Under the pieces are notes generated by a model. It had not been told where the DNA came from. It saw only the letters and a program-made list of their open reading frames with translations, and searched no databases. Of a stretch of 64,000 nt of DNA, positions 1-64,000 are shown one piece after another. Source of the DNA: Micromonospora phytophila (lineage in GTDB: Bacteria > Actinomycetota > Actinomycetes > Mycobacteriales > Micromonosporaceae); contig NZ_JAMOKF010000004.1 of NCBI RefSeq assembly GCF_023656545.1, positions 18,751-82,750 on the forward strand. The letters run 5' to 3'. A program made the translations under genes and the position numbers. The number at the start of each line of letters is the position of its first letter. Within the stretch, counting starts at the first letter, position 1.

Positions 1-392
1 GCATCCGGCCCGATGCCGCGAACATCGTCCACGACCTGCACACCGAGCGCGACTCCGAGGAGGCGGCCCGCCGGCTGCTGACCCGCGAGTCCCCGCCGAC
101 CGCCCTCTTCACCTCGCAGAACCTCGTCACCATCGGCGCCATCCGGGCGCTGCAGCAACTCGGCCGGCAGCAGCAAGTCGCCCTCGTCGGCTTCGACGAC
201 TTCCCCCTTGCCGACCTGCTCCAGCCTGGCGTCACCGTCGTCGCGCAGAACCCGTCCGAGATGGGCCGGGTCGCCGCCTCCCTGATCTTCCGCCGCCTCG
301 ACGGGGAGCAGTGGCGGCCGAGGACCCACCTCGTGCCGACCCGGCTGATCGCCCGCGGGTCGGGCGAAATCGCGGGGCCGCACCGGGACTGA
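1..392 (+). CDS. LacI-family transcriptional regulator, C-terminal part (cut by window edge)
   Basis: The third forward frame is open from the first bases to a TGA at 390-392 and encodes about 129 residues of a LacI/GalR sugar-binding domain. Visible family features are the stretch PPTALFTSQNLVTIGAIRAL, the VALVGFDDFPLADLL strand-turn (LacI proteins usually read VVGFDD) and the late TVVAQNPSEMGRVAASLIF helix that ends the effector domain. The HTH part lies outside the window. Such proteins repress sugar-use genes and release DNA on ligand binding; the ligand cannot be told from this fragment. Confidence 0.9.
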   Translation, partial: IRPDAANIVHDLHTERDSEEAARRLLTRESPPTALFTSQNLVTIGAIRALQQLGRQQQVALVGFDDFPLADLLQPGVTVVAQNPSEMGRVAASLIFRRLDGEQWRPRTHLVPTRLIARGSGEIAGPHRD

Positions 393-897
393 GGCGCACC
401 CGCAATGGCGGGAATGTAATAGAAGGAGCCTCGACCCGCCCGGACGCCCGTCAGGGCGGTATCACCGGATCGCCTCATGGATGTGCAACCGGCAGGTGAG
501 CATCGGCCGTCGCGCCCATTGATGACTTCGGTCAACCCGGTCTGCGTAGTCCTGTCATGCGGACTGGGATTCGGTTGGCGAGGTAGAACCCCCAGTCAGG
601 TTCGGTGCTCCGGGCCAGCTCGGTTCGCGCGGCGCTGATGATCGAATCGAGTCGGTCGCGGGTGGTGGACAGGTCGCGTACCTGGGCGTCGATGCGGGCG
701 CTCCTCGCTCCCGATCTCCTGCGTAGACGGCGAGATGGGAGGGAGGGCTGAGCGACAGCGGCCCGGCGGCGAGGGCCTACCGCTCGGCGGATCACGGGCC
801 TTTTCGGGTGCACTGTGCCGAGCCATCGAAGGTGCGTGCTGGACGGGACTTGCCAAACCCGCCATCCGGTCAGCCGGCGGTTGGCAGAGTGGGAAAG
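393..897. other. Intergenic stretch with no intact gene
   Basis: No convincing intact gene lies between the LacI tail and the LtrA-like gene. The only coding-like signal is a short minus-strand piece listed separately at about 532-699. No clear terminator hairpin was recognised after the LacI stop. Confidence 0.5.
532..699 (-). pseudogene. Possible C-terminal remnant of a MerR-type regulator
   Basis: The last ~55 codons of a minus-strand reading (stop at 532-534) contain RIDAQVRDLSTTRDRLDSII, which resembles the C-terminal coiled helix of MerR-family activators (pattern RIDxRIxELxxxRDRLD). Nothing upstream of about 700 encodes a MerR DNA-binding domain, so this would be a truncated relic. 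The similarity is short and could be chance. Confidence 0.3.
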
Positions 898-3405
898 GTG
901 AGCAGGAGGCGGCCGGTGCGGCAGCGGCACCAGCGCCTTGCGCGAGTCTCCCGGAACCTTCATTTCTCCAGCGAGGGTGCCGGCGTCACCAAGTTGGAAC
1001 TGTTCCTCGACCTGGTCTTCGTGTACGCATTCCTCGCTGCGACGAACCTCATGGCGGAGAACTTCCGAGTCGAGGGCGTGTTCGAGGGCGTCTTGGTGAT
1101 CCTGCTGCTGTGGAGATGCTGGAGCTCATATGCGTTGCTCGGCAATCTCGTCAAGGTAGACCGGGGAATCATTCGGCTGGTCATGTTCGGCGTGGCCGCG
1201 ACGATCCTGTTGATCGGCATCGCCGCGCCGGTGACCTTCACCGACCGGCCGGGAGGCCTGTTCGGGCCGCTGATCTTCGTCGTCGCCTTCCTGCTTGCCC
1301 GGCTCGTTGCACTGCTGATCCTGACGTACGCCGCATCAGGCGAGCAGCGGATCCGAGCGTCCGTCCTCGGCAGGTGGTTGCCCTTTGCCGGCGGCGCGGT
1401 TCTGCTGCTGTGCGGCGCGCTACTTCCTCGTCTCCTACCCTCGGGCATCGACGGTGAGAGTGTCCGGCTGGCCCTATTCTTCGCCGCCGCCGCTGTCGAT
1501 TTCATCGGCGTACGAGCGATCGGCATGGGTGGCCTTCGAATCGCCTCCGTGCCGCACTGGGCAGAGCGGCACCGGCTGGTCATGCTCATCGCGCTGGGCG
1601 AGACGATCATCTCGATCGGCACCAGCCGCGGCCTGATCGGTGATCCCCCGATCACCTGGTCGGTCATCGGGGGTTCGGCGCTGGGCCTCATCGTGGTGGC
1701 CGTGCTCTGGTGGCGCTACTTCGACATCGCCGGATTCGCCGCCGAGCGGGCATTGGAGCAGCAGCCGGCATCCGCCAGGTCACGACTCGGCCGCGACGTG
1801 TACACGATCCTGCACCTTCCGATGATTGTCGGCCTCGCCCTGTTCGCGCTGGGGCTCAAACGTGCCTTGAGTTCGGTCGAGCCCGCCGACGCAGCCAGGT
1901 GGGACGAGCTGAGCACGCTGGTCCTTTACGGAGGTGTCCTTCTGTACCTGCTGGGCATGGTGGCTCTCGAGTACCGCACCATTCGCCTGCTGGGTCGGAG
2001 CCCGTTGCTGGGGGTCGTTCTGGTGGGTGCCGCGGTGCCGGTCGCGGTCCACCTGCCGGCGGTGGGTGCCGTAGCGCTGCTTGCCGCCCTTCTCACCAGT
2101 ATGGTCCTGGCTGACCTCACCGTCTTCCGTCGGCGGCACCGCACGCTGCACGAACGGGTGGCGGAGGCGGCAGACCGGACCACCGGCACCGGGGTCACGC
2201 CGAAGGAACTGTTCCTGGATCTGGTGGTCGTCTATACGTTCATCCAGGTCACGGTGTTGGCGAGCCGGCATCCCACCGGGCCGGGGGTCGCCCAGGCACT
2301 GGCAGTGCTCACCCTGCTGTGGATCGCCTGGTCCCGCTACACGCAGGTGGGAAACGTCCTGCGCAGCGAGTCCATCCCCGTCCGGTTGAGTGTCCTGCTG
2401 GTCGTGGCGCTGGCCCTGACCATCGGTATCGCCATCCCGCAGGCGTTCGATCACGTGCCGGACGGCCTGCCCGGGCCGACGGTCGTCGTCGCCTGCTACA
2501 TCGCCGTCCGCCTACTGCACCTGGCCGCGCTCCGGCTTGTTGGCCGCCCGGACCGGGCGCCACCCGCACACGTGCTGCGGGCGAGCGTCCCGACCTTGAC
2601 GGCGCTCGTCCTGCTGATGGTCGCCGCCCTGACGTCCGCGCGACCGGACGCTCCGGAGGTGCTGGGGCAGCTGGTGGCGAGCCTCTGGCTGGCAGCCATC
2701 GTCGTCGACCTCGCCGGCGGCTACCTCGTCCTGCGGTTCTGGTGCGTGAGTTCGGCCAGACATTGGAGCGACCGGTACGCCCTGATCATCCTCATTGCAC
2801 TGGGAGAATCGATCATCTCAACGGGAGTGGCGGTTTCCGGCCGCCCCATCTCTTGGTCGGTCGTCGGTGCCATCGTCACCAGCATGGTCCTGCTGGCCAC
2901 GCTGTGGTGGGCGTACTTCGACACCGACGCCGTTGTCGGAGAGCGCACCTTGCAAGCCCGCACTGGCGATCAGCGGGCGGCGCTGGCCCGCGACGCGTAC
3001 GCCTACCTCCACCTGCCGATGATTGCCGGGCTGATGCTGCTCGCCGTCGGCCTGCGTGAGATTCTCGACGTGCTGAGCGAACCGTCAGGACCGGCGCGTA
3101 CCCCGTTGGGACACGCCATCCTCTTCGCCGGGACAATCGTCTATCTTCTCGCCAACCAGGCATTCTGGTGGCGTGTCCAGCGCGAGGTCCGCTGGGTCCG
3201 CGTTGTCGGAATCCTGTTCGTGATGGTCCTCGCGCTGGTGACCAGCCCGCTGTCGCCGCTGCTGGCGCTGACTATCCTGACCGTCACCAGCGTTTTCGTG
3301 ATGGCGATCGACTCGCTCCGTGCCGCCGACCTACGGCGACGACTGTCCGAACCACCACGCTCGGCCATCCTGACCGACGCCCGGCCGGGCAACCCGATCA
3401 CGTAG
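898..3405 (+). CDS. LtrA-like membrane protein with two tandem LtrA domains
   Basis: This encodes about 835 residues made almost wholly of hydrophobic helices. The LtrA signature appears twice: VTKLELFLDLVFVYAF near residue 30 and VTPKELFLDLVVVYTF near residue 432. Each is followed by the same later blocks, for example RHRLVMLIALGETIISIG in copy one and DRYALIILIALGESIISTG in copy two, and by WWRYFD / WWAYFD. A normal LtrA (low temperature requirement A) protein has one copy of about 380-400 residues, so this is an internal duplication or fusion. LtrA function is poorly defined; it is an integral membrane protein first linked to cold growth in Listeria. The frame is open from 808; I prefer GTG 898, but the ribosome site (GGGAAAG directly before it) is not ideal and the start is uncertain. 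Confidence 0.88.
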   Translation: MSRRRPVRQRHQRLARVSRNLHFSSEGAGVTKLELFLDLVFVYAFLAATNLMAENFRVEGVFEGVLVILLLWRCWSSYALLGNLVKVDRGIIRLVMFGVAATILLIGIAAPVTFTDRPGGLFGPLIFVVAFLLARLVALLILTYAASGEQRIRASVLGRWLPFAGGAVLLLCGALLPRLLPSGIDGESVRLALFFAAAAVDFIGVRAIGMGGLRIASVPHWAERHRLVMLIALGETIISIGTSRGLIGDPPITWSVIGGSALGLIVVAVLWWRYFDIAGFAAERALEQQPASARSRLGRDVYTILHLPMIVGLALFALGLKRALSSVEPADAARWDELSTLVLYGGVLLYLLGMVALEYRTIRLLGRSPLLGVVLVGAAVPVAVHLPAVGAVALLAALLTSMVLADLTVFRRRHRTLHERVAEAADRTTGTGVTPKELFLDLVVVYTFIQVTVLASRHPTGPGVAQALAVLTLLWIAWSRYTQVGNVLRSESIPVRLSVLLVVALALTIGIAIPQAFDHVPDGLPGPTVVVACYIAVRLLHLAALRLVGRPDRAPPAHVLRASVPTLTALVLLMVAALTSARPDAPEVLGQLVASLWLAAIVVDLAGGYLVLRFWCVSSARHWSDRYALIILIALGESIISTGVAVSGRPISWSVVGAIVTSMVLLATLWWAYFDTDAVVGERTLQARTGDQRAALARDAYAYLHLPMIAGLMLLAVGLREILDVLSEPSGPARTPLGHAILFAGTIVYLLANQAFWWRVQREVRWVRVVGILFVMVLALVTSPLSPLLALTILTVTSVFVMAIDSLRAADLRRRLSEPPRSAILTDARPGNPIT

Positions 3406-3526
3406 CCCGGTGGAGCGCCGTACCTGGAATGTCGCCGAAGCTTGCCGGCGTTGATTCGTCGGGTTCGCCGCGCTGGAGGTCGGGGAAATCCGGGTTCGGT
3501 GGACCCCGACTTCCGGTGGCGCTCCG

Positions 3527-4000
3527 TCAGCTCAGCATCACATCCTGAAACTCCGCGACCGAGTCGAAGACGTTCACCCCGACCCGACCGGCGGGATAGG
3601 TGCCGTCGGTGGCATCGATGACCGGGATCGTTCCGCCGTCGAACCAGACCTGGATCCGCGGGCCGGTGGCGACGACCCGCAGTCGGTACATGCTGCCCGG
3701 CACGATGGTCACGGGGTGGACGGCGATGTCCCGGCCCGGCCGCCACAGCTTCACCAGGCCGTCGGTGTCGACGTTGACCGTGTAGTGCGCGCTGCCGTCG
3801 GCGGTGGCCCGGAAGGTCAGGCCGGCGGCGCGGCCGGCGAGCACTCGTAGCTCACCGGTGTAGACGAGGTCGGCCGCCATGCGATCGCTGAGCCGGAACC
3901 CGTTGTCCATCCGCCGCCCGCGCAGCCCACCGGTGGGTACCGTCCACTCCCCGCCCGCCGGGTGCCAGCGCGCGGCCCACCTCCGCCCCGCCCTGACCAC
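3527..4000 (-). CDS. Concanavalin-like lectin/glucanase-type beta domain protein, probably a truncated piece
   Basis: 157 residues if a GTG at 4000 is used. Blocks such as AAGLTFRATADGSAHYTVNV and YRLRVVATGPRIQVWFDGG are typical of the beta-sandwich domain at the end of GH32 and other secreted glycosidases (DUF1080-like). The frame remains open upstream of 4000 without a recognisable partner domain, and no signal peptide or catalytic domain is present. I read it as the C-terminal end of a lost glycosidase, possibly no longer expressed. There is no clear ribosome site before the GTG. Confidence 0.55.
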   Translation of the reverse strand: MVRAGRRWAARWHPAGGEWTVPTGGLRGRRMDNGFRLSDRMAADLVYTGELRVLAGRAAGLTFRATADGSAHYTVNVDTDGLVKLWRPGRDIAVHPVTIVPGSMYRLRVVATGPRIQVWFDGGTIPVIDATDGTYPAGRVGVNVFDSVAEFQDVMLS

Positions 4001-4108
4001 GGTGGCCCTGCCGTACCCGATCCCGCCGCCGCTCCAGCGGCGCGTCGACCAGCAGCCCCCGAATCCGTTCGGCCAGGGGGTGCCTCAGGCCCAGCAATGC
4101 GGCCCCGC

Positions 4109-4315
4109 TTAGCTCAGCTGTCCCCGCTCGCGTTGCCGGGCGGCGAACCGTTCCAGTGCGGCCTGGTGGGCGCGTCGGTTCTTGCGCCAGTACCGGATGC
4201 GCCACCAGCGCAGCTGCACTCGTTGCAGGAACGACGCCCGCTGAAACGATTCCGGCTCTGAGAGGTACCAGCCACGCTCGCGCTCGGCTTCGCTCGGTCG
4301 CCGTTCGCGGGTCAC
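4109..4315 (-). CDS. Small basic hypothetical protein
   Basis: 68 residues, rich in Arg, Glu and Trp, with the central stretch LRWWRIRYWRKNRRAHQAAL. No domain was recognised. Composition looks more protein-like than the other frames here, but there is no good ribosome site and no coupled neighbour, so existence is uncertain. Confidence 0.35.
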   Translation of the reverse strand: MTRERRPSEAERERGWYLSEPESFQRASFLQRVQLRWWRIRYWRKNRRAHQAALERFAARQRERGQLS

Positions 4316-4518
4316 GCGGCCAGTGTCGCAAGCTTTTCAGTAGCGCGGAAGCACTCGCGGCTACGCGCTCGGGCCGCGAGTCGACCCGTGTCGCTTTCCC
4401 CGGTAGCCGTCGGCCTGCTTGGCTGCGGTCGCGAGCACGCGTAGCGTGACATCGTCCGGCGCTGAAAGTGTGCGTCACGCTGGTGACACAGAAGGATCAC
4501 CGCTCGGAGGGCCCTCGT

Positions 4519-4977
4519 ATGCACACATCGTCGGGTCTGCAAGGTCCTGTTCTGTTGCTGGTGGTCTTCGGGTCCGCGGCGTTGATATTCGTCGTCCCCA
4601 GGCCGCGACTGTTGTGGGCAGCCCTGCTCGCGGCGGTCTGCGGGTTCTGCGAGGGGCGACTGGGTGACTTCTGGGATGCCATGTTTGGCACGACGGCTCC
4701 GGCTTGGCTGCCGCTGCTGCTACCAGCCGTTGTGCTCGGGGCGGGATTCGCGTGGCGGGCGCCTGGTTGGAGGGCCATGGCAGCCGGATGGCTGGGGATC
4801 CCGTGGGGGCTCGCGCTGACGGTGGGCGTGTACTGGGGCCTCCCCTGTTGGAACTGCGGCGAGTCGTACTACGGATATTGGGCGTTCGGTTTTAGCATGA
4901 TCGGAGTCGTCCTCACCATTGTGGGCGCTGCGCTCACCGTGGCCCTTCGAGCCCTGATCCGCCGATTGCGGTCCTGA
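4519..4977 (+). CDS. Small integral membrane protein of unknown function
   Basis: 152 residues from ATG 4519, chosen because CGGAGG sits 8 nt upstream (4505-4510). About four to five hydrophobic segments are visible, for example PVLLLVVFGSAALIFVV near the start and MIGVVLTIVGAALTVALRAL near the end, with a basic tail RRLRS. A Cys pair in PCWNCGES lies in a loop before the last helix. No family was recognised. Transcribed alone. Confidence 0.7.
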   Translation: MHTSSGLQGPVLLLVVFGSAALIFVVPRPRLLWAALLAAVCGFCEGRLGDFWDAMFGTTAPAWLPLLLPAVVLGAGFAWRAPGWRAMAAGWLGIPWGLALTVGVYWGLPCWNCGESYYGYWAFGFSMIGVVLTIVGAALTVALRALIRRLRS

Positions 4978-5042
4978 CCAATGGCCGGCTGTAATGCTGG
5001 CCCGCTCAGTGCCGGGCCGGTGATGGCCCCTCCAGATCCTGG

Positions 5043-5201
5043 ATGCCGTCCTACAGCTCCGCCCGCTGCCGCTACATCAACGAATGGGTTGCCACGAAGA
5101 TCCGCTGGCGGCTCACCGGCGACACCGCCGCGAAGAGCGCCCTGACCAGCTGGGCGAACTCCTGCCCCAACGTCACCATCACCGTCGTCCGCGCCTTCTG
5201 A
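5043..5201 (+). pseudogene. C-terminal fragment of an HNH/DUF1524-type nuclease
   Basis: A 52-codon stretch reads WMPSYSSARCRYINEWVATK near its start, then IRWRLTGDTAAKSALTSWAN, and ends at TGA 5199-5201. This matches the end of secreted actinobacterial HNH family (DUF1524, GmrSD C-terminal-like) proteins, which finish with a WxP...C.Y...W...K motif and a late Cys. The catalytic HNH part and the signal peptide are absent, so it is a remnant. The upstream 60 nt show no extension of the family. Confidence 0.5.
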
Positions 5202-5471
5202 CGGCACCCGGAGGGCGCCGCGCCTGCCGGTCTGTTGCGTTGCCCGGACCCTCGGGCACCGAGTCGACCGGCGCGGCCAACATCGGGGCGACAGGCCGGC
5301 CAAGCACCGGCCCACCTGGCGACGTCTCCCACTGCCAGGCCGGGCTCATCCCCTCCAGCCCCATCCGTCAAGACCGCGAGCGCCGCTCATGTGCGTCCCT
5401 CCCCCGCCATCGTCGGGCAGCGGGATCGGGCCTCGGGCGCAGATCAGGCACAACGAATGCACCGGATCTGC

Positions 5472-5490
5472 CGCATTACGAGTCGGTTCC
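5472..5490. repeat. Short repeat of the tRNA-Thr anticodon-region sequence
   Basis: CGCATTACGAGTC followed by one mismatch and GTTCC is shared with 7801-7819 (18 of 19 positions). The 7801 copy lies within a tRNA-Thr remnant, so this copy may be the other end of a former integration event. The rest of the tRNA is not present here. Confidence 0.4.
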
Positions 5491-5850
5491 CCGGCGCTGG
5501 TTCACCGCCCAGTCCTCGTGCCCGTCGTTTGGCAGACTTGGCCTTCACAATGGACGGGTGGCGTGACAAGATCTCCGATCAGCTGGCAAGTTCCCATCAC
5601 CATGGAGCTTTGGCGGGCTATTTCGGCATTTTCGGCCCATGAGGGTCAGATACTAGAGAAGGCTACAAAATCAGGGCCTCCTCATTTTTGCCACGGATGT
5701 AGCACTTGGGCCGCTGCCACCCTATCAGCCAGTTGGTGGAAAGTTCATGCGTTGACTTCTCATCACGAGGCGAGCACCATCAGTGGCGCGTTCAGAGTTG
5801 ACAGAACTAGGCGGCCCGGGTAAAAGGACCCGAAAAGTAGAGACACGATC

Positions 5851-5872
5851 GTTGACAAACGACCATGTCAAC
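5851..5872. promoter_or_regulatory. Palindrome, candidate operator
   Basis: GTTGACA and TGTCAAC form a perfect 7-bp dyad with an 8-nt spacer. The left arm also contains a consensus-like -35 hexamer (TTGACA). It lies about 300 nt upstream of the hydrolase gene, and a TetR-type repressor site is one possibility. Confidence 0.4.
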
Positions 5873-6027
5873 ACGCTTTCGCAGTTCTTGTCGACACAAC
5901 CTCCGTGGGATCCACAACCAACGGAGGGCAGTGACCACAGATGCCGCTCGGCGCGTATCGCGACCCGATTTGCGGAAGCGGCACCGTTCCTTATCCAACG
6001 CACACTCTGCGTCTCAGGAACGTCCCG

Positions 6028-6150
6028 ATGTTGAACTCCCTCATGCTGGCAGCCGCCGCTGCCCTTTTCATCCTGCTCGGCACCCCCGCGCCCCGCCTTT
6101 GCAATTCAGCAGGTGTGGGCGGGTGTCACGACTACGCGATCCACGCGTAG
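6028..6150 (+). CDS. Possible small secreted or leader peptide
   Basis: 40 codons from ATG 6028 (AGGAA 7 nt upstream) to 6150, ending 23 nt before the hydrolase start. The sequence begins with a hydrophobic segment, MLNSLMLAAAAALFILLGTP, like a signal peptide, followed by two Cys. It could be a leader peptide or chance; no family was recognised. Confidence 0.3.
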   Translation: MLNSLMLAAAAALFILLGTPAPRLCNSAGVGGCHDYAIHA

Positions 6151-6173
6151 CCACACCCATTAAGGAGACCCCC

Positions 6174-7682
6174 ATGTCCAAAGCAAAGCGAAGACTCAGA
6201 GGGGCGGCATTCACGATTGTCGCAGTAACTGCGCTGACTGCCGCATTCTCCCAGCCGCTCTTCGCAGCAAAGCCCTCACCGATGGCCACTGTCAGCGGCG
6301 CGTCTCTGGCCGCCGCCTGTGACAAGGCGCCGACCGGTGTGCAGGTCAGCGATCACTGGCTGCCGTTCACGGTCCCCGCCGGGCTGATGCCCGACCCACA
6401 GTTCGACGGGCTCTCGGCCGAGCTGCAGGTGCATCGTGTCCAGCCCGTCTACGCCCACGGCAAGTGCCCCGCGGTGCCCAACCGGGCCGCGGTGCTGATC
6501 CACGGCCGCACCGCGTACGGCCCGGCTGTATTCGACCTGCGACAGCCCGCCCCAGTTGGCGGCGAGCTCAGCGTGCAGAAGGCGCTTGCCCGGGCGGGAA
6601 TCGACACCTTCGCCCCCAACCTGCTCGGCTACGGCCGCTCGACGCGCTTCGCCCACGGCCTGGACGATCCGGGCAACGCGAGCCTGCGCGCCTACAACAC
6701 GGACGGCACCTGCTCGTACCCCGAGGGGTGCGACCGCACTCACGTCCCGGTCTTCCCCCTCGATCAGCAGGGGACGGACCTGTTGATCAATCCGCTCGGC
6801 CAGCAGCGGCGCTCGCACTCAAGCCATGTCCGGTTCGCCCGTGTCGACACATTCGTACGCGACATCCGTCAGGTCATCGACGACGCCATCACGCGGGCGC
6901 AGCCATCGGACGGCAAGGTCACCCTGCTGGGCTACTCGGCTGGCGGGCAGCACGTCAGCCGGACGCTGTACGCGGCCAACCCGGTCCTTCCCCACAGCGA
7001 CCAGTACATCGCGAAAGTGAATCGTGTCGTGTTCCTGTCGTCGCTCTTCGGTTTCCCGACCGAGGAGACACCACCGCCGACGGGATTCGCTACCTTCCCG
7101 CTGCACGTCTTCAAGACTGACGCTGCGAGTCTCACCGACATCTGGCAACTGGGGGCAGGCCGCGAGCCGGCCTGCACCGGTCATATCGTCCCGGGCAGTC
7201 CTCAGCAGCTCTCGACGCAGCTCCGTGAGGAGGAGACCGTGGGCCTTCAGTGGGGAGGGGACGACCCCGCGCACCCGACCGGCCTCGCCCGCAGTCCGGT
7301 GTTCTCTAGCTACGGCTGGAACACGTTTGTCGCCGGACAGCTGACCCCACCCACGCTGGTCATCCACGGGGTTGAAGACCAAGTCACGCTGGTGGCGAAC
7401 GCGAACAGCATCTACGGCGCCCTCCCAGCGTCGATGACGAACAAGGTGCTGGTGAAGGTGGCGTGCGCGAGCCACGGACTTCTGTGGGAGGGCTGCTCCG
7501 GGCAGCGCTGCACCCCGGCCTCGGGCACGCCCTACGGCGGCAAAGTCGGTGCTCCCTGGGCCGGTCCGTATTCCACGCTCAAGGCGGCGCTGATCGAGTG
7601 GATCAATAGTGGAACATTCAACGGCGCCCCGAACGGGCAGTTCAACGTCAACGAGAGCGGTGTAGTGAGCGCCGGGCCCTGA
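6174..7682 (+). CDS. Secreted alpha/beta hydrolase
   Basis: 502 residues from ATG 6174, which has AAGGAGA 7 nt upstream. Residues 1 to about 32 form a Sec signal peptide (basic start, hydrophobic core, AFSQPLFAA cleavage region). The fold markers are the oxyanion-side LIHGRTAYG, the nucleophile elbow LGYSAGGQH, an acid candidate in VIHGVEDQVTL and a late His in CASHGLLWEG. It is likely an extracellular esterase or lipase; the substrate is unknown. The gene stands alone, follows a long AT-richer leader and is followed by a strong hairpin at 7718-7758, so it is probably a single transcription unit. Confidence 0.85.
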   Translation: MSKAKRRLRGAAFTIVAVTALTAAFSQPLFAAKPSPMATVSGASLAAACDKAPTGVQVSDHWLPFTVPAGLMPDPQFDGLSAELQVHRVQPVYAHGKCPAVPNRAAVLIHGRTAYGPAVFDLRQPAPVGGELSVQKALARAGIDTFAPNLLGYGRSTRFAHGLDDPGNASLRAYNTDGTCSYPEGCDRTHVPVFPLDQQGTDLLINPLGQQRRSHSSHVRFARVDTFVRDIRQVIDDAITRAQPSDGKVTLLGYSAGGQHVSRTLYAANPVLPHSDQYIAKVNRVVFLSSLFGFPTEETPPPTGFATFPLHVFKTDAASLTDIWQLGAGREPACTGHIVPGSPQQLSTQLREEETVGLQWGGDDPAHPTGLARSPVFSSYGWNTFVAGQLTPPTLVIHGVEDQVTLVANANSIYGALPASMTNKVLVKVACASHGLLWEGCSGQRCTPASGTPYGGKVGAPWAGPYSTLKAALIEWINSGTFNGAPNGQFNVNESGVVSAGP

Positions 7683-7717
7683 GATCGGCTGGCTTGGCCC
7701 TGCGACGGTATGAAGAA

Positions 7718-7758
7718 GGCCCGGGTCACGATCGGCGATCAAGCCCGTGACCCGGGCC
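7718..7758 (+). terminator. Strong hairpin after the hydrolase gene
   Basis: GGCCCGGGTCACG (7718-7730) pairs perfectly with CGTGACCCGGGCC (7746-7758), 13 bp with a 15-nt loop, 36 nt after the stop codon. There is no T-tract, as is common in actinobacteria. It also lies just beyond the 3' end of the minus-strand tRNA remnant and could serve both sides. Confidence 0.75.
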
Positions 7759-7766
7759 CTCTCCTA

Positions 7767-7812
7767 TGGAGCCGCCTGAAGGAGTCGAACCGTCGACCTA
7801 CGCATTACGAGT
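7767..7812 (-). other. 3' half of tRNA-Thr (CGT anticodon), candidate attachment site
   Basis: Read on the minus strand, 46 nt match the 3' half of a tRNA-Thr: anticodon loop ACTCGTAATG, then GTAGGTC, a TTCGA T-loop, the acceptor strand AGGCGGCT and CCA (TGG at 7767-7769). The T-stem carries one mismatch and the 5' half of the tRNA is missing, so it is not a working gene. A tRNA 3' half without its 5' half is the usual footprint of a tyrosine-integrase att site, consistent with IS copies and a RepSA remnant just to the right. Confidence 0.65.
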
Positions 7813-7851
7813 CCGTTCCTGGTTACTGCGACCCGGCCCGATCGGCATACC

Positions 7852-8573
7852 GGCTCTTCGAAGTTAAGCGGGGTTGAGGTGTCCGCGGTGGCGTCGGGTG
7901 GTGGCGGTGCGGGTGCGTAGGCGTTGGTTCTCGGGGTTGCGGAAGCCGTAGGCGTCGCGGGCGACGGTCTTGATCACGCGGTTGGTGCCTTCGGAGCCGG
8001 CGTTGGTGATTCCGGTGGTCAGGAACGCGTGGATGTGTGGCCACCAGGTCTCGATGGTGGTGGCGAGCTGGTGGAGCTCGGGCAGGTCGGTGGCGGCGCA
8101 GCGGGTGTAGAAGCAGTGCAGGAGCCGGTGGATGTGTTCGCGGTCGGGCTGGGTGCGGGCGGTCGCGAGGAGGTCGAGCAGGTCCTCTTTCGCGTTCCAC
8201 GCGACAAGGATCGGGGCGCCGATCGTGGTGGGCAGGGTTTCGAGGGTGTCGACCAGGCGGTCGACGTGCTTGCCGGGCATGCGGGCGGCCGAGCGGGTCA
8301 GCCGGTTGCGCATCCGCCATTCGGGATCGGTGCCGCGTCCTGGCGTCCGCGCCGGGTCAGGGTCATGCGGCGGCGGACCTCGGTGACGGCCCGGTTGGCC
8401 AGTTGCACGATGTGAAAGTGGTCGACGACCAGCAGCGCGTGTGGCAGCACCTGGCGGAGGCGGCCTTGAAGACGGTGCACATGTCGATTGCGGCGGCTCG
8501 GACCTGGTCGCGCCAGGCCTGCGGGCGATCCCTCAGCCAGCCGGTGACCGTGGCGGTGGTGCGGCCTTCGACC
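7852..8573 (-). mobile_element. ISL3-family element remnant, 3' part
   Basis: The outer edge begins GGCTCTTCGAAGTTAAGC, which looks like an ISL3-type terminal repeat, and the transposase remnant reads inward from it. The 5' part of the element is missing; the coding match stops exactly where the ISAs1-type repeat begins at 8574. Confidence 0.65.
7864..8573 (-). pseudogene. ISL3 transposase, truncated and frameshifted
   Basis: Three minus-strand frames together give one ISL3 transposase C-terminal half. In order these are VEGRTTATVTGWLRDRPQAW (near 8570-8510), then LLVVDHFHIVQLANRAVTEV (near 8410) and finally MRNRLTRSAARMPG through NAGSEGTNRVIKTVARDAYG to the stop. Frame changes are needed near 8450 and near 8320. 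The N-terminal zinc finger/HTH half is absent, so the gene cannot make active enzyme. Confidence 0.75.
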
Positions 8574-8592
8574 CAGGGCCCCGGCAAAGTCG
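8574..8592. repeat. Left terminal inverted repeat of the ISAs1-type element
   Basis: CAGGGCCCCGGCAAAGTCG matches the reverse complement of 9887-9905 at 17 of 19 positions. Confidence 0.75.
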
Positions 8593-8715
8593 TGAGGGGA
8601 GTCCGGCTTGAGGTGGTTGGCGTAGACGCGCCCTGGGCGTGGGCAGCAGGGCGGCATGGCCGTCCCAGAAGATCATCAAGGTTCTCGAGGCCTGTTGATC
8701 TATCTGAAGTGAGCC

Positions 8716-9886
8716 ATGCCCGCGCTGCCATCATCGCTGATCTCATCGTTGTCGACCGCACCGCCCGGGGCATCTGCCGTGGCCTCGGCTGCCGGCCTGC
8801 TCGCCGCGTTGAGTTCCCTGCCCGATCCACGTGCCCGACGTGGAGTCCGGCATGCTCTGGTAACCGTGGTCGCGGCGGCGGTGTGCGCGGTCGTCGCTGG
8901 TTACCGCTCGTACGCGGCGATCGGTGAGTGGGTCGCTGATCTACCCGCTGATACCGCGGCTGTGCTCGGGATCCACGCAGACCGGCGGCCGTCAGAGGCC
9001 ATGATCCGCAGGCTGTTGCAGGCCCTGGACCCCGACCGGCTGGCCGCGGTGATCGGTGCCTGGCTCGCCACACAGCTGCCCGCGCCGCCGGCGGGAACAC
9101 GCCGGGTGATCGCCGTGGACGGCAAGACGCTACGCGGCTCCCGCACCGGCGACACCGTCGCCCGGCACGTCCTCGCCGCCGCCGACCAGACCACCGGTGT
9201 CGTGCTGGCCAGCACCGACGTCGACGGCAAGACCAACGAGATCGCCCGCTTCGCACCCCTGCTCGACCAGCTCGGCGACCTCGGCGAGGTCGTGGTGACC
9301 GCCGACGCCCTGCACTGTCAACGCGACCACGTCGCCTACCTCGCGAGCGTGGCGCCCACTGGATTCTCACCGTGAAGGGCAACCAGCCCAACCTGCGCAC
9401 CCAACTGGCCGCCCTGCCCTGGCGGGCAGTCGCCGACGCACACCGCGGCACCTGCCGCAGCCACGGCCGCCGAGAGATCCGCACCCTGAAAATCCTGTCC
9501 GTCTCCACCGGGATCGACTTCCCGAACGCCGCCCAAGCCATCCAGATCCGACGCCGCCGACGCCGACTCGACCAGCGAAACGCTTCACGACCGAGACCGT
9601 CTACGCGATCACCGACCTGCTCGTGCACCAAGCCAAACCCGCGCAACTCGCCGCCTGGATCCGCGGTCACTGGTCGATCGAGAACACAGTCCACTGGGTC
9701 CGCGACGTCACCTACGACGAAGACCGATCCCAGATCCGCACCGGCACCGGACCCCAAGTCATGGCCACCCTCCGCAACGCCGCCATCGGCGCCCTACGCC
9801 TGACCGGCGTCACCAACATCGCCGCCGCCAACCGCCACCACGCCCGCGACAGCAACCGACCACTCGCCCTACTCGGCATCACCTGA
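8716..9886 (+). pseudogene. ISAs1-family transposase with two frameshifts
   Basis: The first frame (8716-9375) carries the family N-terminus LLAALSSLPDPRARRGVRH and the block VIAVDGKTLRGSRTGD that holds the first catalytic Asp. A frame change near 9345 leads to [21 protein letters not shown] second near 9580 leads to [20 protein letters not shown] with the catalytic Glu, ending at 9886. All family blocks are present in order, so the element is recently inactivated or the frameshifts are sequence errors. Confidence 0.85.
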
Positions 9887-9905
9887 GGACTTTGCCGAGG
9901 CCCTG
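9887..9905. repeat. Right terminal inverted repeat of the ISAs1-type element
   Basis: GGACTTTGCCGAGGCCCTG, partner of 8574-8592, immediately after the transposase stop. Confidence 0.75.
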
Positions 9906-10113
9906 CCGCCACACCTAGAAGCTGACCGGGGTTGACTGGCGTCCCGCCCTATCGGGCACGCAACGGGCACGCCACAACCCCGGCGGATGGCGGCAGCTTT
10001 GGCCGTACCGATGGCTGTACAGTCCCGATCGTGAGCGTGGATTTGTTGCTCGGAAAGGCCAGACCTGAGGTGGGGGTCCTCACCGAAGCGGCTGACGCCG
10101 GAGGGTCGCGGCG

Positions 10114-10635
10114 GTGCTGGACATCGAGTGGGTCAAGCCTGAAATGACCTCTCCATTCGAGCCAGGTGCGTCGCCGTGGGTCGGACCACCTTTGACCGAA
10201 GACGCCGTTCGGCGTGCCCAGGAAACGCTTGGGGTTCGGTTACCCCGAAGTTACGTTGCGCTGATGTATCGCCAGAACGGCGGGGTCCTGAAGAACAACT
10301 GCTATCCCACGGACTTCCGGACGTCGTGGGCCGCCGACCACTTCCAAATCGATGTCCTCATGGGCATCGGACATGAGGAGGGGGTCGACGCCCAGTCCGC
10401 TTACCTGATCTCTGAGTGGGACTACCCAGATGTCGGGGTAGTGCTCGGTGTGACGCCTGCGGCGGGCCCTGACACGGTCATGCTCGACTACTCGGAGACC
10501 GGACCGGGCGGGGAACCGGCGATGGTGTATGTCGACGAAGACAGAATTCCCCGGCGGATCGCCGCCTCTTTCGAAGAGTTCATGGATTGCCTGGTCTCGT
10601 GCGAGGTCTATGACGATGAAGACGATGACCAGTAA
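10114..10635 (+). CDS. SMI1/KNR4 family protein
   Basis: 173 residues from GTG 10114, with GGAGGG about 9 nt upstream. Family features are LGVRLPRSYVALMYRQNGG, then an acidic loop and VDEDRIPRRIAASFEEFMDCL near the end; the extreme C-terminus is very acidic (YDDEDDDQ). SMI1/KNR4 domains are often immunity proteins next to polymorphic toxins. No toxin gene is adjacent; neighbours are an IS and a RepSA remnant, so this may be an orphan immunity gene left on mobile DNA. Confidence 0.8.
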   Translation: MLDIEWVKPEMTSPFEPGASPWVGPPLTEDAVRRAQETLGVRLPRSYVALMYRQNGGVLKNNCYPTDFRTSWAADHFQIDVLMGIGHEEGVDAQSAYLISEWDYPDVGVVLGVTPAAGPDTVMLDYSETGPGGEPAMVYVDEDRIPRRIAASFEEFMDCLVSCEVYDDEDDDQ

Positions 10636-10733
10636 CCGCTGATTGAGCGAGCCCCCACCAACAGGGGTGCCCTTACTCGCGTGCGGGTGGACTAGTGAAA
10701 GCGGATCTCCTCGTCGGGCAGTCGCCAGACCGT

Positions 10734-10807
10734 CCAGCCTCCCCGGACGGGGACAAGGTGGAGCGCCTCACTAGCCGAACGACCTTGGCCCCGTCCGGGG
10801 AGGCTGG
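10734..10807. repeat. Long perfect inverted repeat (cruciform/hairpin)
   Basis: The 19-nt arm CCAGCCTCCCCGGACGGGG (10734-10752) is exactly complementary to 10789-10807. After one mismatched pair the stem continues for 6 bp (CAAGGT at 10754-10759 with ACCTTG at 10782-10787), leaving a 22-nt loop. It lies between the SMI1 gene and the RepSA fragment. It could be a terminator, a replication or transfer origin feature, or a small transposon end pair. Confidence 0.8.
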
Positions 10808-10984
10808 TAGCCCTTGTGGTGCCCGGCGAGGTGATCCGCGGCTGATCTTTGAGGAGGGCCGGGGCTCGGGGCGGAGCCCCGAGGTCTTCTAGGTCCTGGT
10901 CGTCCAAGCCTGGCCGGCCGGCCCGGCCGATGCCGGCCGGAGGTCGCCAGCAGGCCGGGGCCGGGCCGGCGCGGCCCGCTTTGC

Positions 10985-11276
10985 GGGCCGCCTTGATGTT
11001 CCTCACCCTCACCCTCGGCTCTTACGGCCGCGTCCACTCCGACGGCACCCCGGTCGACCCGGACGCCTACGACTACCGGCGGGCCGCGTGGGATGCCGTG
11101 CAGTTCCCCCGGCTGCTGGATCGGTTCTGGCAGAACCTACGCCGCGCGGTCGGCTGGAACGTCCAGTACGCAGGTGCCGTCGAGCCACAACGCCGGCTGG
11201 CCCCGCACGCGCACTTCGCCATCCGGGGAACCATCCCCCGCGCCCTCGTGCGGCAGGTCGCCGCCGCGACGTATCA
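10985..11276 (+). pseudogene. Internal fragment of a RepSA-type replication initiator
   Basis: The frame through ATG 10996 encodes FLTLTLGSYGRVHSDGTPVD, then AVGWNVQYAGAVEPQRRLAP and HAHFAIRGTIPRALVRQVAA. These are consecutive blocks of the pSAM2-type replication initiator carried by actinobacterial integrative conjugative elements (AICEs). The N-terminal zinc-binding part and everything after ATYHAYSS are missing. The right edge runs directly into an inverted, truncated lipoprotein gene, so an unequal recombination or deletion is inferred. Confidence 0.7.
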
Positions 11277-11363
11277 CGCGTACTCCTCGCCGCCTGCGCC
11301 GCAGCCGGCATGGGCGGCGGCGAGCACGACGGCCAGGGCGGCAGGGAGCAGAGCCCGGCGCAT
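11274..11363 (-). pseudogene. N-terminal stub of a lipoprotein gene
   Basis: From ATG 11363 on the minus strand the reading is MRRALLPAALAVVLAAAHAG followed by Cys: a type II signal peptide with a lipobox ending in AHAGC. Only 29 codons remain before a TGA that lies inside the RepSA-derived sequence, so the body of the lipoprotein was lost at the junction near 11276. Confidence 0.55.
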
Positions 11364-11438
11364 CCGAGCACCGTAGGTCGGGGCCCGGCTCCCCGCAGCG
11401 GTGACGATTCCGGACTCCCGACCCGTTCACCGGGTGGC

Positions 11439-12056
11439 ATGATGTCCGGCGTGTCCGCCCCTCGTGACCCGCACAGCGCCGACCTGGCCCCGCCCACCAG
11501 CGTGATGCCGGTGGTCCGCCCGGCCAGCAGTCGCCACCGAGCCCCGGACGACGGACGGCGGCTGATGTGGCTGGCGGTGGGGGGAGCCACCGTCGCGCTG
11601 GTGGCCGCCATGCTCGCGGCGGTCTTCACCGGCGGCGAGGAGGCCGGGCCCGCCACGGGTGGCACCCTGGCTGTCGGCACGTCCGCCCCCGCCGAGGCCA
11701 CCGAACCGCTCACCGACGAGGTCTCGCCCACGCCCACCGGCCCCCCGTCTTCGTCATCGCCCGCCCCGCGGCGGTCGGCCAGCCCGGCCGAACTCGCGGC
11801 CGGGCTGCGGGACACCCTCGACGGGCTCGTACAGCAACGGCAGCTTCGTCCCGGTGACGGCAACGAGCTGCGAAAGCGGTTACGCGAGGTGGCGGAGAGG
11901 ATCGCCGACGGCGAGACGGACAAGGCGCGCGAGAAGCTGCGCGAGTTCGCCGAAAGGCTGGTCAACCTGCGCCGTGAGGGCAAACTGAGCGTGCGCGGGT
12001 ACGACGTCCTCGCCGCTGCGGCGACGCAGCTCGCCCAGGCGCTGCCCGCCCGCTGA
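11439..12056 (+). CDS. Single-pass membrane protein with C-terminal helical FIMAH-like domain
   Basis: 205 residues from the first of two adjacent ATG codons. About 45 polar residues are followed by one transmembrane helix (MWLAVGGATVALVAAMLAAVF), a Ser/Thr/Pro-rich linker, and a charged helical domain of about 85 residues containing LRDTLDGLVQQRQLRPGDGN and KAREKLREFAERLVNLRREG. The last domain resembles the extracellular FIMAH-type domain found at the end of some actinobacterial kinases and wall proteins. There is no enzyme domain. Function unknown, probably in the cell envelope. Confidence 0.7.
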   Translation: MMSGVSAPRDPHSADLAPPTSVMPVVRPASSRHRAPDDGRRLMWLAVGGATVALVAAMLAAVFTGGEEAGPATGGTLAVGTSAPAEATEPLTDEVSPTPTGPPSSSSPAPRRSASPAELAAGLRDTLDGLVQQRQLRPGDGNELRKRLREVAERIADGETDKAREKLREFAERLVNLRREGKLSVRGYDVLAAAATQLAQALPAR

Positions 12057-12440
12057 CGCCGGGCCGTCCGCCGGCGGCCCGCCGGTGCCGTCACCGGCAC
12101 TGGCGTGGGTGCGGAATCTCGGTGGAGCAGTCGAGGCCCGATCGGTGAAGATCGGGTGGTGTCCGTTCCCGCCCGTCAGATCCGTGCCCGCTACTCGGTG
12201 AACACGATCACCGTGTACCACTGCCGGCTCACATCGCTGCCGGCATCGACGCCAGCCCGGACGTCACCGCTGACGACGTGCCCGAACGGCAGCACGGACC
12301 GTGATCGTCCTGCAGCAGGCCGGCGCGGCCGCCCGCGGCAGATCCGTGCACGTGAGCTTGGATGACCCACGGCCGGCGGCGGATGGCGCAGTCGAGGGTT
12401 GTCGGCAGGGGCAGGGTCGGTCGCCACCGGCTGACGTCGC
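12057..12440. other. Intergenic stretch without a recognised gene
   Basis: A minus-strand reading ends with SRQWYTVIVFTE at 12191, which looks like a protein C-terminus, but nothing upstream supports a complete gene. No terminator was recognised between the convergent genes. Confidence 0.4.
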
Positions 12441-13340
12441 TCACCCGATCATCGTGCGCGCCGCCGTGGAGAGCAGTTCCTGAAGCAGCAACCCGCGGCG
12501 GATGTCGAGGGAATGCGGTGTTTTCGTGCGGACGGCGGCCGCGAACTCGGCGCGCACGATCGGCCAGCACCCAGCGTGGTCCACGGTGGCAAAGTCGAGG
12601 CCCATCGAACCGACGGCCCCGAAGAGTTCGATGCCGGCGCGCGACGACGGCAAACCCACCGCGCCGGAAAGCGAGAGCTGGCTGACGGCCCCGCCTTGGT
12701 GTAGGCAGGTCAGCTCGACCCACCGCCGCGGGTCGCCGCAGGCGCGCAGGTCGGTGATCCGGCCGAGCGCGGCGTCTGCGAGGTCGAGCAGATGCGGACC
12801 GAGGTCGTGCAGTGCGCCGTACGTCATGCGCCAACCGGTGGCGAACGGGCCACCGAGGAACGCGCCGTGCAGGTAGCTGGCGCGAGCGCCGATGGCCGGG
12901 AAGTCTCGCGCGGCGGTGAGGAAGGCGCGGGTGCGGGGGTGGTAGCGCTTGGTCAGCACCACCTGGCTGACCACGCCTGCGTTGTCGACGGCGTCAGCGA
13001 GTCGGCGGGCGTCGTCGAGGGCGAGGGCGAGGGGCTTCTCCAGCAGCAGTGCCTTGCCGGCCTTCGCCGCGCGGATGCCGAGGGCGGCCTGGACATCGGG
13101 CGGCACGGCGAACGCGACCGCCTCGCATCGGTCGAGCAGTTCCTCGTATGACCTCACGGCGGTCGTGCCGAGTGTGGTTGCGAGTTCTGCCGCGGCCTGC
13201 GGACGGCGCGCCCATACGGCGGTCAGCCGCGTTTCGGGCCCGGCGGCGAGCACCGGCCCGTGCATGGTCGCCGCCCATGGTCCCGCCCCGACCAGCCCCA
13301 CCGTGACCGGGCCTACGCTCGGGATCATGTCGCGTTGCAC
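12441..13340 (-). CDS. Gfo/Idh/MocA-family NAD(P)-dependent oxidoreductase
   Basis: 299 residues from GTG 13340, chosen because GGAG lies 8 nt upstream; ATG 13328 is an alternative. The Rossmann start VTVGLVGAGPWAATMHGPVL and the catalytic-lysine motif LLLEKPLAL (usual EKP) are present. The C-terminal half carries YGALHDLGPHLLDLADAALG with the conserved D..xH. The enzyme likely oxidises or epimerises a sugar or inositol-type substrate. It is the last gene of the leftward sugar-uptake operon, downstream of a ROK regulator. Confidence 0.88.
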   Translation of the reverse strand: MQRDMIPSVGPVTVGLVGAGPWAATMHGPVLAAGPETRLTAVWARRPQAAAELATTLGTTAVRSYEELLDRCEAVAFAVPPDVQAALGIRAAKAGKALLLEKPLALALDDARRLADAVDNAGVVSQVVLTKRYHPRTRAFLTAARDFPAIGARASYLHGAFLGGPFATGWRMTYGALHDLGPHLLDLADAALGRITDLRACGDPRRWVELTCLHQGGAVSQLSLSGAVGLPSSRAGIELFGAVGSMGLDFATVDHAGCWPIVRAEFAAAVRTKTPHSLDIRRGLLLQELLSTAARTMIG

Positions 13341-13413
13341 GGCTCATTCTCCAGGTCGGTGCGGCACGCCGCGCCGGAGAAGGTGCGGCGACGGTGGCAT
13401 GCGGACGGAATGG

Positions 13414-14589
13414 TCAGGCTAGGGCGGCATCGACCGTTTCGGGGGCGTACACCTGCTCGATGACCATCGCGTGGGCGCCGGTCAGCACCGCCCGGTCGCC
13501 GAGCTGACTGGTCGTCACCTCGAGGCGGCGGGTCGAGCGGGGCAGTGCGCTTTGGTACAGCTTCTCGCGCACGCCGGTCACGAAGTGAAGGTCGGCCAGG
13601 TCGCCCGCGATGACCAGTACCCCCGGGTTGAGCAGGCACACCACGGTCGCGAGCACCTCGCCGACCAACTGGCCCGCCGTGCGGGCCAGGTGCACCGCCT
13701 CGGCGTGACCGGAGCGGATCCGCTCGATCAGCTCGGCCCCGGACGAGGTCGGCGTGCCGGCAGCGGTGAGGCGTTGGGCCAGCGCGAGCCCGCTGGCCAC
13801 CGCCGCCAGGCAGCCGTAGAGGCCGCACTGGCAGCGGGCCTGCGGGTAGTCGTGCAGCCGGATGTGGCCGATGTCGCCCGCGCCACCGTCGATGCCGCGG
13901 TAGACCTGGCCGTCGACGATGACGCCCGCGCCGATCCCCGTCGCGACCTTGACCAGCACCAGCGTCGGGCAGTCGGGGTAGTGCAGCGTCTGCTCGCCCA
14001 ACGCCATCAGGTTGGCGTCGTTGTCGACGTACACCGGCCGGTCCCAGGTGTTGCGCAGCCGCTCGGCGATCGGGTAGCCGTCCCAGCCCGGCATGATCGG
14101 TGGTTGGGTCACCATGCCCGCCTCGAACTCGACCGGGCCCGGCACGCCGAGGCCGATCCCGCGCACCTGAGTGGGCTCCCAGCCGGCCCTGGGAAGCAGT
14201 CGGGCGAAGGCGGCGTCGACCCAGCCCAGCACCGCCTCGGGGCCCATGCCGATCTTGATGAGGCGGTGCTCCTCGGCGAGCAGTTGTCCGCGGAGATCGA
14301 CGACGGCGGCCCGGGCGTGATTGGCGCCAAGATCGGCCACCATCACCACTCCGTGGTCGGTGTCGAGCTCCAGCAGCTCCGCTGGCCGGCCGCCGGTCGA
14401 GCCTTCCACGCCGGAGGCGCGGAGGTAACCGGCGGCCCGCAGCGCGTCGATGCGCTGCGTGACTGTCGAGCGGGACAGCCCGGTGTAGATCTGCAGCTCC
14501 GCCCGGGTGCGGGCCCGGCCCGTCCGGACCAGCCACAGCAGGTGGCCAGCGGAACTCTGGTTGCCCGCTGGCCTAACCCTTGTCGGCAC
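13414..14589 (-). CDS. ROK-family transcriptional regulator
   Basis: 391 residues. Residues about 20-60 form a winged helix (ELQIYTGLSRSTVTQRIDAL), followed by a ROK sugar-kinase-like domain beginning VVMVADLGANHARAAVVDL. The zinc motif is CQCGLYGC, preceded by GAGDIGHIRL, as in NagC/XylR-type proteins; the Glu usually following GCL is Ala here. It overlaps the end of the upstream permease by 17 nt, so it is co-transcribed with the transporter. It is the obvious candidate to control both divergent halves of the locus in response to a sugar. Confidence 0.92.
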   Translation of the reverse strand: MPTRVRPAGNQSSAGHLLWLVRTGRARTRAELQIYTGLSRSTVTQRIDALRAAGYLRASGVEGSTGGRPAELLELDTDHGVVMVADLGANHARAAVVDLRGQLLAEEHRLIKIGMGPEAVLGWVDAAFARLLPRAGWEPTQVRGIGLGVPGPVEFEAGMVTQPPIMPGWDGYPIAERLRNTWDRPVYVDNDANLMALGEQTLHYPDCPTLVLVKVATGIGAGVIVDGQVYRGIDGGAGDIGHIRLHDYPQARCQCGLYGCLAAVASGLALAQRLTAAGTPTSSGAELIERIRSGHAEAVHLARTAGQLVGEVLATVVCLLNPGVLVIAGDLADLHFVTGVREKLYQSALPRSTRRLEVTTSQLGDRAVLTGAHAMVIEQVYAPETVDAALA

Positions 14590-15439
14590 CAGCGGTTAAT
14601 CCCTCCGTCAGCAGCCGCTCGGCAGCGAAGAAGATGATCACGATCGGCAGTGTGAGGACGACCGACCCGGCCATCAGCACCGTCTTGCTCACCTCGATGC
14701 CGCCGGAGAGCTGGGCGAGTCCTAGTGAGACGGTCCAATCCGCCCGGTCCTCGACCAGGAAGAGCAGGGCAAACAGGAACTCGTTCCAAGCTATCATGAA
14801 CACATACAGGGCATTGGCCATCACCGCGGGCGCGGCCAAGGGCAGCACCACCTTGCGGATGATCTGCAACCGGGTGTAGCCGTCGACGGCGGCGGCCTCC
14901 TCGAGGCTTTCCGGGATCGTCGACAGGTAGTTGCGTAACATGTAGATCGATACGGGCACCGTCTGCGCGATGTAGACGATGGTCAAGCCTGCGAGCGAGC
15001 CGCGCAGCCCAAGCCGGGTGAACAGCACGAACAGCGGGATCGCCAGCAAGATGGACGGGAACAGGTAGACCGCCAGGAACAGGAAGTGCACCTGACGTCG
15101 GCCGGTGAAGCGGAGCCGGCTGACCGCGTACGAGCCCGGGATCGACACGAGCAGCGTGAGCACGGTCGCGGCGGCCGACACCAAGGCGGAGTTGGCGAGG
15201 AGTCGCAGGAAGCCCTGGCCGCCGGCGTCGGCCGGAGTGAGCACCTCCCGGTACGTCTCGATCGTCCACTCCGACGGGCCGGCCCAGATCCCGCCGGGGT
15301 TGGCCAGGACCTCCTCGATCGGCCGCACCGACAGCAGCAGCATGTAGCAGAAGGGGAACAGGGTCACCACGACCAGCACCGTGATGACCATCCAGCGCAG
15401 GACGCCGAACAGTCGCTTCTCGAACGTGTAGCGATCCAT
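14573..15439 (-). CDS. Carbohydrate ABC transporter permease, MalG type
   Basis: 288 residues from ATG 15439, with GGAGG just upstream and a one-base overlap with the stop of the preceding permease. About six transmembrane helices; the EAA loop reads LEEAAAVDGYTRLQIIRKVV and contacts the ATPase. It forms the import channel with the MalF-type partner. The long upstream continuation of this frame is a shadow of the neighbouring permease. Confidence 0.93.
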   Translation of the reverse strand: MDRYTFEKRLFGVLRWMVITVLVVVTLFPFCYMLLLSVRPIEEVLANPGGIWAGPSEWTIETYREVLTPADAGGQGFLRLLANSALVSAAATVLTLLVSIPGSYAVSRLRFTGRRQVHFLFLAVYLFPSILLAIPLFVLFTRLGLRGSLAGLTIVYIAQTVPVSIYMLRNYLSTIPESLEEAAAVDGYTRLQIIRKVVLPLAAPAVMANALYVFMIAWNEFLFALLFLVEDRADWTVSLGLAQLSGGIEVSKTVLMAGSVVLTLPIVIIFFAAERLLTEGLTAGADKG

Positions 15440-16449
15440 CACGCCTCCTCCCCCTCGATCCGCGGCGCGAAGAATCGCAGGTAGATCACCAGCACCACGA
15501 CGAGTCCCGCGGCGAGCACCAGCGCCTGGGCGGCCGCCGCGCCGATGTCGAAGCGCGCGGTGAGGAACTCGTAGACCCGTACGCTGACCACCCCGGTGCC
15601 GGCGCCTCCGCCGGTGAGCAGGTAGACGTCGTCGAACTTGTTGAAGGTCATGATGAACCTCAGCACGCACAGCAGCGCGATGACCGGCGCGAGCTGCGGC
15701 AGCAGGATGCGGCGAAACGTCTGGCTCGGCGCCGCCCCGTCGACCAGGGCCGCCTCCTCCAGCTCGCCGGGTACCGCCTGGAGCCGGGCGAGCAGGAAGA
15801 GGAACGCGAACGGGAAGTAGCGCCACGCCTCGAACGCTATGACGGTCAGTAGCGCCATCGGCAGGTCGACGTCGAGCCCGAGCAGCGAGAAGGTGTACTG
15901 CCGCTGGCTGAGAAACGCGATCGGCTGGTCCCAGCCGAGAAACCGGGTGCCCCAGTTGTTGGCCAGGCCGAACTGTGGACTCAGCAAAATCTCCCAGACG
16001 AACGTCACGGCCACGACCGGTGCGACGTACGGGAGTAGGACCGACGCCCGCACGAGCGTGCGGCCTCGGAAGCGCCCGCGCAGCGCGAGCGCGGCGATCA
16101 GCCCGAACAGGACGGACAGGGCCGTGCTGCCAACCGTGTAGACCAGCGTGGTCCACAGCGACGACCAGAAGCCCGGCGAGGTCACCACCAGTTCGAGGTT
16201 GGCGAGGGTGTACTGGCCGAACACGCCGGCGCGGCGCACGTTGATCAGCCGGATCCGCTGGAACGCCAGCATGACCGTCCAGAGGATCGGCAGGATCACG
16301 ACGACGATGACGACGATCAGCGTCGGCGACAGGTAGACCAAGCCCGCGCGGTTCTCCCGCTGCTTGCGCGTCAGCGGTCGCCGGGGGCCGGTGGGCCGGC
16401 GGCGGCGCTCCTGCGCCTCCGCCGGCCTCGGCTCGTGGGTGGTGACCAT
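15439..16449 (-). CDS. Carbohydrate ABC transporter permease, MalF type
   Basis: 336 residues. A basic, proline-rich cytoplasmic start (RRRRPTGPRRPLTRKQRENR) is followed by six helices and the EAA loop LEEAALVDGAAPSQTFRRIL. It starts 2 nt after the binding-protein stop, so it is translationally linked to it. No cognate ATPase gene is in the window; actinobacterial systems of this kind often use one shared MsiK-type ATPase encoded elsewhere. Confidence 0.93.
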   Translation of the reverse strand: MVTTHEPRPAEAQERRRRPTGPRRPLTRKQRENRAGLVYLSPTLIVVIVVVILPILWTVMLAFQRIRLINVRRAGVFGQYTLANLELVVTSPGFWSSLWTTLVYTVGSTALSVLFGLIAALALRGRFRGRTLVRASVLLPYVAPVVAVTFVWEILLSPQFGLANNWGTRFLGWDQPIAFLSQRQYTFSLLGLDVDLPMALLTVIAFEAWRYFPFAFLFLLARLQAVPGELEEAALVDGAAPSQTFRRILLPQLAPVIALLCVLRFIMTFNKFDDVYLLTGGGAGTGVVSVRVYEFLTARFDIGAAAAQALVLAAGLVVVLVIYLRFFAPRIEGEEA

Positions 16450-16451
16450 CG

Positions 16452-17858
16452 CTACCCGACGGACTTCTGGATCGTGCGGACGTCCTCGGCGGCCCGCTTC
16501 GCCGCCGCGGCGGCGTCGGACTCGCCGTTGGCGAGCGCGTTGACCGCCTTCGGCACGGGAAGCTCGCCGAGCGTGGCACCGAGCAGTGCGCCCTGCTTCT
16601 GCGGGAAGCCCCAGCGCTGGAACGTGTCCGGGCTCGTCGACAACGCGGCCAGCACGTCGGCCGGGTAGACGTCACCGAGCGGCTTCTTGGTGTCGACGCC
16701 CGCTGGCAGCCCGTTCCACGCGGTGGTGAACTTCGCCGGGTCGCTCTTGTCGCCCTTGCGGACCGGGAACTTGCCCTCCGGGGCGATGCCGAGCCACTGC
16801 GGGTAGCCCTCGTTCATCATGAACTGAGTGAACCGGCGGGCGTTGGCGGTGTCCTTGCCGGTGTTGCTGATCGCCCAGCTGGTGATCTCGCCGAAGCCCT
16901 GCGGCTGACCGCTCGGGCCGCCGACCGCGGTCACGATGCCGGTGTTCTTCGCCAGGAACGCCGGGTCCTGCTTGCACTCCGGGCAGGTCGGCAGGGCGTC
17001 GTTGCGCAGCGCCGCCATCTCGTCGAGCAGGAACGAGGACCAGACGACCATCGCGGACTTACCGGAGAAGTAGGTGGCCCGGGTGGTGTCGACGTCCTGC
17101 GCGCCCGGCACCGACCACTTCCGCACCAGGTCGCCGTAGAGCTGGAAGGTCTCGACGCACTGGGGCGAGTCGAGCGTGACGCTCTTCGCGTCGTCGACCA
17201 GCTGGCAGCCGTTGCCGAGCGCGAAGTTCTCGAAGGTCTGCGCGGTGAACGCGTCGTTGGGCACGGTGGCGAGGGCGATGCCGGCCATCGCGCCGGTGTT
17301 GAGCTTCTGCGCCGCCTGGCGGATCTTGTCGAAGGTGTCCGGTGCCTGCAGGCCGGCCTTGTCGAACAGGTCCTTGCGGTAGAACAGCAGCTGCGCCCAG
17401 CCGTCGGAGGGCACGGCGAGCTGCTTGCCGTCCTGACTGGTGAGTTCGAGCGCCCGTGCGGAGAACGTGTCGCGGCCGAGCTCGTCGACGACGGATTTGG
17501 TCGCCGTGGTGTCGAGCAGGTCGTTGGAGGCCATCTGCGCCACGGAGGCCAGCGGCAGTGCGCCGACCACGTCGGGCAGGGTGCCGGCAGCCGCGGCTGA
17601 GGTGACGAGGCTGGTGAACTGGTTCTCGTCGGTAGCGACGATCTTGACCTTGATGCCCGTCTGCTGGGTGAACTTGTCGGCGATCGCCTGCGTCGCCTGT
17701 ACGCGGTCGGTCTGGTTTTCCAGGCTCCACACGGTCAGGGTGCCGTCGCCACCGCTGCCCTCATCGTCGCCGCACCCGGCCAGCGCCGGCATGGCCAGCA
17801 GGCCCGCCGCGACGCCGCCCGCGAGCCACCGCCGGCTCCGAGCGTTCTTGATCTTCAA
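16452..17858 (-). CDS. Sugar-binding lipoprotein of ABC transporter (family 1 solute-binding protein)
   Basis: 468 residues from TTG 17858, chosen over GTG 17894 because GGAGGG lies 7 nt before it. It has a lipoprotein signal with lipobox MPALAGC, then GGDGTLTVWSLENQTDRVQA, typical of extracellular sugar-binding proteins. Interior blocks include QLLFYRKDLFDKAGLQAPDT and a CPEC pair. It captures the sugar outside the membrane and delivers it to the two permeases. First gene of the leftward operon. Confidence 0.93.
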   Translation of the reverse strand: MKIKNARSRRWLAGGVAAGLLAMPALAGCGDDEGSGGDGTLTVWSLENQTDRVQATQAIADKFTQQTGIKVKIVATDENQFTSLVTSAAAAGTLPDVVGALPLASVAQMASNDLLDTTATKSVVDELGRDTFSARALELTSQDGKQLAVPSDGWAQLLFYRKDLFDKAGLQAPDTFDKIRQAAQKLNTGAMAGIALATVPNDAFTAQTFENFALGNGCQLVDDAKSVTLDSPQCVETFQLYGDLVRKWSVPGAQDVDTTRATYFSGKSAMVVWSSFLLDEMAALRNDALPTCPECKQDPAFLAKNTGIVTAVGGPSGQPQGFGEITSWAISNTGKDTANARRFTQFMMNEGYPQWLGIAPEGKFPVRKGDKSDPAKFTTAWNGLPAGVDTKKPLGDVYPADVLAALSTSPDTFQRWGFPQKQGALLGATLGELPVPKAVNALANGESDAAAAAKRAAEDVRTIQKSVG

Positions 17859-18023
17859 GTGACTTCCCTCCGTGAGGTGTCGGTGACCATGCACTGTGAA
17901 CTCGTTACGGGCAGATTTCAGCAGTACTTATACTTGATTGCAATACATAACTCGGTAACATCTGCGGCTGACTCCGCGCGTTACGACGCGCATCCAAGCC
18001 CAACCTTGGGGTGGAAGGCCAGA
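17859..18023. promoter_or_regulatory. Divergent promoter region of the sugar locus
   Basis: 165 nt between the leftward binding-protein gene and the rightward dehydrogenase gene. The centre (about 17922-17953) is AT-rich in an otherwise GC-rich locus, containing TTATACTTGATTGCAATACA. Its arms AGTACTTA and TACATAACT form an imperfect dyad. This is where both promoters and a ROK operator would be expected. Confidence 0.6.
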
Positions 18024-19079
18024 GTGTCGCAAACAGTCCAGTTCGCCTCGCCGCGTCGCGTCGAGGTGATAGAGCAGCCCAGCATCGAACTCGGACCTGG
18101 CCAGATCAGGGTTCGCACCAGCTATTCCGGCATTTCCGCCGGCACCGAACTGACGGCCTACCGGGGCACCAACCCCTACCTGAACAAGACCTGGGACCCC
18201 GAACTACGGCTGTTCGTCGAGGGGAGCAGCGGCCTCAACTACCCGATCGCCGGACTCGGCTACTCCGAGGTCGGCGAGGTCGTCGAGGTCGCACCCGACC
18301 TCGCCGACGACGACGATCCGGCGATCCCGGCGGTTGGCCAGCAGGTGTGGGGCATCTGGGGGCATCGCGGCGAGGCCGTGCTGCCGGTCGACCGGCTGCG
18401 CGGTCACGTGCTGCCCGACGGCCTCGACCCGGTCGCCGCGACCTTCGCCCGCGTCGGCGCGGTGGCGCTCAACGCCGTGCTCGCCGCCGACATCCACCTG
18501 GGCGAGGTGGTCGCCGTCTTCGGTCAGGGCGTGCTCGGCCTGCTCACCACCCGCCTGGTCCAGCTGAGCGGCGCCACCGCAGTCGCCGTCGACCCCGTAC
18601 CGTCGCGGCTGGACAAAGCGCGCGAGTACGGCGCCGGAGCCACCATCAACGCCGCCACGGAGGCCGTCGCGCAGCAGCTGCGCCGAATCACCGAGGGCCG
18701 CGGTGCCGACGTCGCGATCGAGATCAGCGGGTCCTACCATGCGCTGCACGACGCGATCCGCTCCGTCGCCGTCGACGGCCGGGTCGTCTCCGCCGGCTTC
18801 TATCAGGGCGACGGGACCGGCCTACGACTCGGCGACGAGTTCCACCACAACCGGGTGCGACTCGTGTCCTCCCAGATCGGCGGGGTCCCACCCGAACTCG
18901 CGGGCCGGTGGAATGAGGCCCGACTCAACCACACGTTTCTCCAGCTCGCCCTCGACCGCCAGGTCGACCCGGTCGGGCTGGTCACCCATGTCATCCCGGT
19001 GGAAGAGTCGGCGCAGGCCTTCGACATGCTCGACCGCCGGCCCGAAGAGGCACTTCAGGTGGTGTTGAAGTTTTCATGA
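18024..19079 (+). CDS. Zinc-binding dehydrogenase (MDR superfamily), sugar-alcohol type
   Basis: 351 residues from GTG 18024 with GGAAGG 5 nt upstream. The N-terminal GroES-like fold shows SGISAGTELTAYRG; the nucleotide fold shows EVVAVFGQGVLGLLTTRLVQ and VAVDPVPSRLDKAREYGAG. The usual catalytic-zinc Cys in the first block is replaced (SGISAGTE), as in the BchC/threonine-dehydrogenase-like subgroup, and a structural-zinc Cys cluster is absent. First gene of the rightward catabolic operon, overlapping the next gene. Confidence 0.85.
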   Translation: MSQTVQFASPRRVEVIEQPSIELGPGQIRVRTSYSGISAGTELTAYRGTNPYLNKTWDPELRLFVEGSSGLNYPIAGLGYSEVGEVVEVAPDLADDDDPAIPAVGQQVWGIWGHRGEAVLPVDRLRGHVLPDGLDPVAATFARVGAVALNAVLAADIHLGEVVAVFGQGVLGLLTTRLVQLSGATAVAVDPVPSRLDKAREYGAGATINAATEAVAQQLRRITEGRGADVAIEISGSYHALHDAIRSVAVDGRVVSAGFYQGDGTGLRLGDEFHHNRVRLVSSQIGGVPPELAGRWNEARLNHTFLQLALDRQVDPVGLVTHVIPVEESAQAFDMLDRRPEEALQVVLKFS

Positions 19080-19894
19080 TCAAGATTTCCTGTCAGGAGC
19101 AGCTGTTGCCTGGCGCGACGCTCCAGGACAAGTGGGACTTCGCCCAGCAGGCAGGCTACGACGCGATCGAGGTGCGGGGCCGAGGCGACTTCGCCCTCCG
19201 CGACCGGCTGCCCGAGCTGCGCCGCGCCGCCCGCGACGGCGTGCCCATGCCATCGGTGTGCGTGGAGATGCTGCACTTCCTCGGCGCCTTCGACGCGGAC
19301 CTGCGCCGCGATGCGATCGCCCAGATGAAGTCCCAGCTGTCGGTCATCGCGGAGATCGGTGGGCCGGGCGCGGTCGCCTGCACGCCGGCCTCGTACGGCA
19401 TGTTCTCCCGGCGGCTACCCCCGTTCGAACCGCCCCGCAGCGAGCAGGACGACCGCGCGGTGCTCGTCGAAGGGCTCACCGAGCTGGGCGAGCACGCCGC
19501 CCGGGAGGGAGTGGTGCTCGCTCTCGAACCGCTCAACCGCTACGAGGACCACATGGTCAACCGGCTTGAGCAGGCGGTCGAGCTGATCACCGCGGTCGGC
19601 CTCCCCTCGGTCAAGGCGCTCGCCGACACGTACCACATGAACATCGAGGAGGACGAACCCACCTCCGCCATCGTCATGGCCGCCACCCACCTCGGGCACG
19701 TGCAGGTCTCCGACTCCAACCGCTTCCAGCCCGGCGCCGGTCACCTGGACTGGGCGGCACTGCTCGGCACCCTGGACGCGATCGGCTACGACGGGCACCT
19801 CGCCGTCGAGTGCCGGCTGCGCGGCGAGCCTGCCAGAGCCGTCGCCGCCATCCCCGGTTTCCTGCGCCGCCATGCGGTGGGCGTCGCCGTATGA
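19076..19894 (+). CDS. Sugar phosphate isomerase/epimerase (xylose-isomerase-like TIM barrel)
   Basis: 272 residues; ATG overlaps the previous stop by 4 nt. Barrel markers include LALEPLNRYEDHMVNRLEQA (metal-binding Glu), VKALADTYHMNIEED (Asp/His), GHVQVSDSNRFQPGAGHLDW and a final Glu in GHLAVECRL, the usual Glu-Asp-His-Glu metal set of this superfamily. Predicted to interconvert keto- and aldo-sugars. Tightly packed in the operon, so it likely handles a product of the flanking hydrolases or the dehydrogenase. Confidence 0.87.
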   Translation: MIKISCQEQLLPGATLQDKWDFAQQAGYDAIEVRGRGDFALRDRLPELRRAARDGVPMPSVCVEMLHFLGAFDADLRRDAIAQMKSQLSVIAEIGGPGAVACTPASYGMFSRRLPPFEPPRSEQDDRAVLVEGLTELGEHAAREGVVLALEPLNRYEDHMVNRLEQAVELITAVGLPSVKALADTYHMNIEEDEPTSAIVMAATHLGHVQVSDSNRFQPGAGHLDWAALLGTLDAIGYDGHLAVECRLRGEPARAVAAIPGFLRRHAVGVAV

Positions 19895-21216
19895 CCATCG
19901 CACCCACCATCGAGGCCGACACCGCTCACGCCGTGTCCGAGCACCGTAGCCTCGATCGGGCCGCCCGACGGGTACTGGTGACGAACTGGCGAGTGCGCGC
20001 CACCGTGCCGGCCACCAAGCTCTATCCGCACCAGTGGAGCTGGGATTCTGCGTTCATCGCGATCGGGCTGCGCCACCTGTCCCCCACCCGCGCACAACAG
20101 GAACTCGAATCGCTGTTCGGTGCCCAGTGGCGCGACGGCCGGGTACCGCACATCGTCTTCGATCCTGACGTTGCCAGGGACGCGTACTTCCCCGGACCGG
20201 GGTTCTGGCGCTCGGGAAGCTCGAACGCCGCGGCCGTGCCGACCTCCGGGATCGTGCAACCACCCGCGCACGCCCTCGCGACCTGGGCCACGTACCGCGC
20301 CGACCCAGCGGTCGCGCACGTCCGCGGCTTCCTGCCGCGGATGTATCCCCGGCTCGTCCAGTGGCACCACTACCTGCTCACCCGACGCGACCTGGGCGGC
20401 GCCGGCCTCGCCTCGATCGTGCACCCCTGGGAGTCCGGGATGGACAACAGCCCGGCATGGGACGCCCCACTGTCCCGGATCGACCCGGTGTCGCCCGTCT
20501 CGTTCACTCGGCGCGACCTGGCACACGCGCCAGCGGCCGAGCGGCCCACCGATCTCGACTACGGCCGCTACATCAGACTGGCCAGCGACTACCGCGACGC
20601 CGGGTACGCCGACAAACCGTCGGTGCACGCCTTCGCGATCGAGGACCCGCTGTACAACGCGCTGCTGATCGCCGGCGAACACGCACTCGCCAACATCGCC
20701 GCGGCGATCGGCCGCGACCCGGCACCACACCGCGCCACGGCCGACCGCCTCACCGCCACCCTGGTGTCCCGGCTGTACGACCCGGCCGCCGAAATGTTCT
20801 TCCCGCGCGACGTACACACCGGCGAACTCGTGCGCTCCTGGTCGATCACTGGCCTGATGCCGATGATCGTGCCGGAACTGCCGGTGGCCCGGGAACTCGT
20901 CGATACCGCGCTGGGCAGCCGCTTCCGGCTCCGCGAGGCGTGCCCGCTGCCCTCCTACGACCTCACGGCACCCGACCACGCCCCGGGCCAGTATTGGAGG
21001 GGCCCGGGTTGGGTCAACACGAGCTGGCTGTTCTGGCACGGGCTGCGCCTGCACGGCGAGACGGCACTGGCCGACGACCTGCGCGAGCGGCTCCTGCACC
21101 GAGTGCTCAACACCGGGTTCCGCGAATACCTCGACCCGCTGACCGGCGCAGGACACGGCAGCGACGGGTTCAGCTGGACGGCCGCGCTGGCCCTCGACCT
21201 CATCCGCACCGCATGA
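19891..21216 (+). CDS. GH63-type glycoside hydrolase, glucosylglycerate/mannosylglycerate hydrolase-like
   Basis: 441 residues; ATG overlaps the previous stop (ATGA). The (alpha/alpha)6 hallmarks are TKLYPHQWSWDSAFIAIGLR, IVHPWESGMDNSPAWD (candidate catalytic Asp), QYWRGPGWVNTSWLFWHGL and a final GSDGFSWTAAL. This pattern matches bacterial GH63 members such as mycobacterial glucosylglycerate hydrolase and MGH1. No signal peptide is present, so it acts in the cytoplasm on an imported glycoside. Trehalase-like activity is an alternative. Confidence 0.8.
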   Translation: MTIAPTIEADTAHAVSEHRSLDRAARRVLVTNWRVRATVPATKLYPHQWSWDSAFIAIGLRHLSPTRAQQELESLFGAQWRDGRVPHIVFDPDVARDAYFPGPGFWRSGSSNAAAVPTSGIVQPPAHALATWATYRADPAVAHVRGFLPRMYPRLVQWHHYLLTRRDLGGAGLASIVHPWESGMDNSPAWDAPLSRIDPVSPVSFTRRDLAHAPAAERPTDLDYGRYIRLASDYRDAGYADKPSVHAFAIEDPLYNALLIAGEHALANIAAAIGRDPAPHRATADRLTATLVSRLYDPAAEMFFPRDVHTGELVRSWSITGLMPMIVPELPVARELVDTALGSRFRLREACPLPSYDLTAPDHAPGQYWRGPGWVNTSWLFWHGLRLHGETALADDLRERLLHRVLNTGFREYLDPLTGAGHGSDGFSWTAALALDLIRTA

Positions 21217-23021
21217 ACCCCTCGGTCACCGTGGCCGGAACGACCTGCCTGCTGGCCGCGGAACCCGGCGCCGATCTGGGAGCAGACCAGCTGGACGGGC
21301 TGTTCGTCGACGATTGCCGGCACCTGTCGACGCTGACGCTGCGCGTGCACGGCCAGCCACCGCGGACGCTGCGATCCTTTGGCGCCAGGTCGGTGGCCAT
21401 CCCGGACACCCCGCGCGGTTCCAACCCGTCGTTCGCCGTGCACCGGCACCGCGAGGTGACGCCCGGCCGGCTGGTCGAGACCCTGACGCTGCGGTCCTAC
21501 GTCGAGGAACCGCAGACCGTACGCCTCGGGTATCACCTCGCCGCCGACTTCGCCGACCAGTTCGAGCTGCGCTCCGACCGGGTTTTCGACAAGTCCGACG
21601 CGGTCCGGACCGCGACGCTCGACGGCGACCGCCTGATCCTCACCTACGAGCGGCGCGGCTTCCGGCGCAGCACCACGGTGACCGCCGCGCCCGCAGCCCG
21701 GCTGACCACCGACGGCGCGGACTGGATGCTGACGCTCGCGCCCCACGGCTCGGCGTCGGTCAGTCTCACCGTGGACGCCGGACGGCCCGCGCCGCCCATG
21801 GACGCATCCCCGCCGATGCCGCACGTGGCCCGCGACGACCTGGCCCGTTGCGTCCGACGCGGCCTCGCGGACCTTGACGCCCTCCGCCTCACCGTGCCCG
21901 GGCTGCCGACCGGCACCTACCTGCCCGCCGCCGGCGCACCCTGGTTCCTCACCGTCTTCGGCCGCGACAGCCTCGTCTCTTCGCTGTTCGCACTGCCCTA
22001 CCGGCCGGAATTCGCCGCCGGCACACTGCGTGCCCTCGCCGCCTGCCTCGGCAGCCGCCATGACCCGGCCCGCATCGAGGAACCCGGCAAGGTGGTGCAC
22101 GAACTGCGCACCGGCGAGCTGGCGACGCTCGGCGACGTTCCCTACGCCCGCTATTACGGCACGGTCGACGCGACCCCGTTGTTCCTGGCACTGCTGACCG
22201 CGTACCACGACCTCACCGGCGACGACGTCCTCGCCAAAGACCTCGAGGGTCCGGCGCGGGCCGCCGCCGGCTGGGTGTGCGGGCACCTCGACGCGCGCGG
22301 CTACCTGACCTACCGCACCGACGGACCGGGCCTGGTGCACCAGTGCTGGAAGGACTCCGCCGACTCGATCGCCTTCCGCGACGGCACCCCGGCCGCCGGG
22401 CCGATCGCGGTGTGCGAGGCGCAGGCGTACGCCTACCGCGGGCTGCTCGGCACGGCCCGGCTCGCCGAACGGGTGTGGGGCGACGCCACCTGGGCGACGG
22501 AGCTGGCCGCCCGCGCCCACGCGTTGCGGGCGCGGTTCGCAGCCGATTTCCGCCTGCCCGACGGTTTCGTGGCACTGGCCCTGGACGGCTCCGGCCGGGC
22601 GGTCGACGCGCTCGCCTCCAACGCCGGGCACGTGCTGTGGTCGGGCATCCTCGCCGACGACTGGGCCACGGCGGTCGCGCGGCGGCTCGCGGAGGACGAT
22701 TTCTTCTCCGGCTGGGGCGTGCGCACGCTCGCCGAGGGCCAGGCGCCGTACCACCCCCTGTCCTACCACCGCGGCGGAGTGTGGCCCCACGACACCGCAT
22801 TCGCCGTGGCCGGTCTGGTCGCCGCCGGCCAGCGGACCGACGCGGCGCGGATCGCAGACGGTCTGCTCGCCGCGGCCGCCCACTCCGACGACCGGCTGCC
22901 GGAGGTGCTCACCGGGCTGTCCCGCACCGCCCACGACGGTCCCGTGCCGTACCCGCACTCCTGCTCGCCGCAGGCCTGGGCCGCCGCGTCGCCGTTGGTC
23001 CTGCTGGCCGCACTGGGCTGA
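21213..23021 (+). CDS. Glycogen-debranching-enzyme-like hydrolase (GDE N-terminal plus GH15-like barrel)
   Basis: 602 residues from ATG 21213, overlapping the preceding stop. Residues 1 to about 200 are the beta-sandwich GDE N-terminal domain (GLFVDDCRHLSTLTLRVHG). The rest is an (alpha/alpha)6 barrel with PWFLTVFGRDSLVSSLFALP, QCWKDSADSIAFRDG (catalytic region) and SYHRGGVWPHDTAFAVAGL. Such proteins cleave alpha-1,6 or related glucosides. It closes the rightward operon and probably works with the GH63 enzyme on the same imported oligosaccharide. Confidence 0.87.
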   Translation: MNPSVTVAGTTCLLAAEPGADLGADQLDGLFVDDCRHLSTLTLRVHGQPPRTLRSFGARSVAIPDTPRGSNPSFAVHRHREVTPGRLVETLTLRSYVEEPQTVRLGYHLAADFADQFELRSDRVFDKSDAVRTATLDGDRLILTYERRGFRRSTTVTAAPAARLTTDGADWMLTLAPHGSASVSLTVDAGRPAPPMDASPPMPHVARDDLARCVRRGLADLDALRLTVPGLPTGTYLPAAGAPWFLTVFGRDSLVSSLFALPYRPEFAAGTLRALAACLGSRHDPARIEEPGKVVHELRTGELATLGDVPYARYYGTVDATPLFLALLTAYHDLTGDDVLAKDLEGPARAAAGWVCGHLDARGYLTYRTDGPGLVHQCWKDSADSIAFRDGTPAAGPIAVCEAQAYAYRGLLGTARLAERVWGDATWATELAARAHALRARFAADFRLPDGFVALALDGSGRAVDALASNAGHVLWSGILADDWATAVARRLAEDDFFSGWGVRTLAEGQAPYHPLSYHRGGVWPHDTAFAVAGLVAAGQRTDAARIADGLLAAAAHSDDRLPEVLTGLSRTAHDGPVPYPHSCSPQAWAAASPLVLLAALG

Positions 23022-23721
23022 CCTCCCGCCGTCAGTCAGGCCGCGAGACGTCGAAGCCGCGATTCGGGTGGGTCGGGTCAGAACATCGCCCACTGCCCGA
23101 CGGCCGCCAGCTCTCGGTGCTGGGTGGCACTGCCGGGCAGTCCCCGCACTGCTTGGACGCGTGGGAGGTTCGCGCGTCGCGACGCCGGCGTGGGTCACCG
23201 CTGCGCGGGCGGTGCCCCGCTCGGCGTACCAACCCTTCGGGGTCCCCCGCCAAGCCAAGCACGACAGCGCCGGCCGCAACGGCGTCGACTCTCGTAACGG
23301 CACCCGCTCGAAGACGGTGTTGACCGAGATCGGGCCGTACAGATCGACGTGCCCGTGACCGGGACGGAAGCGCCGACCCGGTCATCGCCCCGCTGGCCGC
23401 CGAGATCCGGCCGTAGGACGCGGAACTCTTCCGGTGATCGCACCCGCCCACGGTCCCCTCGCTGTTAGCGTTCGGCAGTGCCCGCAGGGACTTTGCCGGG
23501 GTTGAGGGGCGACCGGGACGGTGCCGGCGCCGATTTCTTCGAGCTGACGCCGGCATAGCGGCCATGCGTCGCCGAGCGCCTGGGAGCATCCGGGCGACGA
23601 GGATCACGTCGATTCCGGGATGGCTGAACTAGATCCCGGCGCCCCAGATACTGACCACAAACGCGCCTCAATCTGCGCTTTCACGTTGCGGTGGCGTAGC
23701 CCGGTTTGCGTCGAGTTCGCA
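23022..23721. other. 700-nt region with decayed transposase traces, no intact gene
   Basis: Apart from an IS256-like scrap (about 23262-23400) no product was recognised. GGACTTTGCCGGGG at 23487-23500 resembles the end of the ISAs1-type element at 9887, and a short reading ending RATRITSIPGWLN stops near 23630. Both look like debris of mobile elements. Confidence 0.45.
23262..23400 (+). pseudogene. IS256-family transposase fragment
   Basis: SRNGTRSKTVLTEIGP is a well known block near the N-terminus of IS256-type transposases. After it a one-base shift restores VQIDVP, as expected for the family. Only about 45 codons survive. Confidence 0.6.
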
Positions 23722-24186
23722 CTATGCGGGGTCGAGGTTGCTGTCCACGAGGCGGGTCAGGAAGGCTTCGACAGCGTCGATGTCGTCCGCCGTCAACTGC
23801 CTCCCGAAGTGCTTCACGACCCCCCGCAGTTGGCTGCGGGAGGCCTGTTGGAAGTGGTCGTTGCCTTTCGACGTCAGGACGGCGTAGACGACGCGGCGGT
23901 CGGCGGGATCTCGTTCCCGCACCAGTAGCCCGGCGTCGCAGAGCCGGTCGAGCAGGCGGGTGATGCCGCCGGTGGTGAACAGCACCGCCTCCGCGAGTTG
24001 CCCTAGGCGCAGCCGCTGATCCGGCGCCGCGGACACGTGGGCCAACACGTCGAATTCCGCCAACGACAGGCCATGGGCGGCCTGCATCTCGCGCTCAAGC
24101 TTCTTGAGCACCAGGTTCTGGCTGACGAGATAGAGCCGCCACACCTCGAGGTAGCGGCGCGTCGATGGACGCTGCCGGTCGGTCAC
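23722..24186 (-). CDS. MarR-family transcriptional regulator
   Basis: 154 residues from GTG 24186. Winged-helix features: GLSLAEFDVLAHVSAAPDQR, the recognition region LAEAVLFTTGGITRLLDRL and the wing DRRVVYAVLTSKG. It is divergent from the MFS exporter gene at 24587, and a 28-bp palindrome at 24444-24471 lies between them. It is therefore the likely ligand-responsive repressor of the exporter cluster and of itself. Confidence 0.92.
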   Translation of the reverse strand: MTDRQRPSTRRYLEVWRLYLVSQNLVLKKLEREMQAAHGLSLAEFDVLAHVSAAPDQRLRLGQLAEAVLFTTGGITRLLDRLCDAGLLVRERDPADRRVVYAVLTSKGNDHFQQASRSQLRGVVKHFGRQLTADDIDAVEAFLTRLVDSNLDPA

Positions 24187-24443
24187 GAGCTGTCCCTCCC
24201 GTCATCCTGTCGTCGCGGCAACGGCGCGTCACGCCGGTGGGTATGGCGGCTGTCCACCGCCACGAAGACGAGCGCCCGGCGGTAGCGCTCGATCCACGCG
24301 GTCGGCGGCCTGCCCAGCGCGTGCCGGCCGGGTTCTTGCGTACGCCAAAGCCTATCCATAGGCAGGGCCCGCAGCGGTGGCGGTGCCGGACGGCCCTTGC
24401 GGACAGGTGACGGAGCCCACGGAACATCCAGACTCCCTGACAC
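24183..24443 (-). CDS. Possible small protein upstream of the MarR gene
   Basis: 86 codons from GTG 24443, which abuts the palindrome, to a TGA overlapping the MarR GTG (GTGA). The placement suits a leaderless first gene coupled to MarR. However, the sequence is Pro/Arg-rich and shows no family, so it may be a leader region only. Confidence 0.25.
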   Translation of the reverse strand: MSGSLDVPWAPSPVRKGRPAPPPLRALPMDRLWRTQEPGRHALGRPPTAWIERYRRALVFVAVDSRHTHRRDAPLPRRQDDGRDSS

Positions 24444-24471
24444 GCTAATGTCTGACGCGACAGATATTAGC
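24444..24471. promoter_or_regulatory. MarR operator palindrome
   Basis: GCTAATGTCTG and CAGATATTAGC are inverted repeats (10 of 11 pairs) around a 6-nt centre; a half-site-like GTCAGATGTCTG follows at 24474. The size and dyad fit a MarR-dimer site placed between the regulator and the exporter. Confidence 0.7.
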
Positions 24472-24586
24472 CCGTCAGATGTCTGCCCTGCATGACCGGC
24501 GGCACGCGTTCCCGCGTCCGGCGACCGGCCGCCTCCCGCTCTGATCGAGCGCAGGCGCGCCGCAACCTTTTGAGAGGAGTGATCTG

Positions 24587-26056
24587 ATGCTGCGTCGTGT
24601 GCCGTACAAGTGGCTGGTCGCTACAGCGTTCGTGTTCGGCCTGTTCATGGAGATCCTCGACATGACGGTGCTGAACACCGCGCTCCCAGCGCTCGGACAG
24701 CGGTTCGATGCCGACACCGCGACGCTGCAGTGGCTTGTCACCGGTTACCTGGTCAGCATGGCCGTGTTCATCCCCGCCTCGGGATGGGTAGCCGACCGGT
24801 TCGGCAGCAAACGGACATTCGTGTTCGCGCTCGCGGTGTTCACGGCAGCATCGTTGTGGGCAGGTTTCGCCGGCTCGCTCGGCGAGCTGATCACCGCCAG
24901 GGTCGTCCAGGGCGTCGGCGGGGGCCTGCTGACACCCGTCGGCACCGCGATGCTGTTCCGGGCGTTCCCACCGGTGGAGCGCGCGCAGGCCTCCGCGGTC
25001 CTGGCCATCCCGACGAGCATCGCCCCAGCGTTCGGACCCGTGCTCGGTGGCTGGATGGTCGACAACGTCTCCTGGCGCTGGATCTTCTTCCTCAAGGTTC
25101 CGATCGGCATTCTGGCGCTGATCTTCACCATGGTCGCCATCCGCGAGGAGCGGGCGGAGCGTCCCGGCCGGTTCGACATCGCCGGGTTCCTCACCGGCGG
25201 CGCCGCGCTTGCCCTTGTGCTCGTCGGCCTCGACGGCGGTGCCCGCGACGGGTGGACCACGGCGGCGGTGCTGGCCCAGCTCGGCGCCGGGCTCGCGCTG
25301 GCTGCGGCGTTCGTCGTCGTCGAACTGCGGAGCGCCGAACCCATGATCGATCTGCGGCTCCTGCGCAACCGGCTCTTCCGTACCGGAAACCTGCTGATGC
25401 TGCCCACCTCGGGGGCGCTGATGGGGGCGCTGTTCCTGGTTCCCCTGCTCCTGCAGCAGCAGATGGGCATCGACGCTACCGGTTCCGGCCTGGTGACCAT
25501 GTTCCAGGCGCTGGGCATGGTGGCCCTGCTGCCGCTCGCCGGCCGCCTCTACCCGAGGTTCGGGCCTCGGCGGATGCTCGCCATCGGGTTCGTGATCACC
25601 GCGGCCTCCCTGGCGGCGCTGCTCGCCGTCAATCCCGGAACCACCCTGTGGGCGGTACGCGTGCCGCTGTTCACCATGGGCGGGGGCATGGCGCTGGCGA
25701 TGATCGCTCTGCAGACCGCGACCTTCGCCGGGGTCAGCGCCGCGGCCACAGCCCGCGCCTCGTCGCTGTTCTCCACCACCCGCCAGGTGGCCGGCGCGGC
25801 CGGTGTCGCCGTGGTCGTCACCCTGCTCACCGAGCGGACCGAGACCAGACTCGCCGACCTCGGCGCCCGTGCCGGTGACGCGGCCAGCAGGAGCGAGGCG
25901 TTCTTCGCCGCCTACCACGACGTGTTCCTGTTCACCACCGCGCTAGCCGTGCTGGGCCTGCTCGTGGCGCTGCGAGTGCGTGACGCCGACGCGGCAGCAA
26001 GCATGCGCCACGCGCCCGCGACAGCGACCGAGGACGCGCGGGTGACAACCCCGTGA
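24587..26056 (+). CDS. MFS multidrug exporter, DHA2 (EmrB/QacA) family, 14 helices
   Basis: 489 residues from ATG 24587 with GAGAGGAG upstream. Motif C-like and family blocks: FMEILDMTVLNTALPALGQR in helix 1, GWVADRFGSKRTFVFAL (motif A) and PAFGPVLGGWMVDNVSWRW (motif C and D). Predicted proton-driven export of hydrophobic drugs or antibiotics. Followed by DoxX, LUD and NmrA-type genes in the same direction with short gaps, suggesting a detoxification unit under MarR control. Confidence 0.94.
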   Translation: MLRRVPYKWLVATAFVFGLFMEILDMTVLNTALPALGQRFDADTATLQWLVTGYLVSMAVFIPASGWVADRFGSKRTFVFALAVFTAASLWAGFAGSLGELITARVVQGVGGGLLTPVGTAMLFRAFPPVERAQASAVLAIPTSIAPAFGPVLGGWMVDNVSWRWIFFLKVPIGILALIFTMVAIREERAERPGRFDIAGFLTGGAALALVLVGLDGGARDGWTTAAVLAQLGAGLALAAAFVVVELRSAEPMIDLRLLRNRLFRTGNLLMLPTSGALMGALFLVPLLLQQQMGIDATGSGLVTMFQALGMVALLPLAGRLYPRFGPRRMLAIGFVITAASLAALLAVNPGTTLWAVRVPLFTMGGGMALAMIALQTATFAGVSAAATARASSLFSTTRQVAGAAGVAVVVTLLTERTETRLADLGARAGDAASRSEAFFAAYHDVFLFTTALAVLGLLVALRVRDADAAASMRHAPATATEDARVTTP

Positions 26057-26120
26057 CCGTCACCGACTGACCGCACACCCACTCATCCACACCTCACTAC
26101 AAGCACGCAAGGGGTCATTG

Positions 26121-26474
26121 ATGTTCGTCGCCGCCGTCATCCTGTCCGTTCTGCTGGCCATCGGTTTCGCCCTGGCCAGCCTTCCGAAGGTGTCCGCAGC
26201 CGACAGCATGGTCGCCGAACTCGGCAGGCTGGGCGTGTCCAACGGGCTCATCCGTCTCGTCGGGGCGCTGGAGTTCCTGGGGGCCGCCGGCCTCGTCGTC
26301 GGACTGTGGATCGGCCCCCTCGGTATCGCCGCCGCCACCGGACTCGTGCTCCTGATGGCCGGAGCCGTCATCTACCACCTCAAGGCGCACGACCCCGCGA
26401 AGAAAACCGTGCCGTCGCTGGTCCTGCTCCTGCTCAGCGCAATCACCCTCGCCCTGCGGGCCGCCAGCCTCTAA
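26121..26474 (+). CDS. DoxX-like membrane protein
   Basis: 117 residues, four predicted helices. GFALASLPKVSAADSMVAEL, then LIRLVGALEFLGAAGLVVGL and MAGAVIYHLKAHD match DoxX-like family proteins, small quinone-linked membrane proteins. ATG 26121 follows AAGGGG; a TTG one codon earlier is an alternative. Lies 64 nt after the exporter stop. Confidence 0.85.
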   Translation: MFVAAVILSVLLAIGFALASLPKVSAADSMVAELGRLGVSNGLIRLVGALEFLGAAGLVVGLWIGPLGIAAATGLVLLMAGAVIYHLKAHDPAKKTVPSLVLLLLSAITLALRAASL

Positions 26475-26556
26475 CGCACCAGCTCGGAGCCCTGGCGAGC
26501 CCGCAACGACCCGACCCGACCCATTCGTAACGAGCGACTACCACCGAGGAATCAAA

Positions 26557-27207
26557 GTGACCAGCCTGACCACAGCCGAATCCGGTCTGCCGATCGACAC
26601 GACCTTCGAGCAGCCGGCAACCGAGGAACAGTTGCAGCGTGCCGCCGCGGCGCTTCGCGACCACAACTTCGCCGTGGAGGTCGTCGACACCGTCGCGGAC
26701 GCCCGCGCGCTGGTCAACCGGCTGCTACCCGCCGACAAGACGATCTTCACCGCGTCCAGCGAGACGCTACGAATCTCCGGGCTGGACGAGGACATCAACA
26801 CCTCCGGCCGGTTCACCTCCCTGCGCCCGAAGCTCATGGAGCTACGCGAGGAGGGACGATTCGACGAGATGCGCGTCGCGGGCGCCGCGCCCGACGTCGT
26901 CGTCGGCAGCGTCCACGCGGTGACCGAGGACGGGCGGCTCCTCGCCGCCTCCGGCAGCGGAAGCCAACTCAGCCTCTACAGCTTCAGCGCGGCCCAGAGC
27001 ATCTGGGTCGTCGGCGCCCAGAAGATCGTGCCCGACCTCGACACCGCCCTGCGGCGCATCGAGACCTACTCCTATCCACGAGAGGACGCCCGGTTCCGCG
27101 CCATTTCCGGGACTCCCGCCATGCTCTCCAAGATCCTCATCATCAACCGCGAGATGTTCCCCGAACGCGGCAGCGTCGTACTCGTCCGCGAACCCATCGG
27201 CTACTGA
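26557..27207 (+). CDS. LUD-domain protein (LutC/YkgG-like)
   Basis: 216 residues from GTG 26557 with GAGGA 6 nt upstream. LUD features: FTASSETLRISGLDEDINTS, DVVVGSVHAVTEDGRLLAAS and WVVGAQKIVPDLDTALRRI. LUD proteins act in lactate utilisation and related redox metabolism. Here it stands without LutA/LutB, so the role is probably in redox handling within the MarR cluster. Confidence 0.87.
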   Translation: MTSLTTAESGLPIDTTFEQPATEEQLQRAAAALRDHNFAVEVVDTVADARALVNRLLPADKTIFTASSETLRISGLDEDINTSGRFTSLRPKLMELREEGRFDEMRVAGAAPDVVVGSVHAVTEDGRLLAASGSGSQLSLYSFSAAQSIWVVGAQKIVPDLDTALRRIETYSYPREDARFRAISGTPAMLSKILIINREMFPERGSVVLVREPIGY

Positions 27208-27285
27208 CCACCCTCACCAGCGAGAACGCCATGAAGACCATCTCCACAACACGCACATCGATCGACGCAAGGGAAAGGATCGACC

Positions 27286-28179
27286 ATGTCTGAGAAACGA
27301 AGCATCCTGGTCACCGGGGCCACTGGGCAGCAGGGCGGTGCCGTCACCCGCCATCTGCTCACTGCAGCCGAGTGGCGCGTGCTCGCGCTCGTGCGTGACC
27401 CTGACACGCCCGCAGCCGTCGCGCTGCGCGAGGCGGGTGCCGAACTCGTCCGCGGCAACCTCGACGACGCCCAGTCGCTACGCGAGGCGCTGGCCGGGGT
27501 CTACGGAGTGTTCAGCGTGCAGACCTTCATGGGCCCAGACGGCGTCGTCGGCGAGATCCGCCAGAGCAGAGCCCTTACCGACGCTGCCAAGGAAGCCGGC
27601 GTGCAGCACTTCGTCTACAGCTCGATCGACGGTGCGGACCGGGACAGTGGGGTACCGCATTTCGAGAGCAAGCATCGCGGCGAACAGTACATCCGGTCTC
27701 TCGGGCTGCCAGCCACGATCCTGCGGCTGGTTTCCTTCATGGACAACTTCGCCACCTACGCCACCCCGCCGCTGATCGACGACACGATCGTCATGAGCTG
27801 GCCGCCGAAGCCGGACACCAAACTGCAGATGATCGCCGTGGATGACATCGGAGCGTTCGCCGCGTTGGCATTCGCCCAGCCTGACGAGTTCATCGGCCGC
27901 ACGATCGCTCTCGCCGGCGACGAGTTGACCATGACCGAGGTCGTCGAGACCTTCACCAAGGTCACCGGCATTCCAGCACGCTACACCGAGCAGGACATTG
28001 AGCAGGTACGCGCCTATAGCGAGGACCTCGCCGCGATGTACGAGTTCTTCGAGAACAAGGGCTTCCAGGCCGACATCCCGGCGCTGCGCAAGATGTACCC
28101 GCAGCTCACCACGCTCGAAGACTGGCTACGCCGCACCAACTGGCAGCCTGCACCCGCCTCCGACAGCTGGGGCGTCTAA
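27286..28179 (+). CDS. NmrA-family NAD(P)-binding protein
   Basis: 297 residues from ATG 27286 (AAGGA upstream). Rossmann start SILVTGATGQQGGAVTRHLL, then HFVYSSIDGADRDSGVPHFESK and LRLVSFMDNFATY, as in NmrA/HSCARG-type redox sensors or quinone oxidoreductases. The usual active-site Tyr-x3-Lys is not evident, favouring a sensor or reductase-like role. Last gene of the cluster before a hairpin at 28414. Confidence 0.9.
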   Translation: MSEKRSILVTGATGQQGGAVTRHLLTAAEWRVLALVRDPDTPAAVALREAGAELVRGNLDDAQSLREALAGVYGVFSVQTFMGPDGVVGEIRQSRALTDAAKEAGVQHFVYSSIDGADRDSGVPHFESKHRGEQYIRSLGLPATILRLVSFMDNFATYATPPLIDDTIVMSWPPKPDTKLQMIAVDDIGAFAALAFAQPDEFIGRTIALAGDELTMTEVVETFTKVTGIPARYTEQDIEQVRAYSEDLAAMYEFFENKGFQADIPALRKMYPQLTTLEDWLRRTNWQPAPASDSWGV

Positions 28180-28476
28180 CCGACGGGCCGGAGGTGGCGT
28201 AACCACGCACCAACTCCGGCCCGGCCATGGTTCGGGCGCTCTTGCCGCATGTCGGGCACAGGCAGGTCGGACGGAAGCCGCAATTCACCCATCTTGGCTC
28301 AGCCAAAGGTGCGCGGTGACGACGACACGTTGGCGTCCTGCCCCAGCCGACCCAACGCCCGGTATCACGCCGCCGAGCGCGAGCCCTAACCGGTCCACAG
28401 CTAACCCACCCGCGCCTGGGCCGCCTACCCCTTCCTTCGGGCGGCGGCCCAGGCCACCAGCACCGAAGGACCGGCT
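28180..28476. other. Intergenic region between NmrA-like and PAP2 genes
   Basis: No gene was recognised. The distal part holds the 12-bp hairpin at 28414-28454. Confidence 0.5.
28414..28454. terminator. GC-rich hairpin
   Basis: GCCTGGGCCGCC (28414-28425) pairs exactly with GGCGGCCCAGGC (28443-28454) around a 17-nt loop, 22 nt before the PAP2 start. It may end the upstream cluster or affect the 5' end of the next transcript. Confidence 0.55.
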
Positions 28477-29352
28477 ATGAGCCCGATCGCCGAACGCTCA
28501 CCGGTGAGCGTCACCAGTCGCCTGCCGGCCGCCACACGCACCACCGCGCCACCACCGGCGGCCGGATCCACCGCGCCACGTCCGCGGCCGTGGCGAGAAC
28601 TGCTCCTGATCGCCGCGCACTTCCTGGCCTACAAGCTCGGCCGGCTCGCCATCGCCGGGCACGTCGCGGTGGCGTACGACAACGCCGAGCGCGTCTGGCG
28701 CCTCGAACGCGGCCTGCACCTGCCCGACGAGGCCGCCGTTCAGCACGCACTGCTGGACAACGACACTCCCGTGCAGGCCAACGGTTTCTACGCCTACGTG
28801 CATTTTCCCGCCACCGCCGCCTCCCTGCTGTGGATGTACCTGCGCCGCCCCACCCACTACCGATGGGCCAGGCGGACGCTGGCCGCACTGACCGCGGCGG
28901 CACTGGGGGTACACCTGTTGTTCGCCTTCGCCCCGCCGCGCATCCTCGCCGGGATCGACGTCATCGGCACCGCGGCCAGGTACGGGCCATCCGTGTACGG
29001 GTCACCGCAGACCGACGGGCTGATCAACCAGTACGCCGCGATGCCCTCCCTCCACGTCGGGTGGGCCATGGTGGTCGCCATCGGCCTGGTCGCCACCACG
29101 CGCAGCCGGTGGCGGTGGCTGTGGCTGGCCTACCCCGCCATCACCACCCTCGTCGTGGTCGGCACCGCCAACCACTACTGGCTCGACCCTGTGGTCGCCG
29201 GCGCTTTGCTTGCCGGCGTACTAGTCATCCTGCGCCAACCGCCCGGCCGCGTCGCATGGCACGCCTCAACCAGTCGCCTCCGGCAACTCCGCAATGTGGC
29301 TGCGATCGGCGCCGGCCCGCCGCCCGCCCGGTGTGCCGGGATGTCGCGATGA
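28477..29352 (+). CDS. PAP2-superfamily membrane phosphatase/inositolphosphotransferase-like
   Basis: 291 residues, ATG 28477 with GAAGGA upstream. A cytoplasmic Pro-rich start is followed by about six helices. The PAP2-type motifs AAMPSLHVGWAMVVAIGL and GTANHYWLDPVVAGALL hold the catalytic His residues. Family members act on lipid phosphates or transfer phosphoinositol in the membrane. The next gene overlaps it by 4 nt. Confidence 0.88.
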   Translation: MSPIAERSPVSVTSRLPAATRTTAPPPAAGSTAPRPRPWRELLLIAAHFLAYKLGRLAIAGHVAVAYDNAERVWRLERGLHLPDEAAVQHALLDNDTPVQANGFYAYVHFPATAASLLWMYLRRPTHYRWARRTLAALTAAALGVHLLFAFAPPRILAGIDVIGTAARYGPSVYGSPQTDGLINQYAAMPSLHVGWAMVVAIGLVATTRSRWRWLWLAYPAITTLVVVGTANHYWLDPVVAGALLAGVLVILRQPPGRVAWHASTSRLRQLRNVAAIGAGPPPARCAGMSR

Positions 29353-30263
29353 ACAGCCTCGGGCTGTCGATCGCGCTTGCCGTTGCCTCCGCCGCCGCGT
29401 ACGCCGCGGCGGCCGTACTTCAGGAGCGGCTCGCCGCCTCGCACACCGCCGAGCCAGCCTTGACCTTCACCCTGCTCGCCGTGCTGCGGCGCCGCCGATG
29501 GTGGCTGACCGTCGCACTCAACGCCACCGGAGCTCTCCTGCATGTCGCGGCCCTGCGGTACGGGCCGTTGACCGTCGTGCAACCACTTGGCGTGCTCACC
29601 CTCGTCCTCGCCCTACCCCTCTCCGCCGCAGTCATCCGGCGACGCGTCACCCGCACCGAGTGGCGCGGCGCGGCGATGACCACGACAGGAGTGGCCGGGC
29701 TGATGGTCCTTACCTTCTCCGCCAAGCCGATTGAAGCGCTGGGAACACCTGAAGCCCTCGCCATCATCGCGTCAACAGCGGTGGCCCTCGCAGCGCTGGT
29801 GTCAACTGCGGCCGGAACGCGTCGCCCCCTGTCTAGCAGTCTGCTGCACGCGACCGGGTCGGGCCTCGCCTTCGGTGTCTCGTCGGCGCTGACCCAGACC
29901 CTCACCGTGCACCTGTCCGAGCGAGGACCGGGCGCACTCCTGGCACCAGCGGGCGCGGCCGTGACCATCGCTGTCGTTGCCTTGGCCGCCGCCGGCTTGC
30001 TGCTCTCCCAAGCGGCCTATCGCGGCGGGCTCGGCGCACCACTCGCCGCCGCGACCTTGGCCAACCCGGCCGCCGCAGCCGCCATCGGTCTGGCAATGCT
30101 TGGGGAGCACCACACCACGGGTGCGGCGGGAATCGCTCTCACCCTCGGCACCGCAGCAGTCGCCAGCCGCGGCGTCATCCTGCTCGCCACCGGCCTTAAC
30201 CGGCAGCCACCAGAACCGCCCTTCCCCGCACCTCCGGCGCAGGTAACGTCAACCCGTGAATAG
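29349..30263 (+). CDS. DMT-superfamily (NIPA/EamA-like) membrane transporter
   Basis: 304 residues; ATG overlaps the PAP2 stop (ATGA). About nine to ten helices, beginning SIALAVASAAAYAAAAVLQE and including AALRYGPLTVVQPLGVLTLV, typical of the DMT/NIPA group. Substrate unknown (cation or metabolite). Co-transcribed with the PAP2 gene. Confidence 0.82.
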   Translation: MNSLGLSIALAVASAAAYAAAAVLQERLAASHTAEPALTFTLLAVLRRRRWWLTVALNATGALLHVAALRYGPLTVVQPLGVLTLVLALPLSAAVIRRRVTRTEWRGAAMTTTGVAGLMVLTFSAKPIEALGTPEALAIIASTAVALAALVSTAAGTRRPLSSSLLHATGSGLAFGVSSALTQTLTVHLSERGPGALLAPAGAAVTIAVVALAAAGLLLSQAAYRGGLGAPLAAATLANPAAAAAIGLAMLGEHHTTGAAGIALTLGTAAVASRGVILLATGLNRQPPEPPFPAPPAQVTSTRE

Positions 30264-30470
30264 TCGATCAGTTCATCCGCTCCCCAGGCGTTCAACGAAG
30301 GCATGAATCTCCTGGCGTGCGGTGGCACCGGTCGCGGTGACCAGCAGCGGACCGGTCAGCTCGGACCGACCCTGTCAACCGTGAGTGTCACGCGCCCATA
30401 CGAGTACCTAGTGCTGAAGCAGCAAGTGCTCGTCTTACGCGGCAAGGCCGCCTGGCCGCGGCGGGGTGAG

Positions 30471-30725
30471 TCAGCCGTACGCCAGCTGGGCGACGGTGGC
30501 GGCGCGGGGGTTGACCAGCCATTGCCCGGCGACGTGGACGGTGGGGACGGTCTCGTTGCCGTTGGCGACGGCGCGCACGGCGGCGGCCGCATCCGGGTCG
30601 GCCCAGATGTCGACCTCGGTGAACGCGACGTTGCGGCGGCGCAGGCCGCGGCGCAGCAGATAGCAGTACGGGCAGCCGGGTCGGCTGTAGACGGTGACCG
30701 GTGCCTGCCCGCCCGGCCCGCTCAT
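30471..30725 (-). CDS. Glutaredoxin-like protein (mycoredoxin type)
   Basis: 84 residues with active site CPYC in VTVYSRPGCPYCYLLRRGL and the cis-Pro region ETVPTVHVAGQ. Such proteins reduce disulfides or mycothiol mixed disulfides. The ATG overlaps the stop of the upstream methyltransferase by 4 nt, so the two are co-translated. Confidence 0.9.
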   Translation of the reverse strand: MSGPGGQAPVTVYSRPGCPYCYLLRRGLRRRNVAFTEVDIWADPDAAAAVRAVANGNETVPTVHVAGQWLVNPRAATVAQLAYG

Positions 30726-31381
30726 TGGGCGGCCGGACCGTCGGCGGGCCGGGTGGCGCTGCCGCGGACGTGCGAGGCGGCGGGGCTGCTCGGGCCGGTC
30801 GGCGGGAATCGGAAGCGGTGCAGCTCATCGACGGCGAACCCGGCGCCGGTGATGGCGGTGACGGTGTCGCGGCCGGTGCGGCACCCGCCGAACAGCCGCG
30901 GCCAAAGCGTCGCGTCGGCGAGGCGCTGCGCGCGGCGCATCGCGCCCGGGGCGTCGGCGGCGACGTGCTCGAAGAAACGCAGCTGCCCGCCCGGGCGCAG
31001 CACCCGCCGGATCTCGGCCAGCGCGGCAGCCTGATCCGGCACGGTGCATAACACCAGCGCGGTGACGGCGGCGTCGAACTCGCCGCCACCGGCGGGCAGA
31101 GCCTCGGCCACGCCGTCGACCACCCGCACCGGTACCGGCGCGGTGGCGGCGGCGGCCAGCGCCGCGGCCCGCAACCGTGGCTCGGGTTCGACCGCGACGA
31201 CCTCGGTGACCTGCGGCGGGTAGTGCGCGAAGGTCCGGCCGTTGCCGGCGCCGATCTCGATGACCCGGCCACTAAGCCCGGCGACCAGGTCGCGGCGGTG
31301 TTCGGCGCCGCCGGCGCGGTCCATCATCACGCTGAGGCGTTCGTAGACCCGGGCGAACACCGGATGCGACACCGACGCCAT
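30722..31381 (-). CDS. Class I SAM-dependent methyltransferase
   Basis: 219 residues from ATG 31381 with GGAGGAG upstream. Motif I VIEIGAGNGRTFAHYP, then VVAVEPEPRLRAAALA, DAAVTALVLCTVPD and the post-motif VLRPGGQLRFFEHV. The FFEHV ending resembles UbiE-like enzymes acting on small lipophilic molecules. Divergent from the MarR gene at 31458. Confidence 0.9.
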   Translation of the reverse strand: MASVSHPVFARVYERLSVMMDRAGGAEHRRDLVAGLSGRVIEIGAGNGRTFAHYPPQVTEVVAVEPEPRLRAAALAAAATAPVPVRVVDGVAEALPAGGGEFDAAVTALVLCTVPDQAAALAEIRRVLRPGGQLRFFEHVAADAPGAMRRAQRLADATLWPRLFGGCRTGRDTVTAITGAGFAVDELHRFRFPPTGPSSPAASHVRGSATRPADGPAAQ

Positions 31382-31457
31382 GACTCCTCCACCCCGTGCG
31401 GTCGGCGTTCCCGGCGTGGAGACTCGGCCGCTAGCGTCATCGTGGAGGCTATACATA
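31382..31457. promoter_or_regulatory. Divergent promoter between methyltransferase and MarR genes
   Basis: 76 nt. CTATACATAGTGGATGCCATACAC near the right end has TATAC/-10-like elements and a weak dyad (written here in two parts: CTATACATAG, then CCATACAC). A MarR autoregulatory site would be expected. Confidence 0.45.
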
Positions 31458-31937
31458 GTGGATGCCATACACAATCCCGCCGGATGGCGGCCAGGTGCCG
31501 GGTTCCCGGGGGCGCTGGAGCGGCTGTTCGCATTCGCGGCGACCGAGCAGTACATGCAGGCGGGGCTGGTCGCGCGTGGGCTGACGCGGGCGCGGGTGAC
31601 AGTGATCTGGCAGCTGCACCGGCAGGGCCCGGTCACGCAGCAGCAGATCGTCCGCACGATCGGCGTGACGGCCCGCAACGTCGCCGCCCTGCTTGAGGGG
31701 CTGCAGGCGTACGGGTTCGTGCAGCGCGACCCACACCCGGTCGACCGGCGGGCGCTGCTGGTGCGACTCACCGACGCCGGGGCGGCGGTCGCCCGGCAGC
31801 TCGCCACCGACTACAAAGCCGCGTCAGCCCGGCTGTGCGCCGGGATGCCGGCCGAGCAGGTGCGCCAGTTCCTGGCCACCCTGGACCCGCTCACGGCGCG
31901 GCTGGCGCCGGCTGCCACGGACGATCCGGGTCGGTGA
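31458..31937 (+). CDS. MarR-family transcriptional regulator
   Basis: 159 residues from GTG 31458, chosen because GGAGG (31443-31447) precedes it; an in-frame ATG at 31380 is less likely as it overlaps the divergent gene. Winged-helix blocks: VTVIWQLHRQGPVTQQQIVR, VTARNVAALLEGLQAYGFV and PVDRRALLVRLTDAG. Likely controls the divergent methyltransferase/glutaredoxin pair. Confidence 0.88.
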   Translation: MDAIHNPAGWRPGAGFPGALERLFAFAATEQYMQAGLVARGLTRARVTVIWQLHRQGPVTQQQIVRTIGVTARNVAALLEGLQAYGFVQRDPHPVDRRALLVRLTDAGAAVARQLATDYKAASARLCAGMPAEQVRQFLATLDPLTARLAPAATDDPGR

Positions 31938-32085
31938 CCGCCGCGCCGGCGGTGACCTGCACCGCGTAGGTGGGCCGGTCGGCCGAGGGCACGGGGCCCA
32001 GGTAGGTGTGCCCGGTGAGGTGGCACCAGGCGGGCAGGTCCAGCGGCGCGGCCGGATCGGTGGCGATCAGATGCAAGACTGTGGA
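31891..32085 (-). pseudogene. TusA-family sulfurtransferase, C-terminal fragment
   Basis: The minus strand reads VLHLIATDPAAPLDLPAWCH and then LTGHTYLGPV, the characteristic end of actinobacterial TusA-like proteins. The N-terminus with the catalytic Cys is missing: upstream of about 32085 the sequence belongs to a carbonic anhydrase in another frame. A deletion fused the two. Confidence 0.65.
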
Positions 32086-32793
32086 GGATATTGACCCACC
32101 CGTTGTCCAGGTCGACACCGGGCGCCGACCACCTTCAACGCGCCCTGACAGACCCGCTCGGCGATGACTTCGCTGTGGCCGAGCATCTGCGCGCCTGGAT
32201 GTTGGCGCGCACGGCGTTCTCGACCGGGTCACCCGGCTGGTCCATCAGCGGGGCGACGATCGGGCGCAGCGCGTCGACGAGGGCGCCGATGTGACCCAGC
32301 GCCGAGCCGCCCTCCCGGATGGCGTCGATGGTCGCGCCGATGGCGTCGCATCGCTCATGCCCCAGCACGACGATCAGTGGGCAGCCGAACTCCTCCACGG
32401 CGAACTCGACGCTGCCGAGCAGCAGGTCGTCGACGATGGTCCCGGCCACCCGGTTGTCGAACACGTCGCCCAGCCCCTGGTCGAAGAGCACCTCCGGGGC
32501 GACTCGGGAGTCGGCGCAGCCGACGGTGATGGCGAACGGGTGCTGGCCGGCCGTCAGCCGGTGCAGGTCATCCGACCCCTGGTGCGGGTGTCGGCACTTG
32601 CCGGCCGCGAAACGCCGGTTGGCGCTGAGCAGACGGGCGAGCGCCTTGTCCGGGCTGGTGACCGGCGGCTGGGTCGAGCGGGCGGCAGCGGGGCGGGCGG
32701 CAGCGGTCACGCCCAGGGCGACTACGGCGGCAGTACCCCCGGTCGCCAAAAACGACCGGCGGGAGAAGGCCTGACGCCAGTACGGTCCTCCAG
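32080..32793 (-). pseudogene. Tat-exported beta-carbonic anhydrase, frameshifted
   Basis: Twin-arginine signal (SRRSFLATGGTAAVVALGV) followed by the beta-class zinc motifs ITVGCADSRVAPE and VVLGHERCDA, so the catalytic core is intact. The C-terminus is broken: SEVIAERVCQGALKVVGA is in a second frame and VDLDNGWVNILHS, the normal ending, in a third. No good start codon is seen either; GGAGGA is followed by a TGG where a start might be expected. Enzyme of this class would hydrate CO2 outside the membrane. Confidence 0.75.
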
Positions 32794-32898
32794 GCAGTGG
32801 TGAAAGCTTGGTGTGAAGCAGGACGCTGCACCGACTCCGACCTGCGAAAAGGCAAGACCGCAGGCCGGGGCGTATGCCATTGGGTGCCGTTCGGTGCC

Positions 32899-32915
32899 GT
32901 TGAATGCACTTCAAC
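32899..32915. promoter_or_regulatory. Palindrome upstream of the carbonic anhydrase remnant
   Basis: GTTGAATGCACTTCAAC is a perfect 6-bp dyad with a 5-nt centre, in a run of related repeats (GGTGCCGTT occurs twice just before it). Possible operator for the carbonic anhydrase gene. Confidence 0.35.
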
Positions 32916-33244
32916 GCCGTTCAGTGCACCCGGCTGCTCCCAACGCGCTCCCCCGATCCCCGCCCCACACGGACCCACTCGGTCAGCCGGGACAGTCTGC
33001 CTAACGCAGGGCCGTCCGCGCTGCGGCACGAAGCGAGCGATCCGACGGTGGGCACGGACGGTGACGAGCGCGCTCGCGGACGCCGCGCTTTGTCAGCGGC
33101 AGATGTATCTGTCGATTCTACACGGTCCGCTGGTGGCACTGTCGCTACCGGCGGATCGTCTCGCTGTCGAGTCCTGCGGGCCGGCGGCCCGGCGCGGTGG
33201 TTAGGCTTTACGGATGCAGGGGGCGGTGTGCTGGAGCGACCTCG

Positions 33245-33385
33245 ATGGCTGACGCCGACGATGTTCGTCAGCAGGCGCTGGCGCTGCCTCATGTGGTCGA
33301 GATCGACAGTGACGGCTTCGACTTCCGGGTCGCCGTGCGTCGAGGATACGGAGCTGTTGCTGGGCGATCCCGTCGTGCCCGATGA
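33245..33385 (+). pseudogene. MmcQ/YjbR-like protein, broken
   Basis: MADADDVRQQALALPHVVEI followed by DSDGFDFRV is the N-terminus of MmcQ/YjbR-like DNA-binding-fold proteins. After about 30 residues the frame changes, and a C-terminal piece ending LLLGDPVVPDEVVRSR lies in another frame to about 33403. The middle of the domain is missing. Confidence 0.55.
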
Positions 33386-33466
33386 GGTCGTGCGGTCGCG
33401 GTGACCGTTCAGCCCGGCGGTGGCCGTCGCCCGCGCGGGAGCGGGGGAAGAGCGGGCCGACCGTCT

Positions 33467-33802
33467 TCACTGACCGAGCTTTGCCACTGTCAGCAACACC
33501 ACCGCGTCCTCGTGGGCGACCAGGCGGTGCCGCTCCGGTGGCACGAGGATCAGGTCCCCCTGGCGTCCGGTCCAGCTTGCCGCGGAACCGATCAGTTCGA
33601 CCCGCCCCCGCAGCACCAGCACTGTCGCCTGGCCCGGGTTCTCGTGCTCGCTGAGCTCGACCCCGCGACGCAACGCGATGATCGTCTGTCGCAGCGTACG
33701 TTCATGTCCGCCGAAGACGGTCTCGGCGCTGCGACCGGACTCGGATGCCGCCGCCCGCTCGCTATGCTCGCGGGCCAGCGCGTCCAGGCTGAGTTTCTGC
33801 AC
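33467..33802 (-). CDS. Small cupin-domain protein
   Basis: 111 residues from GTG 33802. The single cupin barrel shows ALRRGVELSEHENPGQATVL and LVPPERHRLVAHEDAVVLLT; one His of the usual HxH metal set is replaced (SEHENPG keeps one). Likely a small-molecule or stress-related binding protein. Stands alone. Confidence 0.8.
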   Translation of the reverse strand: MQKLSLDALAREHSERAAASESGRSAETVFGGHERTLRQTIIALRRGVELSEHENPGQATVLVLRGRVELIGSAASWTGRQGDLILVPPERHRLVAHEDAVVLLTVAKLGQ

Positions 33803-33935
33803 CTCTCGCCCACCTGTCTGTTCAACCGGAACGACGCCACCGCCTCGGCGGATGCCGGAACGTCGTACTTGACAGCGTCGGATAGAGCGAGAATACCGAT
33901 CTCGGGCCGCCAGCCGGTGTGGTCGGCGGAAGTCG

Positions 33936-34229
33936 TCAGCGCAGCCGTAGGACCAGCGAGATGCCCAGCCACGCCACCGTGACCAGCTTGATCGCTTCCA
34001 TGGCGATGTATACCACGTGCAGGTGGGAGGCGACTGGTTGCCCACCGGCGATGATCTGCTGCGCCCGTACGTCGAGCAGGGGTCGCATGACGAAGGCCCG
34101 GGTCAGCAAGACCGCCCCGGTGACCGCAACGAGCGTCCATCGAACTGCCCCGGCGCCAGCGCCGACCAGCGCCAGAGCAAGCAGGAGGAACAGCGTCAGC
34201 TCCGCCACATTGAATGCGCGGAACACCAT
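33936..34229 (-). pseudogene. Membrane protein, paralogue of 35738-36175, N-terminus lost
   Basis: 97 residues from ATG 34229 align with the last two thirds of the protein at 35738: VFRAFNVAELTLFLLLALAL corresponds to VFRALNAVEFVLLAGLTVAV, and RPLLDVRAQQIIAGGQPVAS to RPLLDRRAQLIIDGHQPPAS. The first helix of the paralogue is absent, so this is a truncated second copy. Confidence 0.7.
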
Positions 34230-34607
34230 GGTGCCGGTCGAACGGGGTGGCGCGACGGCGTCGCGGGCGGCGAAGGTCGGTGCGGGGGTCGCCAACGGGT
34301 CGAGGGTCGGGCCGGGTTCTGATGTTCCGCCGCCGGCTGCGCTGGCGGAGGCGCCACGCCCACCGACACAATCTGGAGGGTCATGCCGGCCTGGCGATGT
34401 CCGGGCAGGGAGCACCACCCCCGATCGCCGCCCTGTCGACTCCCGCGCCCAGGCGGACCGATTCACCCCGGCCACCAGTGGGGTCCGAGTGCCAGGTCCT
34501 GAGATCCGACGGCCGGCGGCCGGTTGCCAATGGCAGGTCAGCCACCCGATGAGCGCGACTGACCTGGTGGGCGACGGACGAGTCGACCTGTACGCGGCGG
34601 GGCCCGG
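34230..34607. other. Non-coding stretch between membrane-protein remnant and haemoglobin gene
   Basis: 378 nt of GC-rich sequence; none of the open frames shows a recognisable family or a good start. Probably debris of the deletion that truncated the paralogue. Confidence 0.4.
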
Positions 34608-35024
34608 TCAGGACGAGGGTTGGCGGGTCCGAATGGTGTGGTGCTCGCTGCCCGTGCCGCCGTTGAGGCGCCGCAGCATCGACTGCGCGATCCGGCCGGC
34701 CTGCGCCTTGGCCAGCTCGGCCTTGGGGCCGGCGTGCCGGTCGTCGATGGTGCCGCACCACAGCTCCCACCAGCGGTCGAAGTGCCGCTCGGCCAGGGGC
34801 TCCCGTCGGTGCAGGTCCACATGCAGGCGGAAGGCGCTCCCGTGGTACGCGCCGGTGCGGAACAGCACGGTCTCCCAGAAGTCGCACATGATCGGCAGGT
34901 GGGCCGTGAGGTCCATCCGAGCCACGTCGATGAAGACCGGACCGAGCAGGTCGTCGGCGAAGGCCCGGCGGTAGAAGTCGGTCACCAGGGCGGTGATGTC
35001 GGCGCGGTCGGCGATGTCGGCCAT
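34608..35024 (-). CDS. Truncated haemoglobin, group III
   Basis: 138 residues from ATG 35024 with GGAGGG upstream. ITALVTDFYRRAFADDLLGP, then LPIMCDFWETVLFRTGAYHG and FRLHVDLHRREPLAERHFDR, RWWELWCGTIDD, match group III (trHbP) globins; the proximal His is in the ERHFDRW segment. These globins bind O2 or NO in the cytoplasm. Divergent from a regulator with a possible Fe-S site. Confidence 0.9.
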   Translation of the reverse strand: MADIADRADITALVTDFYRRAFADDLLGPVFIDVARMDLTAHLPIMCDFWETVLFRTGAYHGSAFRLHVDLHRREPLAERHFDRWWELWCGTIDDRHAGPKAELAKAQAGRIAQSMLRRLNGGTGSEHHTIRTRQPSS

Positions 35025-35052
35025 GGGACCCTCCTTTTCACTATGCCCATCG

Positions 35053-35060
35053 TATAAAAT
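35053..35060 (+). promoter_or_regulatory. -10 element for a probably leaderless regulator mRNA
   Basis: TATAAAAT ends 6 nt before GTG 35067, so transcription would begin at or next to the start codon. No ribosome site is present there, which agrees with a leaderless message. Confidence 0.55.
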
Positions 35061-35066
35061 AGGTGC

Positions 35067-35741
35067 GTGGTAGAAGACGTGAGCTACGCCGCACTCGCCG
35101 TGCAGAGCCGGCGCCGGATCCTCGACACGCTCCGCGCGGCGGACGGCCCGACCGGCGTCAGCGAGCTGGTCACCGTCACCGGACTGCACGCCAACACGGT
35201 CCGTTTCCACCTCGAGGTGCTGGTCGAGGCGGGCTTCGTCAGCAGCGGGCCCGGCCCGCGGCGCGGTCGTGGACGCCCGCACACGGTCTACCGCAGCGTC
35301 ACACCGCCGGCGCCGTCGACCGGGTACCAGTTCCTCAGCCAGGTGCTGGCGGCCCAGCTCGACGACCGGGGCGCGGGTGAGCTGGCCGAGCAGGCCGGCC
35401 GCTCCTGGCTGCGCGGCGACGGCCGCTCCGCGGCGGCACCGCCCGGCGCCGATCCCGTGGGCGTCGCCACCGCCCGGGCGCTCGCCCTCTTCACCGAGCT
35501 GGGCTTCGAGCCGGAGCGCGCGGCCGACTCCGCCACCGTCCAGATCGACCTGCACGCCTGCCCGTTCCTGGAGGTCGCCCAGCGCCACCCCGACGTGGTC
35601 TGCGCCATGCACCGCGGCCTGCTCCGGGAGGTCGTCGAGGCGGCGGCGCCGGGCCTGGCCGCCGAGCTGATCCCGTTCGCGCGACCGGGCGTCTGCGTCG
35701 CCCGGCTCACCCCCATGGAGAAAGGACCCGTCCGCTCATGA
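35067..35741 (+). CDS. Winged-helix regulator with SufR-like C-terminal cysteines
   Basis: 224 residues. N-terminal ArsR-like winged helix: AVQSRRRILDTLRAADGPTG, then ELVTVTGLHANTVRFHLEVL. The C-terminal half has DLHACPFLEVAQRHPDVVCA, a CPF..E..HP..C..H pattern like the cluster-binding segment of SufR-type repressors, plus a third Cys in ARPGVCVARL. An Fe-S or other metal sensor is inferred, fitting control of the divergent globin. The next gene overlaps its stop by 4 nt. Confidence 0.82.
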   Translation: MVEDVSYAALAVQSRRRILDTLRAADGPTGVSELVTVTGLHANTVRFHLEVLVEAGFVSSGPGPRRGRGRPHTVYRSVTPPAPSTGYQFLSQVLAAQLDDRGAGELAEQAGRSWLRGDGRSAAAPPGADPVGVATARALALFTELGFEPERAADSATVQIDLHACPFLEVAQRHPDVVCAMHRGLLREVVEAAAPGLAAELIPFARPGVCVARLTPMEKGPVRS

Positions 35742-36175
35742 CCAGGCTCCGGGACATCGTCCAGCTGGCCGTTCCCTTCCTCTGGCTGGGGATGGTGATC
35801 GCCATCTCGCTCATCGAGGCGCCGCTGAAGTTCCGGGCACCGGGCGTCAGCCTGCCGATCGGCCTGGGCATCGGGCGACTGGTCTTCCGCGCCCTGAACG
35901 CGGTCGAGTTCGTCCTGCTGGCCGGGCTGACCGTGGCGGTGCTCGGGGCGTCGATCGGCGCGGCCCGCTGGACGGGGATCGGCGCCCTCTGGCTGGTCCT
36001 GCTCACCCAGGCAGCCGTCCTGCGGCCGCTGCTCGACCGGCGTGCCCAGCTGATCATCGACGGCCACCAGCCGCCGGCCTCCACGCTGCACCTGTGGTAC
36101 GTGGCGCTGGAGCTGATCAAGATCGTCACCCTGGTGCTGCTCGGCTGGTCGCTCGCCGGACGACTGCTGCGCTAG
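35738..36175 (+). CDS. Four-helix membrane protein coupled to the regulator
   Basis: 145 residues; ATG overlaps the previous stop. Four predicted helices with VPFLWLGMVIAISLIEAPLK at the start and HLWYVALELIKIVTLVLLGW at the end, plus RPLLDRRAQLIIDG between. The pattern is seen in small uncharacterised proteins near NO/oxygen-response genes. A truncated paralogue lies at 33936, on the other side of the globin gene. Confidence 0.8.
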   Translation: MTRLRDIVQLAVPFLWLGMVIAISLIEAPLKFRAPGVSLPIGLGIGRLVFRALNAVEFVLLAGLTVAVLGASIGAARWTGIGALWLVLLTQAAVLRPLLDRRAQLIIDGHQPPASTLHLWYVALELIKIVTLVLLGWSLAGRLLR

Positions 36176-36241
36176 CGCTCGTCGGCTGCGCCCCGCCGGT
36201 GGTGCCGGACGCACTGGGCGATCACCCGGCCCGCCCTCCGC

Positions 36242-36345
36242 TCAGCCGCCGGCCGCGAACTTCCGCAGCTTGTCCGGGTTGAGCACCAGGAGCAGTCCTT
36301 CGATCCCGCGCGCCGAGGCGTCCAGGGCGCCTCCGACCCGTCGTT
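36242..36345 (-). pseudogene. C-terminal fragment of an ECF41-type sigma factor
   Basis: The last ~34 codons read ALDASARGIEGLLLVLNPDK then LRKFAAGG and stop. The NPDKL motif is diagnostic for the C-terminal extension of ECF41 sigma factors. The sigma regions are absent upstream. Confidence 0.6.
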
Positions 36346-36472
36346 CATGACCCCTGTCGGGGGAGCCTGGTCCCAGTAGTTAGGCAGTGTCAACAGGCAC
36401 GGTTCGCGGCAGATGCCGTGGTCCGGCGGGGTGGGCAGGCCGGCCGGTCCGTGGCATGTGAGGATGCGGCGC

Positions 36473-37522
36473 ATGCGTGCCGTGGTCTTCGACGAGTTCG
36501 GTGCCCGACCCGAGGTCCGCGACGTCCGGGACCCGGTGCCCCCGTCGGGAGGCGCGGTGATCCGCGTCGAGGCGACCGGGTTGTGCCGCAGCGACTGGCA
36601 CGGTTGGCAGGGACACGATCCCGACATCCGCCTGCCACACGTCCCCGGCCACGAGTACGCCGGCGTCGTCACGGCGGTCGGCGCCGGCGTACGCGGCTGG
36701 CAGCCCGGCGATCGGGTCACCGCGCCCTTCGTCTGTGCCTGTGGGCAGTGCCCCGCCTGCCTCGCCGGGGACCAGCAGGTCTGCGAGCGGCAGACGCAGC
36801 CAGGCTTCACCCACTGGGGCTCGTTCGCGGAGTACGTGGCGGTCCATAACGCCGACGTCAACCTGGTCCGGCTCCCCGACGAGCTGGACTACCCGGCTGC
36901 GGCGGCCCTCGGCTGCCGCTTCGCCACGGCGTTCCGGGCCGTGGTCAGTCAGGGGCGGGCCGCCGCGGGCGAGTGGGTGGCGGTGCACGGCTGCGGCGGA
37001 GTGGGGCTGTCCGCGGTGATGATCGCGGCGGCGTGCGGAGCGCAGGTCGTGGCGGTGGACGTTGCCCCCGGTGCGCTCGAGCTGGCCAGGAGCTGCGGGG
37101 CCACGATCTGTCTGGACGGTAGCGCCCTCACCGGACCCGGCGAGGTGGCCGCGGCCGTACGGGAGGCGACCGGCGGCGGCGCCCACCTGTCGCTTGACGC
37201 GTTGGGCAGTCACGCCACCTGCACCGCCTCCATCGAAAGCCTCCGGCGGCGCGGACGCCACGTGCAGGTCGGACTCCTCCCCGCCGCCCAGGGCCGCCCA
37301 GCCCTGCCGATGGAGCTCGTGATCGCGTTCGAGCTGGAGCTGCGGGGCAGTCACGGCATGCCCGCGCACGCCTATCCCGAACTGCTCCGGCTCGTCACCG
37401 CCGGCGTACTGCGCCCCGCCGAGCTGATCACCCGCAGCATCGGCCTCACCGAGGTGCCCCACGCGTTGGCCACGATGGACCGGCCCGCTCCCGGCGGAAT
37501 GCGCCTCATCCACCCCCGGTAA
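36473..37522 (+). CDS. Zinc-dependent alcohol dehydrogenase (MDR family)
   Basis: 349 residues from ATG 36473 (ATG 36464 possible). Catalytic zinc ligands: [28 protein letters not shown]. Structural zinc: [17 protein letters not shown], complete with four Cys. Cofactor site: [20 protein letters not shown]. Substrate unknown; a general alcohol/aldehyde role is likely. Stands alone between remnants. Confidence 0.92.
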
Positions 37523-37624
37523 GTCGGCGTACCTACGACGGGTTGACCGGACTGCAACACGTCATCGACGACGAGCTGGCCCCGCGGTTGCGCCGGTGTG
37601 CACGAACGTGACGATGATCGGCTG

Positions 37625-37873
37625 TCACAGGTTGTGACGGTCGTCGGCCGGCAGGCGGGGCGGCTCCGGTGGCTCCGGGGACTGGTCGGGCTGACCGAGC
37701 TGCGCGACCTGGGTCGGGTCGAGGACCCGAGAGAGGAACGAGCGGGTCCGTTCGTGCTGCGGCGCGCCGAGCACCTCCTGCGGCGGCCCCTGCTCGACCA
37801 CCACGCCGCCGTCCATGAACACGACCCCGTCCACCTGGGCGAAACCGGGATCGACGGCCCCGTCCAGAGCCAT
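37625..37873 (-). pseudogene. Amino-acid ABC transporter ATPase (GlnQ-type), C-terminal fragment
   Basis: DGVVFMDGGVVVEQGPPQEV and LGAPQHERTRSFLSRVL form the typical end of GlnQ/HisP-type ATPases. Walker motifs and the signature are missing, so only about 75 codons survive. Confidence 0.7.
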
Positions 37874-38346
37874 ACGCTCGGGGCGAGCCTCAGCCCCCTA
37901 TCACGGCGGCACAGAATCAGACCGGCCCGGACACGCCTAGGCTGGGGCTATCCCGGAATCGACGACATCCCACTCCTGAGGTGCCCGCCACGCCGGCTCC
38001 GTCCGAGGCGATGCCATGTTCGTACCCGCCCGCGCCCGATCCGCAGTGGCCCGACCGACCGATCTTTCGCCGTCGGAGCATCGGGAAGCACTCCCCACCT
38101 TCCAGCGGCCCAGGTGCCGTTGACCCGCGCCGGCGCGACCCGGATCGGCGTCCGCGCCGCAGCGCTCGCGATAGTAGCCATGGTGATCGGCACCGTTCGC
38201 ATCGCCCAGCTGCAGCGCCGCCGCTAAGCGGGGCAACCGACGACCCGGCCGGACGGGTCGGCGAACCGGGCGTCCCGCCCAGCGCATGACGCAATTCCGC
38301 GCACGACTTCACCGCTATACCCCGGTCACGGCAATAAGGATCCGAC
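37874..38346. other. 473-nt region without a recognised gene
   Basis: A plus-strand reading ends at 38227 with AALAIVAMVIGTVRIAQLQ and Arg residues, which looks like a membrane anchor. No start, ribosome site or family could be found for it. Confidence 0.35.
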
Positions 38347-39183
38347 ATGATGCCATCGACCAACGCCCTCGCTCCCCCATCGCCGCCATCGACGCCGCGC
38401 CTTCGGATCGAACCGACCCGGTCCGCGCGCACGCTGCTCGACGGCGGCTGGTGGCCCCGCTCGACAGATCCGCTCGCGGAGCTGCCCGGCCTCATCCTCG
38501 CCATCGACCTACTGCGCGGGCCGATCGTCCGGCTGGTCCTCAGCGCCGACACCTGGAACGGCAATCCGCGCCGCCTGGCCGTCGACGGCAGGGTCCTGCG
38601 GTTGGGATACTTCACCAGTCAGCCCGCCAGCCTGCTGACCGCGGTCTGCCTCAACGACGACCGGGTCGACCTGCTGGTCGTGCCGCCGGAGACCGCGGCC
38701 GACCTGGCCGAGGCGGCGATGGCGCTCGCCGCCACCGCCGGCAACCGGGTCCATGCTCCGCAGCTGCTCACCGCTGCGGGCACCATGTCCGACGCGAGGG
38801 CCGACAGCGCGGGCAGGCGCACCTGGGAGGGGGAGGGCGGCCGTCTCCGCACCGCCCCCGACGCCCCTCCCACCGTCGCTTCCCGCACGGCCGAGGCTGG
38901 ACCAGCCGGGAAGTTCGCGCCGGTCGAACCGGCGTCCGCGCCGGCAGCACCTCCGCCGAGGCGGCGGAGGACCGGTGATCTTTTCACCATCACGACCGAG
39001 GAGCAGAGCATGACAATCGTCCGGCACACGATCGTCTCCGCGCTGCGTCGACGCGGCCAGCACACCAGGGCCGACTGGGTCGAGCGGGAGCTGCCGGAGC
39101 AGGTCGACACCACCCGGCACGCGGGACTGCTCGCGACCCTGCGTCTCGACCCCGCCGAACTCGGCGAGCCGACAGCTCGGTGA
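38347..39183 (+). CDS. DUF5994 family protein
   Basis: 278 residues from ATG 38347 (AAGGA upstream). The DUF5994 core is residues about 15-140: LRIEPTRSARTLLDGGWWPR, LVLSADTWNGNPRRLAVDGR and DDRVDLLVVPPETAADLAE. A low-complexity linker leads to a separate C-terminal piece beginning MTIVRHTIVSALRRRGQHTR. Common in Micromonospora and relatives, function unknown. Confidence 0.85.
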   Translation: MMPSTNALAPPSPPSTPRLRIEPTRSARTLLDGGWWPRSTDPLAELPGLILAIDLLRGPIVRLVLSADTWNGNPRRLAVDGRVLRLGYFTSQPASLLTAVCLNDDRVDLLVVPPETAADLAEAAMALAATAGNRVHAPQLLTAAGTMSDARADSAGRRTWEGEGGRLRTAPDAPPTVASRTAEAGPAGKFAPVEPASAPAAPPPRRRRTGDLFTITTEEQSMTIVRHTIVSALRRRGQHTRADWVERELPEQVDTTRHAGLLATLRLDPAELGEPTAR

Positions 39184-39407
39184 GAGTCGCCCTGCTGGGA
39201 CCTGCACGGGAAGGCAACACACGCCGAGTCCACGCTGGCGCACCAACCCGCAGGTTCGTCACCATCGCGGCCCTCGTCGGCGAGATCCAGCGCACGCCTT
39301 GAGCAGCGTCGCGTCGACCGGTTCTGGGCGGCCGACGTCCTCCCGGCCGCCGGGACTGAACTGCCTTCATGTCGAACCGAGCAGCAGTACCTACGGAGAC
39401 GACCCCC

Positions 39408-39596
39408 ATGCGCTACCTCAGCGACGTCAACCTGCGCGCCGTACTCATCGTCCTCATCGGCCGGTCCGGTCGCACTGTGGACGTCAGCAACGAAGAAATG
39501 TACGACGCGATGCTGCCAGACCACAGCCGCGGCGAACGAGTGCTCATCGAGGAGACGGAGACCGGCCTCCGACTGTCCATCGTTCCTCGCCCATAG
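39408..39596 (+). CDS. Small hypothetical protein
   Basis: 62 residues from ATG 39408 with GGAGA 8 nt before it. MRYLSDVNLRAVLIVLIGRS and GERVLIEETETGLRLSIV; no family known to me. Good start context and balanced composition support it. Confidence 0.55.
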   Translation: MRYLSDVNLRAVLIVLIGRSGRTVDVSNEEMYDAMLPDHSRGERVLIEETETGLRLSIVPRP

Positions 39597-39674
39597 TCCG
39601 GACCGCGCAACACCAAAGACGCCAAATCCCCGGACCCTGCTCCGGCTCAACCTGCTCGACACCTGATCCGGTAG

Positions 39675-40158
39675 CTAAGGGCGCGGGCGTTCCTTGTGCC
39701 CGGCTTCTAGGAGTTGGATCATCTCGGCAATGCGTCGGGGCCGTTGCTCGGGTTGCCGTTTGGTCGTGTCGATCCATCGTAGGTAGGCGCGCCGGTAGAA
39801 CTGGGCCAGCGAGTCGAAGAAGGCGCCGGCTTGCGGATGCGCCTCTAGCGCGGCGGCTACATCGCCGGCAAGGTCGTTCCGTTGGGGACCCTCCGGCTCG
39901 ATGGTCATGGACGCTATGTCGCCGGCGGCCAGGCCGCAGCGCCGTAGCCAGGCGGGGCCGAGGGTGAACCCGAAGCCGTCGCCCGCTGGTTCCACCACGG
40001 CACGTACACCCACGCCGTTGACGGTGCCGCGAATGTGGTGGCGGGGGCTTGGCTCCCCAGACAGTGTCCGGGTTGAACGGGACCGGGATCAGGACGCGGC
40101 CGCGTGTGGCCGCGGTGACCGTGGCGGTGAACTGTTGACTCTTTGCGGAGCCGTTCAT
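39675..40158 (-). pseudogene. YdeI/DUF1905-type protein with a single frameshift
   Basis: From ATG 40158 the DUF1905 N-terminus reads FTATVTAATRGRVLIPVPFN then PDTVWGAKP. At a run of five C (near 40044) the frame must change to continue HHIRGTVNGVGVRAVVEPAG, and the rest runs to the stop at 39675, ending RRIAEMIQLLEAGHKERPRP as YdeI proteins do. One added or missing base explains it: recent inactivation or a sequencing error. Confidence 0.75.
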
Positions 40159-40213
40159 CGAGGCACCTCGTGTCGGGTTCGGCAGCAGCGGGGTGGCGAT
40201 GTTGCTGTCGGCC

Positions 40214-41181
40214 TCAGGCGAGCAGCGGTTCGAAGATGTCGCGGCCGAGCGTGACTGCCTGGTCCTGGTCGAGAACAGTGGCGGCGAGGTTGGGACGGGT
40301 AGTGATCCACGCCTGAGCGTTGGAAGTGCTCGTGAAAAGTTGATGGTGGAACAGCAGGTGTCCACGGAGCGGCCAGAGTCCCCGGTGGCCGCGTACACGA
40401 TCACCGCTTCCACCGGCTGGTACGTCGCGGCACCGTTGGTGATGGTCACGCGGACCGGTTGACCGGTGTGCGGATCGGCGGAGGTGATTGTCGCGTCGGT
40501 GCCGAGCATGAATGGCATGCCCAGCGCGTCGATGGCACACATCGCGTACACGTCGACATCGCCGAATGACACCACGTGCGGCGTTGCCGTTGGGGAGAAC
40601 GGGTAGGCCGCGACCAGACGCCCGGCATTGTCGACGGCGACAAGGTCTTCCCGGGCAAGTTCCCGCAGCGCCTTCGCGGTGTCCAGGTCCGGCGCGTTGA
40701 CGCCAGCGCGGATGTCGGTGTCAGTGGGGGCAGTCCCGGTGGCAGCGAAGTGACGCAGGATCGCCCGGTGCACCTGCCGGAGGCTGTCGGGGAGCTGCTC
40801 GGCGCGGCGGGGTCGGTCAGTCCGGATCGCGTTGCCCGGCTGCGCGCAGCAATCCACCCGACTTTGCTCCGTCACGGCGGTGGCGGGTTCGGCGCCTATC
40901 GCCTGACGCAGGGCAGCGCGGATGCGCTCGCCAGTGGGGAGATCCAGGCGGCAGGCCGCCGAACCCTCGCCGATGCCGCCCATCACGTCCACACCGTTGA
41001 CCAGAATCGACGGCGAGGGATAGTCCCCAACGACCTCGGTGACCACCGCCAGTGGCAGCCCGAGGTCGGCCAGCGCGGCGCGCAGCTCGTGCCGAGCCGG
41101 GGCGAGGTTCGGACAGTCGGGCACGGAACGAAACTCAACAGCCACCCGGCCCTCTGCTGCGCGATCTGCTGCTGCGGTCAT
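40214..41181 (-). pseudogene. merB: Organomercurial lyase (MerB) fused to a thioredoxin-like domain, one frameshift
   Basis: From ATG 41181 (GGAGGG upstream), residues 1 to about 95 are a thioredoxin-like domain (VEFRSVPDCPNLAPARHELR, then PSILVNGVDVMGG). The alkylmercury lyase domain follows: VHRAILRHFAATGTAPTDTD, DVDVYAMCAIDALGMPFML with the first active-site Cys and SVDTCCSTINF with the second. In a TTTT run (near 40343) a lost base shifts the frame; the true ending TSTSNAQAWITTRPNLAATV continues to 40214. MerB cleaves carbon-mercury bonds. Divergent from merR across a MerR operator. Confidence 0.85.
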
Positions 41182-41261
41182 CACAGACCCTCCTAGCAAG
41201 CGGCTCCCGGTGTCATCACGCACACCGCCTGGCCGTCACGGCTCTACCCGAACCAGAATGA

Positions 41262-41283
41262 ACCTTCCAGTGCACGGGAAGGT
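41262..41283 (-). promoter_or_regulatory. MerR-type operator and promoter for merB
   Basis: ACCTTCC (41262-41268) and GGAAGGT (41277-41283) form a perfect 7-bp dyad with an 8-nt centre. On the minus strand it lies between TTGACC (-35, about 41279-41284) and a TCATTCT-like -10, with a long spacer of about 19 nt, the arrangement that MerR activators untwist. Confidence 0.75.
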
Positions 41284-41310
41284 CAAGACGCGACGACAGG
41301 AGATCACCGG

Positions 41311-41700
41311 ATGCGGATCGGGGAACTCGCCGAGGCGACCGGCACCACCACCAAGACCCTGCGCTTCTACGAAGCCAGCGGCTTGCTCCCACCCCCCACC
41401 CGCACCCCCGCCGGCTACCGCGACTACAGCGACGACGCCACCGCTCGGCTCGACTTCATCCGCCGCGGGCGCGCTGCCGGCCTCACCCTCGCCCAGATCC
41501 GCGACATCCTCACCGTCCGCGACACCGGCCGCGCCCCCTGCGGACACGTACGCCAACTACTCGCCGAACAGCTCGACGCCATCGACGCGCAACTCGCCGA
41601 GCTGCACGCCCTGCGGGCCACCGTCGCTCAGCTTCACGACTCCGCCGCCAACGCCGAACCCGACACCTGCCCACCCGCGCAGGTCTGCCGCTACCTATAA
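41311..41700 (+). CDS. merR: MerR-family metal-responsive regulator
   Basis: 129 residues from ATG 41311 (AGGAGA upstream). N-terminal MerR HTH: MRIGELAEATGTTTKTLRFY, then LRFYEASGLLPPPTRTPAGY. Metal-site candidates are Cys in GRAPCGHVRQLL and two near the end, DTCPPAQVCRYL, as in mercury-type sensors (spacing differs slightly from classical MerR). Divergent from merB, so a mercury or organomercury sensor is the best reading. Confidence 0.87.
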   Translation: MRIGELAEATGTTTKTLRFYEASGLLPPPTRTPAGYRDYSDDATARLDFIRRGRAAGLTLAQIRDILTVRDTGRAPCGHVRQLLAEQLDAIDAQLAELHALRATVAQLHDSAANAEPDTCPPAQVCRYL

Positions 41701-41764
41701 CCGCTTCCGTAAGACGGCTCTCAGACGTTGGGTGGGGGTGAGCTTCATCCCGGTGCCGTCGTCG

Positions 41765-42483
41765 CGGGTGACCGTCCGATCGGCCATGGCCGCCCAGACA
41801 GTCCTGGAAGGCCGATACCTCGGCGGACGCCCGCCATTCGGCTACAGGCTCCGTGATCTCGGCCCTCACCCCAACCCGGCGAAGGCGGCCGACGGCAAAC
41901 ATCTTCGCGGGCTCACCCCGGACGCCCAGAGCGCCCCCGTCGTCCGCCGGATCTTCCACGAGTTTCTCGCCGGCTACGGGCTTTTCGCCATCGCCGAAGG
42001 ACTCACCGCCAACCATGTGCCCTGCCCCTCGGCACACGACCGAGCGCGTAATCCCCACCGCAGCGGCATCGCCTGGTCCAAGAGCGCCGTACGCGTCATC
42101 CTCACCAACCCCCGCTACACCGGCCGGCAGGTCTGGAACAAACAACGCACCGACGAAGTCCTCCTCGACGTCGATGACGTAGCACTGGGCCACACAGGGG
42201 TCATGCGCTGGAACACCCGCGACAAGTGGGTGGTCTCCAAGGAGATCACCCACCCGCCCCTGATCGATGACGAGACCTTCGAGCAAGCCCAGGCACTGCT
42301 AACCCGTCGCGCGCGAGCCGCCGACCTTCAGGGACGCCGCCGCCGCACCCGCAACCCCTACGTCTTCCGCGGAATGATCTACTGCGCCGCCTGCCAGCGC
42401 CGCATGCAAGGCCAGTACAACCACGGCGCTGCCTACTACCGCTGCCGCTTCCCTCAGGAATACGCCCTCGCCAAGTGGTCAAA
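41765..42483 (+). pseudogene. Large serine recombinase, central part only
   Basis: The recombinase domain reads RSAMAAQTVLEGRYLGGRPP, then FGYRLRDLGPHPNPAKAADG, SGIAWSKSAVRVILTNPRYT and YCAACQRRMQGQYNHGAAYY (zinc ribbon). The catalytic N-terminal resolvase domain is missing, and the C-terminus breaks after CRFPQEYAL near 42473, just before the giant sensor gene. A phage or element integrase remnant at the left edge of the defence island. Confidence 0.8.
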
Positions 42484-42570
42484 AGGAGCCGCAAGATCGC
42501 GAGCCGGGTCGGCCGAAGGAGAAGGGTTAGAGTTGCCCGACCCATGCGCGACTTGGAGGACTCCGCCGGC

Positions 42571-45500
42571 ATGTCCCGACCCGCCCTCGCCTCTCTTCCC
42601 GACCCGGCTCTGGCGGCGGATGATGTGCCGCTCAGTGACTCGCTAGTCGCCGAACTCGCCAAGCGAGGTTGGCGGGTCGATGACGATCCGCTGCGGGCGC
42701 GCTGGTTGCGGCTTGCGGCGTGTCACTCCACTTTCCTTTACGAGATTGGCCGGGCGCCGATCTCGGCCGCCGCACTGGCGGCACTGGGCAAGGTGGGCGC
42801 CACCCATCTGGCGCTCGCGGTGGCCGACCTGGTCGTGGAGCGCACTCGTCCGGACAAGGTCAGCAGGCAGAACCGGGTCATCGCGCACATGCCCGGGCGG
42901 GTCGCCCAGCGGGTCGCTGGCAATCTGGCTGTCGTCGAGTCGATGAACCTGGGCAAGGGCGAGGAGCCGAACCGGCGGAGCACGTCGCGCCTGGCTGAGG
43001 ACGTCATGCACCAGGTCCTCGGTGTGGTGGTGCTCCTCGGCGGCTACACCATCGTCAAGCGGCTGGTGGCAGACGTCTACGAGCAGGCACTCCAGCAGGT
43101 GCTCATGGACGGCATCAACTGGTGGGGTGAGCTGACCCGCTCCGTGCCGGTTCAGCAGCTCACGGTTGAGGACCATCAGGAGGGCCCGGATCACCATCGG
43201 ACCTTCATTGTGGAGATCGTCGACGACCGGGGCCGGCGCGGGCGCGGCGAGTTCTCGAAACGAACCGGCGCGAAGGATCTGGCGGTCCAGGACTACCTGC
43301 GCAACGCGGGCCTCTACGGTGAGATCATCGCGCGCGCCGGCGGCCGCTCGATCTCGCGGCTCGCCGAGGAGCCCCGTCACTACCCACCGGGTCAGGGCCC
43401 GTGGAACCGCACGGTCGCCGAACTGGCCATCACGCTCCGGATCACTCCGGAACGCCGGGCCTACCTGCAGCAAGCACTCACTCACAAGTCATGGGCTTAC
43501 GAGAACCAGTCGTTGGTCCGCCAGGCCCGGCAGATCGACTACGAACTGCTGGCCAACCACGGGTCCTACGTCATCAGGGCGGTGTCGGCCGCAGAGTTCA
43601 CGCGCAACCTGCTGGGCCGCACGCTCAAGCCCGGACCGGAGGATGGCGCGATCCATTCGTTGCCGGAGCGCTGCTACGTCGACATGTTCGACCGGCTCGT
43701 GCCGGAATCGGCCGTGCTCCGCAGCCGCGGCGAAACCGAGTGTAAGCCCCGCATGAAGGCAGAAGCCTTTCAGGCGATTGCCTCGGTCGCCTGGCGCTTC
43801 GGCGAAGCCGGCCTGCCGGAAACGCTGCGAGGTTGGATACTGCGGGAGACCCTTGCTCAGGGGCTCGACGAGTTGAGCCGGCTGCAGCGTCTCTGTGCCA
43901 CCTTCGGTGGCGAGGCCTTCTCCACCTATACCTCCGCCGGCCCGGCGCACGATTCCCGGTTCACGGCCACCCTTACCGTCCGTATCGGCGTGCTCGAACT
44001 CGTTCGGACCGGCCCTCCGACGCCCGGGAAGAAAGAGACCACCCGGCTGGCCGCAGAGCGGTTGTACCGACTTTTCACCCTAGGACCGGACCTCCGGGCC
44101 GCCGTCGGGACAGAGCGGGAGGAGAGCATGCTGCTCCTGCTGTGCCTGGCTCGGCGTCTGCCGGTGCTGCGCGGCCGTGATCTCCGGCGCTGTATGGAGG
44201 AAGGGGTTCTGGGGCTGGGTCTGCTGGCCGCCTCGGGTGACGAGCTCAACGGCTTCCTCGCGTGGGCGGAGGAGGTTGACTCGCTGACCGGCCCGCTGGA
44301 CGACGAGCTCTTCGACCATCTGGTGACCGTCTACGGCAACGCTGTGAAGGCACGCTCGCGGCCAAAGCTGGAGCAGGCGTTGCGGGTTCTGGCGGCCTGG
44401 GTGCGCAATCTCGACCCGGAAGGCACCGTCGTGGTTCGGAAGGCACCCCAATGGCACCTCCTTCTGGCGGTAGCCGGCGCACTACGGGCTGGCGCCGCCC
44501 GGGAACAAAAGACGGTAGACGAAATCGTCGGATCCTGGCCGGTGCAAGGTCCCGAGTCCGCGTCGCTCTTCTTCGCGGTCGACGCCGCCGCCATCGGTGA
44601 ACTGCTCCGGGAGTTCCCTGACACGTCCGCTGGAACGGTCCGGTTCCGACGGCTTCCCGACGGAGTCCGGGTTGAATGCGCGAGCACGGTCCCGGGCGCG
44701 GCCGACCGCGTCCGCAGTCTGGTCGACCTGCTCGCCGAGATGGCGCCCGGCCTTGGGGTCTTCGCCGGAGCGGACACGCAGACGCTGAGCGCCACCTACG
44801 CCCCCGACCCTGCCGACCGGTCCTTCACGGCGGCCGGCAGGCTCGCATTTCACGGCTCCCGGGACCGTGACGGCGTCGAGATCTTGGCGAACGTCCTGCA
44901 CCGGCTGAAAAACGAGTTGATCGGCATGGAGGACGTCGCGCAGAAGGCGGCGGTGGCCAGCGACCGGGTAACGCGCTTTCACCGACTCGCCGATGCCGCC
45001 CGACACCACGAGGCCGCCGTCCGCCTGGCCGACCACCTGGACCACACCAACCAAGCGCTGGCGGATGCCGACAAAGAGACGGTTCAGTTGGGCCGCTGGA
45101 TCGATGAGTACTGCGCCGCCAAGGTTCTGGAGATCAGAGAGATGGCGAACGTACGTCTGATCGCGCCCGCCAAGTCCGGCCATTGTGAGGTCGCCCTCTC
45201 GCCGTCGCTGCTGCGGGGAGTTCTGGACAACCTCATCAAGAACGCTGTCGAGGCGATGCCGAACGGCGGCCGGATCATCGTCGACTGGTACACCGAGCCG
45301 GGCCACGTGTTCCTCGTTGTGCACGACGACGGCCCGGGGCTGCCCGACGAGATCCGCGAGATGTTCTGGCGGGACGAGACTGTGACGAGCACCAAGGTGC
45401 ACGGCTCGGGCATGGGGCTGTGGCTGGTACGCATGGACCTGCGCCGGCTGGGCGCCACGATCTCCGATGACCCCGGGGCGGACGGCCAGCGCTGGATCAT

Positions 45501-46773
45501 CGACCTGCCATGCGAGGACGTGACAGATTCCGATGCGCCCGGCCAAAAACCGTCCCCGGTGCCACAGGCGGGGGCGAGTCCCCGGCGCAAAGTCCGGGTG
45601 TTGCTCGTGGACGACCAAGAAAACGTCGCTCGTACGATGGCCGGGCACCTCGATCCGATTAGCGCCCAGGTCGAGATCGCTCACGACGGTGAAAGCGCGC
45701 TGGCCAGGCTTGGCGCCGGGCATTACGACGTCGTGGTCACCGATCTACAGATGCCGCCCGATACCTGGGGTGGGTTGTGGCTGCTGAGGCGCATGCAGGA
45801 AGAGGGCCACCGGGTGCCGGTGGTGGTGCTTTCCGGCGAGGGAGGCTTCGACCAGGCGAGAGTGGCTTTCAACGCGGGCGCCATCAAGTACGTGACCAAG
45901 GCGGACGCGGCCAAGGAACTCGTTACCGTTGTCGAGGAGGTTCTGGCCGATCTAGGCCGGCAAAGCCGTCGTGATCTGCAGCATCTACCACTGCCGGTGG
46001 CGCTCGGCCTGCAGCGTTACGAGTCGGAGGCGGTGGCGAACCTGCGGGTGCGGGCCGGCCACTCGGCGTTGGAGGACGCACTCCGGTTCATCGGCGCGAT
46101 CGGGCTCGGCGAGTTACTGCACGGCGAGCCGGACGCTCGGGTGCCTCGGCCGGTGCTGGCGCCCCACATGATGCTGGGCAAGTGGGTTGATTTGCTGAAG
46201 GCGCTCGCCTCGCGGCTGGCGCAGGACTCGTTTGCGGGACAGGTCATCCGCAGTCTCGACCTGGACGCGCTCGCCGTCGTAAAGACCGGCCGCAACGTAG
46301 TCGGTCACAGCCCGGAGCGCCCCAACGCCGAGGTGGCCCGCATGCTGGGCGAGGTCGATCCGCTGCTGGAGCAGTTCGCAACAGCCTTGCGTCACATCCC
46401 GGACCGCACGGTGATGATCGCCCAATCGCTACGACTAAATGCAAAAAGGTACACCGTTTCGGCGTTCAGGGTGACCGGCACCGGTCCGGTGCTGCCGAGT
46501 GCCGAGTGGATCGGCAGTTCTGCTCCCGAAGAGAACTCGGTCGGCCTGTACCGGCCCGGCACCGACTCGTGGATCCCGACCGGCCCGTGGATGACGGCCC
46601 GGCCGGGTACGGCCCGGGGCGAGTGGCAGATCTCCGTCATCGACGGTGTGACCCAGGGGCACCGGGGTAGGCCAGCGAAGCTGACCTACCAGCCGTTCGG
46701 TAACGGCGAGAAGTGGGAGACGGCAGCTGACGAGGACACCGACGAGCTGATCCGCCGATCGGCGGCACGATAG
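42571..46773 (+). CDS. Giant RNase III-like/dsRBD/histidine kinase/receiver/HEPN-like fusion protein
   Basis: 1400 residues from ATG 42571 (GGAGG 11 nt upstream; ATG 42544 possible). Domains, numbered from 42571: RNase III-like about 23-178 (LGKGEEPN block); dsRBD-like about 182-249 (GPDHHRTF, SKRTGAK); second RNase III-like about 280-434 (ALTHKSW, KPRMKAEAF); second dsRBD-like about 435-502 (GPAHDSRF, GKKETTRLAAE); a 260-residue helical linker. Then histidine kinase: H-box HRLKNEL (777-783), N-box DNLIKNAVEA (886-895), G1 DDGPGLP, G2 GSGMGL. Receiver about 1007-1128 with the acidic DD pair, phospho-Asp in VVVTDLQM (D1058), Ser1088 and Lys1110. A C-terminal helical domain carries RNVVGH (R1241, H1246), a HEPN-like Rx4H motif, then a beta-rich tail. 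RNase III catalytic acids are mostly substituted (E to A, D to K, E to H in copy one; D to N, D to E, E to Q in copy two). Tail-to-tail with a Druantia-like operon. Domain names are from motif reading only. Confidence 0.75.
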   Translation: MSRPALASLPDPALAADDVPLSDSLVAELAKRGWRVDDDPLRARWLRLAACHSTFLYEIGRAPISAAALAALGKVGATHLALAVADLVVERTRPDKVSRQNRVIAHMPGRVAQRVAGNLAVVESMNLGKGEEPNRRSTSRLAEDVMHQVLGVVVLLGGYTIVKRLVADVYEQALQQVLMDGINWWGELTRSVPVQQLTVEDHQEGPDHHRTFIVEIVDDRGRRGRGEFSKRTGAKDLAVQDYLRNAGLYGEIIARAGGRSISRLAEEPRHYPPGQGPWNRTVAELAITLRITPERRAYLQQALTHKSWAYENQSLVRQARQIDYELLANHGSYVIRAVSAAEFTRNLLGRTLKPGPEDGAIHSLPERCYVDMFDRLVPESAVLRSRGETECKPRMKAEAFQAIASVAWRFGEAGLPETLRGWILRETLAQGLDELSRLQRLCATFGGEAFSTYTSAGPAHDSRFTATLTVRIGVLELVRTGPPTPGKKETTRLAAERLYRLFTLGPDLRAAVGTEREESMLLLLCLARRLPVLRGRDLRRCMEEGVLGLGLLAASGDELNGFLAWAEEVDSLTGPLDDELFDHLVTVYGNAVKARSRPKLEQALRVLAAWVRNLDPEGTVVVRKAPQWHLLLAVAGALRAGAAREQKTVDEIVGSWPVQGPESASLFFAVDAAAIGELLREFPDTSAGTVRFRRLPDGVRVECASTVPGAADRVRSLVDLLAEMAPGLGVFAGADTQTLSATYAPDPADRSFTAAGRLAFHGSRDRDGVEILANVLHRLKNELIGMEDVAQKAAVASDRVTRFHRLADAARHHEAAVRLADHLDHTNQALADADKETVQLGRWIDEYCAAKVLEIREMANVRLIAPAKSGHCEVALSPSLLRGVLDNLIKNAVEAMPNGGRIIVDWYTEPGHVFLVVHDDGPGLPDEIREMFWRDETVTSTKVHGSGMGLWLVRMDLRRLGATISDDPGADGQRWIIDLPCEDVTDSDAPGQKPSPVPQAGASPRRKVRVLLVDDQENVARTMAGHLDPISAQVEIAHDGESALARLGAGHYDVVVTDLQMPPDTWGGLWLLRRMQEEGHRVPVVVLSGEGGFDQARVAFNAGAIKYVTKADAAKELVTVVEEVLADLGRQSRRDLQHLPLPVALGLQRYESEAVANLRVRAGHSALEDALRFIGAIGLGELLHGEPDARVPRPVLAPHMMLGKWVDLLKALASRLAQDSFAGQVIRSLDLDALAVVKTGRNVVGHSPERPNAEVARMLGEVDPLLEQFATALRHIPDRTVMIAQSLRLNAKRYTVSAFRVTGTGPVLPSAEWIGSSAPEENSVGLYRPGTDSWIPTGPWMTARPGTARGEWQISVIDGVTQGHRGRPAKLTYQPFGNGEKWETAADEDTDELIRRSAAR

Positions 46774-46893
46774 AGCTACCTCTAATCAAAAACCGGGCCC
46801 CCTGACGGGAGCGCGGCGATCAGGCCAGGCAGCCACGACCGCCCCCAGCACCGCCGAAGGAGAGGGACGACCAGGCGACCCGCCCACTATGCG

Positions 46894-46916
46894 GCCGGCG
46901 GCTGATTGACGCCGGC
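46894..46916. terminator. Hairpin between convergent genes
   Basis: GCCGGCG (46894-46900) and CGCCGGC (46910-46916) with a 9-nt loop lie between the stops of the giant sensor gene and the S1-domain gene. Could terminate both. Confidence 0.45.
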
Positions 46917-46979
46917 CGGCACCGCAAGACTGGCGATCAGCGACCCGGTTTGCCGTGGCCAGAGCAGGAGCGCCGATCG

Positions 46980-48809
46980 TCAGGGACGGTAGTCGTCGTG
47001 GAGAACAACGCGGGAGAACTCGTAGCCGTCTTGGGTACGCCAGTAGTGCAGCCGGCGCGCGGCGGCTGATTCCCGCTGCAGCGCCACTCGCCAACAGGTC
47101 GCACCATCGGCGCGGCGAACGTAGGGGCTACCCGCGCTGCCACTCCGTAGTTGGTGCACGTCGCGCCCGGCGATGTGCTGGACCTGACCAGTGAGCACCT
47201 CGACCACGACAGCTACGACCTTCGCCCGGCTGACGCCCTCGACTTGTTCAATGGAATCGAGGAAGCCGGGGGCCACCACATACGTGGCGAGTGGCTTGGC
47301 GGCCTTCTCAGCGGCGGGAACGCGCTGCGCCCACTCACAAGTGACCTCATAGCGAAACTGGTCCTCAGGATCGAGGAAGAGCGGCCCCTCCGCATCCGCA
47401 GACTGGCCTGCGCGGCTCTGCGCGCCCTTGAGCTGCTTGACCAGCCGCTGCCGAGCCAGGTCGGCGCCGCGGTAGCGGGTCTGTAGCTGTCCAATGGACC
47501 GAGTCGCTTGCGCGCACTCAGCTTCCAGCTCAGCGGCTCGGCCTCGTAGACCCGTCAATTCGTCGGCGAGGGCCTTGCGGGTCGCCCGCTCGGCCGCCAG
47601 CTCGTTGCTCAGCTGTGCAACACGCGCCTGCTCCCATACCGGCATGGCCTCGGCGGGTCGCGCCATCACCGGTTGCTGCGCCGGCGAAAGCCGGCGGACC
47701 AGGTCCAACGGCGTCGGCTGCCGCGGCGCCACATTCCGCACAACTGGTGACGGTGGCGCCGCCAACGGCGGTGAGTGCGCCGGGGGCGAAGGCGCCGCCA
47801 CCGCCGGGGGCTGCGGAGCGGGTGGACGCAACCACGGCGGCCCGCCCGGAAGCAGACTCGGCGCTGACTTTGCCGGCTCCTCGTCATCGACGTCGTCCAA
47901 CCGCAAACGCAGCGGCTCCAACGCGACGAGGCGGCCAGCGACGGTTTCCCCGACACTGAACAGGCCGCTCAACGTGTCGTTTGGGTTGGTGGTAACCGCC
48001 TCCCGGCCGAGCTCGACCACAAGGCCGGGCAACAGCCGCACGGTAACCACGTCATCGCTTACGGCGGCCACCTCAGCCAGAACCACGTCACCGATCTGAT
48101 ACGCGTGGTTCACAGCCGCAAGGGCGCTGGCGAGGTCGGTGAACCGCAGCGCGGCCCGCACGTCCAGGCGCCGCGAGTCCCGGTCGTAGCTGCCCGCGAC
48201 TGACTGCCCCTTGACGAGCACCTGGTCCAGTGTCACGCCGGGAAGGGTCAACTCCTCCCACACCGTCGCCGCCGACATGTCTTCCAACGTGACCAGCGCC
48301 CGCGAACCGATGACGCCCTGCACACGCCCCGACCGCTGCTGAGACCCCGCAGGCGTGCGGGACTCGACCAGTCCGGCTGCCATGGCGGCTTGCAGCGCAT
48401 CGCTGATCAACTGATCGGTGATGCGCTTGCGGTCGTCTGGCGAGTAGGCGAACCGCAACCTGCTACGCCCAGGGTCAGAGACCCACAGATGATCGACCGG
48501 GTACACCCGACCCGCCCCGCCATACACCTGAGTCATGGCCGGCATCACCCGCGAGAACGCCCACGAGACGTCGCTCGTGGGCATCAGCACCACCTCGGCC
48601 AGGTCGCCGACCGCCTGCTTGATCTCGTCCGGATCACCGAACGGCTGGTCATACCCCGCCGGAATCGTCAGCACGACGACCGGCCACCGCCGCCCAGGCA
48701 CCAACAACCGGTGCGCTAGCTCGCTGGCCTCGTCCTCCGAGGCGATGCGACATACCTTCGGCCGCGGCGCATCAACGCCAGCTACCTCTCTGCTAGCCGA
48801 TCGCCCCAC
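46980..48809 (-). CDS. S1-like/coiled-coil protein, third gene of the defence operon
   Basis: 609 residues from GTG 48809 (TTG 48830 possible; ribosome site weak). Numbered from 48809: an unrecognised N-terminal domain (WPVVVLTIPAGYDQPFGDPD, VSWAFSRVMPAMTQVYGGAG) to about 145; two S1-like beta barrels at about 159-225 (GQSVAGSYDRDSRRLDVRAA) and 239-306; a Pro-rich linker 315-368; a coiled coil about 391-463; and a C-terminal domain with VLTGQVQHIAGRDVHQLRSG and SAAARRLHYWRTQDGYEFSR, perhaps RelE-like. S1 folds bind RNA. It follows the helicase gene by 127 nt in the same direction, so a shared transcript is likely. Function unknown. Confidence 0.75.
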   Translation of the reverse strand: MGRSASREVAGVDAPRPKVCRIASEDEASELAHRLLVPGRRWPVVVLTIPAGYDQPFGDPDEIKQAVGDLAEVVLMPTSDVSWAFSRVMPAMTQVYGGAGRVYPVDHLWVSDPGRSRLRFAYSPDDRKRITDQLISDALQAAMAAGLVESRTPAGSQQRSGRVQGVIGSRALVTLEDMSAATVWEELTLPGVTLDQVLVKGQSVAGSYDRDSRRLDVRAALRFTDLASALAAVNHAYQIGDVVLAEVAAVSDDVVTVRLLPGLVVELGREAVTTNPNDTLSGLFSVGETVAGRLVALEPLRLRLDDVDDEEPAKSAPSLLPGGPPWLRPPAPQPPAVAAPSPPAHSPPLAAPPSPVVRNVAPRQPTPLDLVRRLSPAQQPVMARPAEAMPVWEQARVAQLSNELAAERATRKALADELTGLRGRAAELEAECAQATRSIGQLQTRYRGADLARQRLVKQLKGAQSRAGQSADAEGPLFLDPEDQFRYEVTCEWAQRVPAAEKAAKPLATYVVAPGFLDSIEQVEGVSRAKVVAVVVEVLTGQVQHIAGRDVHQLRSGSAGSPYVRRADGATCWRVALQRESAAARRLHYWRTQDGYEFSRVVLHDDYRP

Positions 48810-48936
48810 AGGACTCGACCACCTCTCCAAACGAGTTGCATTGGCGGGTGTCGGTTATCGAAGTCACCACGCTCTGCGGGGGCCACGGCCCAAGGCGGCG
48901 ACCAGAAGGGGTATGCGGAGCAACAGCAGCTCCACA

Positions 48937-51900
48937 TCACCACACAGCGACGCCGATCAGCATGAGATCGTCTGCCCCGTCATCCAACGGCGCTCCGGCT
49001 ATCGGCTGCAGGCCCGCCCCGACCACATCATTGGCATCGCGTTGGAGCCATAGCCGCCCTACCGCGGCGTCGCCGTCACGGCGGGCGAGGACGACACGAC
49101 CTTCGTAAAGGTCGAGTTGTCCGGAGGTGACGGGCTCGAAGACCTCGCCGGGCGCCTCCGTCACCAGGAATCGGCGAGTCGCGGTAAGGGCGGGCCCGAC
49201 GTCCGAGAGCGAGACCCGCAGCGCCCCGACGGGCGCTTGGTCGTGCTTGCCGAGGAGGCGGCTGAGCACGTCCGCCGCCACGCCGCGACGTAGCTGCTCG
49301 TGGTAGCGCTCGTTGCGGAACACCCGCAAGCAGCGGTAGCAGCTGGTCTCCGGGCCGCATTCACAGTCGCGGACCCGCTGCAGGGCATGGTCGAGCACGT
49401 CCCGCAGCCGCTCAGCGATGCGCCGGACGTGGCCGGCTCCTCCGGGCACGGTGTCGTACAGCATGATCACGCTGCGGCCGGCTTCGGTTCGGTAGACCGT
49501 CGCGTCGATGTCGTCGCGGGAGATCTCGAGCGCGCGCACCGCCCCCTCTACCAGTGCGTACGCGACCGATCGCCAGGCGTTGTCCTCGACTCCGATCACG
49601 ACGGCACCGTCGAAGCTCAGGTCGAGGACGTCCGTCTGATATTTGTGGGCCAGCGACAGGTTCTCCATGCGGCCACGGCACTCGCGGCCGCTGAGCGGAC
49701 TCCGGTGATCAACCCGACCGTCGATGGCCCGGCCGGCGAATCCACAGGTCGCGCAGACGAGGAAGCCGCGTCCCATCGCACCGTCGCTGATTGCCACCAG
49801 CTCGCCCCGGGCACCGGCCCGGATGGTGATCGCGCCTCCGGCGAGGTCCAACTTGTCCGCGTAGAGCTCAGCGCCGGGAGACACGACATGGGTTGCGCCG
49901 TGCCAGGCCCGGCGCGGCGCGCTGGTGGGTCGCCGGCCGGTACCGCGCGCCGCGACGAAGCCGAAGACGGGAATGGCGTACTGACGGGGTACGCCGACGA
50001 GGGCGGAGCCGCAGGCCGGGCACTCCTGGTCGAGGCGGTCGATCGAGTCGCGGTAGTGGCCGCATCCGTCGCACACCGCGTAGTAGCGTCGCTCAAGGTC
50101 GCGTCCGGGCAGCCGGTACAGGCCAGCCGACTGCCAGACCAGTCCCCCGGCGACGACCTCAGCACCGGGTGCGTACTCATAGATGGCCGACGAGAGGTCT
50201 CTGGAAAGCTCTAGTTGCTTGGCGATGGGGGCGTCTGCGAAGGCCAGCCGCAGCTCGACGGTGTCGACGGGAAACCCGTACTTCGGCAGGACGTTTCGGT
50301 TGGCGAGCAGCCCGAGCAGTTCGCGGCGAGTGATCGTGTTCATCACGCGGCCGTACCGCGCGGCCTTGTCGTCCTGGCGGGCGGTGAAGGCCTCCTGCCG
50401 CTTCTGCTCGTACGTGTCGACATCCTGCTGCAGCTCGGCCCGGACCGACTCCAGCAGGTCGACCAGGTGCTCGACCCACTCTTCGGAGTCGACGCCGATG
50501 ATGTCGCGCACCTCGGCCGGCAGCACCTGCCGCAGCGAGTCGGTGACCCGCCCAGGAACTGGGTTAAGGAAGTCGCGGACCAACGTGACTGGGGCGATCC
50601 CGTCGTCACCTGGCAGGAAGAACTCCCCTGCCGTTCGCCAGATGGTGCCGTGGGACCGAAATTGGTGCCGGAAGAATGCGGCGAGCGCGACGGAGTGGGC
50701 GTGCCGCCGATCAATCCGCACGTTGGTCAGGGGCACGTACGGCGCCCGGACCTCGCCGGCGATCATCCGGTCGGGCTCGGCGAACCGAGAGAGGTCATGC
50801 GAGCGGCGCTGGGCATAGGTGAGCACGAGCGCGGCTGAATCGGTTCGGCGGCCGGCCCGGCCGGCCCGCTGGACGTAGTTCGCGGTGGTCGGAGGCATGT
50901 TGCGCAGCATGACGGCTTGCAGCTCACCGACGTCGACACCGAGTTCGAACGTGGTGGAGCAGGAGAGGGCGTTGACTTCGCCGCGGACGAACTGCTGCTG
51001 GATTTCGGCGGCTCGTTCGCTGGTCCACTGGGCGGTGTGTTCGAGTACGCGCAGCGGCACTGGGTTCATGTCCCGGTAGACGTTGCGGTAGTGGTCCGGG
51101 TCGGTGTCCACCGCAGGCGACGTCCAAGGTTCGAGATCGCCGGTGCAGGCCATGGTGGGGCAGGTGGCGCGCACGTTGAACGGGGTGAGCTTGCGGCACC
51201 TGCTGCACTGCCACATGGTCAGGCCGCCGACCGTAGGCGTGCAGGTGATCAAAGCGGAGTCGAGCTGATGGACCTGCCCGATGCCGGCTTCGGTGCCGGC
51301 GATCAGCCACTCGGCCTGTGGCCCCCTGGTCAGCAGGCGCCACACGCCCTCCAGCAGTTGGATCGGGTCCGCCTGCCGGTCGAGCCGAGCAAGCACGCGG
51401 GTCACGAAGTCGGCCCGCCGGTTGGTCCCCCTGGTCGGCAGCCAGCTGAGCACCTTGCGGCGCGCATCGGAGCCAGTGCCGCGTACGTAGATCGGGCCGA
51501 GCCGCGGCTGGAACGCTTCGTCGCGGGGGTCCACTCCGTCAAGGGCACCGACGGCGCCCTGGAGCCGAATCGATCGGATCAACTCGGCGAGCAGCGCCCA
51601 GACCTCCTCGTCGCTGAGGCCGAGGGCAAGCAGTGGCTGGGGTGGTAGCCAGGCAGGGTCGCGGGACATGTCCCAGGCGATGAGTCCCCTGCCCTCCAGG
51701 GAGTTGCGTTCGTCAACGCCGACAGCCTCGACCTGCGCCCAGAGGGCGACCTGCCTCTCCCGAGCCTGTCGGCTCTGCCGCCGTTCGAAGATGCCGTACC
51801 GGTCGGCTACTCGGGAGGTGTGGTAGACGACGTCGGTAAGGCGAACCTCGTCGTCGGCCGCCGCAGCGGCGACGGCACCCTCGTGGAGCAGCCGCCGACG

Positions 51901-53865
51901 CTGCACCCGCTCGTAGGAGTCTTCGAGGTACGGCGCGAAGTACGCCGCAGACTGCCGGCTGTCGCTGAACAGCAGCAGCTTGCGCCCGCCGCCTCGCAGA
52001 CCCTGCTGGACGGGATCGGAGGCCACGGGCAGCTTCTGATAGAGGGCGGTCGCCAGGACCGAGGCGGAGGCTTCGTTACCGCTGGCGAAGAGTCGGATCA
52101 GGCCGGCTCCGCGCCCCCCGCACGCGAGGCAGGCCGTGAGCTCGTCGCTGCGCTGCCGTAGGAAACGAACGGCGCGCATGGCGCCGTCCGGGCAGCGCGG
52201 GCAGTTGGCCGCCTTACCGATCTGGAACACCCCGCACCGGGTGCACAGCGCGCCCAGCTCGCCGGCCGCCTGGGCAGCACCGCTGAACATCTCCTCGTCC
52301 TCGTCGGTCGCCACTTCGTCGACCAGCGCCATCCACACCTGCTGCTCGTCGCGGGAGCGGCGGGACCGGAACACGGTGAAGGTGCCGACCCGCTCCAGCG
52401 TGCCCATCAGGTAGACGGTGCCGCAGCGGCGGCAGGTGCCGAACTCGAAGGCGGCGTCGCCGCACCGTCCGCAGCGCTCGTGCCGGGTCAGACTGACGTG
52501 CGGCCCGTTGGCTCCGAGGCAGGCGAAAGCCCCTTCCGTCGCGCGGGCGAAGAGGTGGTAGCGGGCGGAGAGCACCGGTGTGCCGTCCTTGTCGTGGACG
52601 CTGTTAGCCAGGGCGACCATCGACGCGGTCGCGGACGCGTCGCTACTGGGGAACAGGGCCTGGGCGACCTCGTGCAGCGGTATCGGCCCGTGGGCGAGCA
52701 GCGCCTTGAGCCGGCGAACGCGCTGCTCATACGTCAGCGCCTCGGCGGGGTCGTCCCCGGCATACCCGTGCTCTCGGGCGAGGGCCACGACGGCACCGGC
52801 GGGATCCGGCGCGTTTAGCAGTTTCTCGTACGCCGTGGCGGGCAGGGGTCCCCACTCGGGCCCGGGCGGCAGCTCCACCCGGTCGGCGGTGATGACGTCC
52901 TGCCTCGCTTCATCCGCGGAGTCGTACTCGAAGGGGACGGGGAAGAGGGAGGCAGCGAAGTCGACCACGGCTCCCATGTCGCTACCGACGGTCGCGCTCG
53001 TCGCGATGCACTGCACCGGTCGGCCCGAATCCACCCGGTCGGCGAGTCGGCGCAGCAGCATCGCCAGCTCGGCCCCGCGAGCCCCGTCGTAGACGTGCGC
53101 CTCGTCGACGACAATGAACTGCCAGTGCCCGGCGTGTTCACCCTCGAAGAGGTCCATGTCCAAGGGCCGCAGCAGCAGGTATTCGAGCATGGCGTAGTTG
53201 GTCAGCAGGAGGTGCGGCGGTCGCTGCTGCATCTCCTCCCGGCTGAGCAGTTCGTTGGGCAGCGGCCGCTCGCCAGGGTTCTGCTGCTCGAAGACCTCCA
53301 CGGCCTCCCGGCGACTCCGGCGGGTCTCACCCGTGTACCGACCAAAGGTGATGTCCGGCGCCTCGGCCAGCAGGCCCCGCAGCCGCTTCATCTGATCGTT
53401 GGCCAGCGCGTTCATCGGGTACAGCAGCAACGCCCGCACGCCAGGCCCGAGGCTGCCCGCCGCACGTTCGGCCATCAGCCGGCTCAGGACGGGGATGAGG
53501 AAGCTCTCGGTCTTGCCGGATCCGGTGCCGGTAGCGACGACGATGTTGCGCCCTGCGGTTGCCTTCCGGATCGCCCGCTCCTGGTGTTGGTAGAGCGGAC
53601 GGTCCATGGCCAGCCCGGCGCCCAGGCTGGCGATGCCGGGATCGAGCAAGCCCGCGTCGATGAGCTGCCGGGGTGTGGCGCTGGTGACGTAGGGCGGGGT
53701 CGCCTCGAGCAGGGGCCCCTTGGTGATCTCCTGGTTGATCGCGTCGCCGATCGCAGTTTCGAGCGCGCTCGCGAGCCGGGGATCCTTCGGCTCCACGAGG
53801 GAACGAAGATAGCGCCGGTAGGTGGAGACGATCGCGTCACTGGTGGCGAGGGGGTCGAGGATCAT
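48937..53865 (-). CDS. DruE-like DEAH helicase with DUF1998-type C-terminus
   Basis: 1642 residues from ATG 53865, whose ATGA overlaps the DruH-like stop. Helicase motifs: Q-region LYQHQERAI (91-99), Walker A ATGTGSGKT (111-119), DEAH box VVDEAHVYDG (254-257), SAT (290-292), and in the second RecA domain FELGVDVGELQAVMLRN and YVQRAGRAGRR. At least four zinc-ribbon-like Cys groups are scattered (CGRCG..CRRCG, CTRCG..CPRC, CDGCG..CPACG, CATCG). The C-terminus has CECGPETSCYRC (C1501, C1503, C1509, C1512) followed by NERYHEQLRRG, the DUF1998 pattern. Size and layout match DruE of Druantia anti-phage systems better than MrfA (much shorter) or split DISARM DrmA/DrmB. Confidence 0.88.
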   Translation of the reverse strand: MILDPLATSDAIVSTYRRYLRSLVEPKDPRLASALETAIGDAINQEITKGPLLEATPPYVTSATPRQLIDAGLLDPGIASLGAGLAMDRPLYQHQERAIRKATAGRNIVVATGTGSGKTESFLIPVLSRLMAERAAGSLGPGVRALLLYPMNALANDQMKRLRGLLAEAPDITFGRYTGETRRSRREAVEVFEQQNPGERPLPNELLSREEMQQRPPHLLLTNYAMLEYLLLRPLDMDLFEGEHAGHWQFIVVDEAHVYDGARGAELAMLLRRLADRVDSGRPVQCIATSATVGSDMGAVVDFAASLFPVPFEYDSADEARQDVITADRVELPPGPEWGPLPATAYEKLLNAPDPAGAVVALAREHGYAGDDPAEALTYEQRVRRLKALLAHGPIPLHEVAQALFPSSDASATASMVALANSVHDKDGTPVLSARYHLFARATEGAFACLGANGPHVSLTRHERCGRCGDAAFEFGTCRRCGTVYLMGTLERVGTFTVFRSRRSRDEQQVWMALVDEVATDEDEEMFSGAAQAAGELGALCTRCGVFQIGKAANCPRCPDGAMRAVRFLRQRSDELTACLACGGRGAGLIRLFASGNEASASVLATALYQKLPVASDPVQQGLRGGGRKLLLFSDSRQSAAYFAPYLEDSYERVQRRRLLHEGAVAAAAADDEVRLTDVVYHTSRVADRYGIFERRQSRQARERQVALWAQVEAVGVDERNSLEGRGLIAWDMSRDPAWLPPQPLLALGLSDEEVWALLAELIRSIRLQGAVGALDGVDPRDEAFQPRLGPIYVRGTGSDARRKVLSWLPTRGTNRRADFVTRVLARLDRQADPIQLLEGVWRLLTRGPQAEWLIAGTEAGIGQVHQLDSALITCTPTVGGLTMWQCSRCRKLTPFNVRATCPTMACTGDLEPWTSPAVDTDPDHYRNVYRDMNPVPLRVLEHTAQWTSERAAEIQQQFVRGEVNALSCSTTFELGVDVGELQAVMLRNMPPTTANYVQRAGRAGRRTDSAALVLTYAQRRSHDLSRFAEPDRMIAGEVRAPYVPLTNVRIDRRHAHSVALAAFFRHQFRSHGTIWRTAGEFFLPGDDGIAPVTLVRDFLNPVPGRVTDSLRQVLPAEVRDIIGVDSEEWVEHLVDLLESVRAELQQDVDTYEQKRQEAFTARQDDKAARYGRVMNTITRRELLGLLANRNVLPKYGFPVDTVELRLAFADAPIAKQLELSRDLSSAIYEYAPGAEVVAGGLVWQSAGLYRLPGRDLERRYYAVCDGCGHYRDSIDRLDQECPACGSALVGVPRQYAIPVFGFVAARGTGRRPTSAPRRAWHGATHVVSPGAELYADKLDLAGGAITIRAGARGELVAISDGAMGRGFLVCATCGFAGRAIDGRVDHRSPLSGRECRGRMENLSLAHKYQTDVLDLSFDGAVVIGVEDNAWRSVAYALVEGAVRALEISRDDIDATVYRTEAGRSVIMLYDTVPGGAGHVRRIAERLRDVLDHALQRVRDCECGPETSCYRCLRVFRNERYHEQLRRGVAADVLSRLLGKHDQAPVGALRVSLSDVGPALTATRRFLVTEAPGEVFEPVTSGQLDLYEGRVVLARRDGDAAVGRLWLQRDANDVVGAGLQPIAGAPLDDGADDLMLIGVAVW

Positions 53866-56800
53866 TCGGCTGCTCCGGCTCCGGTCAGGAGGAACTCCGC
53901 GAGGAGAAGGTCGATGGCGACGAGACGGGGTGCGCTGCGGGCGAGCGTCGCGTGTAGAGGAAGGATTCGTGGCAGCAGCCCGGCCGGGGCCACGTGCCCT
54001 CGGGCGGCCAGCCGCGCCACGAAGGCGAACGCCAGCGACAGCGCGGGGAGAGCGAGCCACCCTCGAGTCGGGTTGCGGGCCTGCAGCGCGGCCATCGCCC
54101 GTGGCCCACCGCACTCGGCCAAGGGCTTTTGCAGGGCGCGCAGCAGCCCCTCCGCGTTGCTGGAGAGCCGTCCCAGGCCGGGCCGCACCCGTACCTCGAA
54201 CAGGTGGCGGGCCGCAACCATCCGTTCGTCGGCGTCGAGCAGGCCGCCGGGAACGACGCGCATCGCCCGCCACACCCGGTCGCGTTCCGGAGCCGGCAGC
54301 AACGCGAACACCTCGGCCGACTGGTCGAACCTGCCGACCGTCTCGTACGGATCGGGGCCGCCAGCGAGCAGGTGCGCTGCCACCTCACCGCACACCGCGG
54401 TGATCTGTTCGCCCAGATCGGCGTGGGAGGCGATGTCAGGCAGCCGGTGGGCCGAGGCGAGCATTGCGGCCAGCGGGCTCGCCGTCCAGAGCCGCGCCTC
54501 GTCGGCCGCACTGACGTACCTGTCGGGAGGCAGGGCGATCAGCCCGGAGTGCACCAGGGGCGCGACCACTTGGTCGGCCGAGGCGCGGTGCTTGGTGAGC
54601 GCGGCCAGCGCGGCGGCGGGATGCGGGCGCAGGAGCGCTGCGGCGCCCCGGATGTTGGCCGTGACACCTCGGGCATAAAGGTCGTCCGCGCGCGGGTAGA
54701 GGTCGAACAGCAGCGGCGCGATGTCCGGTCGGTCGGGCAGGGCAGCTGCTCCGGCCAGGTACGCCGAGACCGCCTCACCCGCGGGGTCCTGGCCGGTCGG
54801 CTGCCACTTCAGCTCGGTGAGGTCGAAGGCGTTGTCGGGGCCGGGCCACTCCGGCCAGTCCGACGGCAACCACGGATCGTCGATGCGCAGCAGCGCCACG
54901 AGGGGCCCCGCCGTGGTGATCCGGGTGGGCAGTGGGTCGCTGACCAGGTCCGCGCCGAGGCGTGCGAGGTACGGCGGTTCCCACGGCGCGTACACCTGGT
55001 ACAGCGCGGCCGTCAGCCCTTCGGCCCGCACGCCGTCGACCAGCACCAGCCGGTCGTCCTCGAGGTGCACCGCGCTGGCGAGGCGTCGGGGTACGCAGCG
55101 CGCTGCCGGGAAGTCCTGCCCGTCGAAGCGGACGTCGAGCTGGGCGAGCCCGTGGGCGTCGACCGTGTCGGCGATGGCCGCGAGCCCAAACCGGGCCATC
55201 GGCTGCCCATAGGTTTCTCCAGACGGAACGGTTTGCAGCTCGCGGCCCCCGGACCGGACGATCAACCGTGCGTCCGCCGCCCGCGGCAGACGCACCAGCA
55301 GTTCACCCTCGCCGATCGTCTCGGTGTCCAGACGCAGTGGCTGCAGGGACCATTCGCCGCGGCTGCCGCCGCCGAGCCGTTGGAGCGCCATGTGCGCGGG
55401 CGTTACCCGTACGGTGGTCGCGCCGCCCGGGCTGTCGAGCTGCAGCTCGACAGCGGTGTCGGCGGGGCCCAGGTGGGTCATTGGGGGCGTTACCGACAGG
55501 TCGGGCATGGTGACGTCGGCTCCTACGGTGGCCGGTTCCAGCCCGTCCGCCGTGATCTCTCGCCAGGCGGGGTGGGAGATGACGGACAGCCCCTCGGCGA
55601 ACTCCAACGTGCGGGCCAGGCCGCGGCCGAGCGGACCCCGAACGGTGATCTCGTAGGGGCCGACCAAGGGGCGGGCAAGGTCCCGCCACGGGTCGACCGT
55701 CGTGTCTCGGTCGGCGGAGAGGCTCTCGGTATGCAGGAGCTGACCGGAGCCGGGTCGGCGGATCCGGATCGACCAGTCGGTGCTCACGCCGGGCTCGGTC
55801 GGCAGGGTCAGCCGCGGGGCCGTCGCGATCACCGGTGCGCCGGCGAGGCTGCTCACTCCGGGCAATGGCTGGGCGAGCTGCAGTTGGGCGCGGCGGGCAC
55901 CCTTGACCCGGCGGGGCGTTCCGCCACCAAGCCGCAGCTGCGACACCTGGCGAAGGTCGGCGCGGCGCAGCGTCCAGCCGAGCCAGCCGTACGGCGCCGG
56001 CACGTCGTACGTGTCGACCAGGTCGCCATCCACCTGCAGCTCGAGCGGCCTACCGCCGTCGCTCTCTTGCGGGTACAGCAACCAGACCGGCTCAGGCGGC
56101 AATCCGGCGGTCGCCGGCACCCGTCGGCCGTCCTCGGTGAAGACCAACAGGGGATCCCGCGGGTCGACCACGTCCAGCTCGTACTCCTGGTCGTAGCCGG
56201 CCAACTCCACCGTCGCCTGACGCGCGGAGCGTGCGATGGCTACCACCGTTGCGGGTGCGGTCTCGCTGGTGCCGGGCCAGCGCGACTGGCTGACGACCGA
56301 CTCGACCTCGCCATCGAAGCGCAACTGCCACATGACGCGACCGTCCGGTGCGTCGTGGACCGGCGGCAACCACACCATCAGGCCACGGCCGAACGGCTCC
56401 AACTCCAGGTGGGGGCGCTGCTGCGCCGCCACCGCAGCCGATGCCATGCGCTCCGAGCTGCCCGTCCAGTCGAGCTGCTTCGCCTCCGCAAGGGCGTGGG
56501 CCTTGGCAATCAGATGTGGGGAGAGTCCGAGTCCGTCGGCGGTGAACCCCGGCTGCCGCAGCCGCTCCAACAGGTCGAGGCAGCGGTCGACAAGGTCCGC
56601 GGCGTAGTCCTCGCCGCGCTGGATGAACCGCTGCACCGGCTTGTCGGTCCCGTTCAGACGCGACTCCCGGCCGGGCGCGAGCGCCCAGGCGAGAAAGCTC
56701 TCGCCAGTGAGTCCGGGCTCACGGGACTGGCGGTGCAGGAGAAGATTCAACAGGTCGCCGAGGCAGTACGCGGGGACCCCGGCATGCATGAGGATCTCAC

Positions 56801-57173
56801 CGACGTAGACCTGCGGCAGACCAGGGAACCGGGCCAGCCGGAAGTAGTCGAGGTTGAGGCGGAAGGCCCTCCCCCAGAACGTCTGGTCGACCTGGCCCGG
56901 CGCCTCGTTGTGGACGGCGCTCCAGTAGTCGCCGTGTTCGTACCCGACGGCACCGATCCCAGCCAGGCCGACGACCAAGCACGCGGGGTAGTGACGGGTG
57001 AGCAACCGCTGCCGCTCCAGGGGCTTGCAATACCAAAAAACCCGTCCCAGGGCGCGGATGACCTCTTTGGCGTGGTCCTCCGGTGCGTCAATCTCGGCGA
57101 CCAGCGACACCGCGCGCAGGGCTGGCGCCCACTCGGCTTCCCGGAGCCGAAGTATCTCGGATGCGTGTGACAC
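53862..57173 (-). CDS. DruH-like large protein, partner of the helicase
   Basis: 1103 residues from GTG 57173 (GAGGGAG upstream); the frame is open further but without a better start. The N-terminal block of about 45-170 reads FWYCKPLERQRLLTRHYPAC, then GDYWSAVHNEAPGQVDQTFW and GRAFRLNLDYFRLARFPGLP. The centre (about 300-780) is beta-rich, the C-terminus helical. No enzyme motif was found. Overlap with the DruE-like gene by 4 nt shows translational coupling, as in two-gene type III Druantia (druH-druE). Naming rests on size, context and general pattern, not on an alignment. Confidence 0.7.
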   Translation of the reverse strand: MSHASEILRLREAEWAPALRAVSLVAEIDAPEDHAKEVIRALGRVFWYCKPLERQRLLTRHYPACLVVGLAGIGAVGYEHGDYWSAVHNEAPGQVDQTFWGRAFRLNLDYFRLARFPGLPQVYVGEILMHAGVPAYCLGDLLNLLLHRQSREPGLTGESFLAWALAPGRESRLNGTDKPVQRFIQRGEDYAADLVDRCLDLLERLRQPGFTADGLGLSPHLIAKAHALAEAKQLDWTGSSERMASAAVAAQQRPHLELEPFGRGLMVWLPPVHDAPDGRVMWQLRFDGEVESVVSQSRWPGTSETAPATVVAIARSARQATVELAGYDQEYELDVVDPRDPLLVFTEDGRRVPATAGLPPEPVWLLYPQESDGGRPLELQVDGDLVDTYDVPAPYGWLGWTLRRADLRQVSQLRLGGGTPRRVKGARRAQLQLAQPLPGVSSLAGAPVIATAPRLTLPTEPGVSTDWSIRIRRPGSGQLLHTESLSADRDTTVDPWRDLARPLVGPYEITVRGPLGRGLARTLEFAEGLSVISHPAWREITADGLEPATVGADVTMPDLSVTPPMTHLGPADTAVELQLDSPGGATTVRVTPAHMALQRLGGGSRGEWSLQPLRLDTETIGEGELLVRLPRAADARLIVRSGGRELQTVPSGETYGQPMARFGLAAIADTVDAHGLAQLDVRFDGQDFPAARCVPRRLASAVHLEDDRLVLVDGVRAEGLTAALYQVYAPWEPPYLARLGADLVSDPLPTRITTAGPLVALLRIDDPWLPSDWPEWPGPDNAFDLTELKWQPTGQDPAGEAVSAYLAGAAALPDRPDIAPLLFDLYPRADDLYARGVTANIRGAAALLRPHPAAALAALTKHRASADQVVAPLVHSGLIALPPDRYVSAADEARLWTASPLAAMLASAHRLPDIASHADLGEQITAVCGEVAAHLLAGGPDPYETVGRFDQSAEVFALLPAPERDRVWRAMRVVPGGLLDADERMVAARHLFEVRVRPGLGRLSSNAEGLLRALQKPLAECGGPRAMAALQARNPTRGWLALPALSLAFAFVARLAARGHVAPAGLLPRILPLHATLARSAPRLVAIDLLLAEFLLTGAGAAE

Positions 57174-57446
57174 GGTCTCCCTCTTCTGGATTGGGGGGCA
57201 GCGCGGTAGGGCGACTATGCAAGCAAGCCAAGGCGTCTTCAAGACCAAACCAACGGCTCAGCATCCCCCCTGCCCGATCGGTCATCGAGGTGGGCCCGGT
57301 CGGCGACAGCGGTAAACAGGTCAGGTCTGACGCCGACCCACTCAGGGGAGTGAGAACTGGCGGCGTTGACTTCGCCCGCCTGGCCGGCCGGGCACCTGGC
57401 GGGCGGGTGGCCGGCCCGGCACTCGGATCACTGGATTTCGGACACG
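57174..57446. promoter_or_regulatory. Upstream region of the druH-like operon
   Basis: 273 nt between the DruH-like start and the SAV_6107-like stop. Promoters of the defence operon should lie here, but no convincing -35/-10 pair could be picked by eye. Confidence 0.35.
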
Positions 57447-57830
57447 TCAGGCCGTGTCCGTCGGGCCGGTGGGGTCGACCAGCTCGAGCTGGGGTAGCAG
57501 TGCGGTGACGTCCTGGTGCCAGCCGCGGAGTTCCGCGACCGTGGGTGCGAGCTCGTAGGTGTGGTGGTGCATCGCACGGGACAGGCCGTGCCAGGCGGTG
57601 CGCGCCGTCGAGGCTGCCTCGGCACCTGCGAAGGTTGGCAGGACGAGCAGTTGATTGCGCATGGGGCGGTCGACGACGGACGGAGCGACCCGGTCCCAGT
57701 AGTGCCGCAGCCCCTGTTCGAGAGCGAGGCGGGTCAGGCAGGCGGATCCACGTTGCCAGCAGCGGCGCATGCTGGACGGCGGGTGGAGCAGCAGCTCACC
57801 AGCGGCGCTCAGATACGTGTGTGGGTTCAC
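57447..57830 (-). CDS. SAV_6107-like (HEPN-fold-like) small protein
   Basis: 127 residues from GTG 57830, which overlaps the TGA of the preceding reading (GTGA). All-helical; LSAAGELLLHPPSSMRRCWQ, then ARTAWHGLSRAMHHHTYELA PTVAEL (shown in part) recall the SAV_6107-like HEPN group of actinobacteria. No catalytic Rx4-6H is evident. Function unknown; it adjoins the defence operon but the upstream partner is broken. Confidence 0.6.
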   Translation of the reverse strand: MNPHTYLSAAGELLLHPPSSMRRCWQRGSACLTRLALEQGLRHYWDRVAPSVVDRPMRNQLLVLPTFAGAEAASTARTAWHGLSRAMHHHTYELAPTVAELRGWHQDVTALLPQLELVDPTGPTDTA

Positions 57831-58200
57831 GGCTGGCTCAGCCTCCCCACCACCGCCCGCGCGTCGGCCACGAGCCCGGCGAGGTCGCCGGAGCTCCCGC
57901 CGTGCGCGCCACGGTTGGCGAAGGCGACCACCCGCAGGGCCGCGGGGTGCAGCCGTTCCAGCGGAGCTTTTAGTTCGCCCGAGCGCCGGTGGTCCGACAG
58001 GAGCGTGAGCGCGAGGGTCGGTCGCAGACCGTGCGCCTCGCTGATCGCCGCCTCGGTCTCCGCGATCGGGAGCCCGGCCCGGAAGTCACGGGTGCGGATC
58101 CGCTCGTGGCAGGTGTATTCGAGGGCGTCGCGGATGAGGTTGCAGACGACCGGGCGGCGGACCTCGTCGGCCAGGTCGTCTTCTCGGCTGGATGATGACG
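57827..58200 (-). pseudogene. C-terminal part of an unidentified protein
   Basis: The minus strand reads DDLADEVRRPVVCNLIRDAL, EYTCHERIRTRDFRAGLPIA and ends AVVGRLSQP, overlapping the next gene (GTGA). The helical, coding-like sequence breaks at about 58200, where it meets a DUF1023 hydrolase in another frame. It is the truncated 3' end of a gene once coupled to the SAV_6107-like gene. Confidence 0.5.
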
Positions 58201-58870
58201 AGGCGGGCTTTGGCGAGGAGTTCCAGGCCCATGTAACGGCGTCCTTCGGTCCACTCGTCGGTCTGCTCGGCCAGGACGTCGCTGGCGCTGTCGACGCGCA
58301 TGCCGGGGCTACCTACGGCGATCATGCCGTCGGCGGCGAGGCCGTTGCCGGTGCTGGCCGCTTCGCCGAGTACGTCGAGCCGTAGCTGTGCCCGACCACG
58401 GTCAGGTGGGATGGGCTGGGGTCGTGTGCGGCGCGCAGCCCGTCGACGAACCCGTCGAGGGCCCGTGCGCCTGCCTCCGACTTGCCACCGAACGGTGCGG
58501 TGACGATGTCGGTGTCGACCGACGGGGTGTCGTAGCCGAGCCACGCCACGACTGCCACCGGCGGACCGGTCGGATCAAGCTTCATCGCGGTGTCCTGCAG
58601 GAGACTCGCCCGGTTGATCAGACCGCGGACGCCGTCGAGCTCGGTCCCCACCCCTGGCACCAGGAACGCAGTGTTCCCGGCGGTGTCCGGATTGCCGAGG
58701 GCGACGCCGCCCTCCCGTCACCGCTCGGATCAACGGACAGCAGGTACAGGCGCTTGTCCGACGAGGTGTTCTCCGCGCCCTCGAGCTTGTCCAGCAGCAT
58801 CAGCGCCGTCGCGTGCTGCGGGGTGTCCAGGTCGCGCTGGTGGTTGGCGCCTTCCTCAGCCCGCGCTTCA
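58195..58870 (-). pseudogene. DUF1023-type alpha/beta hydrolase, frameshifted
   Basis: Three frames form one protein: MLLDKLEGAENTSSDKRLYL; then PGVGTELDGVRGLINRASLL up to LTVVGHSYGST with the nucleophile Ser; then VLGEAASTGNGLAADGMIAV and GSPGMRV with the usual ending. Frame changes lie near 58710 and 58385. DUF1023 hydrolases are found at the end of actinobacterial secreted/ESX-like toxin proteins. Confidence 0.75.
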
Positions 58871-58970
58871 GGTCCGGCGCGAACTTACTCACGTCGCCGA
58901 CGATCTCGATGTACGCACGCCCCAGCGCCTCGCCCCCAGCGTAGGCCAGCTTCGGCGGTCCCAATCACCC
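58857..58970 (-). pseudogene. Phage tape-measure-like N-terminal scrap
   Basis: GRAYIEIVGDVSKFAPDLKR is the typical start of tail tape-measure proteins (AYVEI..D.SKF...L.R). About 35 codons survive and run into the DUF1023 remnant. Confidence 0.45.
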
Positions 58971-59086
58971 ACTGCGGCCGTGCATCCGGCCGCTAGCGAC
59001 CAAGACGATCCCTTGACGTTGCATGCGCAGCGGCCCACGATCAGCGGACGGGCAACAACATGCAACTATCGCTAGGAGGCAGGGGC

Positions 59087-59461
59087 ATGCGGTTAACGTT
59101 CTTGGGCAAGGAGTCGACGGGCGGGCAATCCCCCACGCTGTACGCCACGGACCGAGACAGCTACGTCGTGCAGGGCTGGAAGGTTGCCGATCCCGCGACC
59201 CTCGCCCTAGAGACAGACCAGGAGACAGTCGTTGAGGTGCCCGCCCCACTGATGCGCCACTTGGCCAAGAACGGTCTCGACGGAGAAGTGACCCGGATCG
59301 AGGAGCCCATCATCGATGTCACCACGGGAGGCAACTACCTCATCCAGGGCGCGCGGGTAACCGACGAGGCCGCTCTCGCCCTCATGGACATCCCGAGTCA
59401 CGAAACCTGTGTCGAGGTTCCGGCTCGCCAAATGCAGAACCTGGTGGCCAGCAGTCGATGA
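59087..59461 (+). CDS. Small protein of Scr1/DUF6879 operon
   Basis: 124 residues from ATG 59087 (GGAGG upstream). Two similar halves: DSYVVQGWKVADPATLAL..VEVPAPLMRHL and GNYLIQGARVTDEAALAL..VEVPARQMQNL, so an internal duplication. Overlaps the next gene by 4 nt. It is commonly found in front of DUF6879 and a DUF5753 regulator in actinobacteria. Confidence 0.75.
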   Translation: MRLTFLGKESTGGQSPTLYATDRDSYVVQGWKVADPATLALETDQETVVEVPAPLMRHLAKNGLDGEVTRIEEPIIDVTTGGNYLIQGARVTDEAALALMDIPSHETCVEVPARQMQNLVASSR

Positions 59462-59979
59462 AACCCATCACCAGTGCCGAGTTTCGGTCGATGTTCCGCC
59501 CCGGCATCCTTGCGTGGCATTTGGAGCTGCGTGACACGTACCACGTCGAAGACGAGGACGTTCCGTTTGACTTGTGGCTGCGCGGCATACCGGACGACTT
59601 CGCATGGCGGAAGGACTGGCTGTCCTTCATGAGCGAGGTGACGTCGGCAGGGACTCAGGTTCAGCGGCTGCGCATCGTGACGGAGCCCCTGTCGGACTAC
59701 ATGCGCTGGGCGATGGAGCTGGACCCGGGCAACATCGAGGCCGGCGAGGAAGTCAGGTACCTTCCGCGTGCGCAGGTAGCCGAACACACCCTGCCCGCCG
59801 AGGACTGCTGGCTTTTCGATGACCACCTGCTCGTCCTCAGCCTGTTCAAGCCGGATGGGCGTGGTGCCGGCTACGCCGCAGAGGACGATCCAGAGCAGCT
59901 GAACCTGTACCGGGCAACCCGTGACGACCTGTGGCCGCGTGCGGTTCCGTACGCCGAGTACCGACCTGCAACGACGTGA
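59458..59979 (+). CDS. DUF6879 family protein
   Basis: 173 residues; ATG overlaps the preceding stop. Blocks AWHLELRDTYHVEDEDVPFD, then LRIVTEPLSDYMRWAMELDP and CWLFDDHLLVLSLF are family-typical. DUF6879 proteins pair with Scr1-type HTH regulators and may act as a toxin- or effector-like partner. Overlaps the next gene (GTGA). Confidence 0.87.
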   Translation: MKPITSAEFRSMFRPGILAWHLELRDTYHVEDEDVPFDLWLRGIPDDFAWRKDWLSFMSEVTSAGTQVQRLRIVTEPLSDYMRWAMELDPGNIEAGEEVRYLPRAQVAEHTLPAEDCWLFDDHLLVLSLFKPDGRGAGYAAEDDPEQLNLYRATRDDLWPRAVPYAEYRPATT

Positions 59980-60824
59980 GCACACCTGCCCGTCAGGCCC
60001 GGGAAGCGCTGGGGGTCAGGCTCAAGGACATCCGGCAGGACGCCGGCCTGACGGGCAGAGCGCTTGCCGCAGGCGCCGGTTGGCACTACACGAAGGTCTC
60101 CAAACTGGAGCACGGCGTCATCAACGCCTCCGAGGAGGACGTATGCACGTGGTGCCGGCTTTGCGGGGCCGACGACCAGGCGGCGGACCTCGTCGCGGTC
60201 GTGCGCTCCATCGACACCATGTTCGTCGAGTGGCGGCGGCTGCTCAGGTCCGGCACGCGGGCGCGGCAACGGGAAAGCGTCCGCTTCGAGGCTGACACCA
60301 AGCTGTTTCGCGCATTCGAGCCGCAGGTCATCCCGGGACTCCTGCAAACAGCCGAGTACGCCGCCGCCATCCTCAGCGCGTTCATCCACTTTCACAATCT
60401 GCCGGACGACGTGGAAGAAGGCGTCGCCGCGCGAATGGAGCGTCAGAGCATCCTCTACCGGGGCGACCACCGGTTCCACATGGTGCTCTGCCAGGCCGCT
60501 TTGACTCTGGGCGTCGCGCCTCCCGACGTACTCGCCGGTCAACTGGACCGGCTGCTCGCCCTTTCGACCCTCCCCCGCGTTCACCTGGGTGTCATTCCCA
60601 CCCGCGCAGCACACGGCTTTCTCCCCATGCACGGGTTCTGGATCCTCGACGCGAAGACCGTCCTCGTCGAAACCATCTCCGCAGAACACAAGCTGACCCA
60701 GCCCCGGGACATCGCCGTCTACAGTCGGGCCTTCGAACGGCTCGCCGGGTCAGCCGCCTACGGCCGGGAGGCGCGGGCCCTCATCACGGGGGCGCTCCGG
60801 GATCTCGACGACAGCGCGGGTTGA
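59976..60824 (+). CDS. XRE-family regulator with DUF5753 (Scr1-type antitoxin-like)
   Basis: 282 residues from GTG 59976. HTH: ALGVRLKDIRQDAGLTGRAL, GWHYTKVSKLEHGVINASEE. The DUF5753 domain follows: FEPQVIPGLLQTAEYAAAIL, MERQSILYRGDHRFHMVLCQ and IPTRAAHGFLPMHGFWILD. Last gene of a three-gene overlapping operon, probably self-regulating. Confidence 0.92.
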   Translation: MSTPARQAREALGVRLKDIRQDAGLTGRALAAGAGWHYTKVSKLEHGVINASEEDVCTWCRLCGADDQAADLVAVVRSIDTMFVEWRRLLRSGTRARQRESVRFEADTKLFRAFEPQVIPGLLQTAEYAAAILSAFIHFHNLPDDVEEGVAARMERQSILYRGDHRFHMVLCQAALTLGVAPPDVLAGQLDRLLALSTLPRVHLGVIPTRAAHGFLPMHGFWILDAKTVLVETISAEHKLTQPRDIAVYSRAFERLAGSAAYGREARALITGALRDLDDSAG

Positions 60825-60950
60825 TGCAACATCGTGCAACATCCTCGCACGCCATCGGCGACCGCCCATACGGTCACTGGTGGGCGTGATGCACAGTGAC
60901 CACTCGATCACTGATGAGCGCCCGGGTTCAGAGAAGGCTGGGGGCTACTC

Positions 60951-61307
60951 GTGGTCGTTCTATCTACCGGTCGGCGCAATACACACAGCGGCAGGTCCGG
61001 CGCCGCCTCGGCAGGCCGCTCGGGCTCCCCTCCATATCGGCAGCAGCTCGTGGTCCCGCCCCCGCCGCCCGGCGAGGTCGTCCCCAGCAACGGCTACCTT
61101 GTCCTCAGCCCCAACGAGAGGCTGACCCTTGCCGGGCACATGCTCGCCACGCACCAGCCCGACGGCCCTGTCGTCCGCGTCGGCTTCGCCTGGCCATTCA
61201 TCGCCGTCAACGACCGCCGCTGCACCTGGTGCCGTAACGCCTGGCCGTGCAGCGCCGCTAGCTGGGCGGAGCAGGTCCAGGTCGACGCCTACGGCTGGGC
61301 GCTGTGA
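60951..61307 (+). CDS. Hypothetical protein, first of an overlapping set
   Basis: 118 residues; N-terminal third is Ser/Pro-rich, then VPSNGYLVLSPNERLTLAGH and VNDRRCTWCRNAWPCSAASW, with a CxxC-type Cys set. Overlaps the next gene by GTGA. Start uncertain. No family recognised, but similar small proteins occur near Micromonospora DUF397/HTH regions. Confidence 0.55.
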   Translation: MVVLSTGRRNTHSGRSGAASAGRSGSPPYRQQLVVPPPPPGEVVPSNGYLVLSPNERLTLAGHMLATHQPDGPVVRVGFAWPFIAVNDRRCTWCRNAWPCSAASWAEQVQVDAYGWAL

Positions 61308-61510
61308 CCGCCCCCGCGAGGCACCGCCGCTGGTCCCGATGGCTGCACCGCCGCTCCACCCCGGACCGCCGGGCGTCGGTACCCGAAGCCGACGCCCGGC
61401 CCCCCACCCCGGCCGCCCCGCCCTCCTGGAACGGGCCGACCGTCATCCTCTCCACCGCGGTGCTGACCACGCCCGCGCAGCGGTGGCGCGGCAACGGGGG
61501 GCGGCCGTGA
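61304..61510 (+). CDS. Small Arg/Pro-rich hypothetical protein
   Basis: 68 residues from GTG 61304, with GTGA overlaps on both sides (previous stop and next start). Middle part GPTVILSTAVLTTPAQRWRG. No family. Supported mainly by the overlap chain. Confidence 0.45.
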   Translation: MTAPARHRRWSRWLHRRSTPDRRASVPEADARPPTPAAPPSWNGPTVILSTAVLTTPAQRWRGNGGRP

Positions 61511-61887
61511 ACGCCGCCCGCCCCAGCCTGATCTCCGGCGGCTCCCTGTGCGGCCGGGCCGCCGCCTGGAGCCGGCGACACATGGCCGCCAGCACCGACC
61601 CGTACCTGCTGCGCACCCTGCTGTGGTGCGGCCGGTGCGACGTGCCCATGCACCCACACCCGCACCCGCACTGCGGCGAGCGCACCTACAAATGCCCGCT
61701 CGGCTGCCGGAAGGTCCCCCTCTCCGCCGAGGCCATCGAGGCGGTCACCTGGACCGCCGCCGAGCGCCGGGCCACCCTCTCCGGCATCGCCCCGCCGTTC
61801 CGCAAGTCGGTGCTGGAGCAGCTGCTGGTCAAGGTGATCCTCCGCGCCAACGCTCCCGACGACCTGCGCTACATCTGGCGCACGTAG
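61507..61887 (+). CDS. Zinc-ribbon protein, recombinase-tail-like
   Basis: 126 residues from GTG 61507. A zinc-ribbon-like pattern WCGRCDVPM...CGERTYKCPLGC resembles the ribbon of serine recombinases, followed by AEAIEAVTWTAAERRATLSG and a hydrophobic LEQLLVKVILRA. The catalytic domain is absent. Could be a stand-alone ribbon protein or a recombinase remnant brought into a new operon. Confidence 0.55.
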   Translation: MNAARPSLISGGSLCGRAAAWSRRHMAASTDPYLLRTLLWCGRCDVPMHPHPHPHCGERTYKCPLGCRKVPLSAEAIEAVTWTAAERRATLSGIAPPFRKSVLEQLLVKVILRANAPDDLRYIWRT

Positions 61888-61938
61888 ACCCGCCCGCCGC
61901 GACGGGAGCGGCCGGCAAGCAACGGAAGGAGCACCACC

Positions 61939-62163
61939 GTGGACATGCAGCAGCGGCCGATCGGCCAGTGGTTCAAGTCCAGCAAGTCCGGCCCCAACTG
62001 CGACAACTGCGTCGAGGTCCAGTTCCTCGGCGGCGGCAACGTCGAGCTGCGCAACAGCCGCGACCCGCAGGGCCCGACCCGGGTCTTCGACGCGGGCGAG
62101 TGGGACGCCTTCATCGCCAGCGCGAAGGCGGGCGAGTTCGACCTGCCCGCGCACGCCCGCTGA
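61939..62163 (+). CDS. DUF397 family protein
   Basis: 74 residues from GTG 61939 (GGAAGGAG upstream). WFKSSKSGPNCDNCVEVQFL and LRNSRDPQGPTRVFDAGEWD AFIASAK (in parts) are diagnostic for DUF397. These small proteins usually accompany XRE/DUF5753 regulators such as the one at 59976. Confidence 0.93.
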   Translation: MDMQQRPIGQWFKSSKSGPNCDNCVEVQFLGGGNVELRNSRDPQGPTRVFDAGEWDAFIASAKAGEFDLPAHAR

Positions 62164-62335
62164 CCCGGGGCCGGCCCCAGCGTCGTGGCCGGCCCCCGCA
62201 CGACCCCGCCGGTCGCCGCTGTCCGCGCAGCGGCGGCCGGCGGGCCTCATTCCCGGCCCGCGCCCGTCACCCCGGGCCGCTACCGTAGAGCCGCTGTCCC
62301 CCGACAGACGATCACTGCTGCCGGGAGGACAACCA

Positions 62336-63193
62336 GTGGACATCATCAGCCGCGCCGAATGGGGCGCCCGCGCCCCCGAATCCCGAGACACCGTGCCCTG
62401 GTCGAAGCGGACCGTCTTGATGGGGCACTACTCCGCCGCGTCGGCGACGCAGACCCCCCGCCAGATCCAGGACTACCACATGCGGGTCCGGGGCTGGTCG
62501 GACGTGGGCTACAACTTCCTCATCAACTCGATCACCGGCCACATCTACGAGGGCCGCGGGTGGACGACGTTGGGTTCGCACTGCGCCGGCCACAACACCG
62601 AGGCCATCGGCGTCTGCATCATCGGCAAGGACCAGGCCGGCCGCCAGGACGTCTCCGACGCCGCCCGCCGCGCCTTCAAGTGGCTCTACGACGAGGCCAA
62701 CGACCGCAAGGGCCGGCGGCTCACGCTCCTCGGCCACCGCGACCGCGGGAACACCTCCTGCCCCGGCGACGAGATCTACGCCTGGCTCAAGGCGGGCCTG
62801 CCCCTCGTCGGCTCGTCGACGCCGCAGCCGAAGCCGAAGCCGCCAACCGCCGGTCGCCCCGCCCCCGGCACGCCGATCGCCTTCCCCTTGCCCGCCGGCT
62901 GGTACTTCGGCCCGGCGTCCGGCCCCGACTACTCCGTGTCCGGCCTGCACGAGCGCTACTTCCGGGGCCGCACCGACCGGGCCTGGCTGCGCGAGTGGGC
63001 CACCCAACTGTCCCGCCGGGGCTGGTCGGTCGGCAAGGGCATGCGGTGGCTCGGCGGCGCCGGCAACGACGGCATCTACGGCCCCGAGTACCGCGCGCTC
63101 GCCGAAGCGTTCCAGCGCGACCAGCGCCTGCACGTCGACGGGCTGATCGGCCGCAACACCTGGAACGCCGCCTACCGCAACCCGGTGCGGTGA
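62336..63193 (+). CDS. Phage-type N-acetylmuramoyl-L-alanine amidase (PGRP fold) with C-terminal binding domain
   Basis: 285 residues; GTG 62336 follows GGGAGGAC. PGRP/amidase_2 residues: ISRAEWGARAPES, MGHYSA with a His zinc ligand, NFLINSITGHIYEGRGW, GHRDRGNTSCPGDEIYAWL with His and Cys ligands. A Pro/Lys linker precedes a C-terminal domain ending GNDGIYGPEYRALAEAFQRD and GLIGRNTWNAAYRNP, a peptidoglycan-binding-like repeat. No signal peptide, so release would need a holin, in line with the next gene. Confidence 0.9.
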   Translation: MDIISRAEWGARAPESRDTVPWSKRTVLMGHYSAASATQTPRQIQDYHMRVRGWSDVGYNFLINSITGHIYEGRGWTTLGSHCAGHNTEAIGVCIIGKDQAGRQDVSDAARRAFKWLYDEANDRKGRRLTLLGHRDRGNTSCPGDEIYAWLKAGLPLVGSSTPQPKPKPPTAGRPAPGTPIAFPLPAGWYFGPASGPDYSVSGLHERYFRGRTDRAWLREWATQLSRRGWSVGKGMRWLGGAGNDGIYGPEYRALAEAFQRDQRLHVDGLIGRNTWNAAYRNPVR

Positions 63194-63222
63194 GCGCCCT
63201 GCCGATCCCGTGAGGGGGCAGC

Positions 63223-63555
63223 GTGTGGCTGGCAGGGCAGATCATCCGTGCTGCCGGCGGGGACGTCTCCGGCCTCACCGTGGCCGTCGGGGCGCTGGCG
63301 GTGCTGGCGACGCTGGCCACCGCGCTGCTGGGACTGCTCGGCACGCGCCGCACCGCCGACGTGCAGCGGGAAGCCAACTTCGACAGGCGGGTCGACGACC
63401 GGCTGACCCGGCTGGAGGAGCGCAACCAGTTCCTGGAGTCGGAGGTGGCCCGCTACCGGGAGATGTACGCCCGGCTGCGGCTGGACGTCTTCGCCGCCGG
63501 CCTCGACCCCGACGCGCTCAGCGGGAGGCCCGGTGACCACGCCCAGAACCGATGA
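63223..63555 (+). CDS. Holin-like small membrane protein
   Basis: 110 residues from GTG 63223 (GAGGGG upstream). One to two hydrophobic helices (GLTVAVGALAVLATLATALL) then a coiled coil (VDDRLTRLEERNQFLESEVA). Directly downstream of the amidase, the normal place for a lysis-module partner. Confidence 0.65.
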   Translation: MWLAGQIIRAAGGDVSGLTVAVGALAVLATLATALLGLLGTRRTADVQREANFDRRVDDRLTRLEERNQFLESEVARYREMYARLRLDVFAAGLDPDALSGRPGDHAQNR

Positions 63556-64000
63556 CACCCGGCGGCTCGCGAGGGTGGCCGACGACCCGGTGGTGGCGCA
63601 CGACCGCCGCAGGCTGGGACGACTCCTCGCGCTGTACGCGCTGCTGCCGCTGATCTGCGCGACGGCGGCCACGGTCGTCGCCTACGACCTGGCCAGCGGG
63701 CGCATGGATCGGCGGGTGCAGGCCCTGGAGGCCGACCAGGCCGGACGGCGGGCGGCCGAGGCCAGCGCCAACCGGCAGCGGGACGCCCGGCTGGAGCAGA
63801 CCCAGAAGGACCTGTGCGTGGTGCTCGACCGCCTGACCGCCAGGGACAAGCCGGTGCAGGACATGCGCCGGCGGTACGGCTGCACCGCCCCCGACCCGGC
63901 CCCGTCGACGGGCGCACCGGGCCGGGCCGGGCCCCGGCCGACCTCAAGTACGTCCCGCCCGGCCCCAGCCCCCGGCCCGGCCCGCCCGGGCGGCCCCAGC
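63533..64000 (+). CDS. Membrane protein with coiled coil, downstream lysis-module gene (cut by window edge)
   Basis: From GTG 63533, overlapping the preceding gene by 23 nt, the frame stays open to the window end (156 codons). A cytoplasmic start is followed by a single helix (LLALYALLPLICATAATVVA), then ALEADQAGRRAAEASANRQR, a coiled coil, and a Pro-rich tail. Probably a holin accessory or spanin-like protein. Confidence 0.65.
   Translation, partial: MTTPRTDDTRRLARVADDPVVAHDRRRLGRLLALYALLPLICATAATVVAYDLASGRMDRRVQALEADQAGRRAAEASANRQRDARLEQTQKDLCVVLDRLTARDKPVQDMRRRYGCTAPDPAPSTGAPGRAGPRPTSSTSRPAPAPGPARPGGPS

Follow-up and report, generated by a model that had tools for sequence, protein, structure and literature searches.

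The window analysed here, a 64,000-nucleotide stretch of the Micromonospora phytophila genome, includes an intact forward-strand gene at 42571–46773 whose reading frame is open throughout and encodes a protein of 1400 residues. Two RNase III–dsRBD modules at the N-terminus are followed by a linker, a histidine kinase, a receiver, a HEPN-type domain and a beta domain. An in-frame ATG at 42544 offers an alternative start and is the one used by a database relative (P0002). The host is a soil bacterium. The features of the gene and its surroundings are:

41039..42646, + strand: ORF with serine-recombinase domains (Recombinase, Zn_ribbon_recom), overlapping the start of the 1400-residue gene
42571..46773, + strand: whole gene, 1400 aa; pseudo-RNase III/dsRBD (twice), linker, histidine kinase, receiver, HEPN-type domain, beta domain
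42628..43110, + strand: RNase III-like domain 1, residues about 20–180 (Pfam, profile, model)
43120..43308, + strand: dsRBD 1, about 184–246, GPDH loop at 205–208
43396..43860, + strand: RNase III-like domain 2, about 276–430 (profile, model)
43870..44079, + strand: dsRBD 2, about 434–503, GPAH loop at 457–460
44098..44865, + strand: linker region, about 510–765, mostly helical in the model, which is of low confidence in 596–667
44866..45525, + strand: histidine kinase, about 766–985; H777, N-box N887/N891, G1 DDGPG 919–923, G2 GSGMG 945–949
45595..45945, + strand: receiver, 1009–1125; D1014/D1015, phospho-acceptor D1058, S1088, K1110
45946..46410, + strand: HEPN-type domain, about 1126–1280; E1168-x3-R1172 and R1241-N1242-x3-H1246
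46411..46725, + strand: C-terminal beta-rich domain, about 1281–1385, low-confidence model
46980..48830, − strand: 616-aa protein, partial match to the defence candidate HEC-07 (residues 26–160)
48937..54273, − strand: convergent neighbour, Druantia DruE-like helicase (DEAD, Helicase_C, MrfA Zn-binding)
53862..57248, − strand: 1128-aa ORF with no family match, which, as called, overlaps the DruE-like ORF at the latter's 5′ end

The serine-recombinase ORF upstream is read as a remnant. The 616-residue HEC-07-like gene is not found at the equivalent place in one relative (locus L071), and a link between the HEC-07-like genes of the window and of Catellatospora was discarded, the two proteins not matching each other.

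The sensor region

A preliminary description of the locus had proposed two RNase III-like and two dsRBD-like domains within residues 23–502, and both folds are found there by profile and by model. The Pfam matches are weak, both falling short of that database's own cut-off: Ribonucleas_3_3 at 4.5e-6 over two stretches, and dsrm at 0.0058 over residues 436–496. We credit them because profile comparison of the two sensor halves is strong: hhalign against 28 canonical RNase III proteins gave 99.8% (E 8e-29) and 99.7% (E 4e-27), in each case spanning RNase III plus dsRBD. The predicted sensor model (pLDDT 77.8) superposes on the Dicer RNase III core and has Drosha, Dicer and bacterial RNase III as its structural matches; in this model the two RNase III halves are predicted to pair inside one chain, as they do in Dicer.

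The protein scores 21.6 bits against TIGR02191 (rnc), for which the cut-off is 166.25, and an ordinary RNase III gene is also present. When the sensor profile was used in a reverse search, 390 of 394 Actinomycetes genomes gave matches, the best having an E-value of 5.0e-31 or weaker in 386 of them, where the matches listed are stretches about as long as an ordinary RNase III gene.

Catalytic residues E41, D45, D114 and E117 are conserved in 28/28 of the canonical proteins. At the positions of E38, E41, D45, D114 and E117, domain 1 has A, G, A, D and H; domain 2 keeps E38 (as E325) and carries the changes E41 to A328, D45 to S332, D114 to E398 and E117 to Q401. The four catalytic positions therefore read G, A, D, H in one domain and A, S, E, Q in the other, neither being the set of an active RNase III. 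The E-to-Q change in the second domain is shared by 23/24 aligned sequences, and the same change in E. coli RNase III abolishes cutting whilst RNA binding is kept. The positions that we take to make up the dsRBD motif are the GPxH loop and the basic residues of the second helix. The loop G and H are kept in 24/24 sequences in both dsRBDs (the window having GPDH and GPAH); one second-helix basic residue is kept in 22/24 and 23/24, its neighbour in 5/24 in each dsRBD. Judged by its sequence, the sensor is a pseudo-RNase III, as had been suggested: the key catalytic residues are lost, whilst the fold and the dsRBD contact residues are retained.

Kinase, receiver and C-terminal domains

Pfam places HATPase_c at residues 879–966 (2.3e-13) and Response_reg at 1010–1121 (5.5e-18). 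The phospho-acceptor histidine and the N, G1 and G2 boxes of the kinase are intact in 16/16 aligned relatives, and the acidic pair, phospho-acceptor aspartate, S/T and lysine of the receiver in 15/15. The full kinase boxes and receiver aspartate originally read from the window are thus invariant in aligned relatives, and kinase and receiver are, by sequence, complete in their key residues.

The late Rx4H motif, initially taken as HEPN-like, proves to belong to a larger signature at the C-terminus, RN-x3-H plus an upstream Ex3R. Published criteria for the HEPN motif are Rx4-6H, a polar residue after the R and an upstream Ex3[KR], as given in the accessible text of PMC3710099, and all of these are found in the C-terminal sequence. 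The RNxxxH residues are intact in 15/15 relatives and the Ex3R is likewise invariant in those aligned. Pfam returned no HEPN family match in the 1400-residue protein, and no family name for the C-terminus was found in Pfam, in PADLOC or among the 25 of 126 NCBIfam rows listed. Structural comparison of the effector model was weak in Foldseek (best E 0.31) and, with VIA-align, ranked HEPN toxins first, albeit with ties. Relatives conserve the beta-rich domain together with the HEPN part. A HEPN–beta profile search recovered 11 proteins of roughly 150–480 residues, every one of which carries a receiver. A candidate for a different sensor on the same receiver–HEPN output, a plasmid match starting at residue 772, proved to have the normal sensor.

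Relatives and distribution

Homologues with the same domain order were found in other genomes, and three clades were seen. The idea of a single protein holding every domain stands for the fused clade; it does not extend to the second, in which the same parts lie in two adjacent genes, nor to the third, which has the sensor alone without a kinase. The eight database relatives include one (P0006) that is shorter and without the C-terminus. An assembly artefact can be ruled out, since independent genomes, including two assembled as single contigs (G105 and G712), carry the same fusion in intact frames, and one clade has the parts as adjacent genes.

Family members are rare and patchy, some copies being on plasmids. 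Counting the window's own genome where applicable, they occur in 4/394 genomes of the class, 8/330 of the family, 12/295 of Streptomyces and 4/160 of the window's genus, one of these last being a fragment. Searches for phage-borne copies found none, either in phage records queried with residues 1–601 or in viral contigs screened with a single peptide pattern.

The neighbours of these homologues were also compared. As a raw count, 7 of 19 fused or split loci have components of known defence systems nearby (Druantia-like, type I R-M, Avs3a, CBASS and DISARM/Lamassu-like). The protein is not itself a Druantia component: the DruE-like helicase of the window is encoded nearby in convergent orientation and has a match in just 2/28 of the other loci compared. 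Besides the system itself, no neighbour-ORF group was present in more than 5/29 loci, and thus no conserved third gene emerged. PADLOC-DB 2.0.0 has no system model covering most of the protein; its only matches, two weak ones, fall within the receiver.

Proposed function

We favour, with a probability of about 0.6, a phage alarm in which a predicted Dicer-like pair of RNase III domains without key catalytic residues, together with the two dsRBDs, would bind dsRNA and signal through kinase and receiver to a HEPN-type ribonuclease. The ligand would be dsRNA from convergent phage transcripts or from replication forms of phage RNA. Its binding would alter the linker and activate H777, from which phosphate would pass to D1058, and the phosphorylated receiver would then allow HEPN domains to pair and to cut RNA (tRNA, mRNA or phage transcripts), halting cell or phage. 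Where the parts are encoded by two genes, this relay would pass from one protein to the other.

A rather unlikely alternative is that the protein is a housekeeping or stress regulator whose RNase III-like part has as its ligand structured RNA of the cell, such as antisense RNA or rRNA precursors, with the relay tuning RNA turnover rather than defending against phage. Members with the sensor alone would suit this, as would the capture of RNAs using catalytically impaired RNase III, described in the available part of PMC3386247, but the very patchy occurrence at every rank counted above, the plasmid copies and the defence neighbours all speak against it. Less likely still is a guard of the host RNase III, in which the pseudo-enzyme pairs or competes with the host enzyme and fires when a phage block lets uncut dsRNA accumulate. 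The RNase III domains do keep their fold and an ordinary RNase III gene is present; in the model, however, the two domains pair within one chain, which would leave no free dimer face.

The remaining alternatives concern the output. Receivers are known to act with either sign, and the sign of control is not fixed by the sequence, so the kinase might be on in healthy cells, phosphorylation silencing the HEPN part until bound RNA shuts the kinase off and frees the RNase. Nothing specific stands against this, but alarm systems more commonly keep their kinase at rest, and we regard the reversed arrangement as improbable. It is also conceivable, though rather unlikely, that the HEPN-type part is a binding or dimerising domain and that the output is protein–protein signalling. 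The fold evidence for this part is weak, and some HEPN domains are, according to the portion of PMC3710099 at hand, non-catalytic. Against this, rows that share no more than 19–21% identity with that of the window all keep R, N, H and the upstream Ex3R, as would be expected of a catalytic site.

Comparison with known systems

Both sensor halves resemble bacterial RNase III (rnc; TIGR02191) in joining RNase III to dsRBD by profile and model, but the window protein has two copies per chain, has lost the key catalytic residues and is fused to a kinase. With Dicer and Drosha it shares two RNase III domains per chain and, in the model, an internal pair with dsRBD; it differs in that both domains are without key catalytic residues, an extra dsRBD lies between them, Pfam finds no helicase or PAZ match and a kinase comes next.

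In animals, PKR and OAS–RNase L are pathways that couple dsRNA sensing to a kinase and to an RNase, respectively. The likeness of the phage alarm proposed here to PKR (a kinase) and RNase L (a HEPN-superfamily RNase) is in how they work only, with no kinship claimed for the sensor parts, and the window protein would differ in coupling sensor to RNase by histidine–aspartate phosphotransfer in one chain. The KEN domain of RNase L is placed in the HEPN superfamily in the excerpted text of PMC3710099. The same text has a cyanobacterial fusion of HEPN, RNase III and dsRBD, again combining these domains in one bacterial protein, but there the single RNase III is described as active, HEPN comes first and, in that text, kinase and receiver are not mentioned.

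Hybrid histidine kinases likewise have a complete kinase and receiver, and the response regulator PorX, with its PglZ domain, joins a receiver to a nucleic-acid enzyme domain (PMC12839542, in the part available); the window protein differs from both in its predicted sensor, an RNA-binding pseudo-nuclease, and in its HEPN output. A Schlafen RNase found by BREX loci also carries wHTH and a minimal histidine kinase, so that one defence-linked protein combines an RNase with a kinase-like ATPase; for it, receiver and RNase III/dsRBD sensor go unmentioned in the same part of that source (PMC12839542). No dsRNA-sensing kinase–HEPN system appeared in the open-licence PMC literature among the matches listed, in agreement with the original remark that no described protein with this domain order was known. 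A related system may nevertheless be among the predicted systems of PMC13092281, since a figure legend in the accessible text names HATPase and REC.

Implications

For animals, the classic signal of viral attack is double-stranded RNA. Whether the window protein is a bacterial counterpart of the dsRNA-to-RNase L pathway, an immune receptor in which a dead Dicer senses phage dsRNA and fires a HEPN ribonuclease by histidine–aspartate phosphorelay, and so the first two-component system with an RNase suicide switch as output, is to our minds an even bet. If it is, a receptor with a dead Dicer-like core would open the logic of the dsRNA alarm to testing in bacteria, and phosphorelay would join the known ways of tying an immune sensor to a killer. 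Point mutants at the GPxH loops, H777, D1058 and H1246 form a ready set, one per step. A second question comes from the clade that has the sensor alone: what role a dead Dicer plays without a kinase.

The putative alarm gene and its protein

The preliminary description had treated the putative alarm gene at 42571-46773 (forward strand) as encoding one 1400-residue protein, and both the coordinates and the frame, which no stop interrupts, are borne out. The closest database relative, a Micromonospora echinofusca protein (98%), begins at the position of the in-frame ATG at 42544, nine codons upstream. Among the domains proposed, Pfam clearly recovers the kinase and receiver, places RNase III and dsRBD matches below its cut-offs and gives no match to HEPN. 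With the bacterial RNase III model (TIGR02191), the alarm gene scores 21.6 bits against a cut-off of 166.25, and an ordinary RNase III gene elsewhere in the same genome scores 228.6 bits.

Catalytic residues of the sensor

The sensor comprises two RNase III-dsRBD modules. Five acidic residues (E38, E41, D45, D114 and E117, E. coli numbering) are given as important for RNase III in excerpts of PMC8708148, and all are invariant across 28 canonical RNase III proteins. In the second RNase III-like domain the E41 position is A in 23/24 family rows, D45 is S in every row and Q replaces E117 in 23; D is retained at D114 in 15 rows (the window's protein has E), and E38 is acidic in six, the window's protein among them. 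In the first domain E117 is acidic in no row, D45 is D in one row and D114 is D in four, including the window's protein; E41 is acidic in 13 rows, the window's protein having G. The full catalytic set is therefore kept in neither domain, as the proposal of a pseudo-RNase III had held (24 family rows versus 28 canonical).

Table 1 of PMC8708148 lists E. coli E117K/A/Q as inactive with dsRNA binding present, and scores binding as 'yes' for D45A and 'low' for E41A, D45E/N and D114A; by analogy with E41A, A at this position could weaken RNA binding by the sensor. Excerpts of PMC3386247 report that D63A and E135A uncouple cutting from binding in S. aureus RNase III.

In both dsRBDs the G and H of the GPxH loop are present in 24/24 family rows, and a basic residue occupies position 231 in 22 rows and 487 in 23; at the adjoining positions, 230 and 488, only five rows each have one. 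We take the loop and these four positions to be dsRBD contact-motif positions.

Three forms of the family

A tree of the 24 rows resolves three forms, each as its own single group (support 100/100, 96/92 and 91/91). The fused form of the window's protein recurs in G105, G712 and G578 (genomes from the draws) and Catellatospora. The claim of a single protein thus holds for this form and fails for the other two: a form of two adjacent genes, sensor-kinase then receiver-HEPN (e.g. Geodermatophilus L012, G050, G555, G581 and some Streptomyces), and a sensor without kinase (Streptomyces, Rhodococcus, Nocardia and Sphaerisporangium). The two genes overlap by four bases in 5/12 two-gene loci (L012, L139, L140, L147 and L148) and are separated by five bases in L128; the remaining six have longer, uncertain overlaps that depend on the chosen start. 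The fused form points to the same partnership as the paired genes.

Two-gene copies are present on two Streptomyces plasmids, and copies on three plasmids are read as sensor-only. The sensor-only proteins of L010, L011, L014-L016, L122 and L130-L135 are about 850-1070 residues long, lack a kinase and form one tree group; many sensor-only proteins carry an N-terminal NRWVGI-like block, and one is named 'putative dsRNA-binding protein' in the database. The contig that carries L122 is as long as that of L013.

Eight relatives of the N-terminal part, P0006 (1118 residues, without the C-terminus) among them, came from a word-based search across 5.8 billion proteins, and a profile search of proteins added one. 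Scanning genome contigs gave 254 stretches, 58 of them confirmed loci; eight of these (L009-L016) are read as family members and the others as plain RNase III genes or matches to kinase or receiver. The sensor profile found members in 4/394 genomes of the class, 8/330 of the family, 12/295 of Streptomyces and 2/296 of the phylum. The first 601 residues of the window's protein matched in 4/160 genomes of the genus, one match being a fragment. All these draws overlap and, Streptomyces excepted, each counts the window's own genome. A broken fused gene lies in G113 (L073, 10001-12060), where the match covers sensor residues 1-117 and the frame stays open at the receiver-HEPN end.

The HEPN-beta profile (HEPN-type part plus C-terminal beta-rich domain) matched 3/197 class genomes, namely two family members and G319. 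In G319 the domain ends a 765-residue protein (L144, 4674-6971, reverse strand) that lacks a receiver, has WRNSTAH as its RNxxxH motif and gave no family match; helicase and methyltransferase genes adjoin it, and the locus looks restriction-like from its sequence. All 11 database proteins matched by the profile (roughly 150-480 residues) carry a receiver.

Neighbouring genes

The alarm gene is preceded by serine-recombinase domains and faces a DruE-like helicase. The window's features are:

41039-42646, serine-recombinase ORF, in one similarity group with ORFs near the alarm genes of L073, L128 and L129, which may hint at a mobile carrier in common
46980-48830 (reverse), coiled-coil-type match and partial HEC-07 match; no counterpart at the same place in the G105 locus
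48937-54273 (reverse), DruE-like helicase (6.9e-185), at the same place in G105 and G113 with 96-97% identity
53862-57248 (reverse), large ORF upstream of the helicase, for which Pfam, PADLOC and NCBIfam gave no match at the thresholds applied; perhaps a Druantia-type partner that has no name yet

We compared 19 fused or split loci (window, L009, L012, L071-L073, L123, L124, L126-L129, L136-L140, L147 and L148). At least 7/19 lie within about 8 kb of established defence-system components, counted whether or not the system is complete; with the three Micromonospora loci merged into one, the count is at least 5/17 places. Because the counts stand without a baseline, this is association, not enrichment.

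Defence-associated neighbours
Three Micromonospora loci: DruE-like helicase
L123: CBASS-type set (cyclase, TRIP13, NucC), 9466-12720 (reverse), about 4 kb from the two-gene alarm operon
L127: type I R-M HsdM/HsdS and GmrSD-Schlafen protein
L128: Avs3a (6.2e-134)
L129: LmuA-like MBL protein, subtilase, PD-T4-6-type kinase, DISARM-like helicase
L016 (Nocardia, sensor-only): adjoins DpdE-like helicase
L149 (Rhodococcus opacus plasmid pCP135): sensor-only gene 7485-10316, upstream of a BREX locus (DUF1819, DUF1788, brxC)

PADLOC was run on three large neighbours and one small one in the window, and on 20 proteins chosen by inspection (two from Nocardia, the other 18 from fused or split loci; eight without a match at 1e-5). 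Another 99 ORFs, each 200 residues or longer and no more than 7 kb away, were covered at 16 loci. Ten of these ORFs were then scanned singly, four giving no match. The neighbour-ORF scan returned the best 25 of 44 matched families, unassigned to single ORFs, so defence neighbours beyond those counted may exist. The tally of established defence leaves out the HEC-07 candidate, a partial match to a restriction enzyme near Catellatospora, weak matches to methyltransferases in L124 and one to mad3 in L139. Large ORFs in L126 (67-2865) and L072 (5174-8392), the latter with a relative in L126, have no Pfam or PADLOC match.

A possible dsRNA alarm

In the proposed relay, capture of dsRNA by the two RNase III domains would shift the arrangement of the helical linker. 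Autophosphorylation at H777 would follow, and the phosphate would pass from there to D1058 of the receiver. The phosphorylated receiver may then let the HEPN part, a predicted RNase, pair and cut phage or self RNA; either sign of control is compatible with the sequence. Such a system would resemble the animal PKR and OAS-RNase L pathways by analogy alone.

In the literature, excerpts of PMC3710099 class the KEN domain of RNase L as a HEPN domain and record cyanobacterial HEPN-RNase III-dsRBD fusions. REC domains in conflict systems appear in excerpts of PMC8195603 and PMC11090510. Those of PMC12839542 describe Schlafen RNases that carry a minimal kinase, as well as the PorX regulator, and a figure legend of PMC13092281 names HATPase and REC among predicted systems. 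Among the papers listed in searches of open-licence PMC, no system with this domain combination and logic appeared. Every single part is already known; it is the combination, as an inferred mechanism, that would be new.
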